Below the pieces are notes generated by a model. That model did not search any database, was not told where the DNA came from, and saw only the letters and a list, made by a program, of their open reading frames with translations. This document shows, piece after piece, positions 1 to 57,907 of a DNA stretch of 57,907 nt. The translations under genes and the position numbers were made by a program. Source of the stretch: a virus; IMG/VR virus record IMGVR_UViG_3300046002_003436, positions 1 to 57,907 of that record; one strand, given 5' to 3'. Numbering within the stretch: the first letter of the stretch is position 1; each line of letters begins with the position of its first letter.

Positions 1-233
1 CGACCTAGATACATGAACACAGAGAACATAAAACTCATTCTGTATTTCAGCCATACGGGTTCTGGTCTGGAAAAAATATTTTCTTTGGTTTGAAACTTGG
101 GACTGTTTGTAAAATAATTGCCGTCGGCAATAATGTTCTTGATAATTTTGCAGGCCATAGCGTCATCTTCAGCAGTGATTACACTGCTAAAATTAAATTT
201 GCGAACAAGCTCTGTTTGATCTACTACCTGCAT
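1..233 (-). CDS. Unknown phage protein, 3' end outside window
   Basis: Open frame of 77 visible codons from an ATG at 233, running off the left edge of the window, so the C-terminus is missing. The visible part begins MQVVDQTELVRKF and carries a mixed acidic and aromatic sequence. I do not recognise a family. It is the first gene downstream, on the same strand, of the tRNA-Gly(TCC) gene, with an 8-bp gap, so it may be co-transcribed with the tRNA array. The start is the only ATG in a good position, but a Shine-Dalgarno sequence is weak. Confidence 0.6.
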   Translation of the reverse strand, partial: MQVVDQTELVRKFNFSSVITAEDDAMACKIIKNIIADGNYFTNSPKFQTKENIFSRPEPVWLKYRMSFMFSVFMYLG

Positions 234-241
234 GGTATCCT

Positions 242-315
242 TGGAGCGGGATGAGAGAATCGAACTCTCGACCGAAGATTGGAAATCTGCTGTTTTGCCA
301 TTAAACTAATCCCGC
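242..315 (-). tRNA. tRNA-Gly(TCC)
   Basis: A 74-nt cloverleaf with acceptor GCGGGAT/ATCCCGC, anticodon loop TTTCCAA (TCC, reads GGA), T-loop TTCGATT, and discriminator T followed by an encoded CCA. One mismatch in the anticodon stem. It closes the array on this side. Confidence 0.93.
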
Positions 316-340
316 ATTGTCTTTACTTATCAACTAACTT

Positions 341-417
341 TGGTCGGAGTACAAGGATTCGAACCTTGGACCCCCTGGTCCCAAACCAGGTGCGCTACCA
401 GACTGCGCCACACTCCG
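341..417 (-). tRNA. tRNA-Pro(TGG)
   Basis: A 77-nt cloverleaf with acceptor CGGAGTG, anticodon stem CCTGG/CCAGG, loop TTTGGGA (TGG, reads CCA) and encoded ACCA end. It lies 3 bp downstream of the omega-subunit gene on the same strand. Confidence 0.95.
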
Positions 418-420
418 AAT

Positions 421-648
421 TTATTCTACTTTTTTAAGATATTCTCGACCTATCTTGCCTTCTTGGACATCTAATAGAGCACTCACCGGAGAGTTGATTT
501 GAGTAGTCAGCCCTGCTGTTTTGTGTCTACGAGACAATTCTCTGGCTCTTACTGTAGCGATTAGCACAAGATCAAATCTGTTGCCTCCCGCTTGTTCTAC
601 ACATTGTTGTGTATCTACGGTAGGTCCACGACTATCAGATAATTTCAT
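421..648 (-). CDS. rpoZ: RNA polymerase omega subunit homologue
   Basis: 75 aa. The sequence matches the core of bacterial RpoZ: GNRFDLVLIATVRAREL at residues 22-38 corresponds to the GNRFDLVL.A..RAR signature that wraps the beta-prime C-terminus, and ALLDVQEGKIG near residues 57-67 matches the second omega block. Family members are usually 70-100 aa, so this is full length. An AAAGG sequence six nucleotides before the ATG supports the start. It sits between tRNA-Pro and an initiator-like tRNA in the tRNA array. Omega helps assemble the core polymerase and mediates (p)ppGpp binding in some bacteria. A phage copy could replace the host subunit, but that role is inferred from homology only. Confidence 0.85.
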   Translation of the reverse strand: MKLSDSRGPTVDTQQCVEQAGGNRFDLVLIATVRARELSRRHKTAGLTTQINSPVSALLDVQEGKIGREYLKKVE

Positions 649-668
649 TTTTTGCCTTTGTAAAAAAA

Positions 669-742
669 TGGTTGCGGGACCTGGAATCGAACCAGGATCT
701 AGAGCTTATGAGACTCTTGAGTTACCGTTTCTCTATCCCGCG
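669..742 (-). tRNA. tRNA-Met(CAT), initiator-like
   Basis: A 74-nt cloverleaf with anticodon loop CTCATAA (CAT) and an encoded CCA. Reading the acceptor as CGCGGGA/TCCCGCA leaves a C1-A72 mismatch, the bacterial initiator signature, and the D-stem shows A11-T24 rather than the Y11-R24 of elongators. The three consecutive G-C pairs normal at the base of the initiator anticodon stem are absent (stem AGAGT/GCTCT). The tRNA identity is firm. The initiator assignment is probable. Confidence 0.85.
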
Positions 743-746
743 ATAA

Positions 747-1085
747 ACTTTATAGAGGCTCTCTGTTGGAATCGAACCAAACTGTTTAACTCCGTATCTT
801 CCTGGCACTTTCGGTGGTTAGTCGACTTAGCACCTAACTCGTGTGATCCAGTGTAGTTAAACTTCAAAGAGCTTTTATAAAGTGTCTAGCTACCTACACC
901 ACATAGGCCCTAGACTGAGCTGTTACTCTGTCCACTAATTTTTTCATCTGGACGGGTTTCGTTCCCGCCCCTAGGTAGTTTTCAGTATCCCCCAACAGGG
1001 GCTGTAAGGTCAGGTCCTAGTGTACCCCCTGGTCTATCGTTACAGGGACGGATTGTTTACTAACGGAAACAATCAAACCGGGGTC
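747..1085 (-). ncRNA. Candidate structured RNA with a T-arm-like 3' end
   Basis: No credible reading frame fills this stretch. Its 3' domain is closed by a long two-part helix: 876-883 pairs perfectly with 747-754 and 865-872 with 758-765 (one G-T), separated by a 3x3 internal loop. Inside are an 8-bp helix of GTTTAACT with AGTTAAAC, a GTTAG/CTAAC hairpin and a T-arm-like TTGG-TTCGATT-CCAA. The upstream part holds a 7-bp GGGCGGG/CCCGTCC hairpin and an 8-bp GATTGTTT/AAACAATC hairpin. There is no D-arm, anticodon arm or CCA, so it is not an ordinary tRNA. It lies directly beside the initiator-like tRNA. The boundaries are approximate and I do not recognise the class. Confidence 0.45.
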
Positions 1086-1087
1086 TG

Positions 1088-1663
1088 TTAGATCAAGCCT
1101 TCTGCCTGTAGTGTTGCTACTACATCGTCTGCCAGAGGAATCTCTGTGCGGATGTTCAACTCAAGCACTTCATCGTTGAGCTGTTGTTTTTGCTTCTTTA
1201 GGTTAAGCACTTCTGCTTTGGCCTGTGCAATTTGTTCTTTGCTGAGAACGCTGGTGCTCACAGTATCACTATAGCCGTAAAGACTGCGACGAGTGTTTTC
1301 GCCCTTGTCGTTCTTGATCTTTTCCAGCTTGCCTTTAATCACTTCCAAAGAAGTAATCTCTGTGGCTTTAGCCAGTTCTTCTAGCTGACCGATGCGCTTG
1401 TCAATGAACGCTGCCTTGGCTAATGCTGTGTTAATACCACTGGCTGCGTTGGCTGTTCCAATCAATGCACGGATGTTGTACATAGCCATGGTTAACTTTT
1501 GTCTGCGACCATCGTTGGTAACCAATTCAGAATTGGCCTTGGTGATAGCAGCTTCTACGTCTTGAAACTCATTGAGTTCAATAGTGAAATCTACTTTGAT
1601 ACTTTTGATGGTATCATTGATGCTGTTCTGCACAGCATTTGCTTTTCTCAGTGTGATATTCAT
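1088..1663 (-). CDS. Coiled-coil phage protein of unknown function
   Basis: 191 aa from the ATG at 1663, which follows AAAGGAAG at good spacing. An upstream in-frame ATG at 1699 lacks such a site. The protein is rich in Lys, Glu, Ala and Leu, with predicted helical coiled-coil stretches over residues 40-130 and 155-180, and no signal peptide or membrane segment. It is preceded by a roughly 290-nt leader and a consensus sigma70 promoter. I do not recognise a family. Confidence 0.75.
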   Translation of the reverse strand: MNITLRKANAVQNSINDTIKSIKVDFTIELNEFQDVEAAITKANSELVTNDGRRQKLTMAMYNIRALIGTANAASGINTALAKAAFIDKRIGQLEELAKATEITSLEVIKGKLEKIKNDKGENTRRSLYGYSDTVSTSVLSKEQIAQAKAEVLNLKKQKQQLNDEVLELNIRTEIPLADDVVATLQAEGLI

Positions 1664-1954
1664 TTTTCTTCCTTTTTCAAACAACAATGACGGGTCCATG
1701 AAAGGTCAAGTAATAGACCGGACAATAGACAATGAAGATTTGTATTCTTCGTTGACAATGTGCAATATACAATACACAGAGGTCTATATATTTCCGATTA
1801 ACAAATGACATTCTATTAGGAATCGGATCACATAAACACGTTCCAATTTCAAGTTGGATTGTAAGTTTGGAGTAAGCATGAAGCTCACGCCTTTGTGTCT
1901 ATTCTCGTCTACCCTTCACTTCACCGGTTGAAACATTTCTGTTCCAACAAAACT

Positions 1955-1983
1955 ATTATAACATTCTTTTAAGTGTGTGTCAA
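1955..1983 (-). promoter_or_regulatory. Consensus sigma70 promoter
   Basis: TTGACA (1983-1978), 17-nt spacer, TATAAT (1960-1955): a perfect consensus in both elements. It reads into the 1663 gene through a leader of about 290 nt (1664-1948) that contains small hairpins such as GAAGA/TCTTC but no clear gene. Confidence 0.85.
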
Positions 1984-1990
1984 CATGTTT

Positions 1991-2064
1991 TGGTGCCCCT
2001 TGACAGAATCGAACTGCCAATTGATGATTACAAATCAACTGTTATACCATTTAACTAAAAGGGC
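1991..2064 (-). tRNA. tRNA-Thr(TGT)
   Basis: A 74-nt cloverleaf with acceptor GCCCTTT/AAGGGGC, anticodon loop TTTGTAA (TGT, reads ACA), T-loop TTCGATT and encoded ACCA. One mismatch in the anticodon stem. Confidence 0.93.
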
Positions 2065-2080
2065 CTACTACTACTTATCT

Positions 2081-2155
2081 TGGTGGAGGATGGGAGGATC
2101 GAACTCCCGACTGAAGCTTGCAAAGCTACCGTGTTCCCAGCTATACCAATCCCCC
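2081..2155 (-). tRNA. tRNA-Ala(TGC)
   Basis: A 75-nt cloverleaf with acceptor GGGGGAT/ATCCTCC, anticodon loop TTTGCAA (TGC, reads GCA) and encoded ACCA. Confidence 0.94.
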
Positions 2156-2157
2156 GA

Positions 2158-2373
2158 TTAATCCCTAGTTGATGCTGTGCCAGTGGGATTCTTAGTGTAT
2201 CCACCTGGACCAGCAGGTCTCTTTTCTCTCTTGGGCTGAACAGCTGCACATAGCTCAGCATCGATCATTGCACGTTTCCATGCACCTCGCTTGTGCGGAT
2301 CTAAAACTCCACTCAGTGCTAGACTTGCTTTAGTCATTGAACTCATTCTATAATTTGGACCTGGTTTCATCAT
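2158..2373 (-). CDS. Small basic protein of unknown function
   Basis: 71 aa, starting MMKPGPNYRM after an AAGGAA Shine-Dalgarno sequence; the second ATG at 2370 is an alternative start. It is rich in Lys, Arg and Pro towards the C-terminus (KREKRPAGPGG). The stop lies 3 bp before tRNA-Ala, so it is probably transcribed with the array. No family recognised. Confidence 0.6.
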   Translation of the reverse strand: MMKPGPNYRMSSMTKASLALSGVLDPHKRGAWKRAMIDAELCAAVQPKREKRPAGPGGYTKNPTGTASTRD

Positions 2374-2389
2374 TTTTCCTTTTTTAAAA

Positions 2390-2595
2390 TCTGGTTGCTC
2401 TGCATCCCCCGGCGGTAATTATATCGCATCAGGCACCGGGAACCCCCAATACCATCACACACGACCTCCACCCGCTCCCCGACAGGGACCGTTCTCGCAT
2501 TGCTAGCGGCCTTTCGGTTCGAAGACTACCACCCGTAGCTGTCACGCTACTTCTCATCGTGTGGGTCACACTATCCGGAGACACCCGGAACGTTC
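2390..2595 (-). ncRNA. Candidate structured, GC-rich noncoding RNA
   Basis: A gene-free stretch between tRNA-Ser(GCT) and the 2373 gene that is visibly richer in G and C than the surrounding genes. It holds several clean hairpins, for example GTGTG-ACC-CACAC (2559-2571) and GTAGC-GTGACA-GCTAC (2535-2550), plus CCGG-GTGTCT-CCGG near the tRNA. No reading frame of note was seen. The class, the ends and even the strand are uncertain; the strand follows the flanking genes. Confidence 0.35.
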
Positions 2596-2683
2596 TGGCG
2601 GAGCATGTAGGAATCGAACCTACTCACCCATTGCTGAATGACAGATTAGCAATCTGTTGCCTTAACCGGTCGGCCAATGCTCC
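2596..2683 (-). tRNA. tRNA-Ser(GCT)
   Basis: An 88-nt class II tRNA with long variable arm, anticodon stem ACAGA/TCTGT, loop TTGCTAA (GCT, reads AGC/AGT) and encoded GCCA end. Confidence 0.95.
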
Positions 2684-2691
2684 GTATTACT

Positions 2692-2767
2692 TGGTGGGTC
2701 GTGACAGTCTCGAACTGCCGACATTCTGCGTGTAAGGCAGACGCTCTACCAACTGAGCTAACGACCC
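2692..2767 (-). tRNA. tRNA-Val(TAC)
   Basis: A 76-nt cloverleaf with acceptor GGGTCGT/ACGACCC, anticodon stem TCTGC/GCAGA, loop CTTACAC (TAC, reads GTA) and encoded ACCA. A very canonical D-arm. Confidence 0.96.
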
Positions 2768-2934
2768 TGACCATTAAAAAATAACATTACACCTTATAGG
2801 ATGAGACAAATTTCTGAGTGGAGTTCGATTCTCCTCATAAGCCATTGTCCACGGTTATGTCAGAGGAGTAAGATGGCCCTATTCCTCATGAGATTGTGCG
2901 TCCACAAACGATACCCGCTAATGCTATTTTTTAA

Positions 2935-3017
2935 TGGTGCCCTAGGACGGACTCGAACCGTCACGCTTGCGCACTGGCTTCTAAGACCAGCGTGTCTACC
3001 AATTCCACCACCAGGGC
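2935..3017 (-). tRNA. tRNA-Leu(TAG)
   Basis: An 83-nt class II tRNA with acceptor GCCCTGG, anticodon loop CTTAGAA (TAG, reads CTA), a variable arm and encoded ACCA. Confidence 0.95.
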
Positions 3018-3109
3018 AAAAAATTTACATTTAATTTTTAATGAACGTTTAACTAATTTCTCAGTATGTTATATTGTAACATCGTTGTTGCATACTGTCA
3101 ACCTTTATC

Positions 3110-3184
3110 TGGCACCGCCTACAGGAATCGAACCCATATTCAAGAGGTAGAAGCTCTTTGTATTATCCATTATACTAAAGCGGT
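3110..3184 (-). tRNA. tRNA-Arg(TCT)
   Basis: A 75-nt cloverleaf with anticodon stem AAGAG/CTCTT, loop CTTCTAC (TCT, reads AGA) and encoded GCCA. Confidence 0.94.
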
Positions 3185-3185
3185 A

Positions 3186-3269
3186 TGGTGCGAGAAACGG
3201 GACTCGAACCCGTATGCCTTGCGGCGGCAGATTTTAAGTCTGCTGTGTATACCATTCCACCACTCTCGC
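3186..3269 (-). tRNA. tRNA-Leu(TAA)
   Basis: An 84-nt class II tRNA with anticodon stem GCAGA/TCTGC, loop CTTAAAA (TAA, reads TTA), acceptor GCGAGAG and encoded ACCA. Confidence 0.95.
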
Positions 3270-3277
3270 ATTTATAT

Positions 3278-3353
3278 TGGTGCTACCTCTAGGAATCGAA
3301 CCTAGTTCAACGGTTCTTCAGACCGCCGCTATGACCACATCAGCTAAAGTAGC
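3278..3353 (-). tRNA. tRNA-Phe(GAA)
   Basis: A 76-nt cloverleaf with acceptor GCTACTT/AGGTAGC, anticodon loop CTGAAGA (GAA, reads TTC/TTT) and encoded ACCA. Confidence 0.94.
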
Positions 3354-3355
3354 AT

Positions 3356-3447
3356 TGGTGCCTCCGCCGGGAGTCGAACCCAGATGAACCAATTATCTGT
3401 TGCTTACGGGATATAAATCCGCCGTTTTACCATTAAACTACAGAGGC
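3356..3447 (-). tRNA. tRNA with class II variable arm, anticodon reads TAT
   Basis: A 92-nt tRNA with acceptor GCCTCTG, D-arm GTTT/AAAC and encoded ACCA. Counting from the D-arm puts the anticodon loop at TTTATAT, that is anticodon TAT (Ile, ATA codon), with an A-C mismatch closing the loop. Yet it has a long variable arm of about 22 nt (AGAT/ATCT stem), which isoleucine tRNAs do not have. The amino acid identity is therefore open: Ile by anticodon, Leu/Ser/Tyr-like by architecture. Confidence 0.7.
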
Positions 3448-3497
3448 AAAAGAAAAACTTTACAGCATCAACTATGTTAAACGAGTAAAGCCATGTT

Positions 3498-3571
3498 TGG
3501 GGTGAAAGCGGGAATCGAACCCTGCCTTACTGTTTCACAGACAGCCGTGCAGCCATTACACTACTAACACC
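3498..3571 (-). tRNA. tRNA-His(GTG)
   Basis: A 74-nt cloverleaf with anticodon loop CTGTGAA (GTG) and an extra 5' G facing C73, the histidine identity pair. Two T-T mismatches lie in the acceptor stem. CCA is encoded. Confidence 0.9.
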
Positions 3572-3577
3572 ATTGTT

Positions 3578-3652
3578 TGGCCGGTCCGGAGAGATTCGAA
3601 CTCCCGACAGCTGGTTTCGAAGACCAGAACTCTTCCACTGAGCTACGGACCG
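3578..3652 (-). tRNA. tRNA-Arg(TCG)
   Basis: A 75-nt cloverleaf with acceptor CGGTCCG, anticodon stem CTGGT/ACCAG, loop CTTCGAA (TCG, reads CGA) and encoded GCCA. Confidence 0.95.
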
Positions 3653-3658
3653 ATTGAT

Positions 3659-3732
3659 TGGCAGAGGGTAAAGGAATCGAACCTTTAATGACGGAATCAA
3701 AATCCGTAGTTATACCATTTAACTAACCCCCA
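3659..3732 (-). tRNA. tRNA-Gln(TTG)
   Basis: A 74-nt cloverleaf beginning TGGGGGT with an unpaired first position, as is usual for glutamine tRNAs, anticodon loop TTTTGAT (TTG, reads CAA) and encoded GCCA. Confidence 0.93.
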
Positions 3733-3738
3733 ACAATT

Positions 3739-3814
3739 TGGTGGTAATAGTTGGACTCGAACCAACGATAGGCTGCGTATGAAGCAACTGCATTAGCCAC
3801 TATGCTATATTACC
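3739..3814 (-). tRNA. tRNA-Met(CAT), elongator type
   Basis: A 76-nt cloverleaf with fully paired acceptor GGTAATA/TATTACC, anticodon loop TTCATAC (CAT) and encoded ACCA. The G1-C72 pair argues for an elongator. A lysidine-modified Ile tRNA reading ATA is the alternative that sequence alone cannot exclude. Confidence 0.9.
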
Positions 3815-3905
3815 ATATAGAAACACACTTGGAACTTTCTCATTGAACGGATGGTGTTCTGTCCTTACTATCTAGACTACGTCTAGAATCAAGTATGTTT
3901 TTATA

Positions 3906-3979
3906 TGGTAGGGGCACAGAGAATCGAACTCTGATTTACTGGTTAAAAGCCAGTTACTTTACCATTAAGTTATACCCCC
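3906..3979 (-). tRNA. tRNA-Lys(TTT)
   Basis: A 74-nt cloverleaf with anticodon stem ACTGG/CCAGT, loop CTTTTAA (TTT, reads AAA) and encoded ACCA. The spacer on its 5' side (3815-3905) holds a TCTAGAC/GTCTAGA hairpin. Confidence 0.94.
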
Positions 3980-4106
3980 AACTGTTTATGACATTTGTCA
4001 CTGTCCATAACAGGATCTCCTATTTTAAATTTTTGTCGATAAAATATATCAATACTACCAGCATGAGTAAAACTGCAACCGCCCCATTTTGTTTTCTCCT
4101 TATAAG

Positions 4107-4180
4107 TGGTGCCCAGAACAAGAATCGAACTTGTAATAATCGCTTATCAAGCGACCGTTATACCATTTAACTATCCGGGC
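4107..4180 (-). tRNA. tRNA-Ile(GAT)
   Basis: A 74-nt cloverleaf with acceptor GCCCGGA, anticodon loop TTGATAA (GAT, reads ATC/ATT) and encoded ACCA. Confidence 0.94.
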
Positions 4181-4184
4181 AATT

Positions 4185-4274
4185 TGGCGGAAGTAGTAGG
4201 ATTCGAACCCACGGCCCCTTTCGGAACTTCAGTTTTCAAGACTGCTGCCTTAAACCATGCTCAGCCATACTTCC
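4185..4274 (-). tRNA. tRNA-Ser(TGA)
   Basis: A 90-nt class II tRNA with acceptor GGAAGTA, anticodon loop CTTGAAA (TGA, reads TCA), long variable arm (CCGAAAGG hairpin) and encoded GCCA. Confidence 0.95.
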
Positions 4275-4279
4275 ATAAT

Positions 4280-4360
4280 TGGTACCCCGGGCGGGAGTTG
4301 AACCCGCATTTAAATTTCTCTTTTTGAGAGAGACGACTTTGCCAATTTGTCTACCGGGGC
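4280..4360 (-). tRNA. tRNA-Leu(CAA), short variable arm
   Basis: An 81-nt tRNA with acceptor GCCCCGG, anticodon stem TCTCT/AGAGA, loop CTCAAAA (CAA, reads TTG) and encoded ACCA. The variable region is only about 9-10 nt, shorter than in a normal leucine tRNA. Confidence 0.9.
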
Positions 4361-4366
4361 GTTGTT

Positions 4367-4443
4367 TGGAATAGCGGGTGGGATTCGAACCCACGAACAA
4401 CAGTTTTGCAGACTGCGCCATTAGGCCTCTCTGGCACCGCTAT
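4367..4443 (-). tRNA. tRNA-Cys(GCA)
   Basis: A 77-nt cloverleaf with acceptor ATAGCGG/CCGCTAT, discriminator T as in bacterial tRNA-Cys, anticodon loop CTGCAAA (GCA) and encoded CCA. Confidence 0.94.
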
Positions 4444-4459
4444 ATAGAATAAATATCGA

Positions 4460-5404
4460 ATGCTTATAAAATTACAATTTTCTCACGACAGTTGCTTGAC
4501 TATCAAATTGTTTGATAATTCTGCAGCTCGCAAGTGGTTTTCTTTTTATTCACTTAAAAATAACAATAAATCAGTTCCAATAAATTTCAATGATAATTAT
4601 AATCACATAAACTATTTTAAGAAACGTAAAAATCGATATGAAAACCAGATTGCTGAAGAATGGGAAAAAATACATCGGAGTCTTAACAATCTCAAAGATC
4701 TGGGATACATTTCAAATATAGAATTGCCAGCGATGTTTGATTATCAACAAAGTCGACTTAATCTACTGCACAGATTTTTTACCACAAATGCTATATGGGA
4801 TCATAAATTCAATGATAAACGTATTCATAAGCCAAATCCCATTGACAGTAATTTTTACACTACGGTAGAAAATCGTCAACATTTTAAAAACTGCATTGAA
4901 CAGATCAATGCATCAGTGCATTTTCTCGAAAGTTTTACAGACCCGGAGAACAGAAAAATATTAGATACTCTGCCGTTGAATTCTATAATTATTATATCAC
5001 AGAATAATATAGCTAATCACGACACCTGGTGCCAATTTTCTCATGATGAACAACAAGAAAATTACAAATATCTGCAATATCTTGAATGCAATCAACCATT
5101 GGTATTATTAGATAACTCTATCACTGGTAAAAGCTATCTACAAAATTTTCTAGAGAACGATGATCCTACCAACGAAGACTGCACAGGACGAGAAGGTTCG
5201 CACGGTAATCTCATTATTGATACCAACGATAATAGACAAAAAATATATTCCAGCGACAAGTTCCAAGCCTGGGCAGATCACTACGGGTTAAAAAACATAC
5301 CATATGAATTTGCTATCGGTTCTGTTATAGACTGTGACTACAGTGAAATGCACAAATTTCAGAACTGTTCTCAAACTAGACTAACATATCATTCAACACT
5401 CTAA
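4460..5404 (+). CDS. Unknown AT-rich plus-strand protein inside the tRNA array
   Basis: 314 aa, the only large plus-strand gene of the left half, lying in a gap between tRNA-Cys and tRNA-Gly(GCC) and filling it almost exactly (16 bp and 3 bp spacers). The protein is rich in Asn, Phe, Tyr and Lys and has no signal peptide or membrane helix. A GKSYLQNF stretch sits near residue 220 but is not a convincing P-loop. Base composition is more AT-rich than most neighbours. I do not recognise a family. The orientation and insertion point suggest independent gain, possibly as a cargo gene. Confidence 0.65.
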   Translation: MLIKLQFSHDSCLTIKLFDNSAARKWFSFYSLKNNNKSVPINFNDNYNHINYFKKRKNRYENQIAEEWEKIHRSLNNLKDLGYISNIELPAMFDYQQSRLNLLHRFFTTNAIWDHKFNDKRIHKPNPIDSNFYTTVENRQHFKNCIEQINASVHFLESFTDPENRKILDTLPLNSIIIISQNNIANHDTWCQFSHDEQQENYKYLQYLECNQPLVLLDNSITGKSYLQNFLENDDPTNEDCTGREGSHGNLIIDTNDNRQKIYSSDKFQAWADHYGLKNIPYEFAIGSVIDCDYSEMHKFQNCSQTRLTYHSTL

Positions 5405-5407
5405 TAC

Positions 5408-5481
5408 TGGAGCGGGATAGGAGAATCGAACTCCTAACTAAACCTTGGCAAGGTTTCGTTTGACCATTAAACTAATCCCGC
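5408..5481 (-). tRNA. tRNA-Gly(GCC)
   Basis: A 74-nt cloverleaf with acceptor GCGGGAT (same as the other Gly tRNA), anticodon loop TTGCCAA (GCC) and discriminator T plus encoded CCA. Confidence 0.95.
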
Positions 5482-5486
5482 ATATA

Positions 5487-5561
5487 TGGAAGACCGTAGG
5501 GGAGTCGAACCCCTCTTACCAGGATGAAAACCTAGTGTCCTAACCGATAGACGAACGGTCC
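5487..5561 (-). tRNA. tRNA-Glu(TTC)
   Basis: A 75-nt cloverleaf with acceptor GGACCGT/ACGGTCT, anticodon loop TTTTCAT (TTC, reads GAA) and encoded TCCA. Confidence 0.94.
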
Positions 5562-5569
5562 ATAAAACT

Positions 5570-5643
5570 TGGCGTACCTCCAGGGACTCGAACCCCGACG
5601 AACAGTTTTGGAGACTGTGATGCTGCCATTACATTAGAGATAC
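5570..5643 (-). tRNA. tRNA-Trp(CCA)
   Basis: A 74-nt cloverleaf with acceptor GTATCTC/GAGGTAC, anticodon stem ACAGT/ACTGT, loop CTCCAAA (CCA, reads TGG) and encoded GCCA. Confidence 0.94.
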
Positions 5644-5648
5644 ATTAT

Positions 5649-5727
5649 TGGCTCCGAGTAAGAGGATCGAACTCTTCTAACCAGTGATTAACAGTCACGC
5701 CCATGCACCTTGCTCGGGTTTCTCGGA
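5649..5727 (-). tRNA. tRNA-Asn(GTT)
   Basis: A 79-nt cloverleaf with acceptor TCCGAGA/ACTCGGA (last pair mismatched), anticodon loop CTGTTAA (GTT) and encoded GCCA. Confidence 0.92.
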
Positions 5728-5734
5728 ATAAAAT

Positions 5735-5809
5735 TGGCGGTCTGTGGGGGAATCGAACCCCCGTAAGCGGATAGACAATCCGCAGTAATAACCTCTATAC
5801 GAACAGACC
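5735..5809 (-). tRNA. tRNA-Asp(GTC)
   Basis: A 75-nt cloverleaf with acceptor GGTCTGT/ACAGACC, anticodon stem GCGGA/TCCGC, loop TTGTCTA (GTC) and encoded GCCA. Confidence 0.96.
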
Positions 5810-5814
5810 AAATT

Positions 5815-5898
5815 TGGTGGAGACGGCTGGAGTCGAACCAACAGTGCCGAAGCGGCGGATTTACAGTCCACTGGGGATACCAATTTTCCTACATCTCC
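5815..5898 (-). tRNA. tRNA-Tyr(GTA)
   Basis: An 84-nt class II tRNA with acceptor GGAGATG, anticodon loop CTGTAAA (GTA), variable-arm hairpin CCGCTTCGG and encoded ACCA. It is the first tRNA of the array in the direction of transcription. Confidence 0.96.
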
Positions 5899-5922
5899 AA
5901 AACACACTCTTGCGAATGTGTG

Positions 5923-5979
5923 TATTAAAGAGCACAGTCTGCGACATCTCAGTCCAGGCCAGTTCTATGCTCTTTAATA
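5923..5979. repeat. 12-bp inverted repeat in the leader of the tRNA array
   Basis: TATTAAAGAGCA (5923-5934) is perfectly complementary to TGCTCTTTAATA (5968-5979), with 33 bp between. A second hairpin (CACAC...GTGTG) lies just downstream towards tRNA-Tyr. The surrounding stretch 5900-6084 has no solid gene. A 29-codon minus-strand frame (5949-6038, MDERAATRMESLV...) overlaps the repeat and could be a tiny gene or chance. Confidence 0.5.
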
Positions 5980-6084
5980 CGAACTAATTTTTCCTCCCAC
6001 ACAAGGGATTCCATCCTAGTCGCCGCCCGTTCGTCCATGTTTAAAGTGCAGACTGGGACCTCGTTTCCCTTAACACTTTTGCTA

Positions 6085-6258
6085 TTAGTTTACACTATAC
6101 ATTGGCGCTTGAGCCAATGCTTCGCGATAAATCCTAGCTCTTTCAAACTTATCTTGAATAAGTTTCTGAAGCTGCTCTTGAGTCATTTCTCCAAAAGCAG
6201 TTTCATAAGCCTGTTCAACGATTCGTTCGTTTAATTTTTCGTAATCTATCTGTTCCAT
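6085..6258 (-). CDS. Small phage protein of unknown function
   Basis: 57 aa, MEQIDYEKLNERIVEQAYE..., a mostly helical, charged protein with no membrane segment. The ATG at 6258 follows GGAAAAA, an adequate ribosome-binding site. It is the last small gene before the tRNA array, just downstream of a rho-independent terminator, so it may start a new transcript or depend on read-through. No family recognised. Confidence 0.65.
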   Translation of the reverse strand: MEQIDYEKLNERIVEQAYETAFGEMTQEQLQKLIQDKFERARIYREALAQAPMYSVN

Positions 6259-6280
6259 TTTTTCCTTTATAAAAACAAAA

Positions 6281-6305
6281 ACCCCAGGGTGTTTAATCCT
6301 GGGGT
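6281..6305 (-). terminator. Rho-independent terminator
   Basis: On the minus strand ACCCCAGG-loop-CCTGGGGT forms an 8-bp stem followed by TTTTTGTTTTT. It ends the transcript of the 6476 gene and of the promoters at 6533-6647. Confidence 0.85.
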
Positions 6306-6332
6306 CCTTTGAAGTTTAAGTGTATTTTATGT

Positions 6333-6476
6333 TTACACTAACATCTCCACGGACCCCGGCTCTAGCTCTGGTGTGCGATCATATGATAGACTATTAATCG
6401 ATAACCAGCAAGAGGCCATTACGCCTACCTGTTTGGGTATTGAATTAAAATGACTAAAAGATGATCTGAGTTTCAT
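6333..6476 (-). CDS. Small protein of unknown function
   Basis: 47 aa from the ATG at 6476, reading MKLRSSFSHFNSIPKQ... The leader carries a GACAGCA/TGCTGTC hairpin close to the transcription start of a perfect sigma70 promoter (6533-6561), and a terminator follows at 6305. Promoter, short frame and terminator form a self-contained unit. It could equally be a small RNA with a chance reading frame. No family recognised. Confidence 0.45.
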   Translation of the reverse strand: MKLRSSFSHFNSIPKQVGVMASCWLSINSLSYDRTPELEPGSVEMLV

Positions 6477-6532
6477 GTTCTTTCTCTTTGTTCCTTGATT
6501 TACACGACAGCATTTCTGCTGTCTATGTATTA

Positions 6533-6561
6533 ATTATACAGTTATTTAGTCTTGCTGTCAA
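6533..6561 (-). promoter_or_regulatory. Consensus sigma70 promoter
   Basis: TTGACA (6561-6556), 17-nt spacer, TATAAT (6538-6533), driving the 47-aa gene. The initial transcript folds into the GACAGCA hairpin. Confidence 0.85.
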
Positions 6562-6618
6562 CCTCTATTTGCACATTTGGCAAAATAAATTTTGACGCCT
6601 TCCTAACCAACTGTATGT

Positions 6619-6647
6619 ATTGTAATGTCTTTTTATTTATATGTCAA
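6619..6647 (-). promoter_or_regulatory. Sigma70 promoter upstream of a second one
   Basis: TTGACA (6647-6642), 17-nt spacer, TACAAT (6624-6619). It lies about 85 bp upstream of the 6533 promoter on the same strand and no gene separates them, giving a tandem pair. The spacer also contains TATAAATA, a match to the T4 late promoter. Confidence 0.7.
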
Positions 6648-6686
6648 TAGAAATATAGCCACTTTATGTGGCTTTTTTGCCACAGT

Positions 6687-6953
6687 TTATTCTGTGTCAG
6701 AGATGCCAGTCTCACTTGAGATCAACAGGTGCTTGCCAATCTCAAACAGGCCTATACTGCCAGGTAGGTCCAAGGCACACACATGTATCTGTGTGATACC
6801 ATCTTCGTCTATGCTGGCTGCTACAAACTCTGCAATCTCTCCACTCTGAACCATCAACCGCATGGCGTCGATGACATCAAGGAGGTCCTGTTTGCGTTTG
6901 GCCTCAGCTTCTAGTTTTCCACCCAATACAACTACTTTGGAATCTGTTTTCAT
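6687..6953 (-). CDS. Conserved-looking phage protein of unknown function
   Basis: 88 aa, MKTDSKVVVLGGKLEAEAKRKQDLLDVIDAMRLM..., a helical N-terminal half followed by an alternating hydrophobic segment likely to form beta strands. It starts 7 bp after the stop of the ClpP gene and is probably co-transcribed with it. A TGTGGC-AAAAAA-GCCACA hairpin follows its stop. No domain recognised. Confidence 0.7.
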   Translation of the reverse strand: MKTDSKVVVLGGKLEAEAKRKQDLLDVIDAMRLMVQSGEIAEFVAASIDEDGITQIHVCALDLPGSIGLFEIGKHLLISSETGISDTE

Positions 6954-6960
6954 ATCGTCC

Positions 6961-7536
6961 TTATTCTAAAATATGATCAGCTATGCCTAGGTCCAACACT
7001 TCCTGTGCTGTGAGATAGACATCTGATGGTGGCAGTAATTTTTTCTTGATCACCGATGGAGCAAGCCCAGTGGCTTCTTTAAGAATATTGATCATCTTAT
7101 CATTGCAGATATCATTTTCCTTCATGGTGGCTTTCAGATCATGATATTTGTTTTCCATGTTTTCGGAAAATTGGTGACACATGAAACTGGTGTTTTTGGC
7201 AGCATATCTTTGTCCTTGATCTGCGGCAGCAAAAATTAAAAAAGCAGCACTCATCACTGAGCCTATGCCAACACAACGTACAATATGAGGGCTGGCTCTC
7301 ATGATATCTATCAGCCCAAAGGCCTGGTAGAGATCACCGCCTGTAGAGTTGATATACAAAGTAAGGATTTTCTCTTTGCTGACATCGAGATTTTCGCAGA
7401 TCAGCCACTTTACTGCAGGACCAATACTGTCTTCATCAATTTCGCCGTTGAGGAAATATGTGTTGTTTTCCAACAGTTTGAGATCAATCCGATCCTCGGC
7501 ATTAAAATCTTCCAGTTTTCTCACTTTTTGCTCCAT
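6961..7536 (-). CDS. clpP: ClpP-family serine protease
   Basis: 191 aa, a normal ClpP length. The catalytic triad is visible: Ser96 in GSVMSAAFLIFAA, His121 in FMCHQFSE (the usual HQP context is changed to HQF) and Asp172 in PSDVYLTAQEVLDLGIAD. The family forms barrel-shaped tetradecamers that degrade proteins unfolded by ClpA/ClpX. A ClpS adaptor is encoded at 25687, so the phage may redirect host ClpAP. In tailed phages ClpP-like proteins can also be capsid maturation proteases, but those usually sit beside portal or capsid genes, which are not here. The cytoplasmic role is the better guess. Confidence 0.88.
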   Translation of the reverse strand: MEQKVRKLEDFNAEDRIDLKLLENNTYFLNGEIDEDSIGPAVKWLICENLDVSKEKILTLYINSTGGDLYQAFGLIDIMRASPHIVRCVGIGSVMSAAFLIFAAADQGQRYAAKNTSFMCHQFSENMENKYHDLKATMKENDICNDKMINILKEATGLAPSVIKKKLLPPSDVYLTAQEVLDLGIADHILE

Positions 7537-7581
7537 GATATACTCTTACTTATGCTTTATAATATTATACTTTAATTACAA

Positions 7582-7965
7582 TCACAAACCAAAGAATATC
7601 CACCAAATCAGCATGATATAGGTGAGTTGGTGTGCCAATTGATCAGCACCAAACCATACCCAAAAAGCACGATCTTGTGGTGTCAGCTTGGCGTGAGCAT
7701 TGATCTTGGTTTTGGCCCAATCTATGTGATAGTGCAGTAGAAAATCAAAAAATGCAGCTACCAGCCCGATGATTGGGTGCAACCATACAAATGCCAATAG
7801 TGTACCAGCACTGTGCCAAAGACTGTGATATATGCCATGCCTGGCACCGTAGATGCCTTTTTCATGAATCATGCGGGGAGTCTGCAAGACAAAGTCTGCT
7901 AGAAAATGTTTGATCTGCAGAACTACAAATACCAGCAGTAGTGTGTCTAGGTCTGAGAGTGCCAT
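7582..7965 (-). CDS. DUF3307-type membrane protein
   Basis: 127 aa, three to four hydrophobic segments and the His/Asp pattern of DUF3307: KHFLADFVLQT near residue 19, HGIYHSLWHS near 43 and HYHIDWAKTKIN near 78. The conserved His and Asp suggest a metal site at the membrane, but no reaction is known for the family. It overlaps the upstream gene by 19 bp and precedes clpP by about 45 bp. Confidence 0.75.
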   Translation of the reverse strand: MALSDLDTLLLVFVVLQIKHFLADFVLQTPRMIHEKGIYGARHGIYHSLWHSAGTLLAFVWLHPIIGLVAAFFDFLLHYHIDWAKTKINAHAKLTPQDRAFWVWFGADQLAHQLTYIMLIWWIFFGL

Positions 7966-8216
7966 TTACCTTCGCTCCAGTGTCTTGAATCGTAGATGTT
8001 AAAATCCACATTGATTCCAAGCAGTCCTAGACACAGTCGCATACCGCTATGGCTTTGTCTTGTGGTAATATCAACGGCAATATCAACAACGTCTGCACTG
8101 AAGTATACCTGCAGTTCCCAGAACTTGAAAGGCATTGGCAATGATCCGACCCAACATCGAATATTACGAAATCGATTTACTCCAGGTAATCGGATATTGA
8201 AATTAAAATTAATCAT
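7947..8216 (-). CDS. Unknown phage protein
   Basis: 89 aa, MINFNFNIRLPGVNRFRNIRC..., predicted mainly beta. Start at 8216 overlaps the stop of the 8213 gene by an ATGA arrangement. Part of a chain of overlapping small genes from 9704 down to 7582. No family recognised. Confidence 0.65.
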   Translation of the reverse strand: MINFNFNIRLPGVNRFRNIRCWVGSLPMPFKFWELQVYFSADVVDIAVDITTRQSHSGMRLCLGLLGINVDFNIYDSRHWSEGKWHSQT

Positions 8217-8398
8217 TCCGGCAATGATCTAAATCTGCTCAAAAAACTTTCCTCGTAACAACTGTATTCACGATTGTTATCTTCGGGTGCATTTTCTTTG
8301 ATATAATGAACCCAAGTGTGATCTTCAATTTCGATTACATGAATCACTCGAAATATATGATCCCCGTTACTCACCCATTTAGATCCTTGTTTAATCAT
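8213..8398 (-). CDS. Small phage protein, W...FRV...VHY type
   Basis: 61 aa, MIKQGSKWVSNGDHIFRVIHVI... The pattern GSKWVS-DG-hFRV, VHYI and a C-terminal ESFLSRFRSLPE is a layout common in small phage proteins of unknown function. Preceded by AGGAG, which fixes the start at 8398. Confidence 0.65.
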   Translation of the reverse strand: MIKQGSKWVSNGDHIFRVIHVIEIEDHTWVHYIKENAPEDNNREYSCYEESFLSRFRSLPE

Positions 8399-8406
8399 AC
8401 GCTCTC

Positions 8407-8814
8407 CTATTGTTTAAAAACCTCTACGGCTTCATTATCGACATTCTCTACCATATGTAGCATAAATCTGTAGGCATCCCAGGCAGACTTGACTGAATGA
8501 TTTTCACTGAGCTCTGTAGGAAACATGTCTACCCACACTGAGTTTTCAGGTTGGCGATGACGATGCAGTCCTTGTCTACGAGGCTGTAGTATTTTATTTG
8601 TGCTCCACAGTTCTAGAGCCACTGCTTGACACTTGCTCTCGTCAAGACCGTAAAGATAATCGTCATTGCGATGCATGTATTGTTCGATGACGTTGGCCAA
8701 CTGCGGTTCATCATGTATAGAAGTGGCAGCAATGATAAATGCCACATCGTCGATGTCAACCGATCCCTTAACAATATCACGGACGCAACGTCCTAGGCTA
8801 AATCCCATTTTCAT
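8407..8814 (-). CDS. Unknown phage protein
   Basis: 135 aa, starting MKMGFSLGRCVRDIVKGSVDIDDVAFI. Helical and soluble, with a basic patch RRQGLHRHRQ near residue 80. It overlaps the next gene upstream by ATGA. No domain recognised. Confidence 0.65.
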   Translation of the reverse strand: MKMGFSLGRCVRDIVKGSVDIDDVAFIIAATSIHDEPQLANVIEQYMHRNDDYLYGLDESKCQAVALELWSTNKILQPRRQGLHRHRQPENSVWVDMFPTELSENHSVKSAWDAYRFMLHMVENVDNEAVEVFKQ

Positions 8815-9065
8815 TTTATTTCGTCCGATGTTTCAATAAAGTCGTTGATGATTAGATTGAGAGCTTCAATCCTGCGTATATTACCTGTGACATCTTCTGG
8901 ATGCAACCAATAACCATCTGGATTATCTTCTGTCTTGGGATTCTTCTTCCATTCAGCTAATTCTTTTTTCAAATAAGCACGATAGTCTTTGAGATTAAGA
9001 CTGGTAATTCGATCGGCAGTTTCGCCATCAATCCATTGATACTCTTTGTGTTTTTTTTTGCTCAT
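8811..9065 (-). CDS. Unknown small phage protein
   Basis: 84 aa, MSKKKHKEYQWIDGETADRI..., charged, probably helical, containing WLHPEDVTGNIRRIEALN. Overlaps both neighbours by 4 bp, so translation is likely coupled. No family recognised. Confidence 0.65.
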   Translation of the reverse strand: MSKKKHKEYQWIDGETADRITSLNLKDYRAYLKKELAEWKKNPKTEDNPDGYWLHPEDVTGNIRRIEALNLIINDFIETSDEIK

Positions 9066-9286
9066 ACAACTTTACCTAATCCCATCCAGATAAGTTGATC
9101 TAATTCCGTTTGATAATCTTGTCCCAATCTACGCTTTTCATAGATTACCCGCAGAATTTCTTTGCCATCACCGAACTCAGATTCGACTCCCGCACCACGG
9201 CTTTCTAGTTCTTCAACAAGATCTTCAGTGTCAAATTCTGAGAGATCAACATCGACTTCAACACTGGTATAAATTGTTTTATACAT
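9062..9286 (-). CDS. Unknown small acidic phage protein
   Basis: 74 aa, strongly acidic N-terminal half (SVEVDVDLSEFDTEDLVEEL). Overlaps the 9279 gene by 8 bp and the 9065 gene by 4 bp. No family recognised. Confidence 0.65.
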   Translation of the reverse strand: MYKTIYTSVEVDVDLSEFDTEDLVEELESRGAGVESEFGDGKEILRVIYEKRRLGQDYQTELDQLIWMGLGKVV

Positions 9287-9704
9287 GTTCTTCCTTATTG
9301 CTATCTAGGTGTTCGGGTTTGGTGTGTGCATCACAGGCAGTATAAATCCAGCCGCTCCCTCGGCGCTCGCCAGGATTACCACATTCTTCACAAGTGACAC
9401 CGCTCATGCTTTCGGCCATACGCACCATGCCACGGATGTGTTCGTCGCCGCCTGTATAGTAGAATCGCAATGTGCCAAACTTTTCTTTAACTTGATCTAA
9501 GGTTACTTGCGGAACATCTTCACCCTTTGTCTTTCGCCAATCGATGTGATGCTGAATATTGCCCATAAGTTGATTAAGAATATTATACCAACCGTCACCG
9601 CATTCAAAGCCCCAACACATACAAGTCTCAGTCACTGCTCCGTGGCGGTTGACCATTATCTTTGAATACTTCTCGCACAACAGTGCGTCTAGTTCTTGTC
9701 TCAT
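9279..9704 (-). CDS. Phage protein with a C-terminal zinc-binding motif
   Basis: 141 aa. The C-terminal third reads TCEECGNPGERRGSGW then TACDAH, a C-x2-C ... C-x2-H arrangement that suggests a small zinc finger. The N-terminal part contains WGFECGDGWYNILNQLM and KFGTLRFYYTGGDE. First gene after the 9734-9762 promoter, and so the head of the 9704-7582 operon. Function unknown. Confidence 0.7.
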   Translation of the reverse strand: MRQELDALLCEKYSKIMVNRHGAVTETCMCWGFECGDGWYNILNQLMGNIQHHIDWRKTKGEDVPQVTLDQVKEKFGTLRFYYTGGDEHIRGMVRMAESMSGVTCEECGNPGERRGSGWIYTACDAHTKPEHLDSNKEEHV

Positions 9705-9733
9705 CTCAGTGGCTCCTAGGTTTTACATAACAT

Positions 9734-9762
9734 AGTATAACATCATTTAGCGTAGATGTCAA
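9734..9762 (-). promoter_or_regulatory. Sigma70 promoter
   Basis: TTGACA (9762-9757), 17-nt spacer, TATACT (9739-9734), overlapping the stop codon of the upstream gene and driving the operon that starts at 9704. Confidence 0.85.
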
Positions 9763-10016
9763 GCCCACTTCATGGCAAACATAGTGGCATCTTGTTCGTT
9801 TTGAAAATACCATGCTCGCCCATTTGGATCGCTGAGATCACGAAACTTGCTTTGACAGTTTTCAAGACACCATGTAAGTTTCTCTGAAAAGTCATCGTCT
9901 TTGAGTACGATAGCATGATAGGTGTCCAATAACTGCATCAATCTTTGATCAACCTTGAGATGCTCTTCTGCTCTCTGAGCTCTTAGAATGGTAGGAGTTG
10001 GATTTGGGTCTATCAC
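9759..10016 (-). CDS. Small phage protein, paralogue family member 1
   Basis: 85 aa. The C-terminal half, LTWCLENCQ...RAWYFQNEQDATMFAMKW, matches the layout of the proteins at 10360 and 10617: W-C-x3-N-C, then an aromatic strand and a DA-x2-F-x-(L/M)-(K/R)-(W/F) ending. The three look like tandem duplicates. ATGA overlap with the upstream gene. Function unknown. Confidence 0.7.
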   Translation of the reverse strand: MIDPNPTPTILRAQRAEEHLKVDQRLMQLLDTYHAIVLKDDDFSEKLTWCLENCQSKFRDLSDPNGRAWYFQNEQDATMFAMKWA

Positions 10017-10369
10017 TTGCCGTGCCTCAACATGTATTCGGTGAGTCTAGCACCTGACAGTTTGGCTCGCACCTCGAATCGATAGCCATACTGCATTTGA
10101 TCTGGAATTCTATACCAACAGGGAGTTTCTACTGCGTGAGTCATGATCCATTGGCCTTCTTCACTTTGTTGCCATTGCCAAAGTGGTTCTGCAGCATATA
10201 GATCGGGATCGTCTACATCCCCCATGGTAAACTCATGTACCACTACCTCTCGAACTTCTTCTACTCGATCGTTGATCGTCATATATCTATATGCGTGTCC
10301 TTTGGGGCTAGGACCCATGTAACCGCGAGCAGGTTCAAATTGATAACCTTTGATTTTTGTTACTGCCAT
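10013..10369 (-). CDS. Unknown phage protein
   Basis: 118 aa, beta-rich (GYQFEPARGYMGPSPKGHAYRYMTIND...), with WYRIPDQMQYGYRFEVRAKLSG near the C-terminus. It sits between members of the small paralogue family and overlaps both neighbours. No family recognised. Confidence 0.65.
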   Translation of the reverse strand: MAVTKIKGYQFEPARGYMGPSPKGHAYRYMTINDRVEEVREVVVHEFTMGDVDDPDLYAAEPLWQWQQSEEGQWIMTHAVETPCWYRIPDQMQYGYRFEVRAKLSGARLTEYMLRHGK

Positions 10370-10620
10370 CTTAGAGTAAAATTCACAGCATCTACCTCAG
10401 ATTCAAAGATAAAGTCTGCGCCGTTGCGTTCAAAGGGATTTTTACAATTTGCTTCTAACCAATATGTGATATCGACGGCATGATTGTTGTCTGTTAATCT
10501 ATCTAACATGACTCTGCGCCATCCCATGCCTACAAGCATACCCCAGAGTATTTCTCGATCTATTTCACTTTGCATCTTCGTGCCAAGTTCATCTAAGATT
10601 TCCTGTTCTAGATTTTTCAT
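10360..10620 (-). CDS. Small phage protein, paralogue family member 2
   Basis: 86 aa. The C-terminal YWLEANCKNPF...ADFIFESEVDAVNFTLRWQ matches the pattern shared with 9759 and 10617. The N-terminal region (ILDELGTKMQSEIDREILWGMLVGMGWRRV) is different. ATGA overlap with 10617. Confidence 0.7.
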   Translation of the reverse strand: MKNLEQEILDELGTKMQSEIDREILWGMLVGMGWRRVMLDRLTDNNHAVDITYWLEANCKNPFERNGADFIFESEVDAVNFTLRWQ

Positions 10621-10865
10621 ACGTTACCCCTACCACCAAATTTCAACATAAACATCATGGCATCGTAGTCATCTGTGAACTGAAAATACAATGCATGATA
10701 ATGTTCTTCACGCCATAGGTCTTTGCAGTTGTTGATACACCATGTGGCCATTTCTTCAATTTGATTACGTGTGATATTATCAAAGTTCACACGATAGGGA
10801 TAAACTGTTCTAACTCGGGTAGTTAGAATCTCACCGAGTGTGACTACAGGTTTGCTCATTTCCAA
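10617..10865 (-). CDS. Small phage protein, paralogue family member 3
   Basis: 82 aa. TWCINNCKDLW...ALYFQFTDDYDAMMFMLKFGG carries the same C-terminal layout as 9759 and 10360. Overlaps 10856 by 10 bp. Function unknown. Confidence 0.7.
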   Translation of the reverse strand: MEMSKPVVTLGEILTTRVRTVYPYRVNFDNITRNQIEEMATWCINNCKDLWREEHYHALYFQFTDDYDAMMFMLKFGGRGNV

Positions 10866-11185
10866 GTACGGTGATCTTCAGCCACCCATTCTACTCCGTC
10901 ATACTCACCAATGTGCCACAACACATCGCCGGGTATTTCTACTATCTTGAGTTTGGCATGTCCGCCGCTAGCAGCAGAACCGAGTTCTTTGACTACCTTG
11001 ACCAGATAGGGATCGTCTCTAGCCACATCACGATCATACCAACCTGGATCTGTAATACCGGCCAACTGCTTGTATTGTTCACGAGCAAGATCACTAAGGC
11101 CGAATCCGCCATAGCAGTCGTTGATTACAACATGTCGAACACCAGTCTTTAGATCTTGCATGAACTTCTGCGACTCTGTAGTCAT
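10856..11185 (-). CDS. Unknown phage protein
   Basis: 109 aa, MTTESQKFMQDLKTGVRHVVINDCYGGFGLSDLA... The VVINDCYGGFGLS opening, followed by DPYLVKVVKELGSAASG and LKIVEIPGDVLWHIGEYDG, is a layout seen in phage proteins of unknown role. Stop and start abut the 11185 gene. Function unknown. Confidence 0.7.
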   Translation of the reverse strand: MTTESQKFMQDLKTGVRHVVINDCYGGFGLSDLAREQYKQLAGITDPGWYDRDVARDDPYLVKVVKELGSAASGGHAKLKIVEIPGDVLWHIGEYDGVEWVAEDHRTWK

Positions 11186-11751
11186 TATCTATCTTTCTTT
11201 TTCTTCTTCTTTTTCTTTTCTACGGAAAACGGAATATCGTTCAACATACGGTGTTGATCAATTGCTTCCTGTAGTGCGATCTCTACAAGCTCGTTGAATG
11301 TGATATCACGATCGTGTGCAATCTTCATATACTCCAACAATTCTGCATCATCGAAGTTCACTTCAATTTGCACACGAGTGTCGTAGTCTTCACCTTCTCG
11401 AATCGCTAGCCCTTTCTGGAAGAAATCATCGTCTACATCCAAATCGACGTAGTTAACATCGTCCCAAGCCTGATTTTCTAACACACCCCGATCTTTTGAT
11501 TCGCGATCGTGGGCAGATTTAAATTCCGGATTGATCAAACGATATGCACGATTGTGAACATAGTCGTGTGCCTGCACTTCGTAGACAGTCTGTGTCTTGG
11601 TGTCAAAGACAATGCTGAAACTATGACCTTCATGGTCACCATTCCACGAGTCTAGTGTGTAGGCATTGTCACCATAACACTTCCAGCAGTAGTTACTGCC
11701 TTCAGTGATGCGATAGTCTACCAGTTCCATCCATTCTTTAAGCGTGATCAT
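11185..11751 (-). CDS. Unknown phage protein with poly-lysine tail
   Basis: 188 aa with an acidic centre (DVNYVDLDVDDDFFQKG) and a C-terminal run of about eight lysines. The C-terminal third (VQIEVNFDDAELLEYMKIAHDRDITFNELVEIAL) resembles a ribbon-helix-helix type DNA-binding or antitoxin fold, but this is only a pattern impression. First gene after the 11777-11805 promoter. Confidence 0.65.
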   Translation of the reverse strand: MITLKEWMELVDYRITEGSNYCWKCYGDNAYTLDSWNGDHEGHSFSIVFDTKTQTVYEVQAHDYVHNRAYRLINPEFKSAHDRESKDRGVLENQAWDDVNYVDLDVDDDFFQKGLAIREGEDYDTRVQIEVNFDDAELLEYMKIAHDRDITFNELVEIALQEAIDQHRMLNDIPFSVEKKKKKKKKDR

Positions 11752-11776
11752 AATAATCCTTTCATTAAGATGCTAT

Positions 11777-11805
11777 AGTATAGCACACATCCGTTTAATT
11801 GTCAA
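11777..11805 (-). promoter_or_regulatory. Sigma70 promoter
   Basis: TTGACA (11805-11800), 17-nt spacer, TATACT (11782-11777), overlapping the end of the 11795 gene and driving the 11751-9759 operon. Confidence 0.85.
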
Positions 11806-12259
11806 GATCTTGTTTGGTTAATTTGCACATCAACATAAAATGATCGTAGGCTTTACGAACACTTTCATGCTTCATTAATTTGTCAGCTTCTGCTTGCATG
11901 GCCTTTACTCCAGCTTCTGCAGCATCTCTAGCACTACCATGAGTAAACATAAAGCGCATGTCATCGGGTAGAACTTTGATAACTTCCTGCCAACGTTTTT
12001 GAGTTTGTTCGTCTATTTCACGATTCATAGGACGTAGATCTGTAGCTTCTCTTATTTTATTAGAGATAGCATCTTCTGCCACACGACCTGCCGCAATCAT
12101 AGCCGCATATGCAGGGTCAATGTTAAATCTACGTGAGGTGCCGCCGGGATAACTCATAACCAAATGATTGCCTTTGGGAAAACTGTCTAGCAGATCGTTG
12201 TCGTATTCTGCCACAGGCACATACCTGCGCCCACGTTTTTCGTAATAGATTTTTTTCAT
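11795..12259 (-). CDS. Unknown phage protein
   Basis: 154 aa, MKKIYYEKRGRRYVPVAEYDNDL..., a short N-terminal beta part and then helices with AARDAAEAGVKAMQAEADKLMKHESVRKAY. Similar-looking proteins occur in T4-like phages without known function. ATGA overlap with the phosphoesterase. Confidence 0.65.
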   Translation of the reverse strand: MKKIYYEKRGRRYVPVAEYDNDLLDSFPKGNHLVMSYPGGTSRRFNIDPAYAAMIAAGRVAEDAISNKIREATDLRPMNREIDEQTQKRWQEVIKVLPDDMRFMFTHGSARDAAEAGVKAMQAEADKLMKHESVRKAYDHFMLMCKLTKQDLDN

Positions 12260-13050
12260 ACTTCAACAACTTTCGTCGGATCCCATCCAGTATCTTCGTA
12301 GTTATCATATCCACGGGGGTTACAGATAACACGGCATTCGCCTATGACATAATCAAATGGATGATGAGTATGTCCGTGCGTCCACAATTTGATCTGCGGA
12401 TTGTCTAACATTATATTTGTTAGATCGCTGTGATACGCACCGTTCATGATATATTCTGACTTGTATTGTTCGTGAACACTTTGAAAGCTGGGACTATGAT
12501 GTCCAACAACCACACACTTCTTATCTTTGTGTTCTGCAACAATCTGTTTGATATAGTCAACGGTTTGTCTATGCCGTTCTACAGTGTCAGCAGGTTTCAA
12601 TTTACGATACCCTGCCTGATCATTTACAGTTGCTCGATAGTCCATCATCATATCTCTAACAGCATGTAGCGTTAGAGGATCAAACTTATTCATGTCAGTC
12701 CAAAGTGTGCCACCTACAAAAACTACGTCGTCAATAATTTTGGTATCACGCTCTAAGAAATACACGTTATCAAACTGCGCACAAGCTGTCCGAAGTTCAT
12801 CGATGCCTTGAAAGAATTTACCGTCAATGTAGAATTCGTGATTACCTGCAATATAAATCACATGAGGAAACTGGAAACTGCATCGTTGTAGAAAGTCACG
12901 GAACCGAATGCCGTATTCGCTTTCCAGCTTATTGACTTTTGACGCTACCATGATATCACCAGAAAGAATCAACACATCGGCGTTGTTTTCATTCTTGATC
13001 AAAATGTCTGCAAATTCGAGATGTAGATCGGATACAATCTGTATACGCAT
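12256..13050 (-). CDS. Calcineurin-like metallophosphoesterase
   Basis: 264 aa from the ATG at 13050 (MRIQIVSDLHLEF), preceded by AAAGG. An ATG at 13077 lies at the predicted transcription start and is unlikely. The family motifs are all visible: SDLHLE, LSGDIM, IAGNHEFY, GHHSP and WTHGHTHHPFD, giving the two-metal active site. The family hydrolyses phosphomono- or diesters; the substrate here is unknown. A phage role in nucleotide or RNA processing is possible. Confidence 0.88.
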   Translation of the reverse strand: MRIQIVSDLHLEFADILIKNENNADVLILSGDIMVASKVNKLESEYGIRFRDFLQRCSFQFPHVIYIAGNHEFYIDGKFFQGIDELRTACAQFDNVYFLERDTKIIDDVVFVGGTLWTDMNKFDPLTLHAVRDMMMDYRATVNDQAGYRKLKPADTVERHRQTVDYIKQIVAEHKDKKCVVVGHHSPSFQSVHEQYKSEYIMNGAYHSDLTNIMLDNPQIKLWTHGHTHHPFDYVIGECRVICNPRGYDNYEDTGWDPTKVVEV

Positions 13051-13077
13051 TTTTGCCTTTATTAGAAATATACACAT

Positions 13078-13106
13078 ATTATAGCATCACTTTAAAAATC
13101 TGTCAA
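13078..13106 (-). promoter_or_regulatory. Consensus sigma70 promoter
   Basis: TTGACA (13106-13101), 17-nt spacer, TATAAT (13083-13078), a perfect match driving the phosphoesterase. It lies back to back with the plus-strand late-type promoter at 13110. Confidence 0.88.
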
Positions 13107-13109
13107 TTG

Positions 13110-13119
13110 GTTAAATACT
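13110..13119 (+). promoter_or_regulatory. Late-type promoter of the plus-strand operon
   Basis: GTTAAATACT, close to the T4 late promoter TATAAATA, followed after about 20 nt by GGGAGCGA and the ATG at 13147. No -35 element of sigma70 type is present on this strand. Confidence 0.5.
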
Positions 13120-13146
13120 CATATTACACAACCCGGGAGCGAAACA

Positions 13147-13428
13147 ATGGGCGATATTTTCAAGATTATAGGCGATCTGGGCATGCCAGTAGCCGCAGCA
13201 CTAGCAGGTGGGTATTTTGTATACTTAACCATTAAACTATTGCTACAGGGCGTATTAGGCTCTATCAAAGGTATGGCGGGCATTATCACAGCCCTAGACA
13301 ATCGTGTAAAAACCATGAATCACGATGTTGTCCGTATCGACACCATTGTTTCAAACGCACTAGGACTACGTCCTGACGTAGACCGTATTGCACGAGCAGA
13401 CGGCAAAAACGATGCGAGACGTGATTAA
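13147..13428 (+). CDS. Small membrane-anchored protein with coiled-coil tail
   Basis: 93 aa. One N-terminal membrane helix (LGMPVAAALAGGYFVYLTIKLLL, residues 11-33), then a helical segment with LDNRVKTMNHDVVRIDTIVSNALGLRPDVD. The same plan recurs in the protein at 13927, which suggests duplication. The start follows GGGAGCGA. First gene of the only plus-strand operon. Holin-like size and layout, but one membrane helix is not enough to claim that. Confidence 0.75.
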   Translation: MGDIFKIIGDLGMPVAAALAGGYFVYLTIKLLLQGVLGSIKGMAGIITALDNRVKTMNHDVVRIDTIVSNALGLRPDVDRIARADGKNDARRD

Positions 13429-13622
13429 TGCAATACATTGACTACACGTGGGACTTAGAGCCTAATAGGATTAAGTTTGACCCTGAGTTGAATATAGACA
13501 AACTAGGATGGCGACACGGCGACTGTTTTAAAATAGTCAATGTTGACGGACAAGCTATGTTAGTTAAATTAGATCCAGTAGAACAGTTTGTAAGAGGGTA
13601 TAAGGTGAATAGTGATGAGTAA
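13428..13622 (+). CDS. Small soluble protein of unknown function
   Basis: 64 aa, MQYIDYTWDLEPNRIKFDPELNIDKLGW..., likely a small beta domain. The start overlaps the preceding stop (TAATG) and it ends 8 bp inside the next gene, so translation is coupled. No family recognised. Confidence 0.7.
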   Translation: MQYIDYTWDLEPNRIKFDPELNIDKLGWRHGDCFKIVNVDGQAMLVKLDPVEQFVRGYKVNSDE

Positions 13623-13761
13623 ATTCCAAACATGGTATGACAGTTTACCTGAGCATACTAAAACTTATTTAAAAAGCCAACCAGTATGGCACGATAGGGA
13701 CATGTGGAAAGCAGGACTGCTTGGGCTTAGTATAGGATTAATTTTAGGTTTAGCGTTTTAA
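13615..13761 (+). CDS. Small single-pass membrane protein
   Basis: 48 aa, MSKFQTWYDSLPEHTKTYLK then a C-terminal membrane helix AGLLGLSIGLILGLAF. ATG at 13615 overlaps the end of the previous gene. Probably tail-anchored with the N-terminus in the cytoplasm. Confidence 0.65.
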   Translation: MSKFQTWYDSLPEHTKTYLKSQPVWHDRDMWKAGLLGLSIGLILGLAF

Positions 13762-13788
13762 GTATCAATCAACAAATAGGAGCGAACT

Positions 13789-13923
13789 ATGTTGTTTGAA
13801 GCATTTCTAGTATTTTGGATGCTAGAGGTTTTAGTATTAGTATCTGTAGCAGTTTGGTATTATCATAAACCTAAAGTTCAAGAAAAGAAAATACACGATC
13901 CCTGGGGATTCTGGAAGGAGTAA
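13789..13923 (+). CDS. Small single-pass membrane protein
   Basis: 44 aa. An N-terminal membrane helix (LFEAFLVFWMLEVLVLVSVAVWYY) followed by a basic tail and WGFWKE. TAGGAGCGAACT precedes the ATG. Its stop lies only 3 bp before the 13927 start. Confidence 0.65.
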   Translation: MLFEAFLVFWMLEVLVLVSVAVWYYHKPKVQEKKIHDPWGFWKE

Positions 13924-13926
13924 TAT

Positions 13927-14307
13927 ATGGATGTAGTAGAGTTAGTCAACAAATATGGTTTTCCCATTGTCATGGCAGTTGGCATGGGGTTCATTATCAA
14001 ATATGTTTGGGAATGGGCCACCAAAGAAGTTAAACCTGTTATCTCAGACGCTAATACTGTTCTTATTGCCCTTATTGATCGTATCCGTATGTTGGACAAC
14101 GATTTAATCAGACTCAATCAAAAGGTCAATACAGTTTTACATCTACGTGGCAAGATGATTGAAAGCGATCGCGTTATGGAAACAGCACTGGTAGAAGCAC
14201 AGGCCAACAAGAAGTTTCACGATGCAATGGATGAGGCAGATAAGATCAATGCTAAGCCAAAAATTGATCCATCAGATAAAAAAGAGGCGGCAGGAGGCAG
14301 CTCTTAA
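13927..14307 (+). CDS. Membrane-anchored coiled-coil protein, relative of the 13147 product
   Basis: 126 aa. N-terminal membrane helix (YGFPIVMAVGMGFIIKYVWEW, residues 10-30), then a coiled coil containing LIALIDRIRMLDNDLIRLNQKVNTVLHLRG, closely parallel to LDNRVKTMNHDVVRIDTIVSNALGLRP of the 13147 product, and a charged tail ending AAGGSS. Unknown function; an envelope-associated scaffold or holin accessory is conceivable. Confidence 0.75.
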   Translation: MDVVELVNKYGFPIVMAVGMGFIIKYVWEWATKEVKPVISDANTVLIALIDRIRMLDNDLIRLNQKVNTVLHLRGKMIESDRVMETALVEAQANKKFHDAMDEADKINAKPKIDPSDKKEAAGGSS

Positions 14308-14331
14308 AGTATTTTAGTAGGAGGAGCGATT

Positions 14332-14490
14332 ATGATAAATGCAGTTGCCTCGTTATTACTAGCAGGCATGTTATCAAACGAGCCTCGGTGTGTTAAATGG
14401 ACATGGTCAGGCGATGTTTATAATCGTCGAGTTGTATGCGTAGAATGGTCTAAGCCTCCACCTAAAGATAAGGCGCCTAAGAAAGCATGA
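14332..14490 (+). CDS. Small protein with signal-like N-terminus
   Basis: 52 aa: MINAVASLLLAGMLSNEP, then a two-cysteine segment CVKWTWSG...VVCVEW and a Lys/Pro tail (KPPPKDKAPKK). Could be an exported peptide with one disulfide. Preceded by GGAGGAGCGA. ATGA overlap with the next gene. Confidence 0.6.
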   Translation: MINAVASLLLAGMLSNEPRCVKWTWSGDVYNRRVVCVEWSKPPPKDKAPKKA

Positions 14491-14969
14491 TTGATCCCAT
14501 CACACTTGGTATTGCTTTTACAGCCGCACAGCAGTCAGTGGGCTATATCAAAAAAGCCATTGCTCTAGGCAAAGATGTCAACAGCCTCTACGGACAGTTT
14601 GCCAAGTTCTTTGAAAACAGTGACACAATTCATGGTGCTAATGTGGCAGCACAAAACAGCAAAAGTATTCTCACTGACGGTCAGATTAGATCAATGTCTA
14701 TACAGATTGCCATGCAAAGCAAAGCCCTGCGTGATGCTGAGAAACAACTGAAAGAATTATTGATATACTCTGGGAACAGTGATGTGTGGGATCAGATGAT
14801 GGCCGAACGTGTGCGTATGTATAAAGAACGTGCTAAGTTACAAGCAGACTTGACAAACGCTAGGATAAAAGCCAAAGCAGATTTAATAGATAGGGCCTTA
14901 ATTTTTATAAGTTTTTCAGCACTAGCAATACCAGCATTTGCCTTTAGTTTTGCTATACTTGTTCGTTAA
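14487..14969 (+). CDS. Tail-anchored helical phage protein
   Basis: 160 aa. A long helical, coiled-coil-prone body (residues 20-135) ends in a membrane helix ALIFISFSALAIPAFAFSFAILV. Similar architecture occurs in T4-like phage proteins of unknown role. It ends convergently with the PBP-like gene (4-bp overlap). Confidence 0.7.
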   Translation: MIDPITLGIAFTAAQQSVGYIKKAIALGKDVNSLYGQFAKFFENSDTIHGANVAAQNSKSILTDGQIRSMSIQIAMQSKALRDAEKQLKELLIYSGNSDVWDQMMAERVRMYKERAKLQADLTNARIKAKADLIDRALIFISFSALAIPAFAFSFAILVR

Positions 14970-15700
14970 TTAATTGTAGAAATAAATTCCGCTTCTGGAA
15001 TACGGGTATGCGTGTTTTTACTACCCAAAACTACAACAATCTTTCTTCCAACGTCAGTGTCCATCATCAAAACTATGCAACCGCCCGATGCATTAATAAA
15101 CCCAGTTTTACTGACTACAAAATCGTGACGCTTGCCTATGATAGGATTGGTGTTTCGAAACACCAGCCATTTCTTTTTAATTTTTATTTTAATATTACTA
15201 GTGCGTGAAGCCAGTATTATTTCTGGATATTTTGCAGCTTCGATAACAATCTTAACTAATTCTTCAGCAGTACTAACATTCATTACACTAAGTCCGCTAG
15301 CTTCGACAAATCGTGTTTTTGTCAATCCTAGTGATCTTACTTTTTCGTTCATTGCTCGAACACAAGCAGCTGAGCCTCCCGGGTAATGTTTACATAAATC
15401 TAGACTCGATTTGTTATCGGATTTCACTAATGCCAGTTGAATCATTTCCCCTCTTGTATAAGGTTTAAGATTTTCAGTTAAGTCTTGATTGGTATCTAAT
15501 ACAACCATAACAGTAACCAGTTTAGTTATACTAGCAATACTTTTTAGTTGATCGGTATTTTCACCTTGTATTGTTTTACCAGTTCCGTCTGTTACTAGCC
15601 AGCTAGTTGCGGTAATAGGCACAGGTTTAGTATTGGAGGCGATTGCCGGCCCATAATATGATAAGGTAAGAATTACCCAAAGAGAAAAGACTCTGCGCAT
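14966..15700 (-). CDS. S11-family penicillin-binding-protein-like D,D-peptidase
   Basis: 244 aa with a signal peptide (VFSLWVILTLSYYGPAIAS, cleavage near residue 22). All three serine-acyl motifs are present: S57-I-T-K60, SDN (94-96) and KTG (198-200), typical of D-alanyl-D-alanine carboxypeptidases or endopeptidases of the PBP7/DacA type. It lacks the C-terminal membrane-anchoring domain of DacA, so PBP7-like endopeptidase is more likely. It would act on peptidoglycan crosslinks in the periplasm. A phage could use it to open the wall locally for export through CsgG or to aid lysis (inference). Confidence 0.85.
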   Translation of the reverse strand: MRRVFSLWVILTLSYYGPAIASNTKPVPITATSWLVTDGTGKTIQGENTDQLKSIASITKLVTVMVVLDTNQDLTENLKPYTRGEMIQLALVKSDNKSSLDLCKHYPGGSAACVRAMNEKVRSLGLTKTRFVEASGLSVMNVSTAEELVKIVIEAAKYPEIILASRTSNIKIKIKKKWLVFRNTNPIIGKRHDFVVSKTGFINASGGCIVLMMDTDVGRKIVVVLGSKNTHTRIPEAEFISTIN

Positions 15701-15736
15701 TTGCTTATTATATACTTTACAAATAAAATTGTAAAG

Positions 15737-17791
15737 TTATTTTTCGTGAGCTATAAACTCACCGTTCCAATGGTCGCCTAGATCTTGTTGCTTCATAAAG
15801 TCACAACGTTCGATCCAAATCTTGTAGTATTTGTCCATCTGTCCACCGAAGTTGCCCTTTAGCTTTTTACACATAGCGGCAGCTTCGTCAAACTTCTTAG
15901 ATTTATACAAGGCATGCATTGCTTCATGTTGCTCTTTGTCTTTGCTGTAGTCTGCACCACGTGTGCGTAATACTGTATAGATCAAGTCTGCTACAGTTTT
16001 GCCTTTGGGCTGTAAGTTGTCTAACAGCAGGTAGAAGAAATCGTCTTTGGTGCGGTTATATGTTTCAGCACCAATAATACACAACACACCATAAGCCTTA
16101 CAACGTGCTTCTAAACGTGCGGCTGTTGAAACCATATCACCTAAAATGTCATAGCCGTGTCTCGCAGTCGAACCCATCTCACCAATGTAACCATCTCCAG
16201 TATTACAACCCCAACCCATGGCAGCAGGAGGTAAACCTTTTGCTTCCATGATCTTGGTATACTCGTCTACACGATCTAGCATCTCGAGTCCTACCTTAAC
16301 AATAGTGTGTGCGTGTCGATCATCATCCAACGGAGCACCGTGTATGTGCATGCTAGCATCACCTACATACTTGAGAACCATGCCGTTGGCATCAATGATA
16401 GGAATAGTGATAGCATCCATGTATCCGTTCATATACTTGGCTAGACCTTCAGGACCACCATTGCCTGGTTTGTCAAAATATTCGCCGATAGGTGTAAAAC
16501 CACGTAGGTCGCTAAACATAACACTTACGTCTTTCTTAATGCCCTTCTTGATTAGATCCGGATTCTCTTGTAACAGTCTAACTACTTCAGGCGAGCAGTA
16601 ACCAGCAAATTGTTTCTTTATGGCCTGCTTTTGTAAGAACTCGCTTACAAACTTAACGCCGTAAGTATGAAGAGCAACGATAACAAGCCCAGCCGCGAGC
16701 GCAGTCGCGTCTGATAGGATGAGCCAATTATTGAAAGCGTAGATAGTACCAGGAACGACGGCACCAACAATAACCACAGTAGCACCAATGCCAACATAAG
16801 TCCACCTCGACAAGAAAATTAATAATATGCCGAATGCTAGTAATGCTAGTATTTCAACTCCGTCGGCATAGTCAGGACGTTGAATCACTACTCCGTTGAT
16901 CATAGTTGCCATTACTGCCGCTTGCACATCTTGTGGCCACACTGCACCTTTGGCTGTAGGCAAAGGATTGGCAATGCCAGCTGCGGTTGGACCCACAATC
17001 ACGATAGCACCATTAAAGTTTTTGGGCAAGTCTAATAGACTCGCCTGCTGGTTTTCTTGACTCCAATCGATCCACACACGACCTAATGCATCTGTTGTAA
17101 TAGGACCAAACTTGGGTATACGCATTTTCTCAACACCAAGCTCGTTGAGCTTGACTTGAAATGTTGAGTCGCCAGCGGCCACACGAAGTGCTTCCATAGA
17201 CATACTGGGATACAGTTTGCCATCAACAGATACAACTAGGGGAAGTCTACGATTAACACCATCTACTTCTGGTAGTGTGCTAACAATACCAATACCTGCT
17301 GCTGCGTTTTCTAGCTGCGGTACATTAGCAATTAATCCAGGATACTGTATAATTTGACCTAAGTGCTCTGGACCTAACACTGCTGAGCCAGGATTGCGAG
17401 GAGAGTTCTTGGTTTTTTGCGATGGCACGCTGCCCATTACAACTGGATATTGTTTTAGGGCATTTGCGAGAACAGCATCGCCACCAGTGCGATCAGGCTC
17501 AGCCATGATAACATTGAGCACAACAAGGCCAGCACCACGATCATACAAATCTTTAATAATTTTTGCATACTCTGCCCTGGGTAGTGGCCATTGGCCATAT
17601 TTGTCTAAGGCTGCTTCATCTATGTTTACTGTATAGATGTTGTTGGCAGTTGGAGCTTTTTGTGTAATTAGTGTGTCAAAGTAGCGTAGTCTTACACTTT
17701 CTACAAAGACAGGATCGGCGATTCTTATACTTACAATAAGTGCCAATGTTAATAGGGCAGTCCAAGGACTTAGGAGGATTTTTTTCAGCAT
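15737..17791 (-). CDS. CHASE2-domain class III adenylate/guanylate cyclase
   Basis: 684 aa: an N-terminal membrane helix (9-25), an extracytoplasmic CHASE2 sensor domain (about 30-300), three membrane helices (about 310-380) and a cytoplasmic class III cyclase domain (about 420-600). Metal ligands are visible in MFSDLRGFT and KYVGDASMHIHG, and the transition-state Arg in STAARLEA. The Asn usual in GD-x-VN-x-A-x-RLE is Ser here (GDMVSTAARLE). The family makes cAMP (rarely cGMP) in response to an external cue. It lies directly downstream of the curli-like genes. TAAATA ends 5 nt before the ATG and no Shine-Dalgarno is present, so a leaderless late mRNA is possible. Confidence 0.9.
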   Translation of the reverse strand: MLKKILLSPWTALLTLALIVSIRIADPVFVESVRLRYFDTLITQKAPTANNIYTVNIDEAALDKYGQWPLPRAEYAKIIKDLYDRGAGLVVLNVIMAEPDRTGGDAVLANALKQYPVVMGSVPSQKTKNSPRNPGSAVLGPEHLGQIIQYPGLIANVPQLENAAAGIGIVSTLPEVDGVNRRLPLVVSVDGKLYPSMSMEALRVAAGDSTFQVKLNELGVEKMRIPKFGPITTDALGRVWIDWSQENQQASLLDLPKNFNGAIVIVGPTAAGIANPLPTAKGAVWPQDVQAAVMATMINGVVIQRPDYADGVEILALLAFGILLIFLSRWTYVGIGATVVIVGAVVPGTIYAFNNWLILSDATALAAGLVIVALHTYGVKFVSEFLQKQAIKKQFAGYCSPEVVRLLQENPDLIKKGIKKDVSVMFSDLRGFTPIGEYFDKPGNGGPEGLAKYMNGYMDAITIPIIDANGMVLKYVGDASMHIHGAPLDDDRHAHTIVKVGLEMLDRVDEYTKIMEAKGLPPAAMGWGCNTGDGYIGEMGSTARHGYDILGDMVSTAARLEARCKAYGVLCIIGAETYNRTKDDFFYLLLDNLQPKGKTVADLIYTVLRTRGADYSKDKEQHEAMHALYKSKKFDEAAAMCKKLKGNFGGQMDKYYKIWIERCDFMKQQDLGDHWNGEFIAHEK

Positions 17792-17807
17792 GAAATATTT
17801 ATGCTGT

Positions 17808-19481
17808 TTATTGTCCCTGTGTCACAGTAATTTTAGCACATCCGCCGGCAGTGGTACAGTTATGCGTGATTGAATAGTAGTTTTGAGTACTGCCACTTTG
17901 TGTTAAGCTCAGATCAGTAGGCGTGCCGCTTAGATTAACTTTGGCCATATGGCCTGCACTACCTTGTTGTAGTATATCTACATTTTTATTACCGCCGCTC
18001 AGTGTGACTTCAGCATAGTGACTACCACTGTCTTTTTGTTGCACTAGTAAACTGTTGTTATTGCTACCGACATCGGCAAATATTCCTTTGCTGCCACCAG
18101 TACTGGTCTGTTGTAGATCTACTGAGTTAAAATTGCCCACAACTCTCAAGTCAACATAGTTTACCTGTGTCGTGGCATTACCAGTTTGTGTGATGTTAAC
18201 ATCGTTGCTTAGGCCGTTGCCATAGTAATTAACATAATTATTTCGTGTACCAGATTGATTGACGATAACTTCATTCTGTGTTCCAAGTTGTTCAATATTA
18301 ACTTTACTATCGGCAGTTGTTCTGTTAGTAAATGTTAAAACTTTGGCTGTATTTGTTGTATTTGCATTGAAAGATGCTGCTGATCCTCCACAGCATAATG
18401 TGTTGTTAGCTGCGGTCACTGGATCAACAATTGTATTACTAGATGCTGTTGATGTTGTTGTGCTGTTGGCATCATAGTAATAGGTAATCTCCGCAATCTG
18501 CATACTGTCGCAATTCAGCCCGCACCCATCACCTGCTTTGGTAGTTGGAAACAGCATAAAGTAATATGTGTAAGCAGTGGTATTACCTGTGCTAATCACT
18601 GAGCTAGTAGTAAAACGATTTTCACTTAATGTGATAGAATCTTGCTTAATCAATGTCCAAGTCGAACCATCATTACTGCCGTATAGTTTATAACTTGTAG
18701 GATCACGTCCACTAAAATCGTTGGCTGTGGTAACTGTAAATCCTGTCACTATTCTACCGGAATTTAACTGAACAGTAACACCTGCATTCTTCTTATCAAA
18801 GTTTAGATATTTTGTATTTGGATTATTATCAAATGCATTATTAGGACCTTCACCGCCGGGACTATTATTACTAGTTGGTATTGCTCTAGTAATATTAACT
18901 GTGGCACTGTTCATGTAGATTGCTGTAGGCGCAGGTGGAGGAGGACCTGCCGGTGCGGCAGTTTGCCCAGCAGCCAATGGAGTTGTTGATCCGTTAGCAG
19001 CGTATGAGTTAACCTGCGCCACTGTGGGATTCACTGTGCCAGTCCATGACAATCCGCTAGTATTGGCAAATCCTTGTGTCATACTAAACAACTGGCCAGT
19101 ATTGTTATCGTTACCTACAAAGAAGAAATAGTCTGTGCCCATATTAATAATACGTCCAGTTCCCATCACTGCTTTCTGTGTGCCTCCTGAACTAAATTGC
19201 ACAGCGTTCCAGGGGTTAGTTGAATTACCAGTAGCAGCAAATGCCACATAATCACCAGTCGCCCATGCTAATTGTCCACTAGTCCAAGGGATCTTGTATG
19301 CTGTTCCTGGTTGCTTACTATAAATTTGACAAGTTGCTGTATACATACAGGCGCTGACGTTCCATTGACTGTCAGCAATTTGAAAGCGGCCAAATTTTAA
19401 ATCAACAAGACCTGTTGCTTGACTATGTGCGCTCAGACAAAATGCCGTTAGAAAAGAAAATATTAATAAGAAACGCTTCAT
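17808..19481 (-). CDS. Secreted discoidin-like protein with curlin-type repeats
   Basis: 557 aa with a signal peptide (FLLIFSFLTAFCLSAHSQA). The middle (about 200-330) resembles an F5/8-type C (discoidin) domain: GPNNAFDNNPNTKYLNF, SYKLYGSNDGSTWTLI. The C-terminal 170 residues carry curlin-like repeats with the N/Q and G spacing of amyloid curli, for example VNIEQLGTQNEVIVNQSGTRN and VNITQTGNATTQV. It could be a minor fibre subunit or tip adhesin that joins a carbohydrate-binding head to the curli fibre. Its start overlaps the FecR gene stop by 4 bp, and 16 bp separate it from the cyclase. Confidence 0.8.
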   Translation of the reverse strand: MKRFLLIFSFLTAFCLSAHSQATGLVDLKFGRFQIADSQWNVSACMYTATCQIYSKQPGTAYKIPWTSGQLAWATGDYVAFAATGNSTNPWNAVQFSSGGTQKAVMGTGRIINMGTDYFFFVGNDNNTGQLFSMTQGFANTSGLSWTGTVNPTVAQVNSYAANGSTTPLAAGQTAAPAGPPPPAPTAIYMNSATVNITRAIPTSNNSPGGEGPNNAFDNNPNTKYLNFDKKNAGVTVQLNSGRIVTGFTVTTANDFSGRDPTSYKLYGSNDGSTWTLIKQDSITLSENRFTTSSVISTGNTTAYTYYFMLFPTTKAGDGCGLNCDSMQIAEITYYYDANSTTTSTASSNTIVDPVTAANNTLCCGGSAASFNANTTNTAKVLTFTNRTTADSKVNIEQLGTQNEVIVNQSGTRNNYVNYYGNGLSNDVNITQTGNATTQVNYVDLRVVGNFNSVDLQQTSTGGSKGIFADVGSNNNSLLVQQKDSGSHYAEVTLSGGNKNVDILQQGSAGHMAKVNLSGTPTDLSLTQSGSTQNYYSITHNCTTAGGCAKITVTQGQ

Positions 19482-20575
19482 GGTCTTCTCAATACTCCGG
19501 TCTTCTGAATAATGTTTACAACATTGCCGCCTGGATCTCCGCTACCGATTATATTAAACGCATATTGATCGTTGTGACTGATTGATACAAAAGTATTCGA
19601 ATCGTATCCGGATGTTTTTACTTCAGCGTAGTGATCTACATTACTTCTGTAGGCTGTGCCTTTACCTTTACTTTGTATATCAGATGAATCATTCTTTTCC
19701 CACGCCACACATACTGATGTGCTAGCATTACAACCAATCTTTCCAGCTGCTTCCATCATGGCAAGTATCCGAGCACTTTCAATAGCTTCGTTTGTTTCTC
19801 TAACTCTCATGGCAATTCGACGTTGTGCTTCTACTTCAATATCTTCAAATTCTCGATCTTGTTTTGATCTTGCTTGTTGTTTTATTGCGAGCATAACTTC
19901 TTGAGGCTTAACAAGAATTAAATTGTTACCTATATTGCCTTCGATAGTATTAACAACAACCGGGGCAGTTGGCATCATTGAAGCACTAGTGACATAGGTA
20001 GCTTCAAACGCTTTGTCTAGAGTCACTGATCCGATGCCTGTACTTACTGTGATACTGCCTACTTTACAACGTTGTTCGTCTAATTCAAATTGTTTAACAT
20101 CTTTTTCGTCTTTACAACTAGGAACCAGCATGACAAGACTTTGCCCAGTTTCGTCCACAGTCATAGTGAAGTCAGTGCCACGCACTGCCACCGTGGCTGT
20201 TGGGGTTTTAATGTTTACCTGTTGCGGATTATTTTTAGCAATTTGTCCACTAGCGTATCGGACAGTGCCCATACCAACCTTGAGCGCGAGCTTGCCTGCA
20301 TCTGATTTCTTAGGATCGAAAACAAAATCGTCGATAAGCAATCTGCTGTTTTCTGTAACCTTGACTTTGGTATCATCTTTGAATGTTATATTACTTACAC
20401 AGGCACCGGTTGTGTAGGTGTCCATGCTTTCAATGTCAGCCCCCTTGACTCCTGAAAGTTTTTTCTTGTTGCGTTCAACTTCACAGGCTGTGCCTTTGTT
20501 TTCTGAAACCGTGCCAATGCCAGCCCAGGAAGGGCTGGCCACTGTTAGCAATAGGGCTAACAATATGACACGCAT
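19478..20575 (-). CDS. FecR-domain exported protein with a curlin-like tail
   Basis: 365 aa, signal peptide MRVILLALLLTVASPSWA. Residues 18-160 match the FecR fold: GTVSENKGTACEVER, DTYTTGACVSNITFKDDTKVKV, KTPTATVAVRGTDFTM. FecR domains sense or scaffold at the periplasmic side. The last 60 residues (DHYAEVKTSGYDSNTFVSISHNDQYAFNI) resemble the curlin-type repeats of the neighbours. It lies between the curlin-like and the discoidin-like genes and is likely a periplasmic partner of the fibre, or a nucleator. Confidence 0.8.
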   Translation of the reverse strand: MRVILLALLLTVASPSWAGIGTVSENKGTACEVERNKKKLSGVKGADIESMDTYTTGACVSNITFKDDTKVKVTENSRLLIDDFVFDPKKSDAGKLALKVGMGTVRYASGQIAKNNPQQVNIKTPTATVAVRGTDFTMTVDETGQSLVMLVPSCKDEKDVKQFELDEQRCKVGSITVSTGIGSVTLDKAFEATYVTSASMMPTAPVVVNTIEGNIGNNLILVKPQEVMLAIKQQARSKQDREFEDIEVEAQRRIAMRVRETNEAIESARILAMMEAAGKIGCNASTSVCVAWEKNDSSDIQSKGKGTAYRSNVDHYAEVKTSGYDSNTFVSISHNDQYAFNIIGSGDPGGNVVNIIQKTGVLRRP

Positions 20576-20577
20576 AA

Positions 20578-21393
20578 TTACCTCGCAATCGCTGTGGCTG
20601 GTGATACAATGTTCGAACTACTTGTACGAACTGTGATAGTGTTGTTGCTACCCTGTGTTTGTATATTAACTGTGGTATCGTTGGTACCTTGTTGCTGAGT
20701 GGTAATACTGTTATAGTCACCAACGGTATTCATGGCAAGAATATGTCCGTTAGCACCGGCTGCATCCATTTGCTGAATGTTGAATACGTTGGCATTACCG
20801 TTAACAATATTAGATACTTGACCTCTGCTACTTAACAAACTGCTAGTAACTTGGTTGTTGTCACCATCTAACACTGTGTTAGTTGTGATATTGCTACCGA
20901 CTAGCTCTTGTAGAATCATGTTGTTATTACCGATAATTTGTTCTGTAATAACGTTTTGACTGTTAGTAGCATTATTGGGATTGCCAACAGTCAGTCTAGT
21001 TTGATTACCATTACCTAACATGTTGGTAGTATAACTATTATTGCTACCGCGAATGTTATACTGGCTGCTATTAGCATTGCCGGTTTGTGTGATGTTAACC
21101 GTATTTGTGCTGCCTGTAATAGTTCCGTAGTTTGTTGCGCTAGGAGCATCTGGTGTCAGTGTGGTAATACCTGTTCCAGATACTGCGGTTGCTACTGTTG
21201 TAGTAACACCGCCAACATTGTTTGTCCCGCCAACCTGTTCGATAGTGATAGTATTGCTACTACCAACTTGTTCGATATAGACTTTGTTAGGGCCTGTTGC
21301 TGTCTGAGCACCACTTATGGTGGCAAAGCTCAAAAGCATCACTGTGAGTAATTTTCTCGACAACTCACTACCGCCTGTCATTGTTTGTTTCAT
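20578..21393 (-). CDS. Curlin-like fibre subunit (CsgA/CsgB type)
   Basis: 271 aa with a signal peptide (LLTVMLLSFATISGAQ). The mature protein is almost free of charge and full of Asn, Gln, Thr, Gly and Ser. Curlin-type units recur: VYIEQVGSSNTITIEQVGGTN, VNITQTGNANSSQYN, VFNIQQMDAAG, YNSITTQQQGTNDTTVNIQTQGSNN. This is the hallmark of functional amyloid subunits secreted by CsgG. It is longer than CsgA (about 150 aa). It follows its own promoter with three 16-bp repeats, downstream of csgG. Confidence 0.85.
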   Translation of the reverse strand: MKQTMTGGSELSRKLLTVMLLSFATISGAQTATGPNKVYIEQVGSSNTITIEQVGGTNNVGGVTTTVATAVSGTGITTLTPDAPSATNYGTITGSTNTVNITQTGNANSSQYNIRGSNNSYTTNMLGNGNQTRLTVGNPNNATNSQNVITEQIIGNNNMILQELVGSNITTNTVLDGDNNQVTSSLLSSRGQVSNIVNGNANVFNIQQMDAAGANGHILAMNTVGDYNSITTQQQGTNDTTVNIQTQGSNNTITVRTSSSNIVSPATAIAR

Positions 21394-21478
21394 TTTTTTT
21401 CTAATGTCAGTTTATTTTTTGCTGACAAGTTCCTTGGACCTGTGTCCGTTGATAATATTTACTTGCTCCTATTACAAT

Positions 21479-21484
21479 ATTATA
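21479..21484 (-). promoter_or_regulatory. Putative regulated promoter of the curlin-like operon
   Basis: TATAAT at 21484-21479 with no good -35: the position 17 nt upstream reads ATGTTG and lies inside the 16-bp repeat array (21491-21538). A promoter whose -35 is replaced by regulator sites usually depends on an activator. TSS about 21472, leader about 80 nt to the ATG at 21393. Confidence 0.5.
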
Positions 21485-21490
21485 CTCCGC

Positions 21491-21538
21491 TGTTAAAATT
21501 TCAACATGTTAAAATTCCAACATGTTAAAATTCCAACA
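21491..21538. repeat. Three tandem 16-bp repeats at the curlin promoter
   Basis: Direct head-to-tail copies at 21491-21506, 21507-21522 and 21523-21538. The last two are identical (TGTTAAAATTCCAACA); the first differs by one base (TTTC for TTCC). Each unit is a partial dyad TGTT-N8-AACA, as expected for a dimeric DNA-binding protein. They fill the gap between the csgG stop and the -10 element. Confidence 0.85.
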
Positions 21539-21541
21539 CCA

Positions 21542-22786
21542 TTAAGGTTTGTCAACCAGTACATCCTGCTTAACAAATCCTGATCTCTTTTCTGAATCGC
21601 TTACTTTGTGCCAGCCTTCTGGTCCCGGAGCAATAATGGTTAATTCAGTGCCTTTCTTTAACAGCCAGGTGCGCTGACTTTTTTCATTTGCTTCTTTATA
21701 AACATATGAATCTTCTTTTAAATATCTAGCACCAAATAAATCTACTGTGGGCTTTATGCCAGTTTGCATCGCTGTTACTTTTAAATCAGCTGTAGGTTCT
21801 TCTTTCTTTACTTCTTGGGAGGTACTGGATACGGTTTCGGTTTTGGTTTCGGATTTGGTCTGTGGTTGAACCAACTCATCTTTCTTCTCCTCTACTGCTG
21901 GTGCAGGTGCAACTATTGGTGCGGGTATCGTTGGAATAACAGCAACCGGAGCACTTACTTTATTGCTTTTAAATGCCCAGTGACCTTTGCGGGCACCTTC
22001 GTTGATAGTTTGAATTACTGCTGCCTGTACAGCTACGTCGATTGCCTTGTTGATGCTTTCATTTATACTGCCGCCGACTTCACCCTCTAACGCATTTGCG
22101 TTAGCACCTAAAGTTGTGCCGTCTCCAACAAATCGCAATAATGTTACTTTGTCCATATAACTCAAGACTGTTTTGGTCACAGTCACTGTTGTTAAAATTT
22201 CGCCTGTAGACACGCTCACGGTTCTTAATGTCACTGTCACAGTGTCTGATTGATATTGTGTGCTTGCACCAATACCAAACAGTCTCACTCCACTGCCGCC
22301 TGTTAGGGTATTTGAATCATAGCCAACAATACCACCTTCCATGATAATTCCAGCAAACATCATTGGAGGCAACAGCTTGGCATCACGTCCTTGATATTGT
22401 TCACGCATTTGACGAATCATTTGACGTTCTTTAATCAAGTTCTCTAGACCGACACGTTCTAACACTGTGAACCAGCGTTGATCACCTACATCCTGCAGGG
22501 CCTTGATTAGATAGTTTTCAGCACCTTGCGTAACTGCTGAACTTAATGACGCAATCAGTGGCTGGCTTTTACGCTGCCCTGTTAGATCTCTAAATCCATA
22601 CACTGCCACTGTTAACGGACCGCCTTCTGGTGGTTGTAATTTATTAGCGTCTTTCTTTAGAAATTTACTAGACTCGACTTTTGGTTCGTCAAACTGATTT
22701 CCAGTTATTTTTTCTCTGATAGCTGAACTCGATGCGCAGCCAGTTAATACTGCAACAACTGCCAAGGATAATAATGTCTTTTTCAT
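21542..22786 (-). CDS. csgG: CsgG-family outer-membrane curli secretion channel
   Basis: 414 aa, a lipoprotein: signal peptide with lipobox LTGCASS (Cys17). Residues 55-275 match CsgG: VAVYGFRDLTGQRK, AVTQGAENYLIKAL, WFTVLERVGLENLIKERQMIRQ, GGIVGYDSNTLTGGSGVRLFGIGASTQYQSDTVTVTLR. This is the nonameric pore that exports curli subunits. A Pro/Glu-rich linker (280-345) and a C-terminal SH3-like domain (about 350-414, ending GFVKQDVLVDKP) are additions not found in E. coli CsgG and may bind peptidoglycan. Next to CsgF, as in bacterial curli operons. Confidence 0.92.
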   Translation of the reverse strand: MKKTLLSLAVVAVLTGCASSSAIREKITGNQFDEPKVESSKFLKKDANKLQPPEGGPLTVAVYGFRDLTGQRKSQPLIASLSSAVTQGAENYLIKALQDVGDQRWFTVLERVGLENLIKERQMIRQMREQYQGRDAKLLPPMMFAGIIMEGGIVGYDSNTLTGGSGVRLFGIGASTQYQSDTVTVTLRTVSVSTGEILTTVTVTKTVLSYMDKVTLLRFVGDGTTLGANANALEGEVGGSINESINKAIDVAVQAAVIQTINEGARKGHWAFKSNKVSAPVAVIPTIPAPIVAPAPAVEEKKDELVQPQTKSETKTETVSSTSQEVKKEEPTADLKVTAMQTGIKPTVDLFGARYLKEDSYVYKEANEKSQRTWLLKKGTELTIIAPGPEGWHKVSDSEKRSGFVKQDVLVDKP

Positions 22787-22789
22787 CGA

Positions 22790-23275
22790 TTATCCCCCAA
22801 ATCCAAATGTGCCGCTAGGCACGATCATTTCTGTAAATTGTCTTGGATCTAGTACATTTTCAATTCTAACAACAATATTAGTGCCTACTACTTTCCAAGT
22901 AATGAAATTACCTGCCACTTCCATCTCGCCACAGTTACCTGAATTGTTAGCAGTGCAAACTGGAACACCATTAACACCAAACAAACTGTCTGTAATTTGT
23001 TTGGCTAGTTGTGAATAGATACGACTTTCTAAATTTGCTTTAAATTTAGCCTGCGGAGTGTTTAGTGCATCAGATTCTGCTTTTGCTTTTAGAGCATCGG
23101 CAGCAGCCTTATTTTTATCCCTAGCTTGTGTTTCTAATTGGTGTATAGTTAAGACGTGAGAACTAAAACCAATACCACTAAAGGATGGGCTGTTAAAATT
23201 ATGTTGTAATTCTGCACTGTTAGCTGCTGTTGCAATTGTAGCCATCAATGCGGTGGCTATTATAAACTTAACCAT
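22790..23275 (-). CDS. csgF: CsgF-like curli accessory protein
   Basis: 161 aa with signal peptide (FIIATALMATIATAANSA). The start of the mature protein, LQHNFNSPSFSGIGFSSH, corresponds to the CsgF peptide that inserts into and narrows the CsgG pore, and the rest has CsgF-like length and a C-terminal beta part (ITWKVVGTNIVVRIENVLD). In bacteria CsgF couples secretion to nucleation at the cell surface. Start at 23275 after GGGAGCGA. It ends 3 bp before csgG, so the two are co-translated. Confidence 0.85.
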   Translation of the reverse strand: MVKFIIATALMATIATAANSAELQHNFNSPSFSGIGFSSHVLTIHQLETQARDKNKAAADALKAKAESDALNTPQAKFKANLESRIYSQLAKQITDSLFGVNGVPVCTANNSGNCGEMEVAGNFITWKVVGTNIVVRIENVLDPRQFTEMIVPSGTFGFGG

Positions 23276-23302
23276 CGATTCGCTCCCGGTAGTTACTGTT
23301 AG

Positions 23303-23308
23303 TATTTA
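23303..23308 (-). promoter_or_regulatory. Late-type promoter of csgF-csgG
   Basis: CGTAAATACT, core TAAATA at 23308-23303, about 28 nt before the csgF start. It resembles the T4 late promoter and the plus-strand copy at 13110, and both are followed by a GGGAGCGA ribosome-binding site. Confidence 0.5.
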
Positions 23309-23365
23309 CGTAGGGACGATCTAAAGTTAACTGATTAGTTTAATCTAGATTAAAAGGATAGTTTA

Positions 23366-24463
23366 TTACGGTACCTTGACCTGCATACCATTCTGAGCAC
23401 CGCCATCGATCCCTAATTTTTGTATGATCATAGTTTGTGCAAATTGGTCGGCAGTTTCAATGTATATGATATTTCCGGAACCGGTGTTGATGAATAATAT
23501 TCCTTTAAATTCATCATGTGTTTTATAATAATCAAATGCGTATTTTTTTAATGCTGTGTAAAAAGAATCAAATATAACCGATCCTTGATTGTTCACTGCC
23601 GGGGCAGTTAATTGATTAAGTTCTGCAGGAGTTGCATCAAGATAGATAGAATTTATAACACCGCTAAGAGATGTTCTAATAAATTTTACCACACTGGCTG
23701 GCTTGGCACCTGCATTAATCAATGTTGGCCCGAAGTTATTCCAGAAATCTGATGTTTTTCCCACATTAACAGTAGCAGGCGCAGTAATTGGGGCTTTTAA
23801 TCCCAACTTACTAGGAAGGCTTGCGGCTGCTGTTTTTAGTGCCGACAGAGTTGAAGTGCTGTTACCGTAGCCTCGAACACCTTTAATTCTTCCGCCGTTG
23901 CCTTTTACTTCAATTAATTTACCAGCAATTACTAAATCGCCAGCGTCTTTGCTTAACATGATTTTTGGGCTACAGATAGCCAAAAACATTTCTCCTGGGC
24001 CTTTTTGTGTTTTTGTCTTACCTGTTTTAAACAGTCCTTGAATAGCTATTAACTCGGGAGCGACTTGTTTATAAACATTGGGATAGTTAGTAACAACCAA
24101 TGATTCAAGATTTTGCCATACTCCGGGTGATAGTAGTTTTTTAAGATTAATAATGCCTTTTGTTGCTAATTCTACAGCGAAGCCTTCTTTTTCTTCATAT
24201 GGTGCCTTGGCATCAATAATAGCTCTAGAAATAACAGTATGCACTTGACGAAGATCTTCGTCTTTCTGTAGAATCGAATCTACGCCACCGCCGATATCAA
24301 TCTTTCTTACATAAGAATAAATTTGATGCAATTCATCGATATCTGTGACCTGATCAATTTTACTAACAATTGCCTGCTTTACATTAGTCAATTGGCTAGA
24401 ATTTGCAGGAGTTTCTCCTGGGGTTTGCGATATTTTTTCTGATAAAAATTCAAAGGATCTCAT
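23366..24463 (-). CDS. Putative virion protein with capsid-targeting-like N-terminus
   Basis: 365 aa. Opens MRSFEFLSEKISQ, matching the M-R/K-x-aromatic-E-hydrophobic pattern also seen at 52369 and 57347, with LSE as a possible T4-type prohead protease site. The body contains GPGEMFLAICSPKIMLSKDAGDLVIAGKLIEVKGNGGRIKG, an (E/D)VKGxGGR element suggesting a nuclease-like or nucleotidyl-transferase-like core, as in phage proteins of unknown function. TAAATA ends 5 nt before the ATG and there is no Shine-Dalgarno sequence. Confidence 0.7.
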   Translation of the reverse strand: MRSFEFLSEKISQTPGETPANSSQLTNVKQAIVSKIDQVTDIDELHQIYSYVRKIDIGGGVDSILQKDEDLRQVHTVISRAIIDAKAPYEEKEGFAVELATKGIINLKKLLSPGVWQNLESLVVTNYPNVYKQVAPELIAIQGLFKTGKTKTQKGPGEMFLAICSPKIMLSKDAGDLVIAGKLIEVKGNGGRIKGVRGYGNSTSTLSALKTAAASLPSKLGLKAPITAPATVNVGKTSDFWNNFGPTLINAGAKPASVVKFIRTSLSGVINSIYLDATPAELNQLTAPAVNNQGSVIFDSFYTALKKYAFDYYKTHDEFKGILFINTGSGNIIYIETADQFAQTMIIQKLGIDGGAQNGMQVKVP

Positions 24464-24471
24464 ACAGTTAT

Positions 24472-25155
24472 TTATCGGATTTCAGGGAACAGGCATTCTT
24501 GGATAAAATGCTGAACATCGTCCTCTGATAGTCCTAAACTAACCATTACACGCGGTGTATGCGGGTTACACTTCTGATTTTGTGCATAGTAGTTCTGTGC
24601 TTCTGTAGTATCTGCCGCTGTATTGTTTGTTTCAGCAACTGTGCTTAGATAGTGTTCTATTGTAGTTTTTGCTAGATCTGTGATCTGTTGTAATTCTTCT
24701 TCATCGCTGACATTACCAGCAGCAACCATGCTACCACTGAATATGTTTGTAGCCCACTCGGGCAGGGCACGTTGTTTACGCCATTCTAATTTGGCCACTT
24801 CATCATGAAACCATTGCATCATAGGATGGTCAGCATCACCCGCTTTGGAGTAATCATGGAAACAACCTGTGATTTTGTTTTTGCCAGCAATTACATCGAA
24901 GCCGTAGATCGGTGCTGGATTATGCGTATGCGGGAAGATGCAACAATGCATCATCCAAAGTCCCTTGCTTTCTCTAGCGTCTACTACATCAACGTGAGCA
25001 CGACGATACCGATCACTAGTCCACACACGATTAACCCAGCCAGGTTGATTAAATCTTTCCATCCCAGGCTCATTAACCTCTTGACCCGTGCGGCTGAAGT
25101 TATCTTCCAATAGATGTTGGATCTCAATTAGTGTATCCCATACCTTACTCTCCAC
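24472..25155 (-). CDS. Ferredoxin-dependent bilin reductase (PcyA/PebS/PcyX family)
   Basis: 227 aa. The family core is clear: RRAHVDVVDARESKGLWMMHCCIFPH, then PAPIYGFDVIAGKNKITGCFHDYS, the P-x-x-G-x-D block with the Asp that protonates biliverdin, and a helical C-terminal half. These enzymes reduce biliverdin to a phycobilin using ferredoxin. It overlaps the heme oxygenase gene by 11 bp, which supplies the substrate. Phage members (PebS in cyanophages, PcyX in oceanic phages) make phycoerythrobilin. Which bilin this one makes cannot be read from the sequence. No ferredoxin is in the window. Confidence 0.85.
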   Translation of the reverse strand: MESKVWDTLIEIQHLLEDNFSRTGQEVNEPGMERFNQPGWVNRVWTSDRYRRAHVDVVDARESKGLWMMHCCIFPHTHNPAPIYGFDVIAGKNKITGCFHDYSKAGDADHPMMQWFHDEVAKLEWRKQRALPEWATNIFSGSMVAAGNVSDEEELQQITDLAKTTIEHYLSTVAETNNTAADTTEAQNYYAQNQKCNPHTPRVMVSLGLSEDDVQHFIQECLFPEIR

Positions 25156-25690
25156 GATACAAATCTCGCATCATTTTAATAGCATATTCAAATGCTACAC
25201 GAGCTTCGTCTCCAAGGTCGTCTGTTAGTGTTTGACGGATGGCCATTTTCATCGCATCGCCATTATCAAAGTCGTAGAACTTGCCACTGCTAATATGTGC
25301 TACTTGTTTCTTAATGATTTGACCACCGAATAGGTCACCCATATGACGGCAGTATAAATGCGCCTTAACCAAATGTTTACGTTCCGGATCATTGCCTAGT
25401 TTGTGTAAGTATGTCTGATACTCAAGTGTAGCAGGAGTTAGATAACAGTAACTACCGTCGTCTAATTCTAGAAAGTCTGCAAGAATACCCTTGAGACGAG
25501 GAAGGTCTGGCATTGTGACCAGGAACCCCTGACGCTGACAATACCATTCAATAGGATCGTATATGGCCAAAAGATTATAGAGATAATTTCTGTAGTCTTG
25601 TTTTTCAATCTTGCCACTCAGCAACATCTTGGCAAACACAGTGGTTTCTGCTTCGTGATGCAGATCTTTGGTAATCTCTCTTAGACTCAT
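25145..25690 (-). CDS. ho1: Heme oxygenase
   Basis: 181 aa, shorter than cyanobacterial HO1 (about 240 aa). Proximal heme ligand His11 in KDLHHEAE, distal helix HMGDLFGGQIIKK with the glycines over heme, and YDPIEWYC / YLTPATLEYQTYL as in the family. It opens heme to biliverdin IX-alpha, iron and CO, consuming ferredoxin electrons. It overlaps the bilin reductase downstream and ClpS upstream (4 bp), so all are co-expressed. Truncation affects the C-terminal tail only. Confidence 0.9.
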   Translation of the reverse strand: MSLREITKDLHHEAETTVFAKMLLSGKIEKQDYRNYLYNLLAIYDPIEWYCQRQGFLVTMPDLPRLKGILADFLELDDGSYCYLTPATLEYQTYLHKLGNDPERKHLVKAHLYCRHMGDLFGGQIIKKQVAHISSGKFYDFDNGDAMKMAIRQTLTDDLGDEARVAFEYAIKMMRDLYRGE

Positions 25691-25986
25691 TCTGGATCCA
25701 CTAACACACGCAAAGGTGATCCATTCTGACGGGCCACTGCTGTGGCTTCCATGCCTTTTTGTTCGGCGATTTCAAAACTGTAGACACCTGCAACTCCGCT
25801 ACCTGTTTCATGTATTTCTAATGTAACTTCTTTGGCAGAAGATTCGGTGTGCTTAAATATTCCTGTAAGCAGTTCTATAACCAATTCCATTGGGGTGGAA
25901 TCGTCATTAAGCAGCACCACTTTCCACAAGCTGGGTGGCTGAAGTGCTACAACTACTGATTCTTCTACTGCGGTATCTGTTGACAT
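25687..25986 (-). CDS. clpS: ClpS-family protease adaptor
   Basis: 99 aa. The ClpS core is plain: LWKVVLLNDDSTPMELVIELLTGIF (21-45), SAKEVTLEIHETGSGVAGVYSFEIAEQK and a PLRVLVDPE end. In ClpS the NDD/TPME region binds N-degron residues and the protein docks on the ClpA N-domain. A phage copy may steer host ClpAP or work with the phage ClpP at 6961. It heads the bilin cluster. A TTAAATAC late-type element lies about 20 nt upstream. Confidence 0.9.
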   Translation of the reverse strand: MSTDTAVEESVVVALQPPSLWKVVLLNDDSTPMELVIELLTGIFKHTESSAKEVTLEIHETGSGVAGVYSFEIAEQKGMEATAVARQNGSPLRVLVDPE

Positions 25987-26003
25987 ATCGTTCCTGTGTT
26001 CTG

Positions 26004-26009
26004 TATTTA
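26004..26009 (-). promoter_or_regulatory. Late-type promoter of clpS-ho1
   Basis: TTAAATAC, core TAAATA at 26009-26004, 18 nt before the clpS ATG and just behind the hsp20 terminator hairpin. Confidence 0.45.
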
Positions 26010-26011
26010 AT

Positions 26012-26031
26012 AAGGGAGGGTGGCCTCCCTT
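26012..26031 (-). terminator. Hairpin terminating the hsp20 transcript
   Basis: AAGGGAGG-CCAC-CCTCCCTT, an 8-bp stem located 9 bp after the hsp20 stop. The tail is AT-rich but has no long T-run, so termination may be partial. Confidence 0.6.
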
Positions 26032-26039
26032 ATAGTATA

Positions 26040-26483
26040 CTATTTAATATCGACAATGTCAATAACTTTTGGCTTTGCAGACTCGGGAACGTTTCTCACT
26101 AATTTAATAGTAAGCATGCCATTCTTTGTTTCTGCACCAACTACTTCAATGTGTTCTGCCAATGGAAATTCTTTGGCAAAATCACGAGTAGCAAGACCTC
26201 TGTGTAGATATACAATTTCCGGATTCTCATGGCGAATAGATTCTGTTCCTTCGCCCGCAACTGTAAGAACATTAGATTCCACAGTAACAGAAATTTCCGA
26301 TTTCTCAAATCCTGTCACAGCAATTTGAATCTCATACTGATTCTCACCAGTCTTGAGAATATTGTGTGGCGGATAGTTGTTGGTTACACTATTAGCGTAA
26401 CGACGTTCCATTTGGTCAAACATGGTGTCGAACCCGACCAGTGCTCTGCTTAGAGCATCTAATTTTGTTAATTGATTGTTCAT
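26040..26483 (-). CDS. hsp20: Small heat-shock protein (Hsp20/IbpA type)
   Basis: 147 aa. Alpha-crystallin domain with NYPPHNILKTGENQYEIQIAVTGFEKSEISVTVESNVLTVAGE (41-83), LHRGLATRDFAKEFPLAEHIEV and MLTIKLVRNVPES, as in IbpA. The N-terminal arm holds FDQMERR. It would hold unfolding proteins as oligomers for refolding by DnaK, which is encoded 56 bp upstream. Both genes share an almost identical leader (TCTTACTTTAAA(A)GGAGA). Confidence 0.93.
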   Translation of the reverse strand: MNNQLTKLDALSRALVGFDTMFDQMERRYANSVTNNYPPHNILKTGENQYEIQIAVTGFEKSEISVTVESNVLTVAGEGTESIRHENPEIVYLHRGLATRDFAKEFPLAEHIEVVGAETKNGMLTIKLVRNVPESAKPKVIDIVDIK

Positions 26484-26539
26484 AATAGTCTCCTTTTAAA
26501 GTAAGAACAATTGAGGCCTCGAAAGTACCTCGTTTATGA

Positions 26540-28438
26540 TTAGTCTGCCTTCTTCTCTGTGAAGCTGGCGTCGACTACATCATCTGGGCTAGGCTGGGTA
26601 GGCTGTGCTTGTGCCGCCTGTTCCTTGGCCTGCTTTTTCTCTAACAATGTTTTCATTGCCGGGAAAACCTTGTTAAGCTCTTCGGTGATCTTTTCAGCAT
26701 CGTCACCTTTAGCTGCTGTTTCAACTGCGGTAATCACTGTTTCAATTTCTGTGACTTCTGCTTCTGTAAGCTCTGCACGGAATTCCTCAAGATCTTTTTT
26801 GACTTCGTGCACCTGTGCTTCTGCTGAATTTCTTGTATCGATCAGCGTACGAGCTTTCTTGTCTGCTTCTGCATTCAACTCTGCGTCTTTGATCATGGCT
26901 TGAATTTCAGCTTCTGATAGTCCACTGTTAGATTTAATAGTGATCTTGTTTTCTTTGCCTGTGGCCTTGTCTTTGGCTGAGATATGCATGATACCGTTGG
27001 CGTCAATGTCAAAGGTAACTTCAACTTGTGGCTGTCCTCTACGTGCAGGAGCAATACCGTCTAGTTTAAATTCACCTAACAACTTGTTATATTGTACAAG
27101 CTCACGTTCGCCTTGGAACACCTTGATATCCACTGCTGGTTGATTATCTTCTGCTGTTGAGAATGTCTGCTGTCCTTTAGTCGGAATAGTAGTATTCTTT
27201 TGGATGATCTTGGTCATTACACCGCCCATGGTCTCAATGCCCAGGCTCAATGGTGTGACATCTAACAACAGCACGTCATTGCGATCGCCACCTAGCACAG
27301 CACCCTGGATAGCAGCACCAACGGCAACTGCTTCATCTGGATTAACGTCTTTGCGTGGTGCTTTGCCAAACAGTTTCTCAACTTCTTCTTGTACCTTAGG
27401 CATGCGTGTCTGGCCACCTACTAAGATGACTTCGTCGATGTCTGAGGCACTCACGCCTGCATCCTTGAGAGCAATACGGCATGGCTCTAATGAACGTGTG
27501 ATTAGTTCGTCAACCAGTTGTTCTAGTTTACTACGTGTGATCTTAACATTCATGTGTTTAGGACCGGTAGCATCTGCTGTGATGTAAGGAAGGTTGACAT
27601 CTGTCTGAGCCGAACTTGACAATTCAATCTTGGCTTTTTCAGCAGCGTCTTTCAAACGTTGTAGGGCCAACATGTCTTTGCTTAGATCCACACCTGCTTC
27701 TTTCTTGAACTCATCCACCAGATAGTCCATGATGCGTTGGTCAAAGTCTTCACCACCTAAGAATGTATCTCCGTTGGTGCTTAATACTTCAATCTGCTTG
27801 TCCCCGTCTACATTCGCGATTTCGATGATCGACACATCGAAAGTACCGCCACCAAGGTCGTAAACAGCAATTTTCCTATCAGCTTTGTCATCTTTATCAA
27901 CACCATAAGCAAGAGCTGCCGCAGTAGGCTCATTGATAATACGAAGTACCTCCAAGCCTGCGATCTTTCCAGCATCTTTAGTGGCCTGTCTTTGGCTGTC
28001 GTTAAAATACGCTGGAACTGTGATAACTGCTTGAGTAACTGTTGTACCAAGATAATCCTCCGCTGTCTGTTTCATTTTACGCAGAACTTCTGCTGAAATC
28101 TGTGGAGGTGCTAGTTCTTTGTCTTGTGCCCTAACCCATGCATCGCCATTACTATTTTCATAGATTTCGTAGGGCATGAGGTCGAGGTCTTTTTGCACAG
28201 CCTGTTCTTTGAACTTGCGACCGATCAGTCGTTTGCTGGCATAAATTGTGTTCTTGGGATTTGTTACTGCCTGACGCTTGGCTGAAGCGCCAACAATGAT
28301 TTCGTCTTGTGTATAGGCTACGATTGAGGGCGTAGTTCTAGCACCTTCTGAATTTTCAATAACTTTGGATTTTCCATTCTCGATAACAGCCACGCATGAG
28401 TTGGTGGTGCCGAGGTCAATACCGATGATCTTAGACAT
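26540..28438 (-). CDS. dnaK: DnaK (Hsp70) chaperone
   Basis: 632 aa, full length. N-terminal ATPase: [78 protein letters not shown]. Substrate domain: [20 protein letters not shown], helical lid and a C-terminal [12 protein letters not shown] as in bacterial DnaK. It is bacterial in type, so acquisition from a host is likely, but it has phage-like neighbours and a T4-like late promoter. No DnaJ or GrpE gene lies in the window, so host co-chaperones would be needed. Confidence 0.97.
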
Positions 28439-28515
28439 GTTCTATCTCCTTTAAAGTAAGATCTATTTGAGCACTATGCTCTATGAACTGCCCTTGACGG
28501 TGCAATTCACAATTT

Positions 28516-28523
28516 TATTTATA
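28516..28523 (-). promoter_or_regulatory. T4-type late promoter of dnaK
   Basis: TATAAATA at 28523-28516, a perfect match to the T4 late promoter, about 77 nt before the dnaK ATG. The leader ends TCTTACTTTAAAGGAGA, nearly the same as the hsp20 leader. Confidence 0.6.
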
Positions 28524-28808
28524 TCAGATATTCTCTAGATTCTGAATATTTGACCACTTTTTTAATTTTTCACGTTTAGCTTCAGCTGCACGATCAATAT
28601 TTGTCCAGCTCACAATATCCATGCTGTGCAAGATATCGATCATGGTTATCATGTCGCCCAGCTCTTCTTCTAGGTGTGCCCTATTGGTTTTAGGTTTGCC
28701 CGGCTTGTAATTATCAAGCCCGAAGCGGCTGATTTTACTTACCGCTTGTATAACTTCAGCACATTCTTCTTGGAGAATGTCCATTACTTCTTTGGTTTGA
28801 CTGTCCAT
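28524..28808 (-). CDS. MazG-like nucleotide pyrophosphohydrolase
   Basis: 94 aa. Helical with the all-alpha NTP-PPase pattern: ILQEECAEVIQAVSKISRFG (E-E-x2-E) and LEEELGDMITMIDIL (E-E-x2-D), the metal-binding acidic set. Phage MazG-like enzymes hydrolyse dNTPs or alarmones. It begins 3 bp after the exonuclease gene. Confidence 0.85.
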   Translation of the reverse strand: MDSQTKEVMDILQEECAEVIQAVSKISRFGLDNYKPGKPKTNRAHLEEELGDMITMIDILHSMDIVSWTNIDRAAEAKREKLKKWSNIQNLENI

Positions 28809-28811
28809 ATA

Positions 28812-29393
28812 TTACCTTTGATTTGCAAATGGTGCGATATAGTTACCGTCGCTCATTGTGCTGGTCCGCAGAGCTTTGTAGACATTTTGCACACCCACTG
28901 CTTGATTCCACGCATCTTCGAGAGCATGATGTTTTAGCACTGGAGGACGGTTGGGATTAATGCCTACATCAAAAATTGTACGGGTGTCACGAACTTCCCA
29001 GAAGCTCCACGGAATAGCTTTGCCGATTTTACGGAAATACCATTCTAGGATCGTAACGTCAAATCCTGCACCGTGACTCCATACTCGTTTTCCGCCCCAA
29101 CAAAACTTATACAGTTGTGTCATTGCTTCTTCAATAGATACTCTGTTTGCAGGATCAAATGCTTCGTTCTGAGCTTCCTGGCTTTGGTTGGCCCACCAAT
29201 CTAAGGTAGCCTGTGATACCGTAGCACCAATCCGATCACAGCTATCAACATCAACACGGACATAAAATTTCTCACATTTCTTTTCGTTTACATCGTCACC
29301 AAATGGATCAAATTTAACTGCTCCAATGGTAAGGATTGTGGCGGAGGGAAGGACGTCAAGCGTCTCCAAGTCTATCATAATATCTGTGTTCAT
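28812..29393 (-). CDS. DEDDh-type 3'-5' exonuclease
   Basis: 193 aa. MIDLETLDV gives the first D-x-E of exonuclease motif I, VWSHGAGFDVTILEWYF motif II and LKHHALEDAWNQA motif III with H-x4-D. It resembles the Rv2179c/exodeoxyribonuclease VIII-like group in phages. The start ATG at 29393 has no Shine-Dalgarno sequence and lies at the predicted TSS of the promoter just upstream, so the mRNA may be leaderless. Confidence 0.85.
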   Translation of the reverse strand: MNTDIMIDLETLDVLPSATILTIGAVKFDPFGDDVNEKKCEKFYVRVDVDSCDRIGATVSQATLDWWANQSQEAQNEAFDPANRVSIEEAMTQLYKFCWGGKRVWSHGAGFDVTILEWYFRKIGKAIPWSFWEVRDTRTIFDVGINPNRPPVLKHHALEDAWNQAVGVQNVYKALRTSTMSDGNYIAPFANQR

Positions 29394-29399
29394 ACAGTT

Positions 29400-29428
29400 A
29401 TTATACTACCTTTCTGACCAATGGTCAA
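29400..29428 (-). promoter_or_regulatory. Sigma70 promoter giving a leaderless mRNA
   Basis: TTGACC (29428-29423), 17-nt spacer, TATAAT (29405-29400). Seven nucleotides downstream of the -10 is the A of the exonuclease ATG. Confidence 0.75.
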
Positions 29429-29431
29429 TGA

Positions 29432-29668
29432 TTAAAACAGTTTAGGGGGAAGTTGTTGATCGCGGAGTTTTTTACGCCAACGTGCTTTGGCAGCACCTTT
29501 TTTGCGTTTGCGTTCAGTGGTAGGTTTTTCGTAGAATTCTTTGGCACGTAGAGTGTCCAGTGTGCCAGCTTCTTCGATTTTCTTTTTAAATCGACGCAGA
29601 GCCTGATTGATGTTTTCGTTTTCTTTGACTACAACACCAGTGCCTTTTGATTTACTAAATCTATTCAT
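29432..29668 (-). CDS. rpsU: Ribosomal protein bS21 homologue
   Basis: 78 aa, close to bacterial bS21 (about 71 aa). [41 protein letters not shown] is diagnostic: E..E-ALRRFKR, R-x3-YEKP-x2-R-(K/R)-K. The tail is very basic. bS21 sits at the mRNA exit of the 30S subunit near the anti-Shine-Dalgarno and affects initiation. Phage copies are known in large and SAR11 phages and are thought to favour phage mRNAs. Overlaps the 29661 gene by 8 bp. Confidence 0.93.
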
Positions 29669-30056
29669 GATGATTTGAGACTTTCTCCAATAAAGTTAAA
29701 ATTTCTTCAACACTGTATATAGCACGATCGTTGACCATATGTAAATCTTTTAGATTGCCAAAATAGTAAGATCGTGGTTGAGCCGCTACCCAACCTATGA
29801 TTAATTCGATAGCACCATTATTTTCAGGAGAAGCGTTGAATATAATCAAATCACCTTTGACAATTTTGTCCATTAACCATGCAATAGGGTCTCCCATTTT
29901 CCAAACATAGTTTATGATGGTATGGGGCAGCGTGGCCTGCATCAATGCGTTGGAAACGATAGCACTGTGTTCTTCTGTGAGTTCTACATGAACAATTCGA
30001 ATACCTTGTAACAAGGTATCGTCAGGCGAAGTAACAACTAGAATACGGTCACTCAT
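29661..30056 (-). CDS. Unknown phage protein
   Basis: 131 aa, start at 30056 by ATGA overlap with the membrane protein upstream. An earlier ATG at 30083 would overlap 31 bp. Alternating alpha/beta pattern ([26 protein letters not shown]) suggestive of a Rossmann-like or flavodoxin-like small domain. No family recognised. Confidence 0.65.
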
Positions 30057-31519
30057 TTTTTGGCGTCTTGAATTCGTTGCCAAATGGTACGTTCACTCTG
30101 TTCAGCATTCTGTTGATAGTTTTCTTTGATACGTTTGATCTGGTTGCCCTGTTCATCATGTTCCATCCACGACACATCAGAAACACCACGTTCTTCAGCC
30201 CACTCTTTGGCCTTTGCTGCTTCTTCTATGTCGGGATTTTCATCGGCCCATTTCTTGGCTTCTACAGCAGCTTCATCCACAAAGTCTGCCTGAGGTTTGA
30301 GATAATTTTCCCAAGGCAACTGATCTATGATGCCTTTTGCCAACAACTGTCTTTGAAACTTAAGACTAGAATCCGGATGATCATGTTTCCACGCTGTCAT
30401 AGCCGCAGCTTCCGATGTGGTTGCCGCTTCTAATATTTCTGAGTCTTTGATCTCACGTTCTTGTTCTACAGCTTTCTCAGCTTCTGCAATCATTTTGTTC
30501 CATTGCTCAAGCGGTATGTCTTCTACCGTTTCTGCTGGCTTTTCCTCTGTTGCTGTTATATCACCTCCTAGTGCAGTCAACGGTGTTTCGCCTGGAACTT
30601 TTTCTGTGTGTGTTTGTGCTGGTGGAAACGGCCAAAATGCGCTCGGTGTTCCGTAAAACGAGATTGTTTCTTCTTTGGGTTCTATCTCTGGTTCTTCAGT
30701 TACGACTTCTGTTTTAACAATCTCCGGAGTTTCTTCTTCTTGTTTTCGGAACCATTGGAAACTGTATTGGCTTGCTAGCAGTAAAATAACAGCCAACGGA
30801 TCAAATACAATAACAATAATAATAATTACCCATGTTACTGCTTTTTCTAATACGTTAGCATCTGGATTATCACCGTAGATAAAATTGGCAATATATTTTA
30901 TTGGTCCAACTTCTGCTTCTACTTTGCGGACCTCAGCGGCAATCGGTGCCCTCTCTTCAGATAGTTGACTAATAATTTTCTGTTCGGCTGCAATCTCAGT
31001 TTGGAGACGAGCACGTTCTTTTTGTTGGCCTCTTCGAATCGCAACTGCTTTGTCGGCACCTTTTTCGTCACTGCTTCGACCCATGACTTGGTCCACAGCC
31101 TCATCCATCTGTTTAAGCGCCTTACGGTTCGCATCTATATTATCCTTGGCAGTTTTAATCTTTTCGTCGTAGACGGCTATTCTACTCTGCACATCACCTG
31201 ATACAAGACTTTGATCACTGTGTGCTTTAGACAAGAAGCCAAAAATACCCATACTAGTGATTAACATCAATATGGCAATGGCTGCTAGCAGATAGGCTCG
31301 AATAAAATACGGTGCTCTAGTCCAATTTTGTTTGAGCCATACAGTGCCAGCCAGTTTGCTGACTTCCAAGGCCACTCCCATCACGATGATGGGAATAACT
31401 GCCGCAGAGAATATGGCCACAAGTCCAGCCACGCTGTAATAGATGGCCACTGCAGATACCGTTAATCCGCTGATTAAGGTTGACCATGCAATGAATTTGT
31501 CGCTTGTATGTATTCTCAT
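30053..31519 (-). CDS. Multi-pass membrane protein with coiled coil and long cytoplasmic tail
   Basis: 488 aa. Two or three N-terminal membrane helices (15-60 and 72-95), a coiled-coil loop (120-200) with EKIKTAKDNIDANRKALKQMDEA, another membrane helix (230-250, AVTWVIIIIVIVFDPLAVILLL) and a Pro/Glu-rich then helical tail. The layout is common in T4-like phages of aquatic bacteria, without known function. TAAATA ends 7 nt before the ATG with no Shine-Dalgarno sequence, so late leaderless expression is possible. Confidence 0.75.
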   Translation of the reverse strand: MRIHTSDKFIAWSTLISGLTVSAVAIYYSVAGLVAIFSAAVIPIIVMGVALEVSKLAGTVWLKQNWTRAPYFIRAYLLAAIAILMLITSMGIFGFLSKAHSDQSLVSGDVQSRIAVYDEKIKTAKDNIDANRKALKQMDEAVDQVMGRSSDEKGADKAVAIRRGQQKERARLQTEIAAEQKIISQLSEERAPIAAEVRKVEAEVGPIKYIANFIYGDNPDANVLEKAVTWVIIIIVIVFDPLAVILLLASQYSFQWFRKQEEETPEIVKTEVVTEEPEIEPKEETISFYGTPSAFWPFPPAQTHTEKVPGETPLTALGGDITATEEKPAETVEDIPLEQWNKMIAEAEKAVEQEREIKDSEILEAATTSEAAAMTAWKHDHPDSSLKFQRQLLAKGIIDQLPWENYLKPQADFVDEAAVEAKKWADENPDIEEAAKAKEWAEERGVSDVSWMEHDEQGNQIKRIKENYQQNAEQSERTIWQRIQDAKK

Positions 31520-31529
31520 GAACTAATAT

Positions 31530-31958
31530 TTAGCTGGACCAGTGCCACCTATTATCTACTTCGTTAAAGCAGGCAGTGGTTTGTAGATCTTTCTGCATGT
31601 TATGTGCAATAACACTCACGTGCAGGCGTTTGCATAATGCGCCATTTCTAGGAAACTGCCATGCCACTCTAACTGTGCCGCTGGCGTTGTTCTTATACCA
31701 TCTGGAGAATTGACCAGGTTGAACTTCCTCCAGAGCCAATATCAGCGAACTATAATAGGCATCTTTCTGATCAGCATCAAGACCTTTGAACCAACCAAAA
31801 CTGATATTGAGAATTTGTTCCAGCAAAGGTCCGTTGGTCTCTGGATAGAACTTGGGATTTTCTATGTTAATTGTCTGTGCGTTAGTGGACGTATTCATAA
31901 CCAACAACAGCGCCGTTGTGGTCAAGAATCTGACAGCTTTTGATTTGTAGGTTAACAA
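31530..31958 (-). CDS. Exported protein, probable TTG start inside the upstream gene
   Basis: 142 aa from a TTG at 31958, which follows GGAGATAAAC and produces a textbook signal peptide (KAVRFLTTTALLLVMNTSTNAQ). An ATG at 31997 adds 13 residues and has no such site. The N-terminal 77 bp overlap the C-terminus of the lipoprotein gene in another frame. The mature part contains FGWFKGLDADQKDAYYSSLILALEEV and RVAWQFPRNGALCKRLHVSV, a layout like RT0821-type surface proteins. Confidence 0.65.
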   Translation of the reverse strand: MLTYKSKAVRFLTTTALLLVMNTSTNAQTINIENPKFYPETNGPLLEQILNISFGWFKGLDADQKDAYYSSLILALEEVQPGQFSRWYKNNASGTVRVAWQFPRNGALCKRLHVSVIAHNMQKDLQTTACFNEVDNRWHWSS

Positions 31959-32229
31959 GTTTATCTCCAGATTGAACAGTTCTATTTGCGATACCACAAT
32001 GACCAGCCATGCCCATTCTCACAGCAGTGAGCCGTTTGAATTGATCGTCGGTGCATTCAACCAAAGTTTCGCTGTTTACACGTTCACCATTCTGAGTCTT
32101 GATGGTTTGGCTGGTATGGCAGTATTGAGGTTTCTGTGCCTGCACCTTGGGAGCTGAGCCGCATCCGGTCAACGCCAAGACACAAGCCAACAGAAATGTG
32201 GGCATCACCGCGATAGCAAGAGCTCGCAT
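31882..32229 (-). CDS. Outer-membrane-type lipoprotein
   Basis: 115 aa with lipobox LTGCGS (Cys23). The mature part has four further cysteines (YCHTSQ, VECTDD, HCGIAN, SCQILD) and a GAVVGYEYVH end. TAATG overlap with the upstream lipoprotein gene. Together with its two neighbours it forms a set of three exported proteins. Function unknown. Confidence 0.75.
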   Translation of the reverse strand: MRALAIAVMPTFLLACVLALTGCGSAPKVQAQKPQYCHTSQTIKTQNGERVNSETLVECTDDQFKRLTAVRMGMAGHCGIANRTVQSGDKLVNLQIKSCQILDHNGAVVGYEYVH

Positions 32230-32708
32230 TATTGTGCCCTTGCTTGCTTGGCTTCGGCGATCAACTGCTCGAATACGTCTTTCTTCATTTCAAGACGAGC
32301 ATAAGTGTAATGACGTCCGTTCATGGTAAAATGACCTTTTTCGGTTTTTACATGTTTGCGGATAGCAGTATCTGTGACTTTGTAAGAAATCATAGTGCGA
32401 GTAGTTTTCTTGTCATTAACAATGTCAATCACAGTTTCAGAATTTACAGAACCGTTGATGCGTTTTGCAAAGTTGTTCATGGCAATGGCATCCATCTGTT
32501 CTTCTGCTGCCTGTGCGTGAATCGATTCACCTGCACCGCAGGCATAGACCATGTCTTCTTTCCACCAGAACCAACCCTTGACGCCTTCTTGAGCGCAGTC
32601 TTGATACCAACTAGGTTGCGCATAGGTCTTGCGATCTGGGATATCTTTCATTGAAGAACACCCTGTAACGGCTGCTGCCAATAAGCCTACTAAAATTGCC
32701 TTTTTCAT
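32229..32708 (-). CDS. Lipoprotein of LPP20-like layout
   Basis: 159 aa from the ATG at 32708 (MKKAILVGLLAAAVTGCSS), after AAAGG. An earlier ATG at 32786 lies upstream of the promoter. Lipobox VTGC. The mature part has DMVYACGAGESIHAQAAEEQMDAIAMNNFAKRI, a pattern of LPP20/LptE-like surface lipoproteins. Head of a three-gene exported set. Confidence 0.78.
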   Translation of the reverse strand: MKKAILVGLLAAAVTGCSSMKDIPDRKTYAQPSWYQDCAQEGVKGWFWWKEDMVYACGAGESIHAQAAEEQMDAIAMNNFAKRINGSVNSETVIDIVNDKKTTRTMISYKVTDTAIRKHVKTEKGHFTMNGRHYTYARLEMKKDVFEQLIAEAKQARAQ

Positions 32709-32741
32709 CGTTTGCCTTTCTGTGTGTGTAACGATAACAAT

Positions 32742-32770
32742 AGTATAGCACCACAGCCGACCAAAGTCAA
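32742..32770 (-). promoter_or_regulatory. Sigma70 promoter
   Basis: TTGACT (32770-32765), 17-nt spacer, TATACT (32747-32742), driving the lipoprotein set that starts at 32708. Confidence 0.8.
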
Positions 32771-32787
32771 CCGGGTGCCTTACCAAT

Positions 32788-33087
32788 TTACTTGAAGAAG
32801 ATCAGGGCCATTAGCACAGCCTGGACAATAAATCCAAATCCAATAGTGACAATGTTCAACATGTCTTTTTGGATTGTGGCTTTGACGAACAACAGAGTCA
32901 ATCCTGTCCAAACCAACAACACCAAATCCACACCCGGTAGTTTATCGGTCAGTCCTGCCATCACTGCCAACATGCTAGGCACCGTGGCGGAGTGCAGAAC
33001 AATAGCCGCAAGCCAACCAAATGTTTCTGCTGAGATCACAGAGATTTTGGTTTGAACAAAGGCTTTGACTTGATTGATGTCGATCAT
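32788..33087 (-). CDS. Small three-helix membrane protein
   Basis: 99 aa from the ATG at 33087, which overlaps the stop of the cell-wall hydrolase gene (ATGA). Three hydrophobic segments: TFGWLAAIVLHSATVPSMLAVMAGL, GVDLVLLVWTGLTLLFV, LNIVTIGFGFIVQAVLMALIFF. Size and partner suggest a holin for the SleB-like hydrolase, but this is inferred only from context. Confidence 0.75.
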   Translation of the reverse strand: MIDINQVKAFVQTKISVISAETFGWLAAIVLHSATVPSMLAVMAGLTDKLPGVDLVLLVWTGLTLLFVKATIQKDMLNIVTIGFGFIVQAVLMALIFFK

Positions 33088-33638
33088 ATTTTGATTCCTT
33101 TCTGTTTGTAAAAAATGTGCTGTCCGATTTGACCTATTTTGTCTAACGGCCATCTTGGGTTAACGTAGGTGGCATGATAATACAAAGCATCTTTGAGAAT
33201 AGACAATCTAAATCCTTCCAAAAGAACTTTTTTAGCGACTTCATAGCTTTCATTGTATGCTTCCTTGTTGATTGGTCTGTTTCTATGTACCGAGTCACAT
33301 GCCCATGAGAATTGACATACAACTTTTTCCATGAATACATTTTTTTGGTATACTACTCCGCAGACATCGTTGCCAAATTTTCCAGCGGCTACCCGATTCA
33401 TAGTTACCTGCGCCACTGCTACTTTACCTTCGAAGGGCTCATACCCTGCTTCACGATAAATGTTGATGGCCAAACAGTCCAACTGTTTTTCACGTGTTTG
33501 TATTGAAACCACGTCCTTGCTGTAGGCACCATTCTGTTGTTTCAGCTGTTGAAACTTAGCAGTGGTCATGTTAGTAACTAACCATACCACAGCGATCACT
33601 CCTAATACATAGGATACTACTTTAAATGATTTTTCCAT
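33084..33638 (-). CDS. SleB-type cell-wall hydrolase (endolysin candidate)
   Basis: 184 aa. An N-terminal membrane helix or signal anchor (VVSYVLGVIAVVWLVTNM) precedes a Hydrolase_2/SleB domain: LDCLAINIYREAGYEPFEGKVAVAQVTMNRVAAGKFGNDVCGVVYQ with the catalytic Glu in YREAGYE, then CQFSWACDS and ALYYHATYVNPRW. The family cleaves the glycan strand of peptidoglycan. With the following three-helix membrane protein it forms a plausible lysis pair with a signal-anchor-release endolysin. Confidence 0.85.
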   Translation of the reverse strand: MEKSFKVVSYVLGVIAVVWLVTNMTTAKFQQLKQQNGAYSKDVVSIQTREKQLDCLAINIYREAGYEPFEGKVAVAQVTMNRVAAGKFGNDVCGVVYQKNVFMEKVVCQFSWACDSVHRNRPINKEAYNESYEVAKKVLLEGFRLSILKDALYYHATYVNPRWPLDKIGQIGQHIFYKQKGIKI

Positions 33639-33639
33639 A

Positions 33640-33933
33640 AGTCCTCCTTTGACTTGGTGTAATCCAAAATACAGATTACATTACATAAAGGGAGTTAACT
33701 TCACGAGGCTCTGAAAGAACCCTACTTTCGTGTAGTTGTCTCCATTGGACGCACAATCTCATAACTTGTGTGCCTCTGGCGACCCTTGGCATCCCGAAAA
33801 TACGGGTTTCTCATTGGCCAAGACCCGCGGAATCGTTTCTGCTTTTGACATACTTTGATTCAACTATCTTAGTTTCTTTGCGAAACGTTTAATATATATC
33901 ATACTTTCTTTCTTTCAAGTTGTAAACCGGCGG
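33640..33933. other. Gene-poor 294-bp stretch with possible leader RNA
   Basis: No convincing gene. On the minus strand a 30-codon frame starting MSKAETIPRV and a 28-codon frame starting MRLCVQW follow each other but have weak ribosome-binding sites. The segment holds a 17-bp exact match to 2888-2904 (see findings) and small hairpins. It precedes the SleB operon and may be its leader. Confidence 0.4.
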
Positions 33934-34329
33934 TTATCGACGCATTTTGGAGATATCTACAGCTTCTTCATCACTAAACACCGGAACGGCATTGCTCTTG
34001 TGCATTGTGGCAATGCCTTTGACTTTGGTTCCTGTGTAGATTGGACTGGCTTTCAACACAGCGTTACCACCGGTATCTACACTTTTAATGTGTGCTGTGG
34101 TATTACGGCCTTCTGGAATTTTCAAACTGTATGAACTGCTCAAACTAGGAGCACTCAATCCACGAGTTCGTTTCTTTTCTTCGGCCTCTATGCCCCATTT
34201 TTTCTGCAATTCTTTCCAAGATTCATCCAATTCACGAGTTTTGCGGGCATGATCTGCAGAAGCAAATTTCTTCTTGCCTTTTTTCTTGCCTGTGGTTGAC
34301 AGCCACGGACCTTCTAAATGCATGCTCAA
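33934..34329 (-). CDS. Unknown basic phage protein
   Basis: 131 aa, lysine-rich N-terminus (TGKKKGKKKFASADHARKTRELDESWKEL) followed by SYSLKIPEGRNTTAHIKSVDTGGNAVLKASPIYTGTKVKGIATMHKSNAVPVF, a layout that recurs in T4-like phages without known function. Driven by a perfect sigma70 promoter. Confidence 0.75.
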   Translation of the reverse strand: MSMHLEGPWLSTTGKKKGKKKFASADHARKTRELDESWKELQKKWGIEAEEKKRTRGLSAPSLSSSYSLKIPEGRNTTAHIKSVDTGGNAVLKASPIYTGTKVKGIATMHKSNAVPVFSDEEAVDISKMRR

Positions 34330-34360
34330 AATAGAACTCCTAAAAATTTACTGTAGTCTT

Positions 34361-34389
34361 ATTATAACGTCTTTGTCAGTGTTTGTCAA
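34361..34389 (-). promoter_or_regulatory. Consensus sigma70 promoter
   Basis: TTGACA (34389-34384), 17-nt spacer, TATAAT (34366-34361), overlapping the end of the epimerase gene and driving the 34329 gene. Confidence 0.88.
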
Positions 34390-35344
34390 TGCCAAAATAG
34401 GGGTCGTTTTTCAACCAGTTATAATAGATTTCAAATCCTTGATCTACATCCACTTTTGGATTAAATCCAAAATCATTTCGAGCCTTGGTAACATCTAGTG
34501 CTCCGCGACTAGGAAAGTCTGCATCTTTATCTCGAACTTCGATACTGCCGCGCCCTGCTAATTTAACAGCAAGCTCAGCAGCACTTAATAAAGTCTTGCT
34601 ATGACTCTTTGTAATATTGTATGTGTTATTTGCTGCCTTGTCTGAAAGTGTGGCAGCAACAAATCCGTCAGCAGCGTCATCAACATAGGTAAAGTCTAAG
34701 GTTTCATTTCTGCCATTTACCTTAAGTGTTTCACCACGCATGGCAGTAAGCAAAAATTTCGAAATAACACGATCCTCCACATCTAATGGACCATATACTG
34801 CACTTGGTCTTAGAATGGTATGCTCGATACCATGTTTGCGTGTGTAATCTTTGACTAACCATTCACCGGCAAGTTTAAGAATACCGTATTGACCCTGAGG
34901 GCGGCACTCTGCATCTTCTGTGACATAATCTTCAAAGTCACCATAGACCATACTACTGCTAGCATAGGTAAATCTGCGAACACCGTGTTCTACTGCTTTT
35001 TCTAATAACATTAATAGTCCAGTGCTCATTACTGTGCTTCCCCACGTAGGATTGGCATTGACTACTTTTTGTCTAGGAAATGATGCAAGATGGATAATTG
35101 CTTCAATGTTGTGTTTAGGTAATAGCCAATCAAACATACTACCTTCAAGAATATCATTCACATGAATCTCAGAATGTTTAATAAACTTTCTTCGTTCTAT
35201 CATTAAATGATCAAGCTCTTCTTGAGGAATGATTCCATAGTTAGTCATAACATCATAGACAACCACAGTGTGTCCTTGATCCTCTAACTTTCTAACAATA
35301 TTATGCCCAATGAGGCCCATACCACCGGTTACTAGAATATTCAT
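34376..35344 (-). CDS. NAD-dependent nucleotide-sugar epimerase/dehydratase
   Basis: 322 aa, extended SDR family. NAD motif VTGGMGLIGHNIV (6-18), Asp after beta2 in VVYDVMTNYG, catalytic Ser in YASSSMVYGD and YxxxK as YGILK. Nearest in plan to UDP-glucose 4-epimerases and GDP/dTDP-sugar enzymes. It may change the host surface polysaccharide together with the GT2 transferase at 38632. ATGA overlap with the SGNH gene. Confidence 0.88.
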   Translation of the reverse strand: MNILVTGGMGLIGHNIVRKLEDQGHTVVVYDVMTNYGIIPQEELDHLMIERRKFIKHSEIHVNDILEGSMFDWLLPKHNIEAIIHLASFPRQKVVNANPTWGSTVMSTGLLMLLEKAVEHGVRRFTYASSSMVYGDFEDYVTEDAECRPQGQYGILKLAGEWLVKDYTRKHGIEHTILRPSAVYGPLDVEDRVISKFLLTAMRGETLKVNGRNETLDFTYVDDAADGFVAATLSDKAANNTYNITKSHSKTLLSAAELAVKLAGRGSIEVRDKDADFPSRGALDVTKARNDFGFNPKVDVDQGFEIYYNWLKNDPYFGIDKH

Positions 35345-35751
35345 TTTGTTTGATTAGAAATAGTTTTATACCCCTTGCCGGTAGGGTGTATGCGATCCGG
35401 GCTTAGATCGTGGGTGCGAGTTTCGATAACACGATCATGATACTTGTTGGCCACAGCCCAAACTGCCTTGCGTTTTTCTTCTTTGATAGCCGGCAAGATC
35501 CAATAAACACGATCTGCTTGAACCAATTGACGCAGGGTGTCCAATTCTTCAAAGGTGTTTATCTTTTCAGTATCGTTTGATCCTAGGCTGATAATAACGT
35601 GTTTGGCCTGTGTATCACCTTTGGTGTGTAACAGATACCGGTTCACATAGTCATAGCTGTTGATACCACTCTTGGCATGAGTAACACATTCGGTACGAAC
35701 CTGTCCCACACCTACTGCAAGGCTGTCGCCTAGAATCAAACATTCCAACAT
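35341..35751 (-). CDS. SGNH/GDSL-type hydrolase
   Basis: 136 aa from the ATG at 35751 (MLECLILGDSLAVG), which follows TTTGGAAAACTT. An ATG at 35775 would sit at the predicted transcription start. Block I LILGDSLAVG, block III ISLGSND and block V LSPDRIHPTGKGY (Asp/His pair) give a Ser-Asp-His active site. Likely an esterase or deacetylase acting on sugars or lipids, beside the epimerase. Confidence 0.8.
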   Translation of the reverse strand: MLECLILGDSLAVGVGQVRTECVTHAKSGINSYDYVNRYLLHTKGDTQAKHVIISLGSNDTEKINTFEELDTLRQLVQADRVYWILPAIKEEKRKAVWAVANKYHDRVIETRTHDLSPDRIHPTGKGYKTISNQTK

Positions 35752-35782
35752 AAGTTTTCCAAAAATGTTAATCATAAAATAT

Positions 35783-35810
35783 ATTATAACATACTTAATA
35801 CATATGTCAA
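35783..35810 (-). promoter_or_regulatory. Sigma70 promoter
   Basis: TTGACA (35810-35805), 16-nt spacer, TATAAT (35788-35783). It sits in the T-tail of the preceding terminator and drives the SGNH-epimerase pair. Confidence 0.85.
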
Positions 35811-35815
35811 GAGAA

Positions 35816-35833
35816 AGCCCACCGAAGTGGGCT
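35816..35833 (-). terminator. Rho-independent terminator
   Basis: AGCCCAC-TTCG-GTGGGCT, a 7-bp stem with a stable TTCG loop, followed by TTCTCTT. It ends the transcript of the 38498-35858 genes. Confidence 0.85.
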
Positions 35834-35857
35834 ATTCTGTTAGTTTACAAGGTATAA

Positions 35858-36082
35858 CTATCCCAGACTGTTATTTTTAACATCCATGGTCATTTGTTTA
35901 ACCAATCGATATATCATTTCCTTGTGATACTCTGTGGCAAGATAGTCGCCTTGGCTTTCACCCGACTCGTATCCGTACTTGTATGCCGGAGTATCGATAT
36001 ACTGATTGCGTTCATCCATGCTGTTTAGTATTTCTCGTATTTTAGATGATTCTGGTTTTTTCTCTTTTATTGCTTTTGTCAT
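35858..36082 (-). CDS. Small helical protein, relative of the next gene
   Basis: 74 aa, MTKAIKEKKPESSKIREILNSMDERNQYIDTPAYKYGYESGESQGDYL... It shares with the 36085 product the order: basic start, REILN/REMLKE helix, 'n-x2-y/W-k-x-G-y/f-e-x-G-x-q' and a final helix. Both look like duplicates. Function unknown. Confidence 0.65.
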   Translation of the reverse strand: MTKAIKEKKPESSKIREILNSMDERNQYIDTPAYKYGYESGESQGDYLATEYHKEMIYRLVKQMTMDVKNNSLG

Positions 36083-36084
36083 TG

Positions 36085-36291
36085 TTATTCTCCAAATCTA
36101 TCTATGCGATAGGTAGCTGCTAATGCCGCAGTCAGCTGTCGGTTATGTTCCATGGCTGCTTGATAGCCATCTTCAAAACCTTGTTTCCAAAGCGGGTTAG
36201 ACATCATTTCTTCATCCGTTTCGTTAATTTCTTTTAACATCTCGCGTAGTGATTTCCCTTTGCCGGGCCGGCCTGGTCCAAATTGTGTCAT
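36085..36291 (-). CDS. Small helical protein, relative of the 35858 product
   Basis: 68 aa, GPGRPGKGKSLREMLKEINETDEEMMSNPLWKQGFEDGYQAAMEHNR... Stop lies 2 bp before the next ATG. Preceded by GGAGACAAT. Function unknown. Confidence 0.65.
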   Translation of the reverse strand: MTQFGPGRPGKGKSLREMLKEINETDEEMMSNPLWKQGFEDGYQAAMEHNRQLTAALAATYRIDRFGE

Positions 36292-36300
36292 ATTGTCTCC

Positions 36301-38253
36301 TTAAACTGTTTCTGGTAATTTGCCGCCGATAGCAACAAATTTATTTTCTAAATCAAAAATGTCAACAGTATCGGAACCAATTACTTTATCATCTTGCTTT
36401 TTTTGTTTTATTATCGAACGCGACACATCTTCTGAAACTTGTAGTTCTCGTGCAAAAATATAAGTATCTAAGAAATCACTATTGGTGCTTACACCAAACT
36501 CGTCAAAAGTCATTTTTTCTTGTGCAATGCGACTTCTGCAGATCATTACCCACAATAAAGAATTTTTTAGAACTTCAGTTTTAGACATTTGTTTAGCTGT
36601 TTCAAAATATAGTTCAGGATCTGGGAGTTTAGAAACAGCTTGGGTTGCAATCTTTTCAATACTTTTATAATTAGGATTATAGATAAGAAGATCTCTGCCG
36701 TTATCCCCACCTTTTTCAATTAACCAGCCAAAATTATCTTTAATTTGATAAGTTTTAATTTCGTCGTCTGTGGCTTCTCGATATTGAGGAATATCAGGCT
36801 GTGTAAACTGAGGATTTTTAAAGTTCTTTTGAACAGCCCTTTTTACTCCGGAGCCGGGTTGCGCGGGGTGATTGTTCCCTTGTCCTTGTGTTCTTTTAGA
36901 AACAATCCCTTGATTAATAGAAGGTTTTCCAAGTAAGGGACGATCAAGATCCATATATTTTGAAAACATATCTCTTAAAACTTCGTCAAGATCCGTTTTA
37001 AAATCTTTCTTAGTTTCTTTAGCTTTTTCTTTGTACCACTCAGGCATGTTTGCTTGAATCATACGAAGATTCTCGTCACTGTCAAACGCTAATTCTCCAG
37101 TTTCTTTTTGCAAGGTCACACGGTACTTGTCTGTAATTACAGCACGATCTGGCAATTCTACAAAAATACGGAAATGACTAAATTTATCTTGTATCCCTAA
37201 TCTAAAGGCAATAGTTTTCCAATTTCGGTGAGTATTAACCTGGGTATCGTATATTTCGTCTCGCCACACAAATCCACTAAATGCAGTAGTCCAACTTGGA
37301 CCATTTAAAAAATTATTAGACGCAGGATCGTCCGATCTTTCATATCCAGCTCCGATCGGAGCATCGTAGAAGTAATGTATCTTAATACCATCTACAGTTT
37401 CTACAGTTTCTAATCGAGGATCCTCGCCTCCAAACACAGATGCTCGTTTTGGATTTTGTTGTGCCTTTTCAAAAGCTTCAAGAAATGTTATAAAAGTGCT
37501 AGTTGCACCTTTATCTCCCGATTCATTGTTAGCACTTGGGTCAATTTTGATTTTAATATTATCAGGTAGTCTAAAATATCGTTTACATAGATTTTCTTTA
37601 ATGTGTCCTGCATTGACTTTTTTACGTTCTTCACCGTCAGGACCAAATCCAAAAGTGTTCAAATAAGTATCTTGATTTACCTCTCGACCTAAAATAATAA
37701 CTTCTGTAAAATCTTGACTAAGGTCGTAATTTCGATCGTTAGAGTTTTCGTTTATCCAATCTGTACATTCTAAAATCGGATATCCCTGACCATCTTCGGA
37801 GTAGGCAACGATATTAAAATCAATACCATTAGTGTACTCTTTGCCTAACCAAGCAAAGTGTCCCTTTCCCTCTTTATATGTGATAATTAGTAAATCACTC
37901 CAGTTAAGCACTGAAGTTTTAATACCGACACCGTAATTTGCATTAAGGCTGGCGGTTTTTCCGCTGCCGCCAAGTTTAAGTGCTTTTACCAGTTCAGTAG
38001 CTGTCATTCCACCTAGGTTAAGCACTGATAATTTATTTTTAAACTTATCTAACCCACCTTGATCTATTAATCCGTTAAGATGGAGTTTCCTTATCTTAAT
38101 TTCTGCCGATTTGATATTTTTGTTGGAAATATAACTTTTGGTAGCTTCGAGAGCATTTTGAACTGCTTCACGGTACCACATCCACTCTGGATGATCTTTC
38201 ACTAATAGACTGGTTATAACACCAGAATTGTCTACGCCAATTGTATAACTCAT
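36301..38253 (-). CDS. GHKL-type ATPase-like protein
   Basis: 650 aa. The N-terminal 130 residues carry GHKL (Hsp90/MutL/histidine-kinase) motifs: N-box EAVQNALEA (29-37), VLNLGGMT in place of D-x-G-x-G, and GGSGKTASLNANYGVGIKTSV as the lid and G2 box. The rest has beta-rich parts (VVAYSEDGQGYPILE, GFVWRDEIYDTQVN) and a Pro-rich linker near 450-480. No kinase, mismatch-repair or topoisomerase signature is clear. Proteins of this type occur in phages and in anti-phage systems; the role is unknown. Confidence 0.7.
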   Translation of the reverse strand: MSYTIGVDNSGVITSLLVKDHPEWMWYREAVQNALEATKSYISNKNIKSAEIKIRKLHLNGLIDQGGLDKFKNKLSVLNLGGMTATELVKALKLGGSGKTASLNANYGVGIKTSVLNWSDLLIITYKEGKGHFAWLGKEYTNGIDFNIVAYSEDGQGYPILECTDWINENSNDRNYDLSQDFTEVIILGREVNQDTYLNTFGFGPDGEERKKVNAGHIKENLCKRYFRLPDNIKIKIDPSANNESGDKGATSTFITFLEAFEKAQQNPKRASVFGGEDPRLETVETVDGIKIHYFYDAPIGAGYERSDDPASNNFLNGPSWTTAFSGFVWRDEIYDTQVNTHRNWKTIAFRLGIQDKFSHFRIFVELPDRAVITDKYRVTLQKETGELAFDSDENLRMIQANMPEWYKEKAKETKKDFKTDLDEVLRDMFSKYMDLDRPLLGKPSINQGIVSKRTQGQGNNHPAQPGSGVKRAVQKNFKNPQFTQPDIPQYREATDDEIKTYQIKDNFGWLIEKGGDNGRDLLIYNPNYKSIEKIATQAVSKLPDPELYFETAKQMSKTEVLKNSLLWVMICRSRIAQEKMTFDEFGVSTNSDFLDTYIFARELQVSEDVSRSIIKQKKQDDKVIGSDTVDIFDLENKFVAIGGKLPETV

Positions 38254-38498
38254 TTTAATTTTCCTTGTTTAAGTTTCTTGTACTCTGTTACGCATTGAAC
38301 TGAGATTAACAAGTATGTTATTATACCTATTGATCTAATCTTAGACGCAACAAGTATAATATAACATAGTATACAACAAACTCCAACATAAATACAAGAG
38401 TGAGATTTACCAAAATATCGAATATTTTGTTCAAAATAAAAGGCACCTAGTGCCTTTGCCAAACTTAATTGGATTAGTCTAACCATTTTGCCTCGCAA
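38250..38498 (-). CDS. Small membrane protein
   Basis: 82 aa with two hydrophobic segments (CIYVGVCCILCYIILVAS and SIGIITYLLISVQCV) and a basic tail. ATGA overlap with the GHKL gene supports it as a real gene. Translation may begin at the second ATG (MVRLIQL). It could be a leader or an anchor for the GHKL protein. No family recognised. Confidence 0.5.
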   Translation of the reverse strand: MRGKMVRLIQLSLAKALGAFYFEQNIRYFGKSHSCIYVGVCCILCYIILVASKIRSIGIITYLLISVQCVTEYKKLKQGKLK

Positions 38499-38631
38499 GG
38501 CTCACCCCTAAGGTTCTTTACTGGTTTGCATATAGTCGTATACTCGCTATGCGAGCAAATTACTTAGTCTATTTAGGGTATGAAGTTACTGGTTACGGAT
38601 TCCAGCGATACCTTTTATCTTGTATCCGATT

Positions 38632-39342
38632 TTAATTCCAATATCTAGATGAATCTAATCGATCCCAGTAGGCTTTGTTATTGCGATTAACGAAGTTCTT
38701 GATTAGGTATTTGGCCATGCCCAAGTATCCCATCTTCTTAAATCTGCGACTGTCTTGTCCAAAGTGATGACGTATAATTCTAAACTTCTTAGGGCTGTAT
38801 TTGCGAGACAAGAAGAAATCTTCACTTGTTGAAAACTGTTCAGGGAAGCCGCCATATTCTTCAAAGCGATCTCTGCGTGTCAGCATGAACGCTCCTACAG
38901 CAAAAGGACTAAAGTATTTCAATGCATGATTGATTAGATTAAATGCCGTGAATCCAATCTTTGCTCGTAGGTCCTTGTCATAGCACTTGATGTTTAGACC
39001 AATAAGATCTAGGTTCTTGCTTTCTATTAGATCAACAGCATCTCGTATCACAGTATCTTTAAAGAAACGAACGTCAGCATCGATGAACAATATGTAAGGT
39101 GTAGTTACCAAACGTGCTCCATTGTTCTTAGCAACAGATACTGGACCACCGTCGATGACTTCAACATTCAGTTCGTCCTTCATTATTTCTATAACTTCTC
39201 GAGTGCGATCTGTAGAACAATCAGCAATAATAATTTTAGTATCGCCTATCGATTGCTGACGTAGGTGCATTAATAAATGTGCAATATAGTTTTCCTCATT
39301 TTTGCAAGGAACCACAATGGTAATTTTTTCACTAAGTTTCAT
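38632..39342 (-). CDS. GT2-family glycosyltransferase
   Basis: 236 aa from the ATG at 39342 (MKLSEKITIVVPCKNEE). GT-A motifs: VVPCKNEENYIAHLL, IIADCSTDRT and LFIDADVRF (D-x-D metal site), then FMLTRRDRFEEYGGF and TSEDFFLSRKY. An inverting transferase of the GT2 group; the acceptor is unknown. With the epimerase and the LpxH-like enzyme it suggests changes to the host envelope. Confidence 0.88.
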   Translation of the reverse strand: MKLSEKITIVVPCKNEENYIAHLLMHLRQQSIGDTKIIIADCSTDRTREVIEIMKDELNVEVIDGGPVSVAKNNGARLVTTPYILFIDADVRFFKDTVIRDAVDLIESKNLDLIGLNIKCYDKDLRAKIGFTAFNLINHALKYFSPFAVGAFMLTRRDRFEEYGGFPEQFSTSEDFFLSRKYSPKKFRIIRHHFGQDSRRFKKMGYLGMAKYLIKNFVNRNNKAYWDRLDSSRYWN

Positions 39343-39414
39343 TTCTTTACACACTTCCCTTCAATTTTAAATTGACTAAACTTCAACCAATAGGTCATAG
39401 ATTGTAAACTTTGT

Positions 39415-40263
39415 TCACAGGCTGTTTGATTCTGGAACATCAATTCTATTCGTCCTGGTATGTCTTGCGGATTGTTTGTGTGTACCGCTATTAATATCAT
39501 TATCCACATTGTCGCTCTCCTTGGTCCAAGTTACGACTTCCCAACGACCATCATGGTGCTCTACAAGTGCTGTGCATGATTCAACCCAGTCGCCGTCGTT
39601 CATATAGATAACGCCGTCGATTTCTTTAATTTCTGCATGGTGTATATGCCCACAGATAACACCATCGAACCCACGTTTTCTGCAATAGGCTACTAGATTC
39701 TTTTCAAACTGGAATATAAAGTCTACGGCCTTTTTAACACGGGCTTTGAGATACTTGCTCAGGCTCCAATAGCCAAAACCCATGCGGTGACGTAGCCAAT
39801 TGAACTTGCTGTTGGCAGACAGGATAAAGTCATAGGCCTTGTCGCCAAGAAATGCCAGCCAAGGTGCCAGACGGGTAATACCGTCAAACAAATCCCCGTG
39901 TGTGACTAGATAGTGTTTGGTGTCAACACCTATGTGCTCTATTTGATTTACGATTTCAATGTTGCCAAAGTTAATACCATAGGGCATTAAGGGGCGGAGA
40001 AATTCATCGTGATTGCCTGCTACGTAGATTACTCTGGTGCCACGTTTGGCATGTCCGAGTATACGTCTTACAACGTTGGTATGACTCTGCTTCCAACGCC
40101 ATTTGTTTTGTTGTATGCGCCACACATCTAATATATCCCCAACGAGATAAAGTGTTTCGCAGGTATTGTGTTTGAGGAAGTTGTTGAGCTTGTCTGCTTG
40201 ACAATCCCTAGTCCCTAAATGTACATCAGATATAAAAATAGAGCGATAAGTTTTGGCTGTCAT
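39415..40263 (-). CDS. LpxH-like metallophosphoesterase
   Basis: 282 aa. Phosphoesterase motifs ISDVHLGTRD, LVGDILDVW, VAGNHDEFL, VTHGDLFDG and CGHIHHAEI, with the LpxH/LpxH2 layout (UDP-2,3-diacylglucosamine hydrolases of lipid A synthesis). The C-terminus is charged and probably disordered. The ATG at 40263 (MTAKTYRS) lies in the loop of an 11-bp hairpin TAGAGCGATAA/TTATCGCTCTA (about 40229-40281). An upstream ATG at 40269 falls on a TAAATA element. Lipid A modification or nucleotide-lipid turnover are both possible roles. Confidence 0.8.
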   Translation of the reverse strand: MTAKTYRSIFISDVHLGTRDCQADKLNNFLKHNTCETLYLVGDILDVWRIQQNKWRWKQSHTNVVRRILGHAKRGTRVIYVAGNHDEFLRPLMPYGINFGNIEIVNQIEHIGVDTKHYLVTHGDLFDGITRLAPWLAFLGDKAYDFILSANSKFNWLRHRMGFGYWSLSKYLKARVKKAVDFIFQFEKNLVAYCRKRGFDGVICGHIHHAEIKEIDGVIYMNDGDWVESCTALVEHHDGRWEVVTWTKESDNVDNDINSGTHKQSARHTRTNRIDVPESNSL

Positions 40264-40332
40264 AGCCATATTTATCGCTCTAAGGTGTGTGTAATGTTAC
40301 AGTTGTGTTAAATCTGTACCAAGGTCTATTTA

Positions 40333-40839
40333 TTAACTGTTTAACACTTTTGCCACCGAATTCATTACACTGGCGATACGTCCAATGTCACGAAGTTGTT
40401 CTACTGTATAGCCTTCTGCCTTGAGTGTTTCGTAATGTGCCTTAACACAGAAGTGACACTTGCCCACAATGCTTGCTGCCAAACTGAATGCTTCAAAATT
40501 GGCCTTGGTTGTGCCGCCATGGCTGGCAATAGCGTTCATGCGTAACTGAGCCGGCAAGCCTTTGAGTGCAGGATCTTCGGCCATTTCAACATAGGGATAC
40601 CATACATTGTTTTGTGCCATAATGCTGGCAGCAGTCATTGCGGCATCTGCGTGAACAGGAGCATCAGCCAACATAACAGCCAACACCTTTCCGTTGCCAG
40701 TTGCAGCCAATGCAGCCACAGCACAGCCCATGGCCACATCAGCATCCAATGTGCTACGCAAAAGAACAGCGTCAAGATTTAACTTAGTGTCCTTAGCATA
40801 GTCGGGCAATGCACCCTTTACTGTTTCAATAAAACTCAT
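40333..40839 (-). CDS. ahpD: AhpD-like alkyl hydroperoxidase
   Basis: 168 aa. The N-terminal ALPDYAKDTKLNLDAVL is typical of AhpD, and VGKCHFCVKAHYETL carries the C-x-x-C redox pair with the acid/His relay. AhpD reduces AhpC using lipoamide from the dihydrolipoyl dehydrogenase/SucB system. AhpC is encoded in the same operon (41865), so a complete hydroperoxide-removing pair is present. Confidence 0.93.
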   Translation of the reverse strand: MSFIETVKGALPDYAKDTKLNLDAVLLRSTLDADVAMGCAVAALAATGNGKVLAVMLADAPVHADAAMTAASIMAQNNVWYPYVEMAEDPALKGLPAQLRMNAIASHGGTTKANFEAFSLAASIVGKCHFCVKAHYETLKAEGYTVEQLRDIGRIASVMNSVAKVLNS

Positions 40840-40840
40840 T

Positions 40841-41476
40841 TTAATATTTTCCTGATGCTAATACGATTTGACAAATATGTTCTAATCGTTCAATGTGTTC
40901 AAATGCTCTCCACGGGCTTGTATCAATTGCAACTACTCCGTGTCCTTTAATACCTACAATGTCAAAACCAATTGTACCATCTTTACGAAGCCACAGATTT
41001 TCGTGACAACGATCAGCAAGTTCTTGACTGATAGGAGGCACATCTCCCACGTTCTTTGCTACCTTAGTATAACGGTTTAGTTCTGGGAACTCTTCACTAA
41101 TAGTGCTTAGATCAATCCCGGCATGCATGGCCGCAATACAATATGTAGGATGTAAATGAACAACTACTCTGACTTCATTGCTGTGTTGACCCATCTTCTT
41201 TTGTAAACCAAAGTGTAGAGGAATCTCGCCGCTGGGTTTTAGTTTTTCACTAATGTCAGTGTAAGGTAGTTCATGCCAGGTATAACGATCAACAGGTTGA
41301 TACATAATACCAATCTTCTTGAACTGATCAGGTTGCATAGTCTGCTTACGGACGCCGCTGGGTGTGATGTAGAAATGATCACGGTCGTGATGACGAATGC
41401 TGACATTGCCATCACGACTGGTAATCCAGTTGCGTCTATATGCTTCAACTAATGTATCGCAGATAGTTTCTAACAT
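40841..41476 (-). CDS. Class II aldolase/adducin-family enzyme
   Basis: 211 aa. Zinc ligands in VVVHLHPTY (two His) and GIKGHGVVAID (third His), the catalytic acid in PSGEIPLHFG, and the N-terminal GNVSIRH matching GNxSxR of fuculose-phosphate aldolases and MtnB-type dehydratases. The substrate cannot be told. It sits between the AhpD gene (1-bp gap) and a 70-aa gene (TAATG overlap). Confidence 0.88.
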   Translation of the reverse strand: MLETICDTLVEAYRRNWITSRDGNVSIRHHDRDHFYITPSGVRKQTMQPDQFKKIGIMYQPVDRYTWHELPYTDISEKLKPSGEIPLHFGLQKKMGQHSNEVRVVVHLHPTYCIAAMHAGIDLSTISEEFPELNRYTKVAKNVGDVPPISQELADRCHENLWLRKDGTIGFDIVGIKGHGVVAIDTSPWRAFEHIERLEHICQIVLASGKY

Positions 41477-41688
41477 TACTTGTTTCCGATACCGAAGTAT
41501 TTTTGCAACACTTCTAGCTTATCTTCATACTCTGCAATATGCGCAATTTCAGTTTCTACAGCACCCATCCAGTCAGTGTGATCGTGTATTGCCATAGGAT
41601 TATTCAACATGACTTCTACATTCATCTTGTGTTTGATAATCTGTGCTGTAAAGTTTGCTTCTAATGCTTTAAGTAATTGTTCTTTCAT
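41476..41688 (-). CDS. Small helical protein
   Basis: 70 aa, MKEQLLKALEANFTAQIIKHKMNVEVMLNNPMAIHDHTDWMGAVETE... Helical, with a His-rich HDHTDW stretch; resembles small phage proteins beside ribonucleotide or redox genes. Start abuts the stop of the 58-aa gene with GGAG upstream. Confidence 0.7.
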   Translation of the reverse strand: MKEQLLKALEANFTAQIIKHKMNVEVMLNNPMAIHDHTDWMGAVETEIAHIAEYEDKLEVLQKYFGIGNK

Positions 41689-41865
41689 TTATGCTCCTTG
41701 ATAAAAGTTTAAGTTATCATCTTCAGCGAGCTCTGGAGTGTTCCAAACATTACGATTGTTCCATTCACGAATACGATCCAATCGTTCTTGTTCTGTCATT
41801 TCATAACATCTAGGATTACGATCAGGCTGTCGCAGTGTGTCAATGCCTCGTTGAAGTTTAAACAT
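41689..41865 (-). CDS. Small protein of unknown function in the ahp operon
   Basis: 58 aa, MFKLQRGIDTLRQPDRNPRCYEMTEQERLDRIREWNNRN..., charged and helical. Its ATG overlaps the ahpC stop (TAATG), so translation is coupled. No family recognised. Confidence 0.7.
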   Translation of the reverse strand: MFKLQRGIDTLRQPDRNPRCYEMTEQERLDRIREWNNRNVWNTPELAEDDNLNFYQGA

Positions 41866-42404
41866 TACAGAGTCTCGCCGCCAACTGTGCGGTTACATGC
41901 ACAGAGTTCACCAGTTTGTAACGCATCCAATACACGAAGTGTTTCTTCTGGGCTACGACCAACGTTCAAGTTGTTAACAGTAACGTGCTGGATTTCGTTG
42001 TTAGGGTCAACGATGAATGTTGCACGAAGTGCAGCACCTGCTGGAGCATAGAATACTCCCAACTGTTCAATCAAACTCAACTCGCCACGCTGTGTGTCAG
42101 CGAACTGTGTGTGAGTGATCTTCTTCAAATCAGCGTGTGCGTTCTGCCAGCTAACTTTACAGAACTCGTTGTCTGTGCTACCTGTTAGCAATACAGCATC
42201 GCGATCGGCGAAGTCACCTGCTAATTTGTCGTAGGCTACGATTTCTGTAGGGCATACAAATGTAAAGTCCTTTGGATAGTAAACGATCACTTTCCACTTA
42301 CCTGGGAAACTCTCATCTGTGATGTCAAAGAACGCATCTTCTGGTTGTCCTGGCTTAACACCTGTGACTGTAAATGGGGCTAATTTATCGCCAACTGTTT
42401 TCAT
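41865..42404 (-). CDS. ahpC: AhpC-type 2-Cys peroxiredoxin
   Basis: 179 aa. Peroxidatic Cys in FTFVCPTEI, resolving cysteines in a C-terminal ELCACNR (C-x-C), the arrangement of AhpC proteins that work with AhpD, as in Mycobacterium. Reduces H2O2 and organic peroxides in the cytoplasm. First gene of a five-gene operon ending in ahpD. A GTTAAATACTATTATAAT sequence about 65 nt upstream combines a late-type element with a TATAAT. Confidence 0.95.
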   Translation of the reverse strand: MKTVGDKLAPFTVTGVKPGQPEDAFFDITDESFPGKWKVIVYYPKDFTFVCPTEIVAYDKLAGDFADRDAVLLTGSTDNEFCKVSWQNAHADLKKITHTQFADTQRGELSLIEQLGVFYAPAGAALRATFIVDPNNEIQHVTVNNLNVGRSPEETLRVLDALQTGELCACNRTVGGETL

Positions 42405-42469
42405 ATCTTCTCCTTGTGTGTGTTGAAAACTAACTCTTCAGTGTTTATACTGATATACTATTATAATAG

Positions 42470-42475
42470 TATTTA
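42470..42475 (-). promoter_or_regulatory. Late-type promoter of the ahpC operon
   Basis: GTTAAATACT, core TAAATA at 42475-42470, immediately followed by TATTATAATAG, about 65 nt before the ahpC ATG. No -35 element is evident. Confidence 0.45.
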
Positions 42476-42555
42476 ACTTGGAAATCAACCTTTTTAATAG
42501 ATTCGTCCAATAATTATTTCAATGACGATTATAGGAAAAATTAATATCAAAAAGA

Positions 42556-42573
42556 AACCCGCCGAAGCGGGTT
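42556..42573 (-). terminator. Rho-independent terminator of the tmRNA
   Basis: AACCCGC-TTCG-GCGGGTT, a 7-bp stem with TTCG loop, followed by TCTTTTT on the minus strand. Confidence 0.9.
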
Positions 42574-42577
42574 CTGC

Positions 42578-42935
42578 TATTTTTGATTACAAGGTATAAC
42601 TACCTCGGACCGCTGTTTTTTAGGCAGCTAGAGCAAATCTGCTTTCATTAGCAGCACCGCGAACGGTGTTACCAGTGAAGCTCATTGCGCTGAAGTCAAA
42701 TGTATTTGCGTTTGCATTTACGTGTTTTGCTTGATTTACAGTCATCGCCTACTGTGTTGCCTTCTCCACTATCTCACCCTGTCGAAACCTTGACTGGCCC
42801 ATCAGAAGCATACTTGGAAGATTTATTTACCGCTGACTATTACTCTTCCCCAGCGTCACTTTAGTATGCTTCTGGTGGACCAGGTGGGAGTCGAACCCAC
42901 GTCCAGAATGCCTTCACTTTGAAGGGATTACAACA
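42578..42935 (-). ncRNA. ssrA: Circularly permuted (two-piece) tmRNA
   Basis: The order on the minus strand is acceptor piece, loop, coding piece. The acceptor piece ends in a T-arm (GTGGG-TTCGACT-CCCAC), CTGGTCC, A and CCA (42873). An intervening loop is closed by a perfect 10-bp helix (AGAAGCATAC/GTATGCTTCT). The mature 5' end is GGGCCAG at 42800, pairing with CTGGTCC, followed by AAGGTTTCGACAGGG, the tmRNA D-loop signature. The tag frame runs 42715-42620 from a GCA resume codon: 31 residues starting ANANTFDF and ending SRFALAA-stop, the classic degradation tail. A terminator follows. It lies directly behind cspA, so it is probably co-transcribed. Such permuted genes are known from alphaproteobacteria, some cyanobacteria and some betaproteobacteria. 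Confidence 0.93.
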
Positions 42936-42940
42936 ATTCC

Positions 42941-43144
42941 TTAAGCAGGCTGAATATTGCTGGCCTGCTGGCCTTTCTGCCCCTGAGTCACTTCAAACCT
43001 TACACTTTGTCCTTCTTGTAGGCTCTTGAAGCCACTCGAATTAATCTGTGAAAAGTGAGCAAATAAGTCTGCGCCACCATCGTCCGGAGTAATGAATCCA
43101 AAACCTTTGGCGTCGTTAAACCATTTTACTTTTCCTGTTACCAT
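42941..43144 (-). CDS. cspA: Cold-shock protein (CspA family)
   Basis: 67 aa. [31 protein letters not shown] gives RNP1 (KGFGFI) and RNP2 (DLFAHF) of the OB fold, and the end is [13 protein letters not shown]. Binds single-stranded RNA/DNA and melts mRNA structure. The stop lies a few bases before the tmRNA acceptor piece. Confidence 0.96.
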
Positions 43145-43188
43145 TTTACTTTTTTCCTTGTGTTAAAAATGTTTATCTGTGTGTGTGA

Positions 43189-43608
43189 TTAAAATTGATT
43201 GTTAAACCAACCAACTTTTTTACCTTCTGCAATGCGTTTTTCATATGCTTCTACACTTCCGGGCCATCTCCAGGCCCAAATTGCCACCAAGCACATAAAG
43301 GCTGCTGTATATAGTATACCACGAGTAGGCACATTTGTCAACCACATGATTATCAAACTGCTGCTCATCATGGCCAACATAAAGTATTTCATCTTGGTTG
43401 GGAATACCCTGCGCTCATTCCAATTAGTCAAGAATGGGCCGAATATTTTGTGGTTGTATAACCAGGCATGCATGGTAGGCGACCCTTTGGCAAAACAGTA
43501 TGCGGCAAACACCACAAATATACTGTAGGGTATGCCGGGAGTGATTAATCCAATATAGGCCATGCCTAGGCTAAGAAACCCTAGTATTTTCCAAAATAAT
43601 TTTTTCAT
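43189..43608 (-). CDS. DUF454 (YbaN-like) inner-membrane protein
   Basis: 139 aa from the ATG at 43608 (MKKLFWKILGFLSLGMAYIGLITPGIP). Family features: GLITPGIPYSIFVVFAAYCFAKGSPTMHAWL and FGPFLTNWNERR. Three to four membrane segments. An upstream ATG at 43695 overlaps the M15 gene and is unlikely. Function of the family unknown. Confidence 0.88.
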   Translation of the reverse strand: MKKLFWKILGFLSLGMAYIGLITPGIPYSIFVVFAAYCFAKGSPTMHAWLYNHKIFGPFLTNWNERRVFPTKMKYFMLAMMSSSLIIMWLTNVPTRGILYTAAFMCLVAIWAWRWPGSVEAYEKRIAEGKKVGWFNNQF

Positions 43609-43609
43609 A

Positions 43610-44569
43610 TTATGCTGCCACCACTCTGTTAGATATTGCACCAACAATAATATCGGAGTGTAAATTTGGTGTAAATTTTCCGCCTGCTGCACCATTCAGT
43701 GTTGCTAATTTATTTTGAGACGGTGTTTTCTTGCCTCCATTCGGCAATCCCGGAATTGCATAACTCACGTGTATCCACACAGTCTTGTTTGGTAGATATT
43801 CCAACAGCAGTTGATCGTAGGGAATGTTTTTACTAATCCATACAGCAATATCAAAATAATCGTGTGCGCCCACTCCTCTAAACTGTAGGTCCATGGCCTG
43901 ACCGGTGCCGTGTTGGCTTTTAGGATCGTTGTGTCTAAAACTATTGGTTATGGTTGCGTTTGGATATTTGGCCTTGACAGGTTCCCAAACATTTAATGCC
44001 AGTGCCGCTAGATTATTGACCACCGCACTTGGGCCGCTGACTGAAGGTGCGCATTGTGCTAGTTGAGGAATGGTTCTAGGAAAGGTAACTGCCTTTATCA
44101 TTGTACCTAGTGTGGTGCCGTTGGGTGTTAGAACAGTAGCAAAACTTATGTCGCCAGTAACTGCCGCAGCGTCCCGCCCTTGAACCGGCGCACCAGGACC
44201 TACACCATCTGTTTTAGGAGTCGGAGTTGTAGTAATAATCTTGTATTCTTCAGCAGTAATTCTACCTTCTGCGAGAAATTGATCAGCTTGAGCTTTGCCC
44301 GCGGTATTATCGTCATCACCTTCTACGTTCTGCACAGCTGCTGTCACAGTGACCTTGGGCACAGTGGTAGCTGTGAATGTTCCCGGTGTTGTGGCTGCAT
44401 CATACAGAGCAATTTCAACACCATTGGCAAAAACATTAAAGGGATTATATAGGGGTTCTTGACGACTTAGTGTTCCGGCTGCATGATTATGCGGTACAAG
44501 AAAATGTCCACCAACACTACTAGATCCCGCGCCGGGGGTGGTCGACTGTGTGGTAGGAGTAGTTGCCAT
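43610..44569 (-). CDS. M15-type peptidase-like protein, probable virion lysin
   Basis: 319 aa. The C-terminal third has the zinc peptidase pattern of M15/VanY: SFRHNDPKSQHGTGQAMDLQF (H-x6-D) and TVWIHVSY (third His). The N-terminal part is low-complexity Thr/Gly-rich followed by a beta-rich section, typical of a virion structural protein. It may cut peptidoglycan peptides during entry. TAAATA ends 4 nt before the ATG, with no Shine-Dalgarno sequence. Confidence 0.78.
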   Translation of the reverse strand: MATTPTTQSTTPGAGSSSVGGHFLVPHNHAAGTLSRQEPLYNPFNVFANGVEIALYDAATTPGTFTATTVPKVTVTAAVQNVEGDDDNTAGKAQADQFLAEGRITAEEYKIITTTPTPKTDGVGPGAPVQGRDAAAVTGDISFATVLTPNGTTLGTMIKAVTFPRTIPQLAQCAPSVSGPSAVVNNLAALALNVWEPVKAKYPNATITNSFRHNDPKSQHGTGQAMDLQFRGVGAHDYFDIAVWISKNIPYDQLLLEYLPNKTVWIHVSYAIPGLPNGGKKTPSQNKLATLNGAAGGKFTPNLHSDIIVGAISNRVVAA

Positions 44570-44576
44570 ACACTAT

Positions 44577-44867
44577 TTAAGCCAATGCAATACCAGTGGT
44601 CTGCTGTATGAACTGATCAGCAAACTGTTTGTCTGTGGCTTCTGCCACTGCCACCACAGCTTTGGCTATTCTGATTTCTTTGCTGGGATCTACAGTAAAC
44701 AGATAGGGCATTAACGCTGGACCTTTTGGACTCATGGCAATCACCATAGGATGAGCTAGTTTGTAGTGCATGATTTGATCATCAACCAGCTTTGCTACCA
44801 ACTCTTCTCCACTGGTTAGTTTCACTGTGATCACTTCACCTACTGTTACGCCTTTGTCAATTAACAT
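44577..44867 (-). CDS. Sm-like small phage protein
   Basis: 96 aa. VITVKLTSGEELVAKLVDDQIMHYKLAHPMVIAMSPKGPALMPYLF resembles an Sm/LSm fold (Sm1 'VxVxLxxGxExxGxL'), as found in T4-like phages of aquatic bacteria. The C-terminus is helical. RNA binding is possible but untested. Lies 15 bp downstream of the glutaredoxin gene. Confidence 0.75.
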   Translation of the reverse strand: MLIDKGVTVGEVITVKLTSGEELVAKLVDDQIMHYKLAHPMVIAMSPKGPALMPYLFTVDPSKEIRIAKAVVAVAEATDKQFADQFIQQTTGIALA

Positions 44868-44882
44868 TCTATTTTTCCTAGT

Positions 44883-45134
44883 TTAATATCCGCTACCGTT
44901 AAATCCGGTTTCGTCGATGTATTTTCTTAATTCTGTAAATCCACCAATGGATGTTCCGTTGATGATAATTTGTGGCACTGTTCTAGCATTCGGAACAGCT
45001 TCTAATAATTCTTCTCGAGTGTATCCATCTCCGATTTTACGTTCTTCAAATTTAATACCTTGTTGTTTCAATAATGCCTTGGCCTGATCACAATAGGGAC
45101 AATTATACTTGCTCCATATAATAACTGGGTTCAT
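44883..45134 (-). CDS. grx: Glutaredoxin
   Basis: 83 aa from the ATG at 45134 (MNPVIIWSKYNCPYCDQAK). The redox motif is CPYC, with the glutathione-site TVPQIIINGTSIGG. Reduces ribonucleotide reductase. An upstream in-frame ATG at 45164 lies within the previous gene. Downstream of nrdB with only a 55-aa gene between. Confidence 0.95.
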   Translation of the reverse strand: MNPVIIWSKYNCPYCDQAKALLKQQGIKFEERKIGDGYTREELLEAVPNARTVPQIIINGTSIGGFTELRKYIDETGFNGSGY

Positions 45135-45147
45135 TTTGTTTCCTTTA

Positions 45148-45315
45148 TTAACCTGTGTATACAATACCGCCGTTCTTGTCTGTGACTCTGACCAGCAGCA
45201 TGCCTTTGTTTTTATAACTCAGTGCTGCTGCTATGGCCGCCTGCTCATTGCCATAGTGTCCTATGGTAGTCCAAGATTCGTAGGGATTGCTTCTTTTGAA
45301 CTGTGCTTTATACAT
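45148..45315 (-). CDS. Small protein between nrdB and glutaredoxin
   Basis: 55 aa, MYKAQFKRSNPYESWTTIGHYGNEQAAIAAALSYKNKGMLLVRVTDKNGGIVYTG, a beta-alpha-beta pattern (given here in parts: MYKAQFKRSN, AAIAAALSYK, GMLLVRVTDK). Starts 6 bp after the n rdB stop. Same layout as small phage proteins placed beside nrd genes. No function known. Confidence 0.7.
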   Translation of the reverse strand: MYKAQFKRSNPYESWTTIGHYGNEQAAIAAALSYKNKGMLLVRVTDKNGGIVYTG

Positions 45316-45321
45316 GATTTA

Positions 45322-46422
45322 TTATATAGCCGGAAGAGCGTCATAGTCAAGATTTTCGCTCATTATACCTATGACATAATTGGTGCTTTCGCTTTCTTGC
45401 AGAGCCGTTTGCTTTTTGCTGGTATCAACGTGTTTGTTAAACCAAGGAATTGGAGTTGATCTTGGAGCAGCTTGTTGATATTTAATTCCGATTTCTTTAA
45501 GTGCGCTGACTGCTGTGTAATCCACAAAGTCTTTGAGAATGTTGGCATTCAAACCAATCACTGGTCCTTTGTTAAACAAATAGTCAGCCCAGGCTTTTTC
45601 TTCACGGATGACATCTAGATACAGTGCATATACTTCTGCTTCGCATTCTTGCTTGGCTTCTGCAAAGCGGCTGTCTTCTTTGACCACTTGATTGATAAGA
45701 AAGGCAGTCCAACCTTTGTGTAGAAGTTCATCTTGTAGGATTAGGCTGATAATGTTTCCATTGCCAATAAAGATCTTATTCTCTACCATGGCCAAGCTGG
45801 TAGCGAAAGATACCATAAAGCGGAATGCTTCTAGTGCATAGCTGGCATGTAGTGCCATCCAAATTGCTCGGATATATTCTTTCTCTGGAATGTTTTCACC
45901 CATTTGTTTACGGCAGTTGACCATGTGCAGTGCTTCATAGTAGTTGCCAACACTTGATGCCATGTCTACAATTTCTTTGGTATCATGAATAGTATTGAAC
46001 ACATCCTTGGGCACATTGTAGATGTTACGGATGATGTGACTATAGCTCTTGCTGTGAATGTTGGTTTCAAAGAATGTCCAGTTATAGACCAGTGCTTCTA
46101 ATTCTGGCAAACTGATAACAGGCATGAATATTTGGCTTGGACCACGTCCTTGCAAACTGTCAAGAGCAGTTTGACGTAGCAAGTTGCTGGTAAAAATATG
46201 CTTGACTGCATCTGAGGCTTCTTTGAAATCATTTGAATCTTTGGTAAGACTGATCTCTTCTGGCTGCCAAAAGAAACCACGTGCTGTGGCTTCAAAGTCG
46301 GCAATCTTTTTGTATTTGACTTCTTCAAAGCGTTGTATGGTTACCGGGCCAGCTGGGTCCAGAAACATTTTACGATTAAGGTAGTCTGTCTTTGTGTTTA
46401 GGTTGTATTGTTGTTTACTCAT
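45322..46422 (-). CDS. nrdB: Ribonucleotide reductase class Ia beta subunit
   Basis: 366 aa. Metal and radical residues are visible: PELEALVYNWTFFET (Glu119), His123, Tyr127 in HSKSYSHIIRNI, the second Glu in SLAMVENKIF and LQDELLHKGW (E-x2-H). Relative to E. coli NrdB (ETIH) there is one extra residue between the Glu and His (ETNIH). Makes the diferric-tyrosyl radical for NrdA. ATGA-like overlap with the gene upstream (8 bp). Confidence 0.95.
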   Translation of the reverse strand: MSKQQYNLNTKTDYLNRKMFLDPAGPVTIQRFEEVKYKKIADFEATARGFFWQPEEISLTKDSNDFKEASDAVKHIFTSNLLRQTALDSLQGRGPSQIFMPVISLPELEALVYNWTFFETNIHSKSYSHIIRNIYNVPKDVFNTIHDTKEIVDMASSVGNYYEALHMVNCRKQMGENIPEKEYIRAIWMALHASYALEAFRFMVSFATSLAMVENKIFIGNGNIISLILQDELLHKGWTAFLINQVVKEDSRFAEAKQECEAEVYALYLDVIREEKAWADYLFNKGPVIGLNANILKDFVDYTAVSALKEIGIKYQQAAPRSTPIPWFNKHVDTSKKQTALQESESTNYVIGIMSENLDYDALPAI

Positions 46423-46864
46423 TTGTTGTGTCGTATGTTTGTTGAAAGATATCTTTCTTTACTGCGCCGTAGTCGCCCTCGCCATGACGTACAATGTAAT
46501 CGTTGCCTTTGGTATAGTTTAGATCACCCCATGATGTGCGTAGCACACCATCATGATCTGCAAGTTTCGCTATCTTGGGGATCTTCTTAGGTGTAGCGAT
46601 ACCGTTTCCTTGATCGTCTTTGAGATTTTCAAACTTCTCTGGAGTAATAGGATATTTCTCACCTTTTGGACCTGTCATGATATAATGCCCTGCTTCATAT
46701 CGAACTGGCCCTTCTAGGGTATCGACTGTTCCGGGTTCTTGGGCGATTTCATACTTTTCTTCAGCTGGCTTTTTAAAAGTTTTAAAAGCACCATCCTTGA
46801 ACCATTCATCATCTACCGTAGTAGATTCTGAAATCAAATCAATATATTCTCTTAATGTTTTCAT
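46415..46864 (-). CDS. Unknown protein with T4 internal-protein-like N-terminus
   Basis: 149 aa from the ATG at 46864, which overlaps the nrdA stop (ATGA). Opens MKTLREYIDLISESTT, strikingly like T4 internal protein signals (MKTYQEFIAEA), with ISE as a possible prohead-protease site. The remainder has two repeats of a small beta unit (TLEGPVRYEAGHYIMTGPKGEKYPI and LRTSWGDLNYTKGNDYIVRHG). It sits oddly between nrdA and nrdB. Confidence 0.7.
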   Translation of the reverse strand: MKTLREYIDLISESTTVDDEWFKDGAFKTFKKPAEEKYEIAQEPGTVDTLEGPVRYEAGHYIMTGPKGEKYPITPEKFENLKDDQGNGIATPKKIPKIAKLADHDGVLRTSWGDLNYTKGNDYIVRHGEGDYGAVKKDIFQQTYDTTNE

Positions 46865-49194
46865 AATTTGCATGCTTCACAATCTTCGTCTTCTTCTATG
46901 ACTTCACGTTCGTTGTGGAATCCGTTGTAGTGAACTTCTGGTGTTCTTTGTTCTTGTCTACTGCCAGCTTTGTTAATCAAACTATAGTAGAATGTCTTCA
47001 ATCCCCATACATGTGCCTGCATGAGATTCTTGGCTATCAGTGTAGTGGGAACTTTTCGATCTGCGAAGTGTGCAGGATTGTAAAAGGTATTGGTTGAAAT
47101 ACTTTGATCCACATATGCAGCCAACACCGCAGCTGTTTTCAAGTAGCCGTCACAGTCTTTCTGGTCCCACATCATCTGATACTTGTGTTTCAATCTATTG
47201 TATTCTGGAACCACCTGTGTGAATGATCCTGCCTTGCTTTCTTTGGTAGAGATCAAACTCATAGGCATTTCAATTCCGTTGGTGGAATTGATAACCACAG
47301 AACTAGACTCCACAGGTGCGATAGCCATTAATGTAGCATTTCGCACACCGTGTTGTTTCATTTCTTGTCGGAGTGGTTCCCAGTCAAGCTCTGGGGTAAA
47401 GTCAGTGAGTTCGTTGACTCCTCTGGCTCTTCTTTCCCAAGGGAACTCTCCCTTGCCGTATCTGGTGTGATCGGAATCTTTGCAACGTCCTCTTTCTTTC
47501 GCCATTTCGACCGTGGCTTCTGTAAGGTAAAAGGCTTGATGCTCCATCCAAACTTTAACTTCTGCCAGTGCGTCTTTGTCGCCATATTTTATTCCCCTTC
47601 TTGCATGCCAATAAGCAAGGTTGGTCACTCCGATGCCTAAGGGTTGGATTTCATCGTTGCTGAGCTTGCTTTGGATGCTCAAGAAATCTTGATAGTCCAA
47701 AATATTGCACAGGCTACGCTGTAGTATGCGACATGCACGGCGCATGTCTTCTGGGTTACGGAACGCACCCCAGTTGATGGATCCCAGTGTACATAACGCT
47801 ATGCGTCCTGTCTCGTCGTCTAGTCTTTTAAATGGACGAGTCGGTAGTAAGATCTCACAGCACAGGTTACTTTGATATATGGTATGATACTCTGGATCAA
47901 ATGGACCCTGCTCCATAACATTATCAATAAACACCAAATAGATGCGACCTGTGTCTGTACGCTCCTTGAGAATGCCTGACCGAAATACTTCTTCAGCACT
48001 CATTGTTTTCTTACGCAAGTCTTTGCGTTTTTCGTATTTTACATATAGCTCTTCAAATCTCTGTGTGTTTTTATAAAATGCTTCGTATAGGTCTGGGACC
48101 TCATTAGGATCAAAGAAGGTTATGTCTTCTTTGTTTTTAAATCGTCTCCAGAAGAAAGCACTAAGCACAACCCCATAATCCATATGACGGACTCGGGTTT
48201 CTTCTGTTCCTTGATTGTTTTTAAGAACAATAAGATCATCAAACTGAAGATGCCAAATAGGATAGAATACAGTAGCACTTGCATTACGAATACCTCCTTG
48301 TGAGCACGAGCGCAAATCTCCAAACCACTTCTTCAAGAAGGGAATCATACCTGTGTGCATGATTTCGCCGCCTCTGATGGGACTACCCAGCGATCTCAAG
48401 CGACCAATCTCTAGTCCAATGCCAGCACGTTTGCTGGCATACTTGGCCATCATCTCACCAGAAGCAAATATGCTATCCAGATCGTCGTCACTGCGGATAA
48501 GAACACAACTAGAAAACTGCTTAGTAGGAGTGCCGAGCCCAGCCAACACAGGTGTAGCAAGAGTAAACAAACCATCGGATGCCGCTGTATAATATTCTTT
48601 AATGTAACGCATTCTTGCAGCATTCGGCTCTTCTTTATGGAACACAGTCGCTGCTGCCACCATATATCTAACTTGTGGAGTTTCATAAGTTTCCTTTGTC
48701 GCACGATTTTTTACGAGGTATTTCTCAATTAACTGTTCAATGGCAGCATAGGAATACTCCTCATCCTTGGCATGATCAATGAAGTCATGCATGCGATTCC
48801 AATCATCCTCCGAATACCATTCTAGAAGTTCTGGAGTATACAATCCCACAGAAACATTCTTCTTGACGATGTCATAAAGGTGGGGAGGCTCGTATTGTCC
48901 ATACACATCCTTTCTTAACATGCTGAGTCGTTGTTTGCCCGCTACAAATTGATAATTGGTATTGCCTACATCTGGATTTGATTCAACATCAATTAGATCC
49001 ACTATGGCTCTTAGTGTGAGCCCATCTATAGCTGCTGTGGTGATTCCATCGTAGAAGTGAGGCTGTGCTTTGATTTCTATCATTGACTGACTTACATCAG
49101 CGATGCCTTGACAGACTTTGGCAACCTGCGCTTGCCATTTTTCTACTGCCAACGGTTCTTTGTTGCCGTTTCTTTTAATAACTGTGATGCTCAT
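46861..49194 (-). CDS. nrdA: Ribonucleotide reductase class Ia alpha subunit
   Basis: 777 aa, full length. An ATP-cone covers about 1-90 (VIKRNGNKEPLAVEKWQAQV). The active site shows FSSCVLIRSDD (Cys), NLCCEILLPT, GITNLAYWHARR, MAIAPVESSSVVINSTNGIEMP and the C-terminal redox pair CEACKL. It reduces NDPs to dNDPs. Heads the nrdA-46415-nrdB-glutaredoxin operon. A TAAATA element lies about 36 nt upstream. Confidence 0.97.
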   Translation of the reverse strand: MSITVIKRNGNKEPLAVEKWQAQVAKVCQGIADVSQSMIEIKAQPHFYDGITTAAIDGLTLRAIVDLIDVESNPDVGNTNYQFVAGKQRLSMLRKDVYGQYEPPHLYDIVKKNVSVGLYTPELLEWYSEDDWNRMHDFIDHAKDEEYSYAAIEQLIEKYLVKNRATKETYETPQVRYMVAAATVFHKEEPNAARMRYIKEYYTAASDGLFTLATPVLAGLGTPTKQFSSCVLIRSDDDLDSIFASGEMMAKYASKRAGIGLEIGRLRSLGSPIRGGEIMHTGMIPFLKKWFGDLRSCSQGGIRNASATVFYPIWHLQFDDLIVLKNNQGTEETRVRHMDYGVVLSAFFWRRFKNKEDITFFDPNEVPDLYEAFYKNTQRFEELYVKYEKRKDLRKKTMSAEEVFRSGILKERTDTGRIYLVFIDNVMEQGPFDPEYHTIYQSNLCCEILLPTRPFKRLDDETGRIALCTLGSINWGAFRNPEDMRRACRILQRSLCNILDYQDFLSIQSKLSNDEIQPLGIGVTNLAYWHARRGIKYGDKDALAEVKVWMEHQAFYLTEATVEMAKERGRCKDSDHTRYGKGEFPWERRARGVNELTDFTPELDWEPLRQEMKQHGVRNATLMAIAPVESSSVVINSTNGIEMPMSLISTKESKAGSFTQVVPEYNRLKHKYQMMWDQKDCDGYLKTAAVLAAYVDQSISTNTFYNPAHFADRKVPTTLIAKNLMQAHVWGLKTFYYSLINKAGSRQEQRTPEVHYNGFHNEREVIEEDEDCEACKL

Positions 49195-49226
49195 TTATCG
49201 TTCTCTGTTTTATTGTTGTGGGATAT

Positions 49227-49667
49227 TTATTGCAGTTTACTAACTGCATATATTGTCTTGGTATCGAGGTTTTTGAGTTGTGCTACACTGACTACTGTGC
49301 CATATTCAAGGTTAAGAACCCGGTCGTCGCCGACTACTAACATGTATTGGTGATGTTTCTTTTGTGGGCACATAGACATATGTATCTCGCATTTGGTATC
49401 AATAAACCGCTGTGTTAATTTAATAGTATACAGCATTCCTAGCACCAATGCAAGATCATCCAGCCTAAGATCCAACATGAGATGCCATGGATCGGGCCAT
49501 TCTGAGGGGAGTTGTGGATCTAAATACGGGCTTACAAAAGGTGCATGACACCAAAGTTCAGCAACATCTTCCAATGGAGTTGGACTTGTTTCTAAACTTT
49601 CTCTAAACTGTCTCCACGCTGCTAGTCTTTTGGTCCCATACTCGTCAAACACCGTAGGCCACATCAT
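49227..49667 (-). CDS. Unknown T4-like phage protein
   Basis: 146 aa, MMWPTVFDEYGTKRLAAWRQFRESLETSPTPLED... A helical N-terminus and beta-rich C-terminus (HHQYMLVVGDDRVLNLEYGTVVSVAQL). Overlaps the tail-protein gene by 23 bp, suggesting a tail-related partner. Function unknown. Confidence 0.7.
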   Translation of the reverse strand: MMWPTVFDEYGTKRLAAWRQFRESLETSPTPLEDVAELWCHAPFVSPYLDPQLPSEWPDPWHLMLDLRLDDLALVLGMLYTIKLTQRFIDTKCEIHMSMCPQKKHHQYMLVVGDDRVLNLEYGTVVSVAQLKNLDTKTIYAVSKLQ

Positions 49668-51237
49668 ACGATATGGACCCGGTTATACCGGTGGCAAGAG
49701 GATTTTTATAAGTCAACATCACAGTGTCTATTACTGGCGCTGTTGAATCATCTAAGACGGTGTTACTGCTCTTAGACACGCTGAATTCAAAATTGGTCAT
49801 TGTGTTTCCTCCCGGTGATATCAATGTGTTAGGTGAATATGCAAAATTGTCTAGTATTGAAACATCACTGCCGTGACTGGCAGGACTGAGATCGTCACCG
49901 ATGGCAATAATTAGTTTACCGTATCTAGTGTGTTCTCCTAGCTTTAGACAGTAATTGATCTCTGTGAATTTATTCTGCGCAGAAAATGCTGCTAGAGGTG
50001 TAAAACTATCTGACAAATATATCAGAGCATAATTTTTGTCAACTAAGGTCACTCCTGCGCTGTTATATACTTCTGAGAACGCTGCTGTGGAGGCGCCAAC
50101 ACTAACAGATTGTTGTCGATTGCTTGAACAGTCTACCAATACATTTCCTATCATCTCGCCAAAATAAACCATGTAGTCGTTGGGGTTGGCACTGTTACCT
50201 ATGCCATTACCAACATTGAAAAATTTTGCTCTTTGTATTAGTGTGCCTTGGCCAGCAGTGGCTCTAAAGGCCTGATTGAATATTTCCTGAAACTCACAGT
50301 CATTGATCTGCCATCGGGTGCCTTGTGTAGCCACTCCTTCAACATAAATCGCTGTGTCGTTGACAAAAAATTCACAGTCTTGAAATCTTATATCTGTATC
50401 GAAGACTGCGTTTTGTAGACATTTTATAGATATAGCATTTTCTTGAAACACACATTTTTCAAAAGTCACATTGGTAGTTCTTATACCAACTAGAGTGTTT
50501 TGCCAAAACACAGCTGCTGGTGCTGTTGCTATGACAGTAGTGTTGCCTAGAGCATAACTGCCAAGAAATTTCACAGCATTAAATTCGCTGTCTGCTACAC
50601 CAGACAAGGTTAACTGTCCAGTAGTGCGTTTGATGGTAAAATTACTGAAGTGGAGATTAGTAGGTCGGTTGGTGCTGTTGAAATCCCCTAGATCGAGACC
50701 TTGACTGGTTATAACTCTTATGTTGTTACTTCCGATATTCAGCACAGCACCATGTTGAGTTTCTCCACGGAGAATTACTCCGCTAGGCACATCAAGGTCG
50801 CTGGTAAAAAGATATTCACCATTGGGTATTAACAGTGTTTTCTTATAGATGTCGTTGGCATTTCTAAACAGTTCTGTGAACGCAGTTTCAAATGCTGCCA
50901 CACAGTCTGTGCTACCATCTCCTACAGCACCGAAATCTGCTACACTCACTGTTTCGTCTAATTTGTTCTGCAGACTTCTTGGTATGCTGAGACTGATCGC
51001 GGTGTCATCACTGGCAAATCGATAGCTGGAAGCCAGCTCTAATATGTTGTCATGTTCGGTGAGAACTTTGGTGTTGCCCACATACGGAGCACCTTCTAAT
51101 ACGCTGCCGTTACCTATAAACAGTTCTTGGGAATCTATTGCCCACGCAAATTCAGCAGAGCTTAATTGTGGAATGCCACTGTTGGAGTTTTTTTGGCCTC
51201 TTCTGACCTGGATTTTCGAGATTTGGACAACGGCCAC
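49645..51237 (-). CDS. Tail protein with pectate-lyase-like beta-helix
   Basis: 530 aa from a GTG at 51237 after AGAGGATATC. The N-terminal domain (QVRRGQKNSNSGIPQLSSAEFAWAIDSQELFIGNGS) resembles the attachment head of tail fibres. From about residue 95, VADFGAVGDGSTDCVAAFETAF is the start of a Pectate_lyase_3 beta-helix, followed by repeated short strands (VNFEKCVFQENAISIK, DIRFQDCEFFVND). It likely binds or cuts a surface polysaccharide. Late-type promoter GATAAATACT lies 27 nt upstream. Confidence 0.85.
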   Translation of the reverse strand: MAVVQISKIQVRRGQKNSNSGIPQLSSAEFAWAIDSQELFIGNGSVLEGAPYVGNTKVLTEHDNILELASSYRFASDDTAISLSIPRSLQNKLDETVSVADFGAVGDGSTDCVAAFETAFTELFRNANDIYKKTLLIPNGEYLFTSDLDVPSGVILRGETQHGAVLNIGSNNIRVITSQGLDLGDFNSTNRPTNLHFSNFTIKRTTGQLTLSGVADSEFNAVKFLGSYALGNTTVIATAPAAVFWQNTLVGIRTTNVTFEKCVFQENAISIKCLQNAVFDTDIRFQDCEFFVNDTAIYVEGVATQGTRWQINDCEFQEIFNQAFRATAGQGTLIQRAKFFNVGNGIGNSANPNDYMVYFGEMIGNVLVDCSSNRQQSVSVGASTAAFSEVYNSAGVTLVDKNYALIYLSDSFTPLAAFSAQNKFTEINYCLKLGEHTRYGKLIIAIGDDLSPASHGSDVSILDNFAYSPNTLISPGGNTMTNFEFSVSKSSNTVLDDSTAPVIDTVMLTYKNPLATGITGSISYDVAYGV

Positions 51238-51263
51238 TTTGATATCCTCTATGTTCTATAGAG

Positions 51264-51269
51264 TATTTA
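51264..51269 (-). promoter_or_regulatory. Late-type promoter of the tail-protein gene
   Basis: GATAAATACT, core TAAATA at 51269-51264, overlapping the end of the nuclease gene and followed by AGAGGA and the GTG at 51237. Confidence 0.6.
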
Positions 51270-51968
51270 TCTTCCTAGGGCGTAGTATTCCTCTACCTTT
51301 GTAAGCCAAGCATCTTGCCACTTGTTAAAGTCTGCAGGTTCTAGTGTAAACTGTTGATATTGAAAATCACGACTGCACATAAAAATAACACCTTTTTTAA
51401 TGTCTGTGCCGTAGACTTCATTATGTGCTAATATATAGGCCATTAGCTGTAAGTAGTAATCTTCCACCCACTCTGCTTTCTTAGGCTTGTTGGTCTGCTT
51501 GTGATCCATAACTGCAGGCTCGCCTTCATGCACACCCACAAGGTCAGTGGTTCCTGAAAACAGTCCTGGAAAGTAAAGACTCTGCTCCATGGCCCATACT
51601 TCGCTGACTTTGCTGAGTCCGTTCTCGATAATAACATCGGCCATTTTATTGGCCTGAACATGCACAGGTGCATTACCGGGTTGTCGCTGCTCGCCAACAA
51701 TAAATCGTTCTAGGTTGGCATGCATGGCGGTGCCTACTCCAGCAGCTTCTGTTGTGATCTGCTGTGCTTTTGCATGACCGATTCTATCTCGCCATTCGTT
51801 TAAGTGGGTCATGTCCTTGGTGGCTGACAGAATGGTTGTCACACTAGGAAGGCTTTCTCCGTCAGGTGTTAGATACACTCGTTTGCGTGTGACCGGATCA
51901 TTGATCTGTTTGCAGTTTTTATATTGAATGCGTTCAATGAACGGAGGGGGAGTAAAAATAGTAGTCAT
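51267..51968 (-). CDS. PD-(D/E)XK-type nuclease
   Basis: 233 aa. The second half reads YFPGLFSGTTDLVGVHEGEPAVMDHKQT, the D...(D/E)-x-K core of the RecB/Cas4-like exonuclease family, then YYLQLMAYILAHNEVYG (Q-x3-Y helix). The N-terminal VTTILSATK..GVGTAMHANLERF is the typical lead-in. Probably acts in phage recombination or host DNA breakdown. A CCTGTA...TACAGG hairpin directly precedes the ATG. Confidence 0.85.
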   Translation of the reverse strand: MTTIFTPPPFIERIQYKNCKQINDPVTRKRVYLTPDGESLPSVTTILSATKDMTHLNEWRDRIGHAKAQQITTEAAGVGTAMHANLERFIVGEQRQPGNAPVHVQANKMADVIIENGLSKVSEVWAMEQSLYFPGLFSGTTDLVGVHEGEPAVMDHKQTNKPKKAEWVEDYYLQLMAYILAHNEVYGTDIKKGVIFMCSRDFQYQQFTLEPADFNKWQDAWLTKVEEYYALGR

Positions 51969-52000
51969 CCTGTATATATTACAGGAATAATATTAGTTTG

Positions 52001-52369
52001 TCAAGCCTGAGCAGCTAATTGCTGTGGAGCAGCAGATGCTGCCATTTTGTCCACTGCGTCTTGGCTGGTCTGGCCTTGTTTAACAGGAGTTTGTGTGTCT
52101 TTGTCTGTGCCGGGCACGTTCAGCTCAATGCCATCAGCATTGAAGTTTTTCACTAGACTCTGTATGATTGGACTGGAGTCATAGATGCTTTTGAAAGTTT
52201 CATAGTCAGCACCCATTTCAAATCCGCTGCGGTCAGCTATCTGCTGTAGACTCTTCCAATTCAACTTGGCAGCCTGTTTTTTAGAGGATGACCTACCTAC
52301 AAAGTTTTTGAGTATCATCACAAACTTGTCGAGGTTGGCATCTGTGTCTACAAATTCAAAAAATCTCAT
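52001..52369 (-). CDS. Unknown virion-type protein with MRFFEF start
   Basis: 122 aa. Opens MRFFEFVDTDANL, the short motif shared with other virion-type genes here, then a helical region (NFVGRSSSKKQAAKLNWKSLQQIADRSGF) and a Gln/Ala-rich tail. Similar proteins are seen in T4-like phages of aquatic bacteria. ATGA overlap with the next gene upstream. Confidence 0.7.
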   Translation of the reverse strand: MRFFEFVDTDANLDKFVMILKNFVGRSSSKKQAAKLNWKSLQQIADRSGFEMGADYETFKSIYDSSPIIQSLVKNFNADGIELNVPGTDKDTQTPVKQGQTSQDAVDKMAASAAPQQLAAQA

Positions 52370-52752
52370 CCTAGTTCTGCCAATTGTTTTTGTAAGTCTG
52401 TAAGTTCTTGTTGCTTTTGTTTAATAGCATCTTGAACCTGTTTCTTTTGATCTTGTCTATCTTTCGCTGCCTGTGCTGCCTGTGCTGGATCCATGCCGCC
52501 ACCCGCAAGTCCGCTGGCTTGTGCTGCTTGACCAACTGCTTTGGCTCCTTGTGATGCCACATTGCCTACAGCCTTTGCACCTTGTGACACTGCACTACCG
52601 ACTCCTTTAGCAAGAGCAGCACCTCCTCTAAGTGCGGCACTACCCAAGGCAGCTGCTCCTCGAGCCACGCCGCCCGCTACTGCTCCTAACACCGGTAGAA
52701 TTTCGTCTAGCTGTTGTTGTTCTTTAGCAGAAGTGATTTCATCGAGTCGCAT
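52366..52752 (-). CDS. Gly/Ala-rich virion-type protein
   Basis: 128 aa. MRLDEITSAKEQQQLDEI then a long Ala/Gly-rich stretch (GAVAGGVARGAAALG, GSAVSQGAKAVG repeats) and a coiled-coil end (DAIKQKQQELTDLQKQLAELG). The Gly/Ala part may insert in membranes or form a flexible filler. Stop and start overlap with both neighbours. Function unknown. Confidence 0.7.
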   Translation of the reverse strand: MRLDEITSAKEQQQLDEILPVLGAVAGGVARGAAALGSAALRGGAALAKGVGSAVSQGAKAVGNVASQGAKAVGQAAQASGLAGGGMDPAQAAQAAKDRQDQKKQVQDAIKQKQQELTDLQKQLAELG

Positions 52753-54317
52753 TAGCCTGCCAATACTTTTAGTAGACTGCTGCTGCGGTTAATGCTTTCG
52801 CGCTGCTCACGGCCTGCATCGCCTAGACCGCCTGCTGCTGGTTCTGCTGCGGCAAACTCGTCTTCTCCGCCGATGTCGCCCATTTCGTCACCCATGTTCA
52901 TAGCATCTGGTTCTGCTGGACCCATTTCATCTCCACCTACTGCAGGCTCTCCGCCTAGCATTTCTGCGCCTTGCTCTTCACCGGTGAGCATTCTCACTCC
53001 TGTGCTGAGTGTTTCTCTAGTGGTTTTAAGATTTTCCAGCGCCTGTTGAATTGCTGGGGCCACTGAACTGATAAAGTTCTTGGCTTGATCAGCACTCATT
53101 TCGTCGCGGATGGAATCACCTAACTGTAGCAGTGTGTCATTCTCCATACCTGACAGTTCTTCAATCCAACGGCTGACTCTGTCAACCATGGTCTTTGCTG
53201 TGACGATCGCAGAAGCTTGCTGGATCTCACCTTCTCTTAAATTACTCATATTGTCTCCTGTTTGTTCTATGCTTTCATTCTCTTTTTTGTAAATCTTATT
53301 GTCAGCTTTTTCACTGCCTTTCATACGATTCATAACTTTCTTTGCACTCTTGTCTGTGGTCATATAGTCGCCGGAAGTCATTGTGTTTACAATATCTTTG
53401 CCAGCTTTGTCTTGATAAGACTTCAAAGTGTTCTTACTTAATTCTGTCTGAATGCTTTCAGTTGGGTTCTCACCAGTGATGGAAACTGTCCAATTCTTGC
53501 CAGTAGATTCTGATTTTTTACGAGCCCAATCTTTTAGTTGTTCGTAGTGAGCCTGTTCACGCTGATCTTCAGCATACCGACCACGGCCCTTGAATACTTT
53601 CCACTTCTTGCCGTTGATACTAACAGCAAAGTTGTTTGGTGGTTCTGTGTTCCCCTCGTCCCAATCTTCTGGGTCACGGCCGCCTTCGTTGTTAACGCTT
53701 TCGTAGTCTTCATCACTGCCAAAGCCTGCCGAAGCCAGGGCATACCCATCATCAGTTTCTCCGCCTTCGTCATCATCTGATCCGCCGACCATGTCTTTGA
53801 ATTGATCTTCTAGATCTTCTATGTAGTTGTCAAAGTCGTAACTATTAATCTCGCCACCGTCTTGATCACTATAGTTTCCATACACTTCTTCCACAGCTGA
53901 TTCAACATCACCTTGGTTTAGAGCAGCTAGAATTTTATCGAAATCTGGATCTCCGTAGCCGCCGATTTCATTCATGTTTTCGTCGAATCGTTTAAGGATA
54001 TCCATAAGTTCTTGTTTATCGATATCTGCACCTTCTTCAACTGTGGTATCTACTATGTGCTCTTGACGATCCATTAGTTCTGCAACAATAGCATCGTGCA
54101 TGAACTGTGCCTGTGTTAGGGTTTCGTTTTCAATGGTTTCATTGAAGCCGCTTTCTTGTCGTGCTGTGTGTATTTGGGTGCGTAATTTGTTACGTGCATC
54201 TTCTAACTTGGGAGTATCAAAACTCTCTAGATCTAGCCGTGTTCCAAATGTCTTAGACAACGACTCGTTGAGTCTTTTAGAAGATCTGTTGTTTTTAAAA
54301 AGGTCGGTTGTTCTCAT
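52752..54317 (-). CDS. Large acidic virion-type protein
   Basis: 521 aa. N-terminus MRTTDLFKNNRSSKRLNESL, a very acidic middle (about 100-215, GGSDDDEGGETDDGYALASAG), a small beta insert (NNFAVSINGKKWKVFKGRGRYAEDQ), then a helical region and an acidic Gly/Met-rich end. The composition fits a prohead core or internal capsid protein. Late-type promoter GAATAAATACTAC upstream. Confidence 0.75.
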   Translation of the reverse strand: MRTTDLFKNNRSSKRLNESLSKTFGTRLDLESFDTPKLEDARNKLRTQIHTARQESGFNETIENETLTQAQFMHDAIVAELMDRQEHIVDTTVEEGADIDKQELMDILKRFDENMNEIGGYGDPDFDKILAALNQGDVESAVEEVYGNYSDQDGGEINSYDFDNYIEDLEDQFKDMVGGSDDDEGGETDDGYALASAGFGSDEDYESVNNEGGRDPEDWDEGNTEPPNNFAVSINGKKWKVFKGRGRYAEDQREQAHYEQLKDWARKKSESTGKNWTVSITGENPTESIQTELSKNTLKSYQDKAGKDIVNTMTSGDYMTTDKSAKKVMNRMKGSEKADNKIYKKENESIEQTGDNMSNLREGEIQQASAIVTAKTMVDRVSRWIEELSGMENDTLLQLGDSIRDEMSADQAKNFISSVAPAIQQALENLKTTRETLSTGVRMLTGEEQGAEMLGGEPAVGGDEMGPAEPDAMNMGDEMGDIGGEDEFAAAEPAAGGLGDAGREQRESINRSSSLLKVLAG

Positions 54318-54341
54318 TTTATGGGATCCAAATTGATGTAG

Positions 54342-54347
54342 TATTTA
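54342..54347 (-). promoter_or_regulatory. Late-type promoter of the acidic virion-type gene
   Basis: GAATAAATACTACA, core TAAATA at 54347-54342, 25 nt before the ATG at 54317. Confidence 0.6.
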
Positions 54348-54353
54348 TTCAAT

Positions 54354-54773
54354 TCACAGCAAACGTTCTGCTTGATTTTTAGCAGTAACAGTTCGATCTC
54401 GACTCTCGCTGTAGCGAGCCCACAGCACATCTGCACGATCATAGTCCTGAATATGTATGGCTTTTTGATGCTGAGCCCTCAACATCTGGCTGTCAACAAA
54501 CCAACGGCCGTATTCTTGATCAGCTCGATACAACTGATCAACCGACACGTGGCTGTGTCTCAACGCCAGAATATTAGCCATTTTAATGGCCACGGAGTTC
54601 AAGTGTATTTCTGCATAGAGTATCTGCGATTTCCTGTAAAGGAATTTGAGATTGTCTTGATTGGTTATCAACACATCACCTACTAGAATACCCTCCGGAG
54701 TTTTAACAGGAATGATATTTTTAGATAATTCTCGACGAACTATCTGTTCTAGTCTACGGCTGATTTGTGTCAT
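54354..54773 (-). CDS. Unknown helical phage protein
   Basis: 139 aa, MTQISRRLEQIVRRELSKNIIPVKTPEGILVGDVLI... A short beta part followed by long helices (LYAEIHLNSVAIKMANILALRHSHVSVDQLYRADQEYGRWF), seen in T4-like phages near virion genes. Follows a terminator and has no clear promoter of its own. Function unknown. Confidence 0.7.
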   Translation of the reverse strand: MTQISRRLEQIVRRELSKNIIPVKTPEGILVGDVLITNQDNLKFLYRKSQILYAEIHLNSVAIKMANILALRHSHVSVDQLYRADQEYGRWFVDSQMLRAQHQKAIHIQDYDRADVLWARYSESRDRTVTAKNQAERLL

Positions 54774-54778
54774 AAAAA

Positions 54779-54795
54779 AAGGACCTATGGTCCTT
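54779..54795 (-). terminator. Rho-independent terminator
   Basis: AAGGACC-ATA-GGTCCTT stem followed by TTTTT, just after the 54813 gene. Confidence 0.9.
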
Positions 54796-54812
54796 ATTTA
54801 AGTGCTGTTACT

Positions 54813-55133
54813 TCATGCTCCGAAGAACTTGAGTATGGTCTGTAGATTCAACTGTCCAGTCCATCCTAGACCAGCTATGAATGCCATTCCTACCATGCCA
54901 TACATCATCATCTTGTTTTTGCTTTGTTCTAATTCGTTGAGTTTTTTACCTAATTCTGCATGCTGTGTGCAGGAGGCATCATACATTTGATTTAATTTCT
55001 CCGTAAGTCCGTCACGAGTTTTGTCCAGGCAATCGTGCATGTCCTTGACATCAACTTTTATGTCATCTAGTTTCTCGCCAAGATTTGAAACCTGCGTTTC
55101 TACTATTCCAACACGTTCTGCTACTGTAGGCAT
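54813..55133 (-). CDS. Coiled-coil protein with C-terminal membrane helix
   Basis: 106 aa from the ATG at 55133 (MPTVAERVGIVETQVSNL), after GGAGACGG. A coiled coil (10-75) carries two cysteines (MHDCLDK, ASCTQH), and a membrane helix MMMYGMVGMAFIAGLGW lies near the C-terminus. It may be a tail-anchored spanin- or holin-like protein, or a structural one. Own late-type promoter and terminator, so monocistronic. Confidence 0.7.
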   Translation of the reverse strand: MPTVAERVGIVETQVSNLGEKLDDIKVDVKDMHDCLDKTRDGLTEKLNQMYDASCTQHAELGKKLNELEQSKNKMMMYGMVGMAFIAGLGWTGQLNLQTILKFFGA

Positions 55134-55224
55134 TAAGGCCGTCTCCAATGTTATAAGTCAAGTGCTCGCTCCGAGCCATGTGCCTAGTCTATGATTGAAT
55201 GCCTAATGGGTGCCTTTGAACTAG

Positions 55225-55230
55225 TATTTA
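55225..55230 (-). promoter_or_regulatory. Late-type promoter
   Basis: GCATAAATACTAG, core TAAATA at 55230-55225, about 90 nt before the ATG at 55133. The leader contains a GCTCGGAGCGAGC hairpin. Confidence 0.55.
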
Positions 55231-55257
55231 TGCTGACTATGTAAAAACACACTTTGC

Positions 55258-55650
55258 CTAAATCATTGTTACCCAAGTATTTATCATGTCACCTTGAGTT
55301 TGGAAGGCAGCTGGGTCTATGTCTTCACTGTTTTCTAAGTCAACAACCACAGGCACATGGTTGAGGTCATGTGCTAGCAGATAAACTGGATCACCGTCTT
55401 GTAGAAAAACCTGATCACGTTCGCAGTCAAACTCCCAGATCCAATACGTGGCCTTGCCTGATGCCGGCTCAGGCAGTCTTCCTGTGTGCTTTTTTGGGTC
55501 ACGTAACCATTCCACATTGGATCGCATGCCTATGGCCTGTAGCAGGCTGTTGAAGTTGGCCTGTTGACCCAACAGAGTCTTGTCGGTGTCGTTCCTATCA
55601 GGTTGGCTGCGGGTTATATCTACGAGAGTAACAATTCGGTATCGTGCCAT
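55258..55650 (-). CDS. Unknown conserved-looking phage protein
   Basis: 130 aa, MARYRIVTLVDITRSQPDRNDTDKTLLGQQANFNSLLQAIGMRSNVEWLRDPKK..., with a WIWEFDCERDQVF strand pair. This type recurs in T4-like phages of aquatic bacteria. TAAATA ends 8 nt before the ATG and no Shine-Dalgarno is visible, so a leaderless or near-leaderless mRNA is possible. Confidence 0.72.
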   Translation of the reverse strand: MARYRIVTLVDITRSQPDRNDTDKTLLGQQANFNSLLQAIGMRSNVEWLRDPKKHTGRLPEPASGKATYWIWEFDCERDQVFLQDGDPVYLLAHDLNHVPVVVDLENSEDIDPAAFQTQGDMINTWVTMI

Positions 55651-55688
55651 AATGTATGTATTTAACTCATAGAAATTCAGCCAACAAA

Positions 55689-55708
55689 AAAGGACCTTGC
55701 GGTCCTTT
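55689..55708 (-). terminator. Rho-independent terminator
   Basis: AAAGGACC-GCAA-GGTCCTTT stem followed by TTT, between the 55738 gene and the 55650 gene. Its core (GGACC/GGTCC) matches the 54779 terminator. Confidence 0.88.
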
Positions 55709-55737
55709 AATGCTTCCCATCCCTGAGAATTAACTAA

Positions 55738-56139
55738 TTACAGTGCTGGTGTAAAGACTGCTTCAACAGTAACAGTGCAACCACCAATACCGGCTGCTGC
55801 GTCTGTTGTGTCAAATGTACCAGTGCCTTGAACACGCATGTATAATACGTCTGTTGTTCCGCTAGCAAAAGCTGAACCGTCTGCTGTACCAATTGCTGCT
55901 ACAGTGAATGCATCACCTGTGTTAGCTGGTAGGGCACCTGCTGAACCGCCTGCTAGTGTGATTGCGTTACGAATTGCTGTAACGTTTGCGTCTGTCATGT
56001 TTGTCAATGCAATTTTCACGATCAGCTCACGACCTACGTCAGCTTGGTTGATTACATGCTTTAGTGCGTTCGCACCAAATGTTGCGATTGTTGTACCAGT
56101 ATTAGATACTGTTTCGACTCTTGATAATACGTCTGCCAT
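55738..56139 (-). CDS. Small structural protein, possible capsid decoration or fibre
   Basis: 133 aa, Ala/Thr/Gly-rich and probably all-beta: MADVLSRVETVSNTGTTIATFGANALKHVINQ..., ending GIGGCTVTVEAVFTPAL. It has its own late-type promoter and terminator, as expected for an abundant virion protein. Function inferred only from composition and context. Confidence 0.75.
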   Translation of the reverse strand: MADVLSRVETVSNTGTTIATFGANALKHVINQADVGRELIVKIALTNMTDANVTAIRNAITLAGGSAGALPANTGDAFTVAAIGTADGSAFASGTTDVLYMRVQGTGTFDTTDAAAGIGGCTVTVEAVFTPAL

Positions 56140-56211
56140 GATAAATTCTCCTTGATCAATGACCTCGCTCAGAGGCCGGCAATATTAGGAATCACCTGAT
56201 CCCTATGCAAG

Positions 56212-56217
56212 TATTTA
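56212..56217 (-). promoter_or_regulatory. Late-type promoter
   Basis: ATATAAATACTTG, core TAAATA at 56217-56212. It overlaps a match to the exact T4 form TATAAATA and lies about 73 nt before the ATG at 56139. Confidence 0.65.
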
Positions 56218-56249
56218 TATTGGATTGAAAAAATCAGTGATTTTGGCAG

Positions 56250-57347
56250 CTATTCTGAACGGAATGGCGTCCAGCGATCGCGTGGCACTAACTTGCTTCC
56301 GCCTGCTACATAGCCTTCACCGCCGGGCTTGCCACCTGTGTGTGCAGATATGTCACCTTTGGCAGCATCTAGTTCTGCAATGACTTCATTTTTAGCTGCC
56401 ATGATTTCTCGCACTAACTCAAACAAGGTGTCAATGACGCCCGGGTGAGCTTGAACATGTGCTGCGATCTTTTGTGCTTTGGCTGGAGTCTTTTGTAGAA
56501 ACTGCATGAAAGCTTCTGAGCTGAGATTATCCAACTGCTTGGCCTTGCTCTGGGTGTTTACAAATGTATACAGCTCGCTTTGTAGATATCCCATGCCTGC
56601 CACAGGCGCTAGGAATTTATTAATAGCCTGTTGATTTTTAGCCAGGGATTCTATGCGCCCTAGATTGTCTGCGTTCACAGCAGGTCGATAACTCATATAT
56701 GTGAGGCCAAACACCACAAGATCAGGATTCCCATTCAGCATGTCTACACTGTCTAGATCCTCACCTGTTTTGTCACCCCAGTAGCTGAACTGTTTGTGTG
56801 CAGCCACCGCGATCTTGCTCTTGCCTAGCTTTACTCCTATGTCGCTGACTGCCTTGACTTCATAGGTGGTCTGATTAGGAGTGAATGTTATCTTGCCATT
56901 GCCACTTTCGTAGGGCTTGCCAGGATGAAACAGCATGTCACCGTAGACGTAGCCACGGAAGTCTTTGGGAGTGCCTGCTTCGAACACAGGCCAAAGTGAT
57001 GCCATGTCTGAGGCAAACTTTTCACGCCAATCTTCACCCTTGCCACGGCTCATGATAAATGATTTTAACTCATCTGGAGAACTGCTTTTACCTTCTTCAC
57101 GACCCCAGTTGTTCTTGCCCACCATGCGGAATGTGCCATCATCGTCACGTCCCCAGTATATGGTAGGATTGCCGTCCCACTTGATAGATATCTTGCTTTC
57201 TGGTTTGGCTAGATCTTTGAGTATCTGTATAGCACGTTGAGCACCATTGGTTTCTGTGAACACAAGGTCTTCAAGGTGGTTGAACTCTCTGCCAACTTTC
57301 TTAGCAGGCGGTGCTTGATCTTCTAATAATAGTTCCCAGAATCTCAT
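56250..57347 (-). CDS. Ligase-like nucleotidyltransferase-fold phage protein
   Basis: 365 aa from the ATG at 57347, overlapping the upstream stop (ATGA). A longer frame from 57377 is unlikely. Opens MRFWELLLEDQAPP, with LLE as a possible prohead-protease site. ISIKWDGNPTIYWGR carries a K56-x-D-G motif I of DNA/RNA ligases and mRNA capping enzymes, and VYGDMLFH could be motif III. The phage family is poorly described (DUF6267-type). Catalytic activity is not established. Confidence 0.72.
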   Translation of the reverse strand: MRFWELLLEDQAPPAKKVGREFNHLEDLVFTETNGAQRAIQILKDLAKPESKISIKWDGNPTIYWGRDDDGTFRMVGKNNWGREEGKSSSPDELKSFIMSRGKGEDWREKFASDMASLWPVFEAGTPKDFRGYVYGDMLFHPGKPYESGNGKITFTPNQTTYEVKAVSDIGVKLGKSKIAVAAHKQFSYWGDKTGEDLDSVDMLNGNPDLVVFGLTYMSYRPAVNADNLGRIESLAKNQQAINKFLAPVAGMGYLQSELYTFVNTQSKAKQLDNLSSEAFMQFLQKTPAKAQKIAAHVQAHPGVIDTLFELVREIMAAKNEVIAELDAAKGDISAHTGGKPGGEGYVAGGSKLVPRDRWTPFRSE

Positions 57348-57907
57348 TTTACTATTTCTATGAGCTGGCGCATCCAACCTATACTTCCTGGTTGGTAGCT
57401 TTCTATTTGATTGGCCTTAGGCAACTCTATGCCCTGCTTGCCCAGTGTTTCTCTAGCGCCTGCAACTAATTCTTCATAGTTGGGCAGTTTTTTAATATAG
57501 TTAAGGATGGCATCCACTGAACGGATGTCTTTGATGGTAGCAGTCTGTCCCAGCAATTCTTTGGCAATTTGATTCCAATCGTTGCCGTTGGGCAGCAGTT
57601 CATCTGTTTGTGGATTTAATATCCCGTGCTTGGGACTATACTTCATGTTCTTGGCTCTGGCTATAGAACTCAATAGAATGTGGCGATGTTCGCCACGATA
57701 CTCGCCACCACCGCTGATCATTGATCCTTGTTGAAACTTGGGGTTAGCGGAGAACATAAAGTCTGCTTGCACAAACCCGTTGGCTGGATCACCTTTGATA
57801 GGCACCTTCCAATGCACATTGTCACCGCTTAGTTTGATGTTCTCTTTGCCAAACTGTGATATCAACTTATCAGCAAAGGTTCTTTTATCTACTTCGTTAG
57901 CGTCCAC
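57344..57907 (-). CDS. Unknown phage protein, 5' end outside window
   Basis: The visible 187 residues run from the window edge; the first codon in view is GTG but translation probably begins beyond it. Contains WKVPIKGDPANGFVQADFMFS, MISGGGEYRGEHRHILLSSIARA and KNMKYSPKHGI. The D-x-x-F pairing and neighbour order suggest a partner of the ligase-like protein: a nucleotidyltransferase-like or nuclease-like role is conceivable. No firm assignment. Confidence 0.65.
   Translation of the reverse strand: MDANEVDKRTFADKLISQFGKENIKLSGDNVHWKVPIKGDPANGFVQADFMFSANPKFQQGSMISGGGEYRGEHRHILLSSIARAKNMKYSPKHGILNPQTDELLPNGNDWNQIAKELLGQTATIKDIRSVDAILNYIKKLPNYEELVAGARETLGKQGIELPKANQIESYQPGSIGWMRQLIEIVK

Follow-up and report, generated by a model that had tools for sequence, protein, structure and literature searches.

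The curlin locus and its repeat array

The window, that is, the whole stretch of DNA analysed here, is a 57.9-kb virus record (IMGVR_UViG_3300046002_003436) of a giant T4-like phage and encodes 26 tRNAs and a tmRNA. The tmRNA call at 42529-42965 comes with an unusually long predicted tag; as the tmRNA of phage Melnitz is a two-piece molecule with a glutamine riboswitch (PMC9004378), the tmRNA of the window may be permuted too. All named genes near the repeat array are located on the minus strand. They comprise csgF (22790-23275), which has its own late box, the adjacent csgG (21542-22786) upstream of the array, a gene for a curlin-repeat protein as the first gene of the transcript (20578-21393, scoring just below the cut-off of Pfam Curlin_rpt), a gene for a discoidin-domain protein, and the downstream cargo genes for a FecR-domain protein (19478-20575) and a CHASE2 class III cyclase (15737-17791), the presence of which does not track the array. 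The gene order csgF-csgG-curlin is shared with the marine myophages HTVC008M and Melnitz, the latter encoding csgF, csgG, curlin, FecR, a further curlin, and a cyclase. Unlike the window, neither phage has an array at this site; the distance from csgG to the start of curlin is 20 bp in Melnitz, and the two genes overlap in HTVC008M.

In the window, the array consists of three abutting 16-bp units at 21491-21538 (minus strand), and the csgG stop codon (21542-21544) almost adjoins its 5' boundary. Two units are identical (TGTTAAAATTCCAACA) and the third differs by one base (TGTTAAAATTTCAACA); on the transcribed strand, the distal (21523-21538) and middle (21507-21522) dyads read TGTTGGAATTTTAACA and the proximal dyad (21491-21506) reads TGTTGAAATTTTAACA. 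An earlier note on this DNA had reported three such units, each with a TGTT-N8-AACA dyad, and we confirmed both the units at these positions and the dyad in all three. This is the top-scoring tandem array of the window, and 200 copies of the window generated by a second-order Markov model yielded no double and no triple array, compared with the one triple array observed. Together with the conservation in relatives described below, these copies rule out a chance repeat.

The feature extends beyond the repeats recognised in the earlier note, which are real but incomplete, since the conserved part runs on to a TAAATA box at 21461-21456. The TATAAT described as the accompanying promoter element is indeed present (21479-21484, minus strand) but is not a conserved sigma-70 -10 element, the corresponding hexamer in relatives being TWTAAT. 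It occupies the -35 position, with a distance of exactly 17 bp to the putative T4-type late promoter box GTAAATA downstream (21456-21462, minus strand; TATAAATA class; TAAATA core at 21456-21461). This box itself follows the proximal dyad at 29 bp. Taking the position of the T4 box (-13 to -6; PMC2988020 and general knowledge), transcription is predicted to start at 21450 (minus strand), placing the dyad centres near -48.5, -64.5, and -80.5. The claim that most other promoters of the window are near-perfect TTGACA/TATAAT pairs was overstated: 61 sigma-70-like pairs were found in the 19 kb scanned (13000-32000) versus 45 ± 6 in shuffles, and only four of them had at least 11 of 12 matches.

Conservation and distribution of the module

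Relatives of CsgG and curlin were taken from viral contigs, yielding 52 and 73 loci, respectively, and about a dozen diverged csgG-curlin gaps keep the three dyads, the hexamer, and TAAATA at constant distance. A catalogue of 31 distinct modules or phage variants, each with three units, shows the same order of elements throughout, with three dyads followed by TWTAAT and then by TAAATA exactly 29 bp past the last dyad. As the 29-bp spacing was itself the criterion for entry into this catalogue, independent support for the spacing comes from a scan of all viral contigs for the triple dyad only, in which 42 of the 48 stretches retrieved have TAAATA at exactly 29 bp.

Within the 93 units of the catalogue, TGT and ACA are invariant except for one base, A or T almost always occupies positions 4 and 13, position 5 is A or G, and the centre contains A/T only, resulting in the consensus TGTW-N8-WACA (TGT-N10-ACA throughout the 31 modules). 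The pitch is 16/16 in 23 modules, and the remaining eight have one gap of 17 bp. GC[GA] directly follows the proximal dyad and precedes TWTAAT in most relatives, the box is mostly (T/G)TAAATA and fixed in position, and the interval between hexamer and box has near-random bases carrying little information, yet its length is constant. T3 and A5 of the hexamer are invariant, and its position 2 is A in 38% and T in 61% of the modules. This last feature, and the fact that the invariant element is the TAAATA located 17 bp downstream, led us to reject a sigma-70 promoter with a weak -35 region. The unit also has a direction, as G occupies position 5 in about half of the left halves and is rare in the right halves.

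Free variation of the repeat number in relatives, which the earlier note had named as evidence against its reading, was not observed when tested with the 31 modules and with a scan for two dyads plus the box. The latter found 32 stretches, of which 28 were already known and four were new; in these four, the third unit is intact, shifted, or decayed. At two further loci (L059 and L063), the left half of the proximal unit is decayed. Copy number, half-sites, and spacing are thus strictly conserved across the 31 variants, which supports the operator-like, regulatory nature originally proposed for the repeats.

Each of the seven array-bearing records (1.59 Mb in total), including records of 280-356 kb, contains a single array. 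It was found neither in the nine array-less curli phages scanned nor among the five cultured relatives checked. The triple-dyad pattern occurs in 21 stretches of 85,000 bacterial and archaeal genomes (257 Gb), none of them with TAAATA at 29 bp, and these stretches look like simple tandem repeats. No CsgG relatives were confirmed in bacterial genomes with two strict back-translated patterns. Scanning four array-bearing genomes with a position weight matrix of the unit gave almost no other strong intergenic sites, suggesting that the regulator, if phage-encoded, appears dedicated to a single locus. Two stray sites were considered as a clue to autoregulation and dismissed, as the genes beside them resemble a prohead core gene and a tRNA. 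On the CsgG tree, the array label requires five changes, which is an overcount because the array was scored as absent from two rows in which its proximal unit is decayed.

A swappable cargo locus

In many array-bearing loci, the gene following the box encodes a curlin-type protein (24-100% identical to the curlin of the window), and the stop codon of the upstream gene is often close to the array start. At other loci, the box precedes genes for products that were described from their sequences only: a coiled-coil-like protein of 143 residues, exported proteins (one rich in Thr/Asn, another with 179 residues), or a membrane protein of 63 residues. Because the array also precedes these non-curli genes, the module is, judged by gene content, a property of the locus and not of curlin.

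The region at 15737-25690 of the window and the loci L191-L232 have the appearance of a swappable cargo locus, in which the module is followed either by curli genes or by genes for unrelated exported or small proteins. A bilin reductase and a heme oxygenase are encoded a few kb upstream in several of these loci, curli and non-curli alike. Another type of array, with four copies of TGTTTAACTTAAAACA at a 17-bp pitch and TAAATA 13 bp after the last unit, was observed at locus L202 (from position 1813 onward) and also at L219 and L230.

A probable late promoter with additional elements

In the 353-kb relative G001, no words are more enriched upstream of genes than those of the TAAATA type, and 16 TAAATA late boxes are located upstream of ORFs in the window. 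Homologues of the late sigma factor gp55 are encoded in the array-bearing G001, G002, G003, and G013 (34-38% identity), with gp23 and terminase homologues beside them. These gp55 homologues were retrieved by tblastn with the Melnitz protein, an earlier hand-made motif search having found none; the window has no gp55 match, as this fragment does not cover the gene. The enrichment of the box before genes and the presence of a gp55 homologue indicate that it is most likely the T4-type late promoter of this phage family.

T4 late promoters are described as consisting of an 8-bp box without any upstream or -35 element, with a sliding-clamp activator that is not site-specific (PMC2988020). The promoter studied here resembles them in its TAAATA box, the gp55 homologue, and the enrichment of the box upstream of genes. 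It differs by the three dyads, which are putative operators, and by the conserved hexamer at the -35 position, and is thus, by its sequence elements, a probable late promoter with extra elements. These additions are restricted to one site per genome: among 75 TAAATA contexts in G001, only the one at curlin has the array, and no common -35 element is seen in the remainder.

The late promoters of phage P2 offer the closest working analogy. They contain TGT-N12-ACA, and the zinc-finger activator Ogr serves four of them (PMC3931495). Similar to the P2/186 systems (Ogr/B and P4 Delta), a TGT...ACA dyad upstream of a phage late promoter replaces the ordinary -35 element. In contrast to P2, the dyad is TGT-N10-ACA, it is present in three copies at one promoter per genome, and a search of 16 records for Ogr_Delta (PF04606) gave no match over the cut-off. 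As spacing, copy number, and protein differ, the array promoter and the P2 late promoters do not belong to the same family.

DNA site or RNA element

As the array often starts near the stop codon of the upstream gene, its dyads could also form hairpins at the 3' end of the preceding transcript and act as a terminator or stability element. The folding data are in part consistent with this explanation: the array of the window folds far better as RNA than its shuffles (z -8.4), and in 26 of the 31 arrays, the sense strand forms a more stable fold than the antisense strand. However, five of the 31 arrays fold only weakly (z +0.1 to -1.2). Positions 4 and 13, next to the TGT/ACA stem, show no covariation, being paired in 33 of 56 distinct units compared with 33.9 expected by chance, and TGT/ACA almost never changes. 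Watson-Crick pairs are slightly above chance at positions 5/12 and 6/11 and below chance at 7/10 and 8/9 of these units, and pairing in the long hairpin reaches 560 of 660 cells versus 540 expected. Furthermore, no U-tract follows the array, and an RNA element would leave the fixed distance to the promoter unexplained. Given the chance-level pairing at 4/13 and the five weakly folding arrays, the array was read as DNA and not as RNA, and a role as an RNA element is very improbable. The better folding of the sense strand in these 26 arrays follows from G being far commoner at position 5 of the left half than of the right; this bias, which is not accounted for by a DNA site that is purely symmetric, is a loose end.

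A selected RNA structure is found nearby in the curlin leader (21393-21450, minus strand), where a hairpin with a stem of 21427-21422 and 21410-21405 lies between the AAGGA ribosome-binding site (21435-21431) and the ATG. All six of its pairs show two-sided compensatory changes across 14 relatives, some carrying the array and some lacking it, and 92% are paired. This hairpin would shorten the 37-nt spacing between the ribosome-binding site and the ATG to about 14 nt. It illustrates what a selected RNA looks like, and the contrast with the array supports the reading of the latter as a DNA site. A second short hairpin precedes AAGGA in the curlin leader.

Candidate regulators

The earlier note had linked the array to a cyclic-nucleotide-dependent regulator because of the nearby cyclase, and a host CRP-type protein fed by the phage cyclase would be such a candidate. 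CRP-superfamily sites are 16-bp dyads of the form TGTNA-N6-TNACA. The array unit, which can be written as TGTWR-N6-YWACA, shares this geometry with TGT and ACA at its ends, and a class III cyclase is often part of the phage cassette. Unlike in CRP/FNR sites, position 4 of the unit is T or A instead of G, and the units abut at a 16-bp pitch, which is tight for CRP-sized dimers. Array and cyclase also dissociate in both directions: G013 (356 kb) and G014 (117 kb) have the array without a class III cyclase, whereas G016 (372 kb), others, and the cultured phage Melnitz have the cyclase without the array. Phage records may be incomplete, so the absence of a cyclase from a record is not proof. A CRP-type protein was not found either, the cNMP-binding domain PF00027 being present in 0 of 10 phage records. 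With the cyclase not obligatory in phage records, the proposed link to cyclic AMP is broken, and a CRP-type regulator fed by the phage cyclase is very improbable. Control of the CsgD/LuxR kind finds no counterpart in these 10 records, as the LuxR-type HTH domain PF00196 is absent from all of them.

Phylogenetic profiling of the G001 proteins, based on four array-bearing (G001 and three others) and five array-less genomes, retained among the annotated proteins a single clear DNA-binding candidate, an HTH_39 protein. This winged-helix protein (L168:3344-3673 in G001) is conserved among phages with the array and is also widespread elsewhere among large phages. It was rejected as the binder, as it is also encoded in eight phages without the array. 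Equally possible is that the binder is a host protein.

Proposed function of the array

We propose, with a probability of about 0.6, that the array is an operator through which a dedicated site-specific regulator, most likely an activator, controls one late promoter. A dimer would bind each TGTW-N8-WACA dyad, so that three dimers would sit at about -48, -64, and -80 from the start set by TAAATA, with TWTAAT at the -35 position. Activation is favoured because the dyads stop immediately before the core promoter and lie at a constant distance from the box; from this position, the regulator may touch the polymerase or the sigma factor at a fixed distance. The promoter would drive whichever gene occupies the swappable cargo locus, in the window curlin and its partners. 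With a dedicated operator on its promoter, the cargo would be subject to a second condition besides ordinary late timing.

The same sites could instead serve a repressor that would assemble on the three dyads as a tetramer or filament and silence the cargo promoter until its removal. Such abutting tandem dyads are characteristic of cooperative repressors, such as those binding the lambda-type tandem operators, and a single target per genome would also fit. Yet some 30 bp separate the sites from the late box, which they leave uncovered, and repression would not need the invariant 29-bp spacing, making a repressor operator rather unlikely. The least probable explanation considered is that a protein bound to the array stops or docks the sliding clamp beside the promoter. 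Its argument is purely geometric, the array being located directly upstream of the position of gp45 in the T4 late complex (PMC2988020), and no other late promoter of the genome carries an array that could serve as such a parking site.

Returning to the activator, a more specific and tentative version is that a protein of an unrecognised family acts together with the T4-type late sigma factor via TWTAAT and the three-dimer operator. Such a system would be reserved for one cargo locus and may allow the phage to decide late in infection on fibres versus other surface cargo.

A description of such an element was not found in the open literature searched, within the limits of that literature. Strictly conserved upstream sites are unusual in this setting, as T4-type late promoters are described as being without upstream control sites, and their activation is the textbook example of a mechanism that does without upstream operators. 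If the proposed function holds true, large T4-like phages can place selected cargo under separate control. The identity of the binder would name the signal and provide a handle on the role of phage-encoded curli and other surface cargo.
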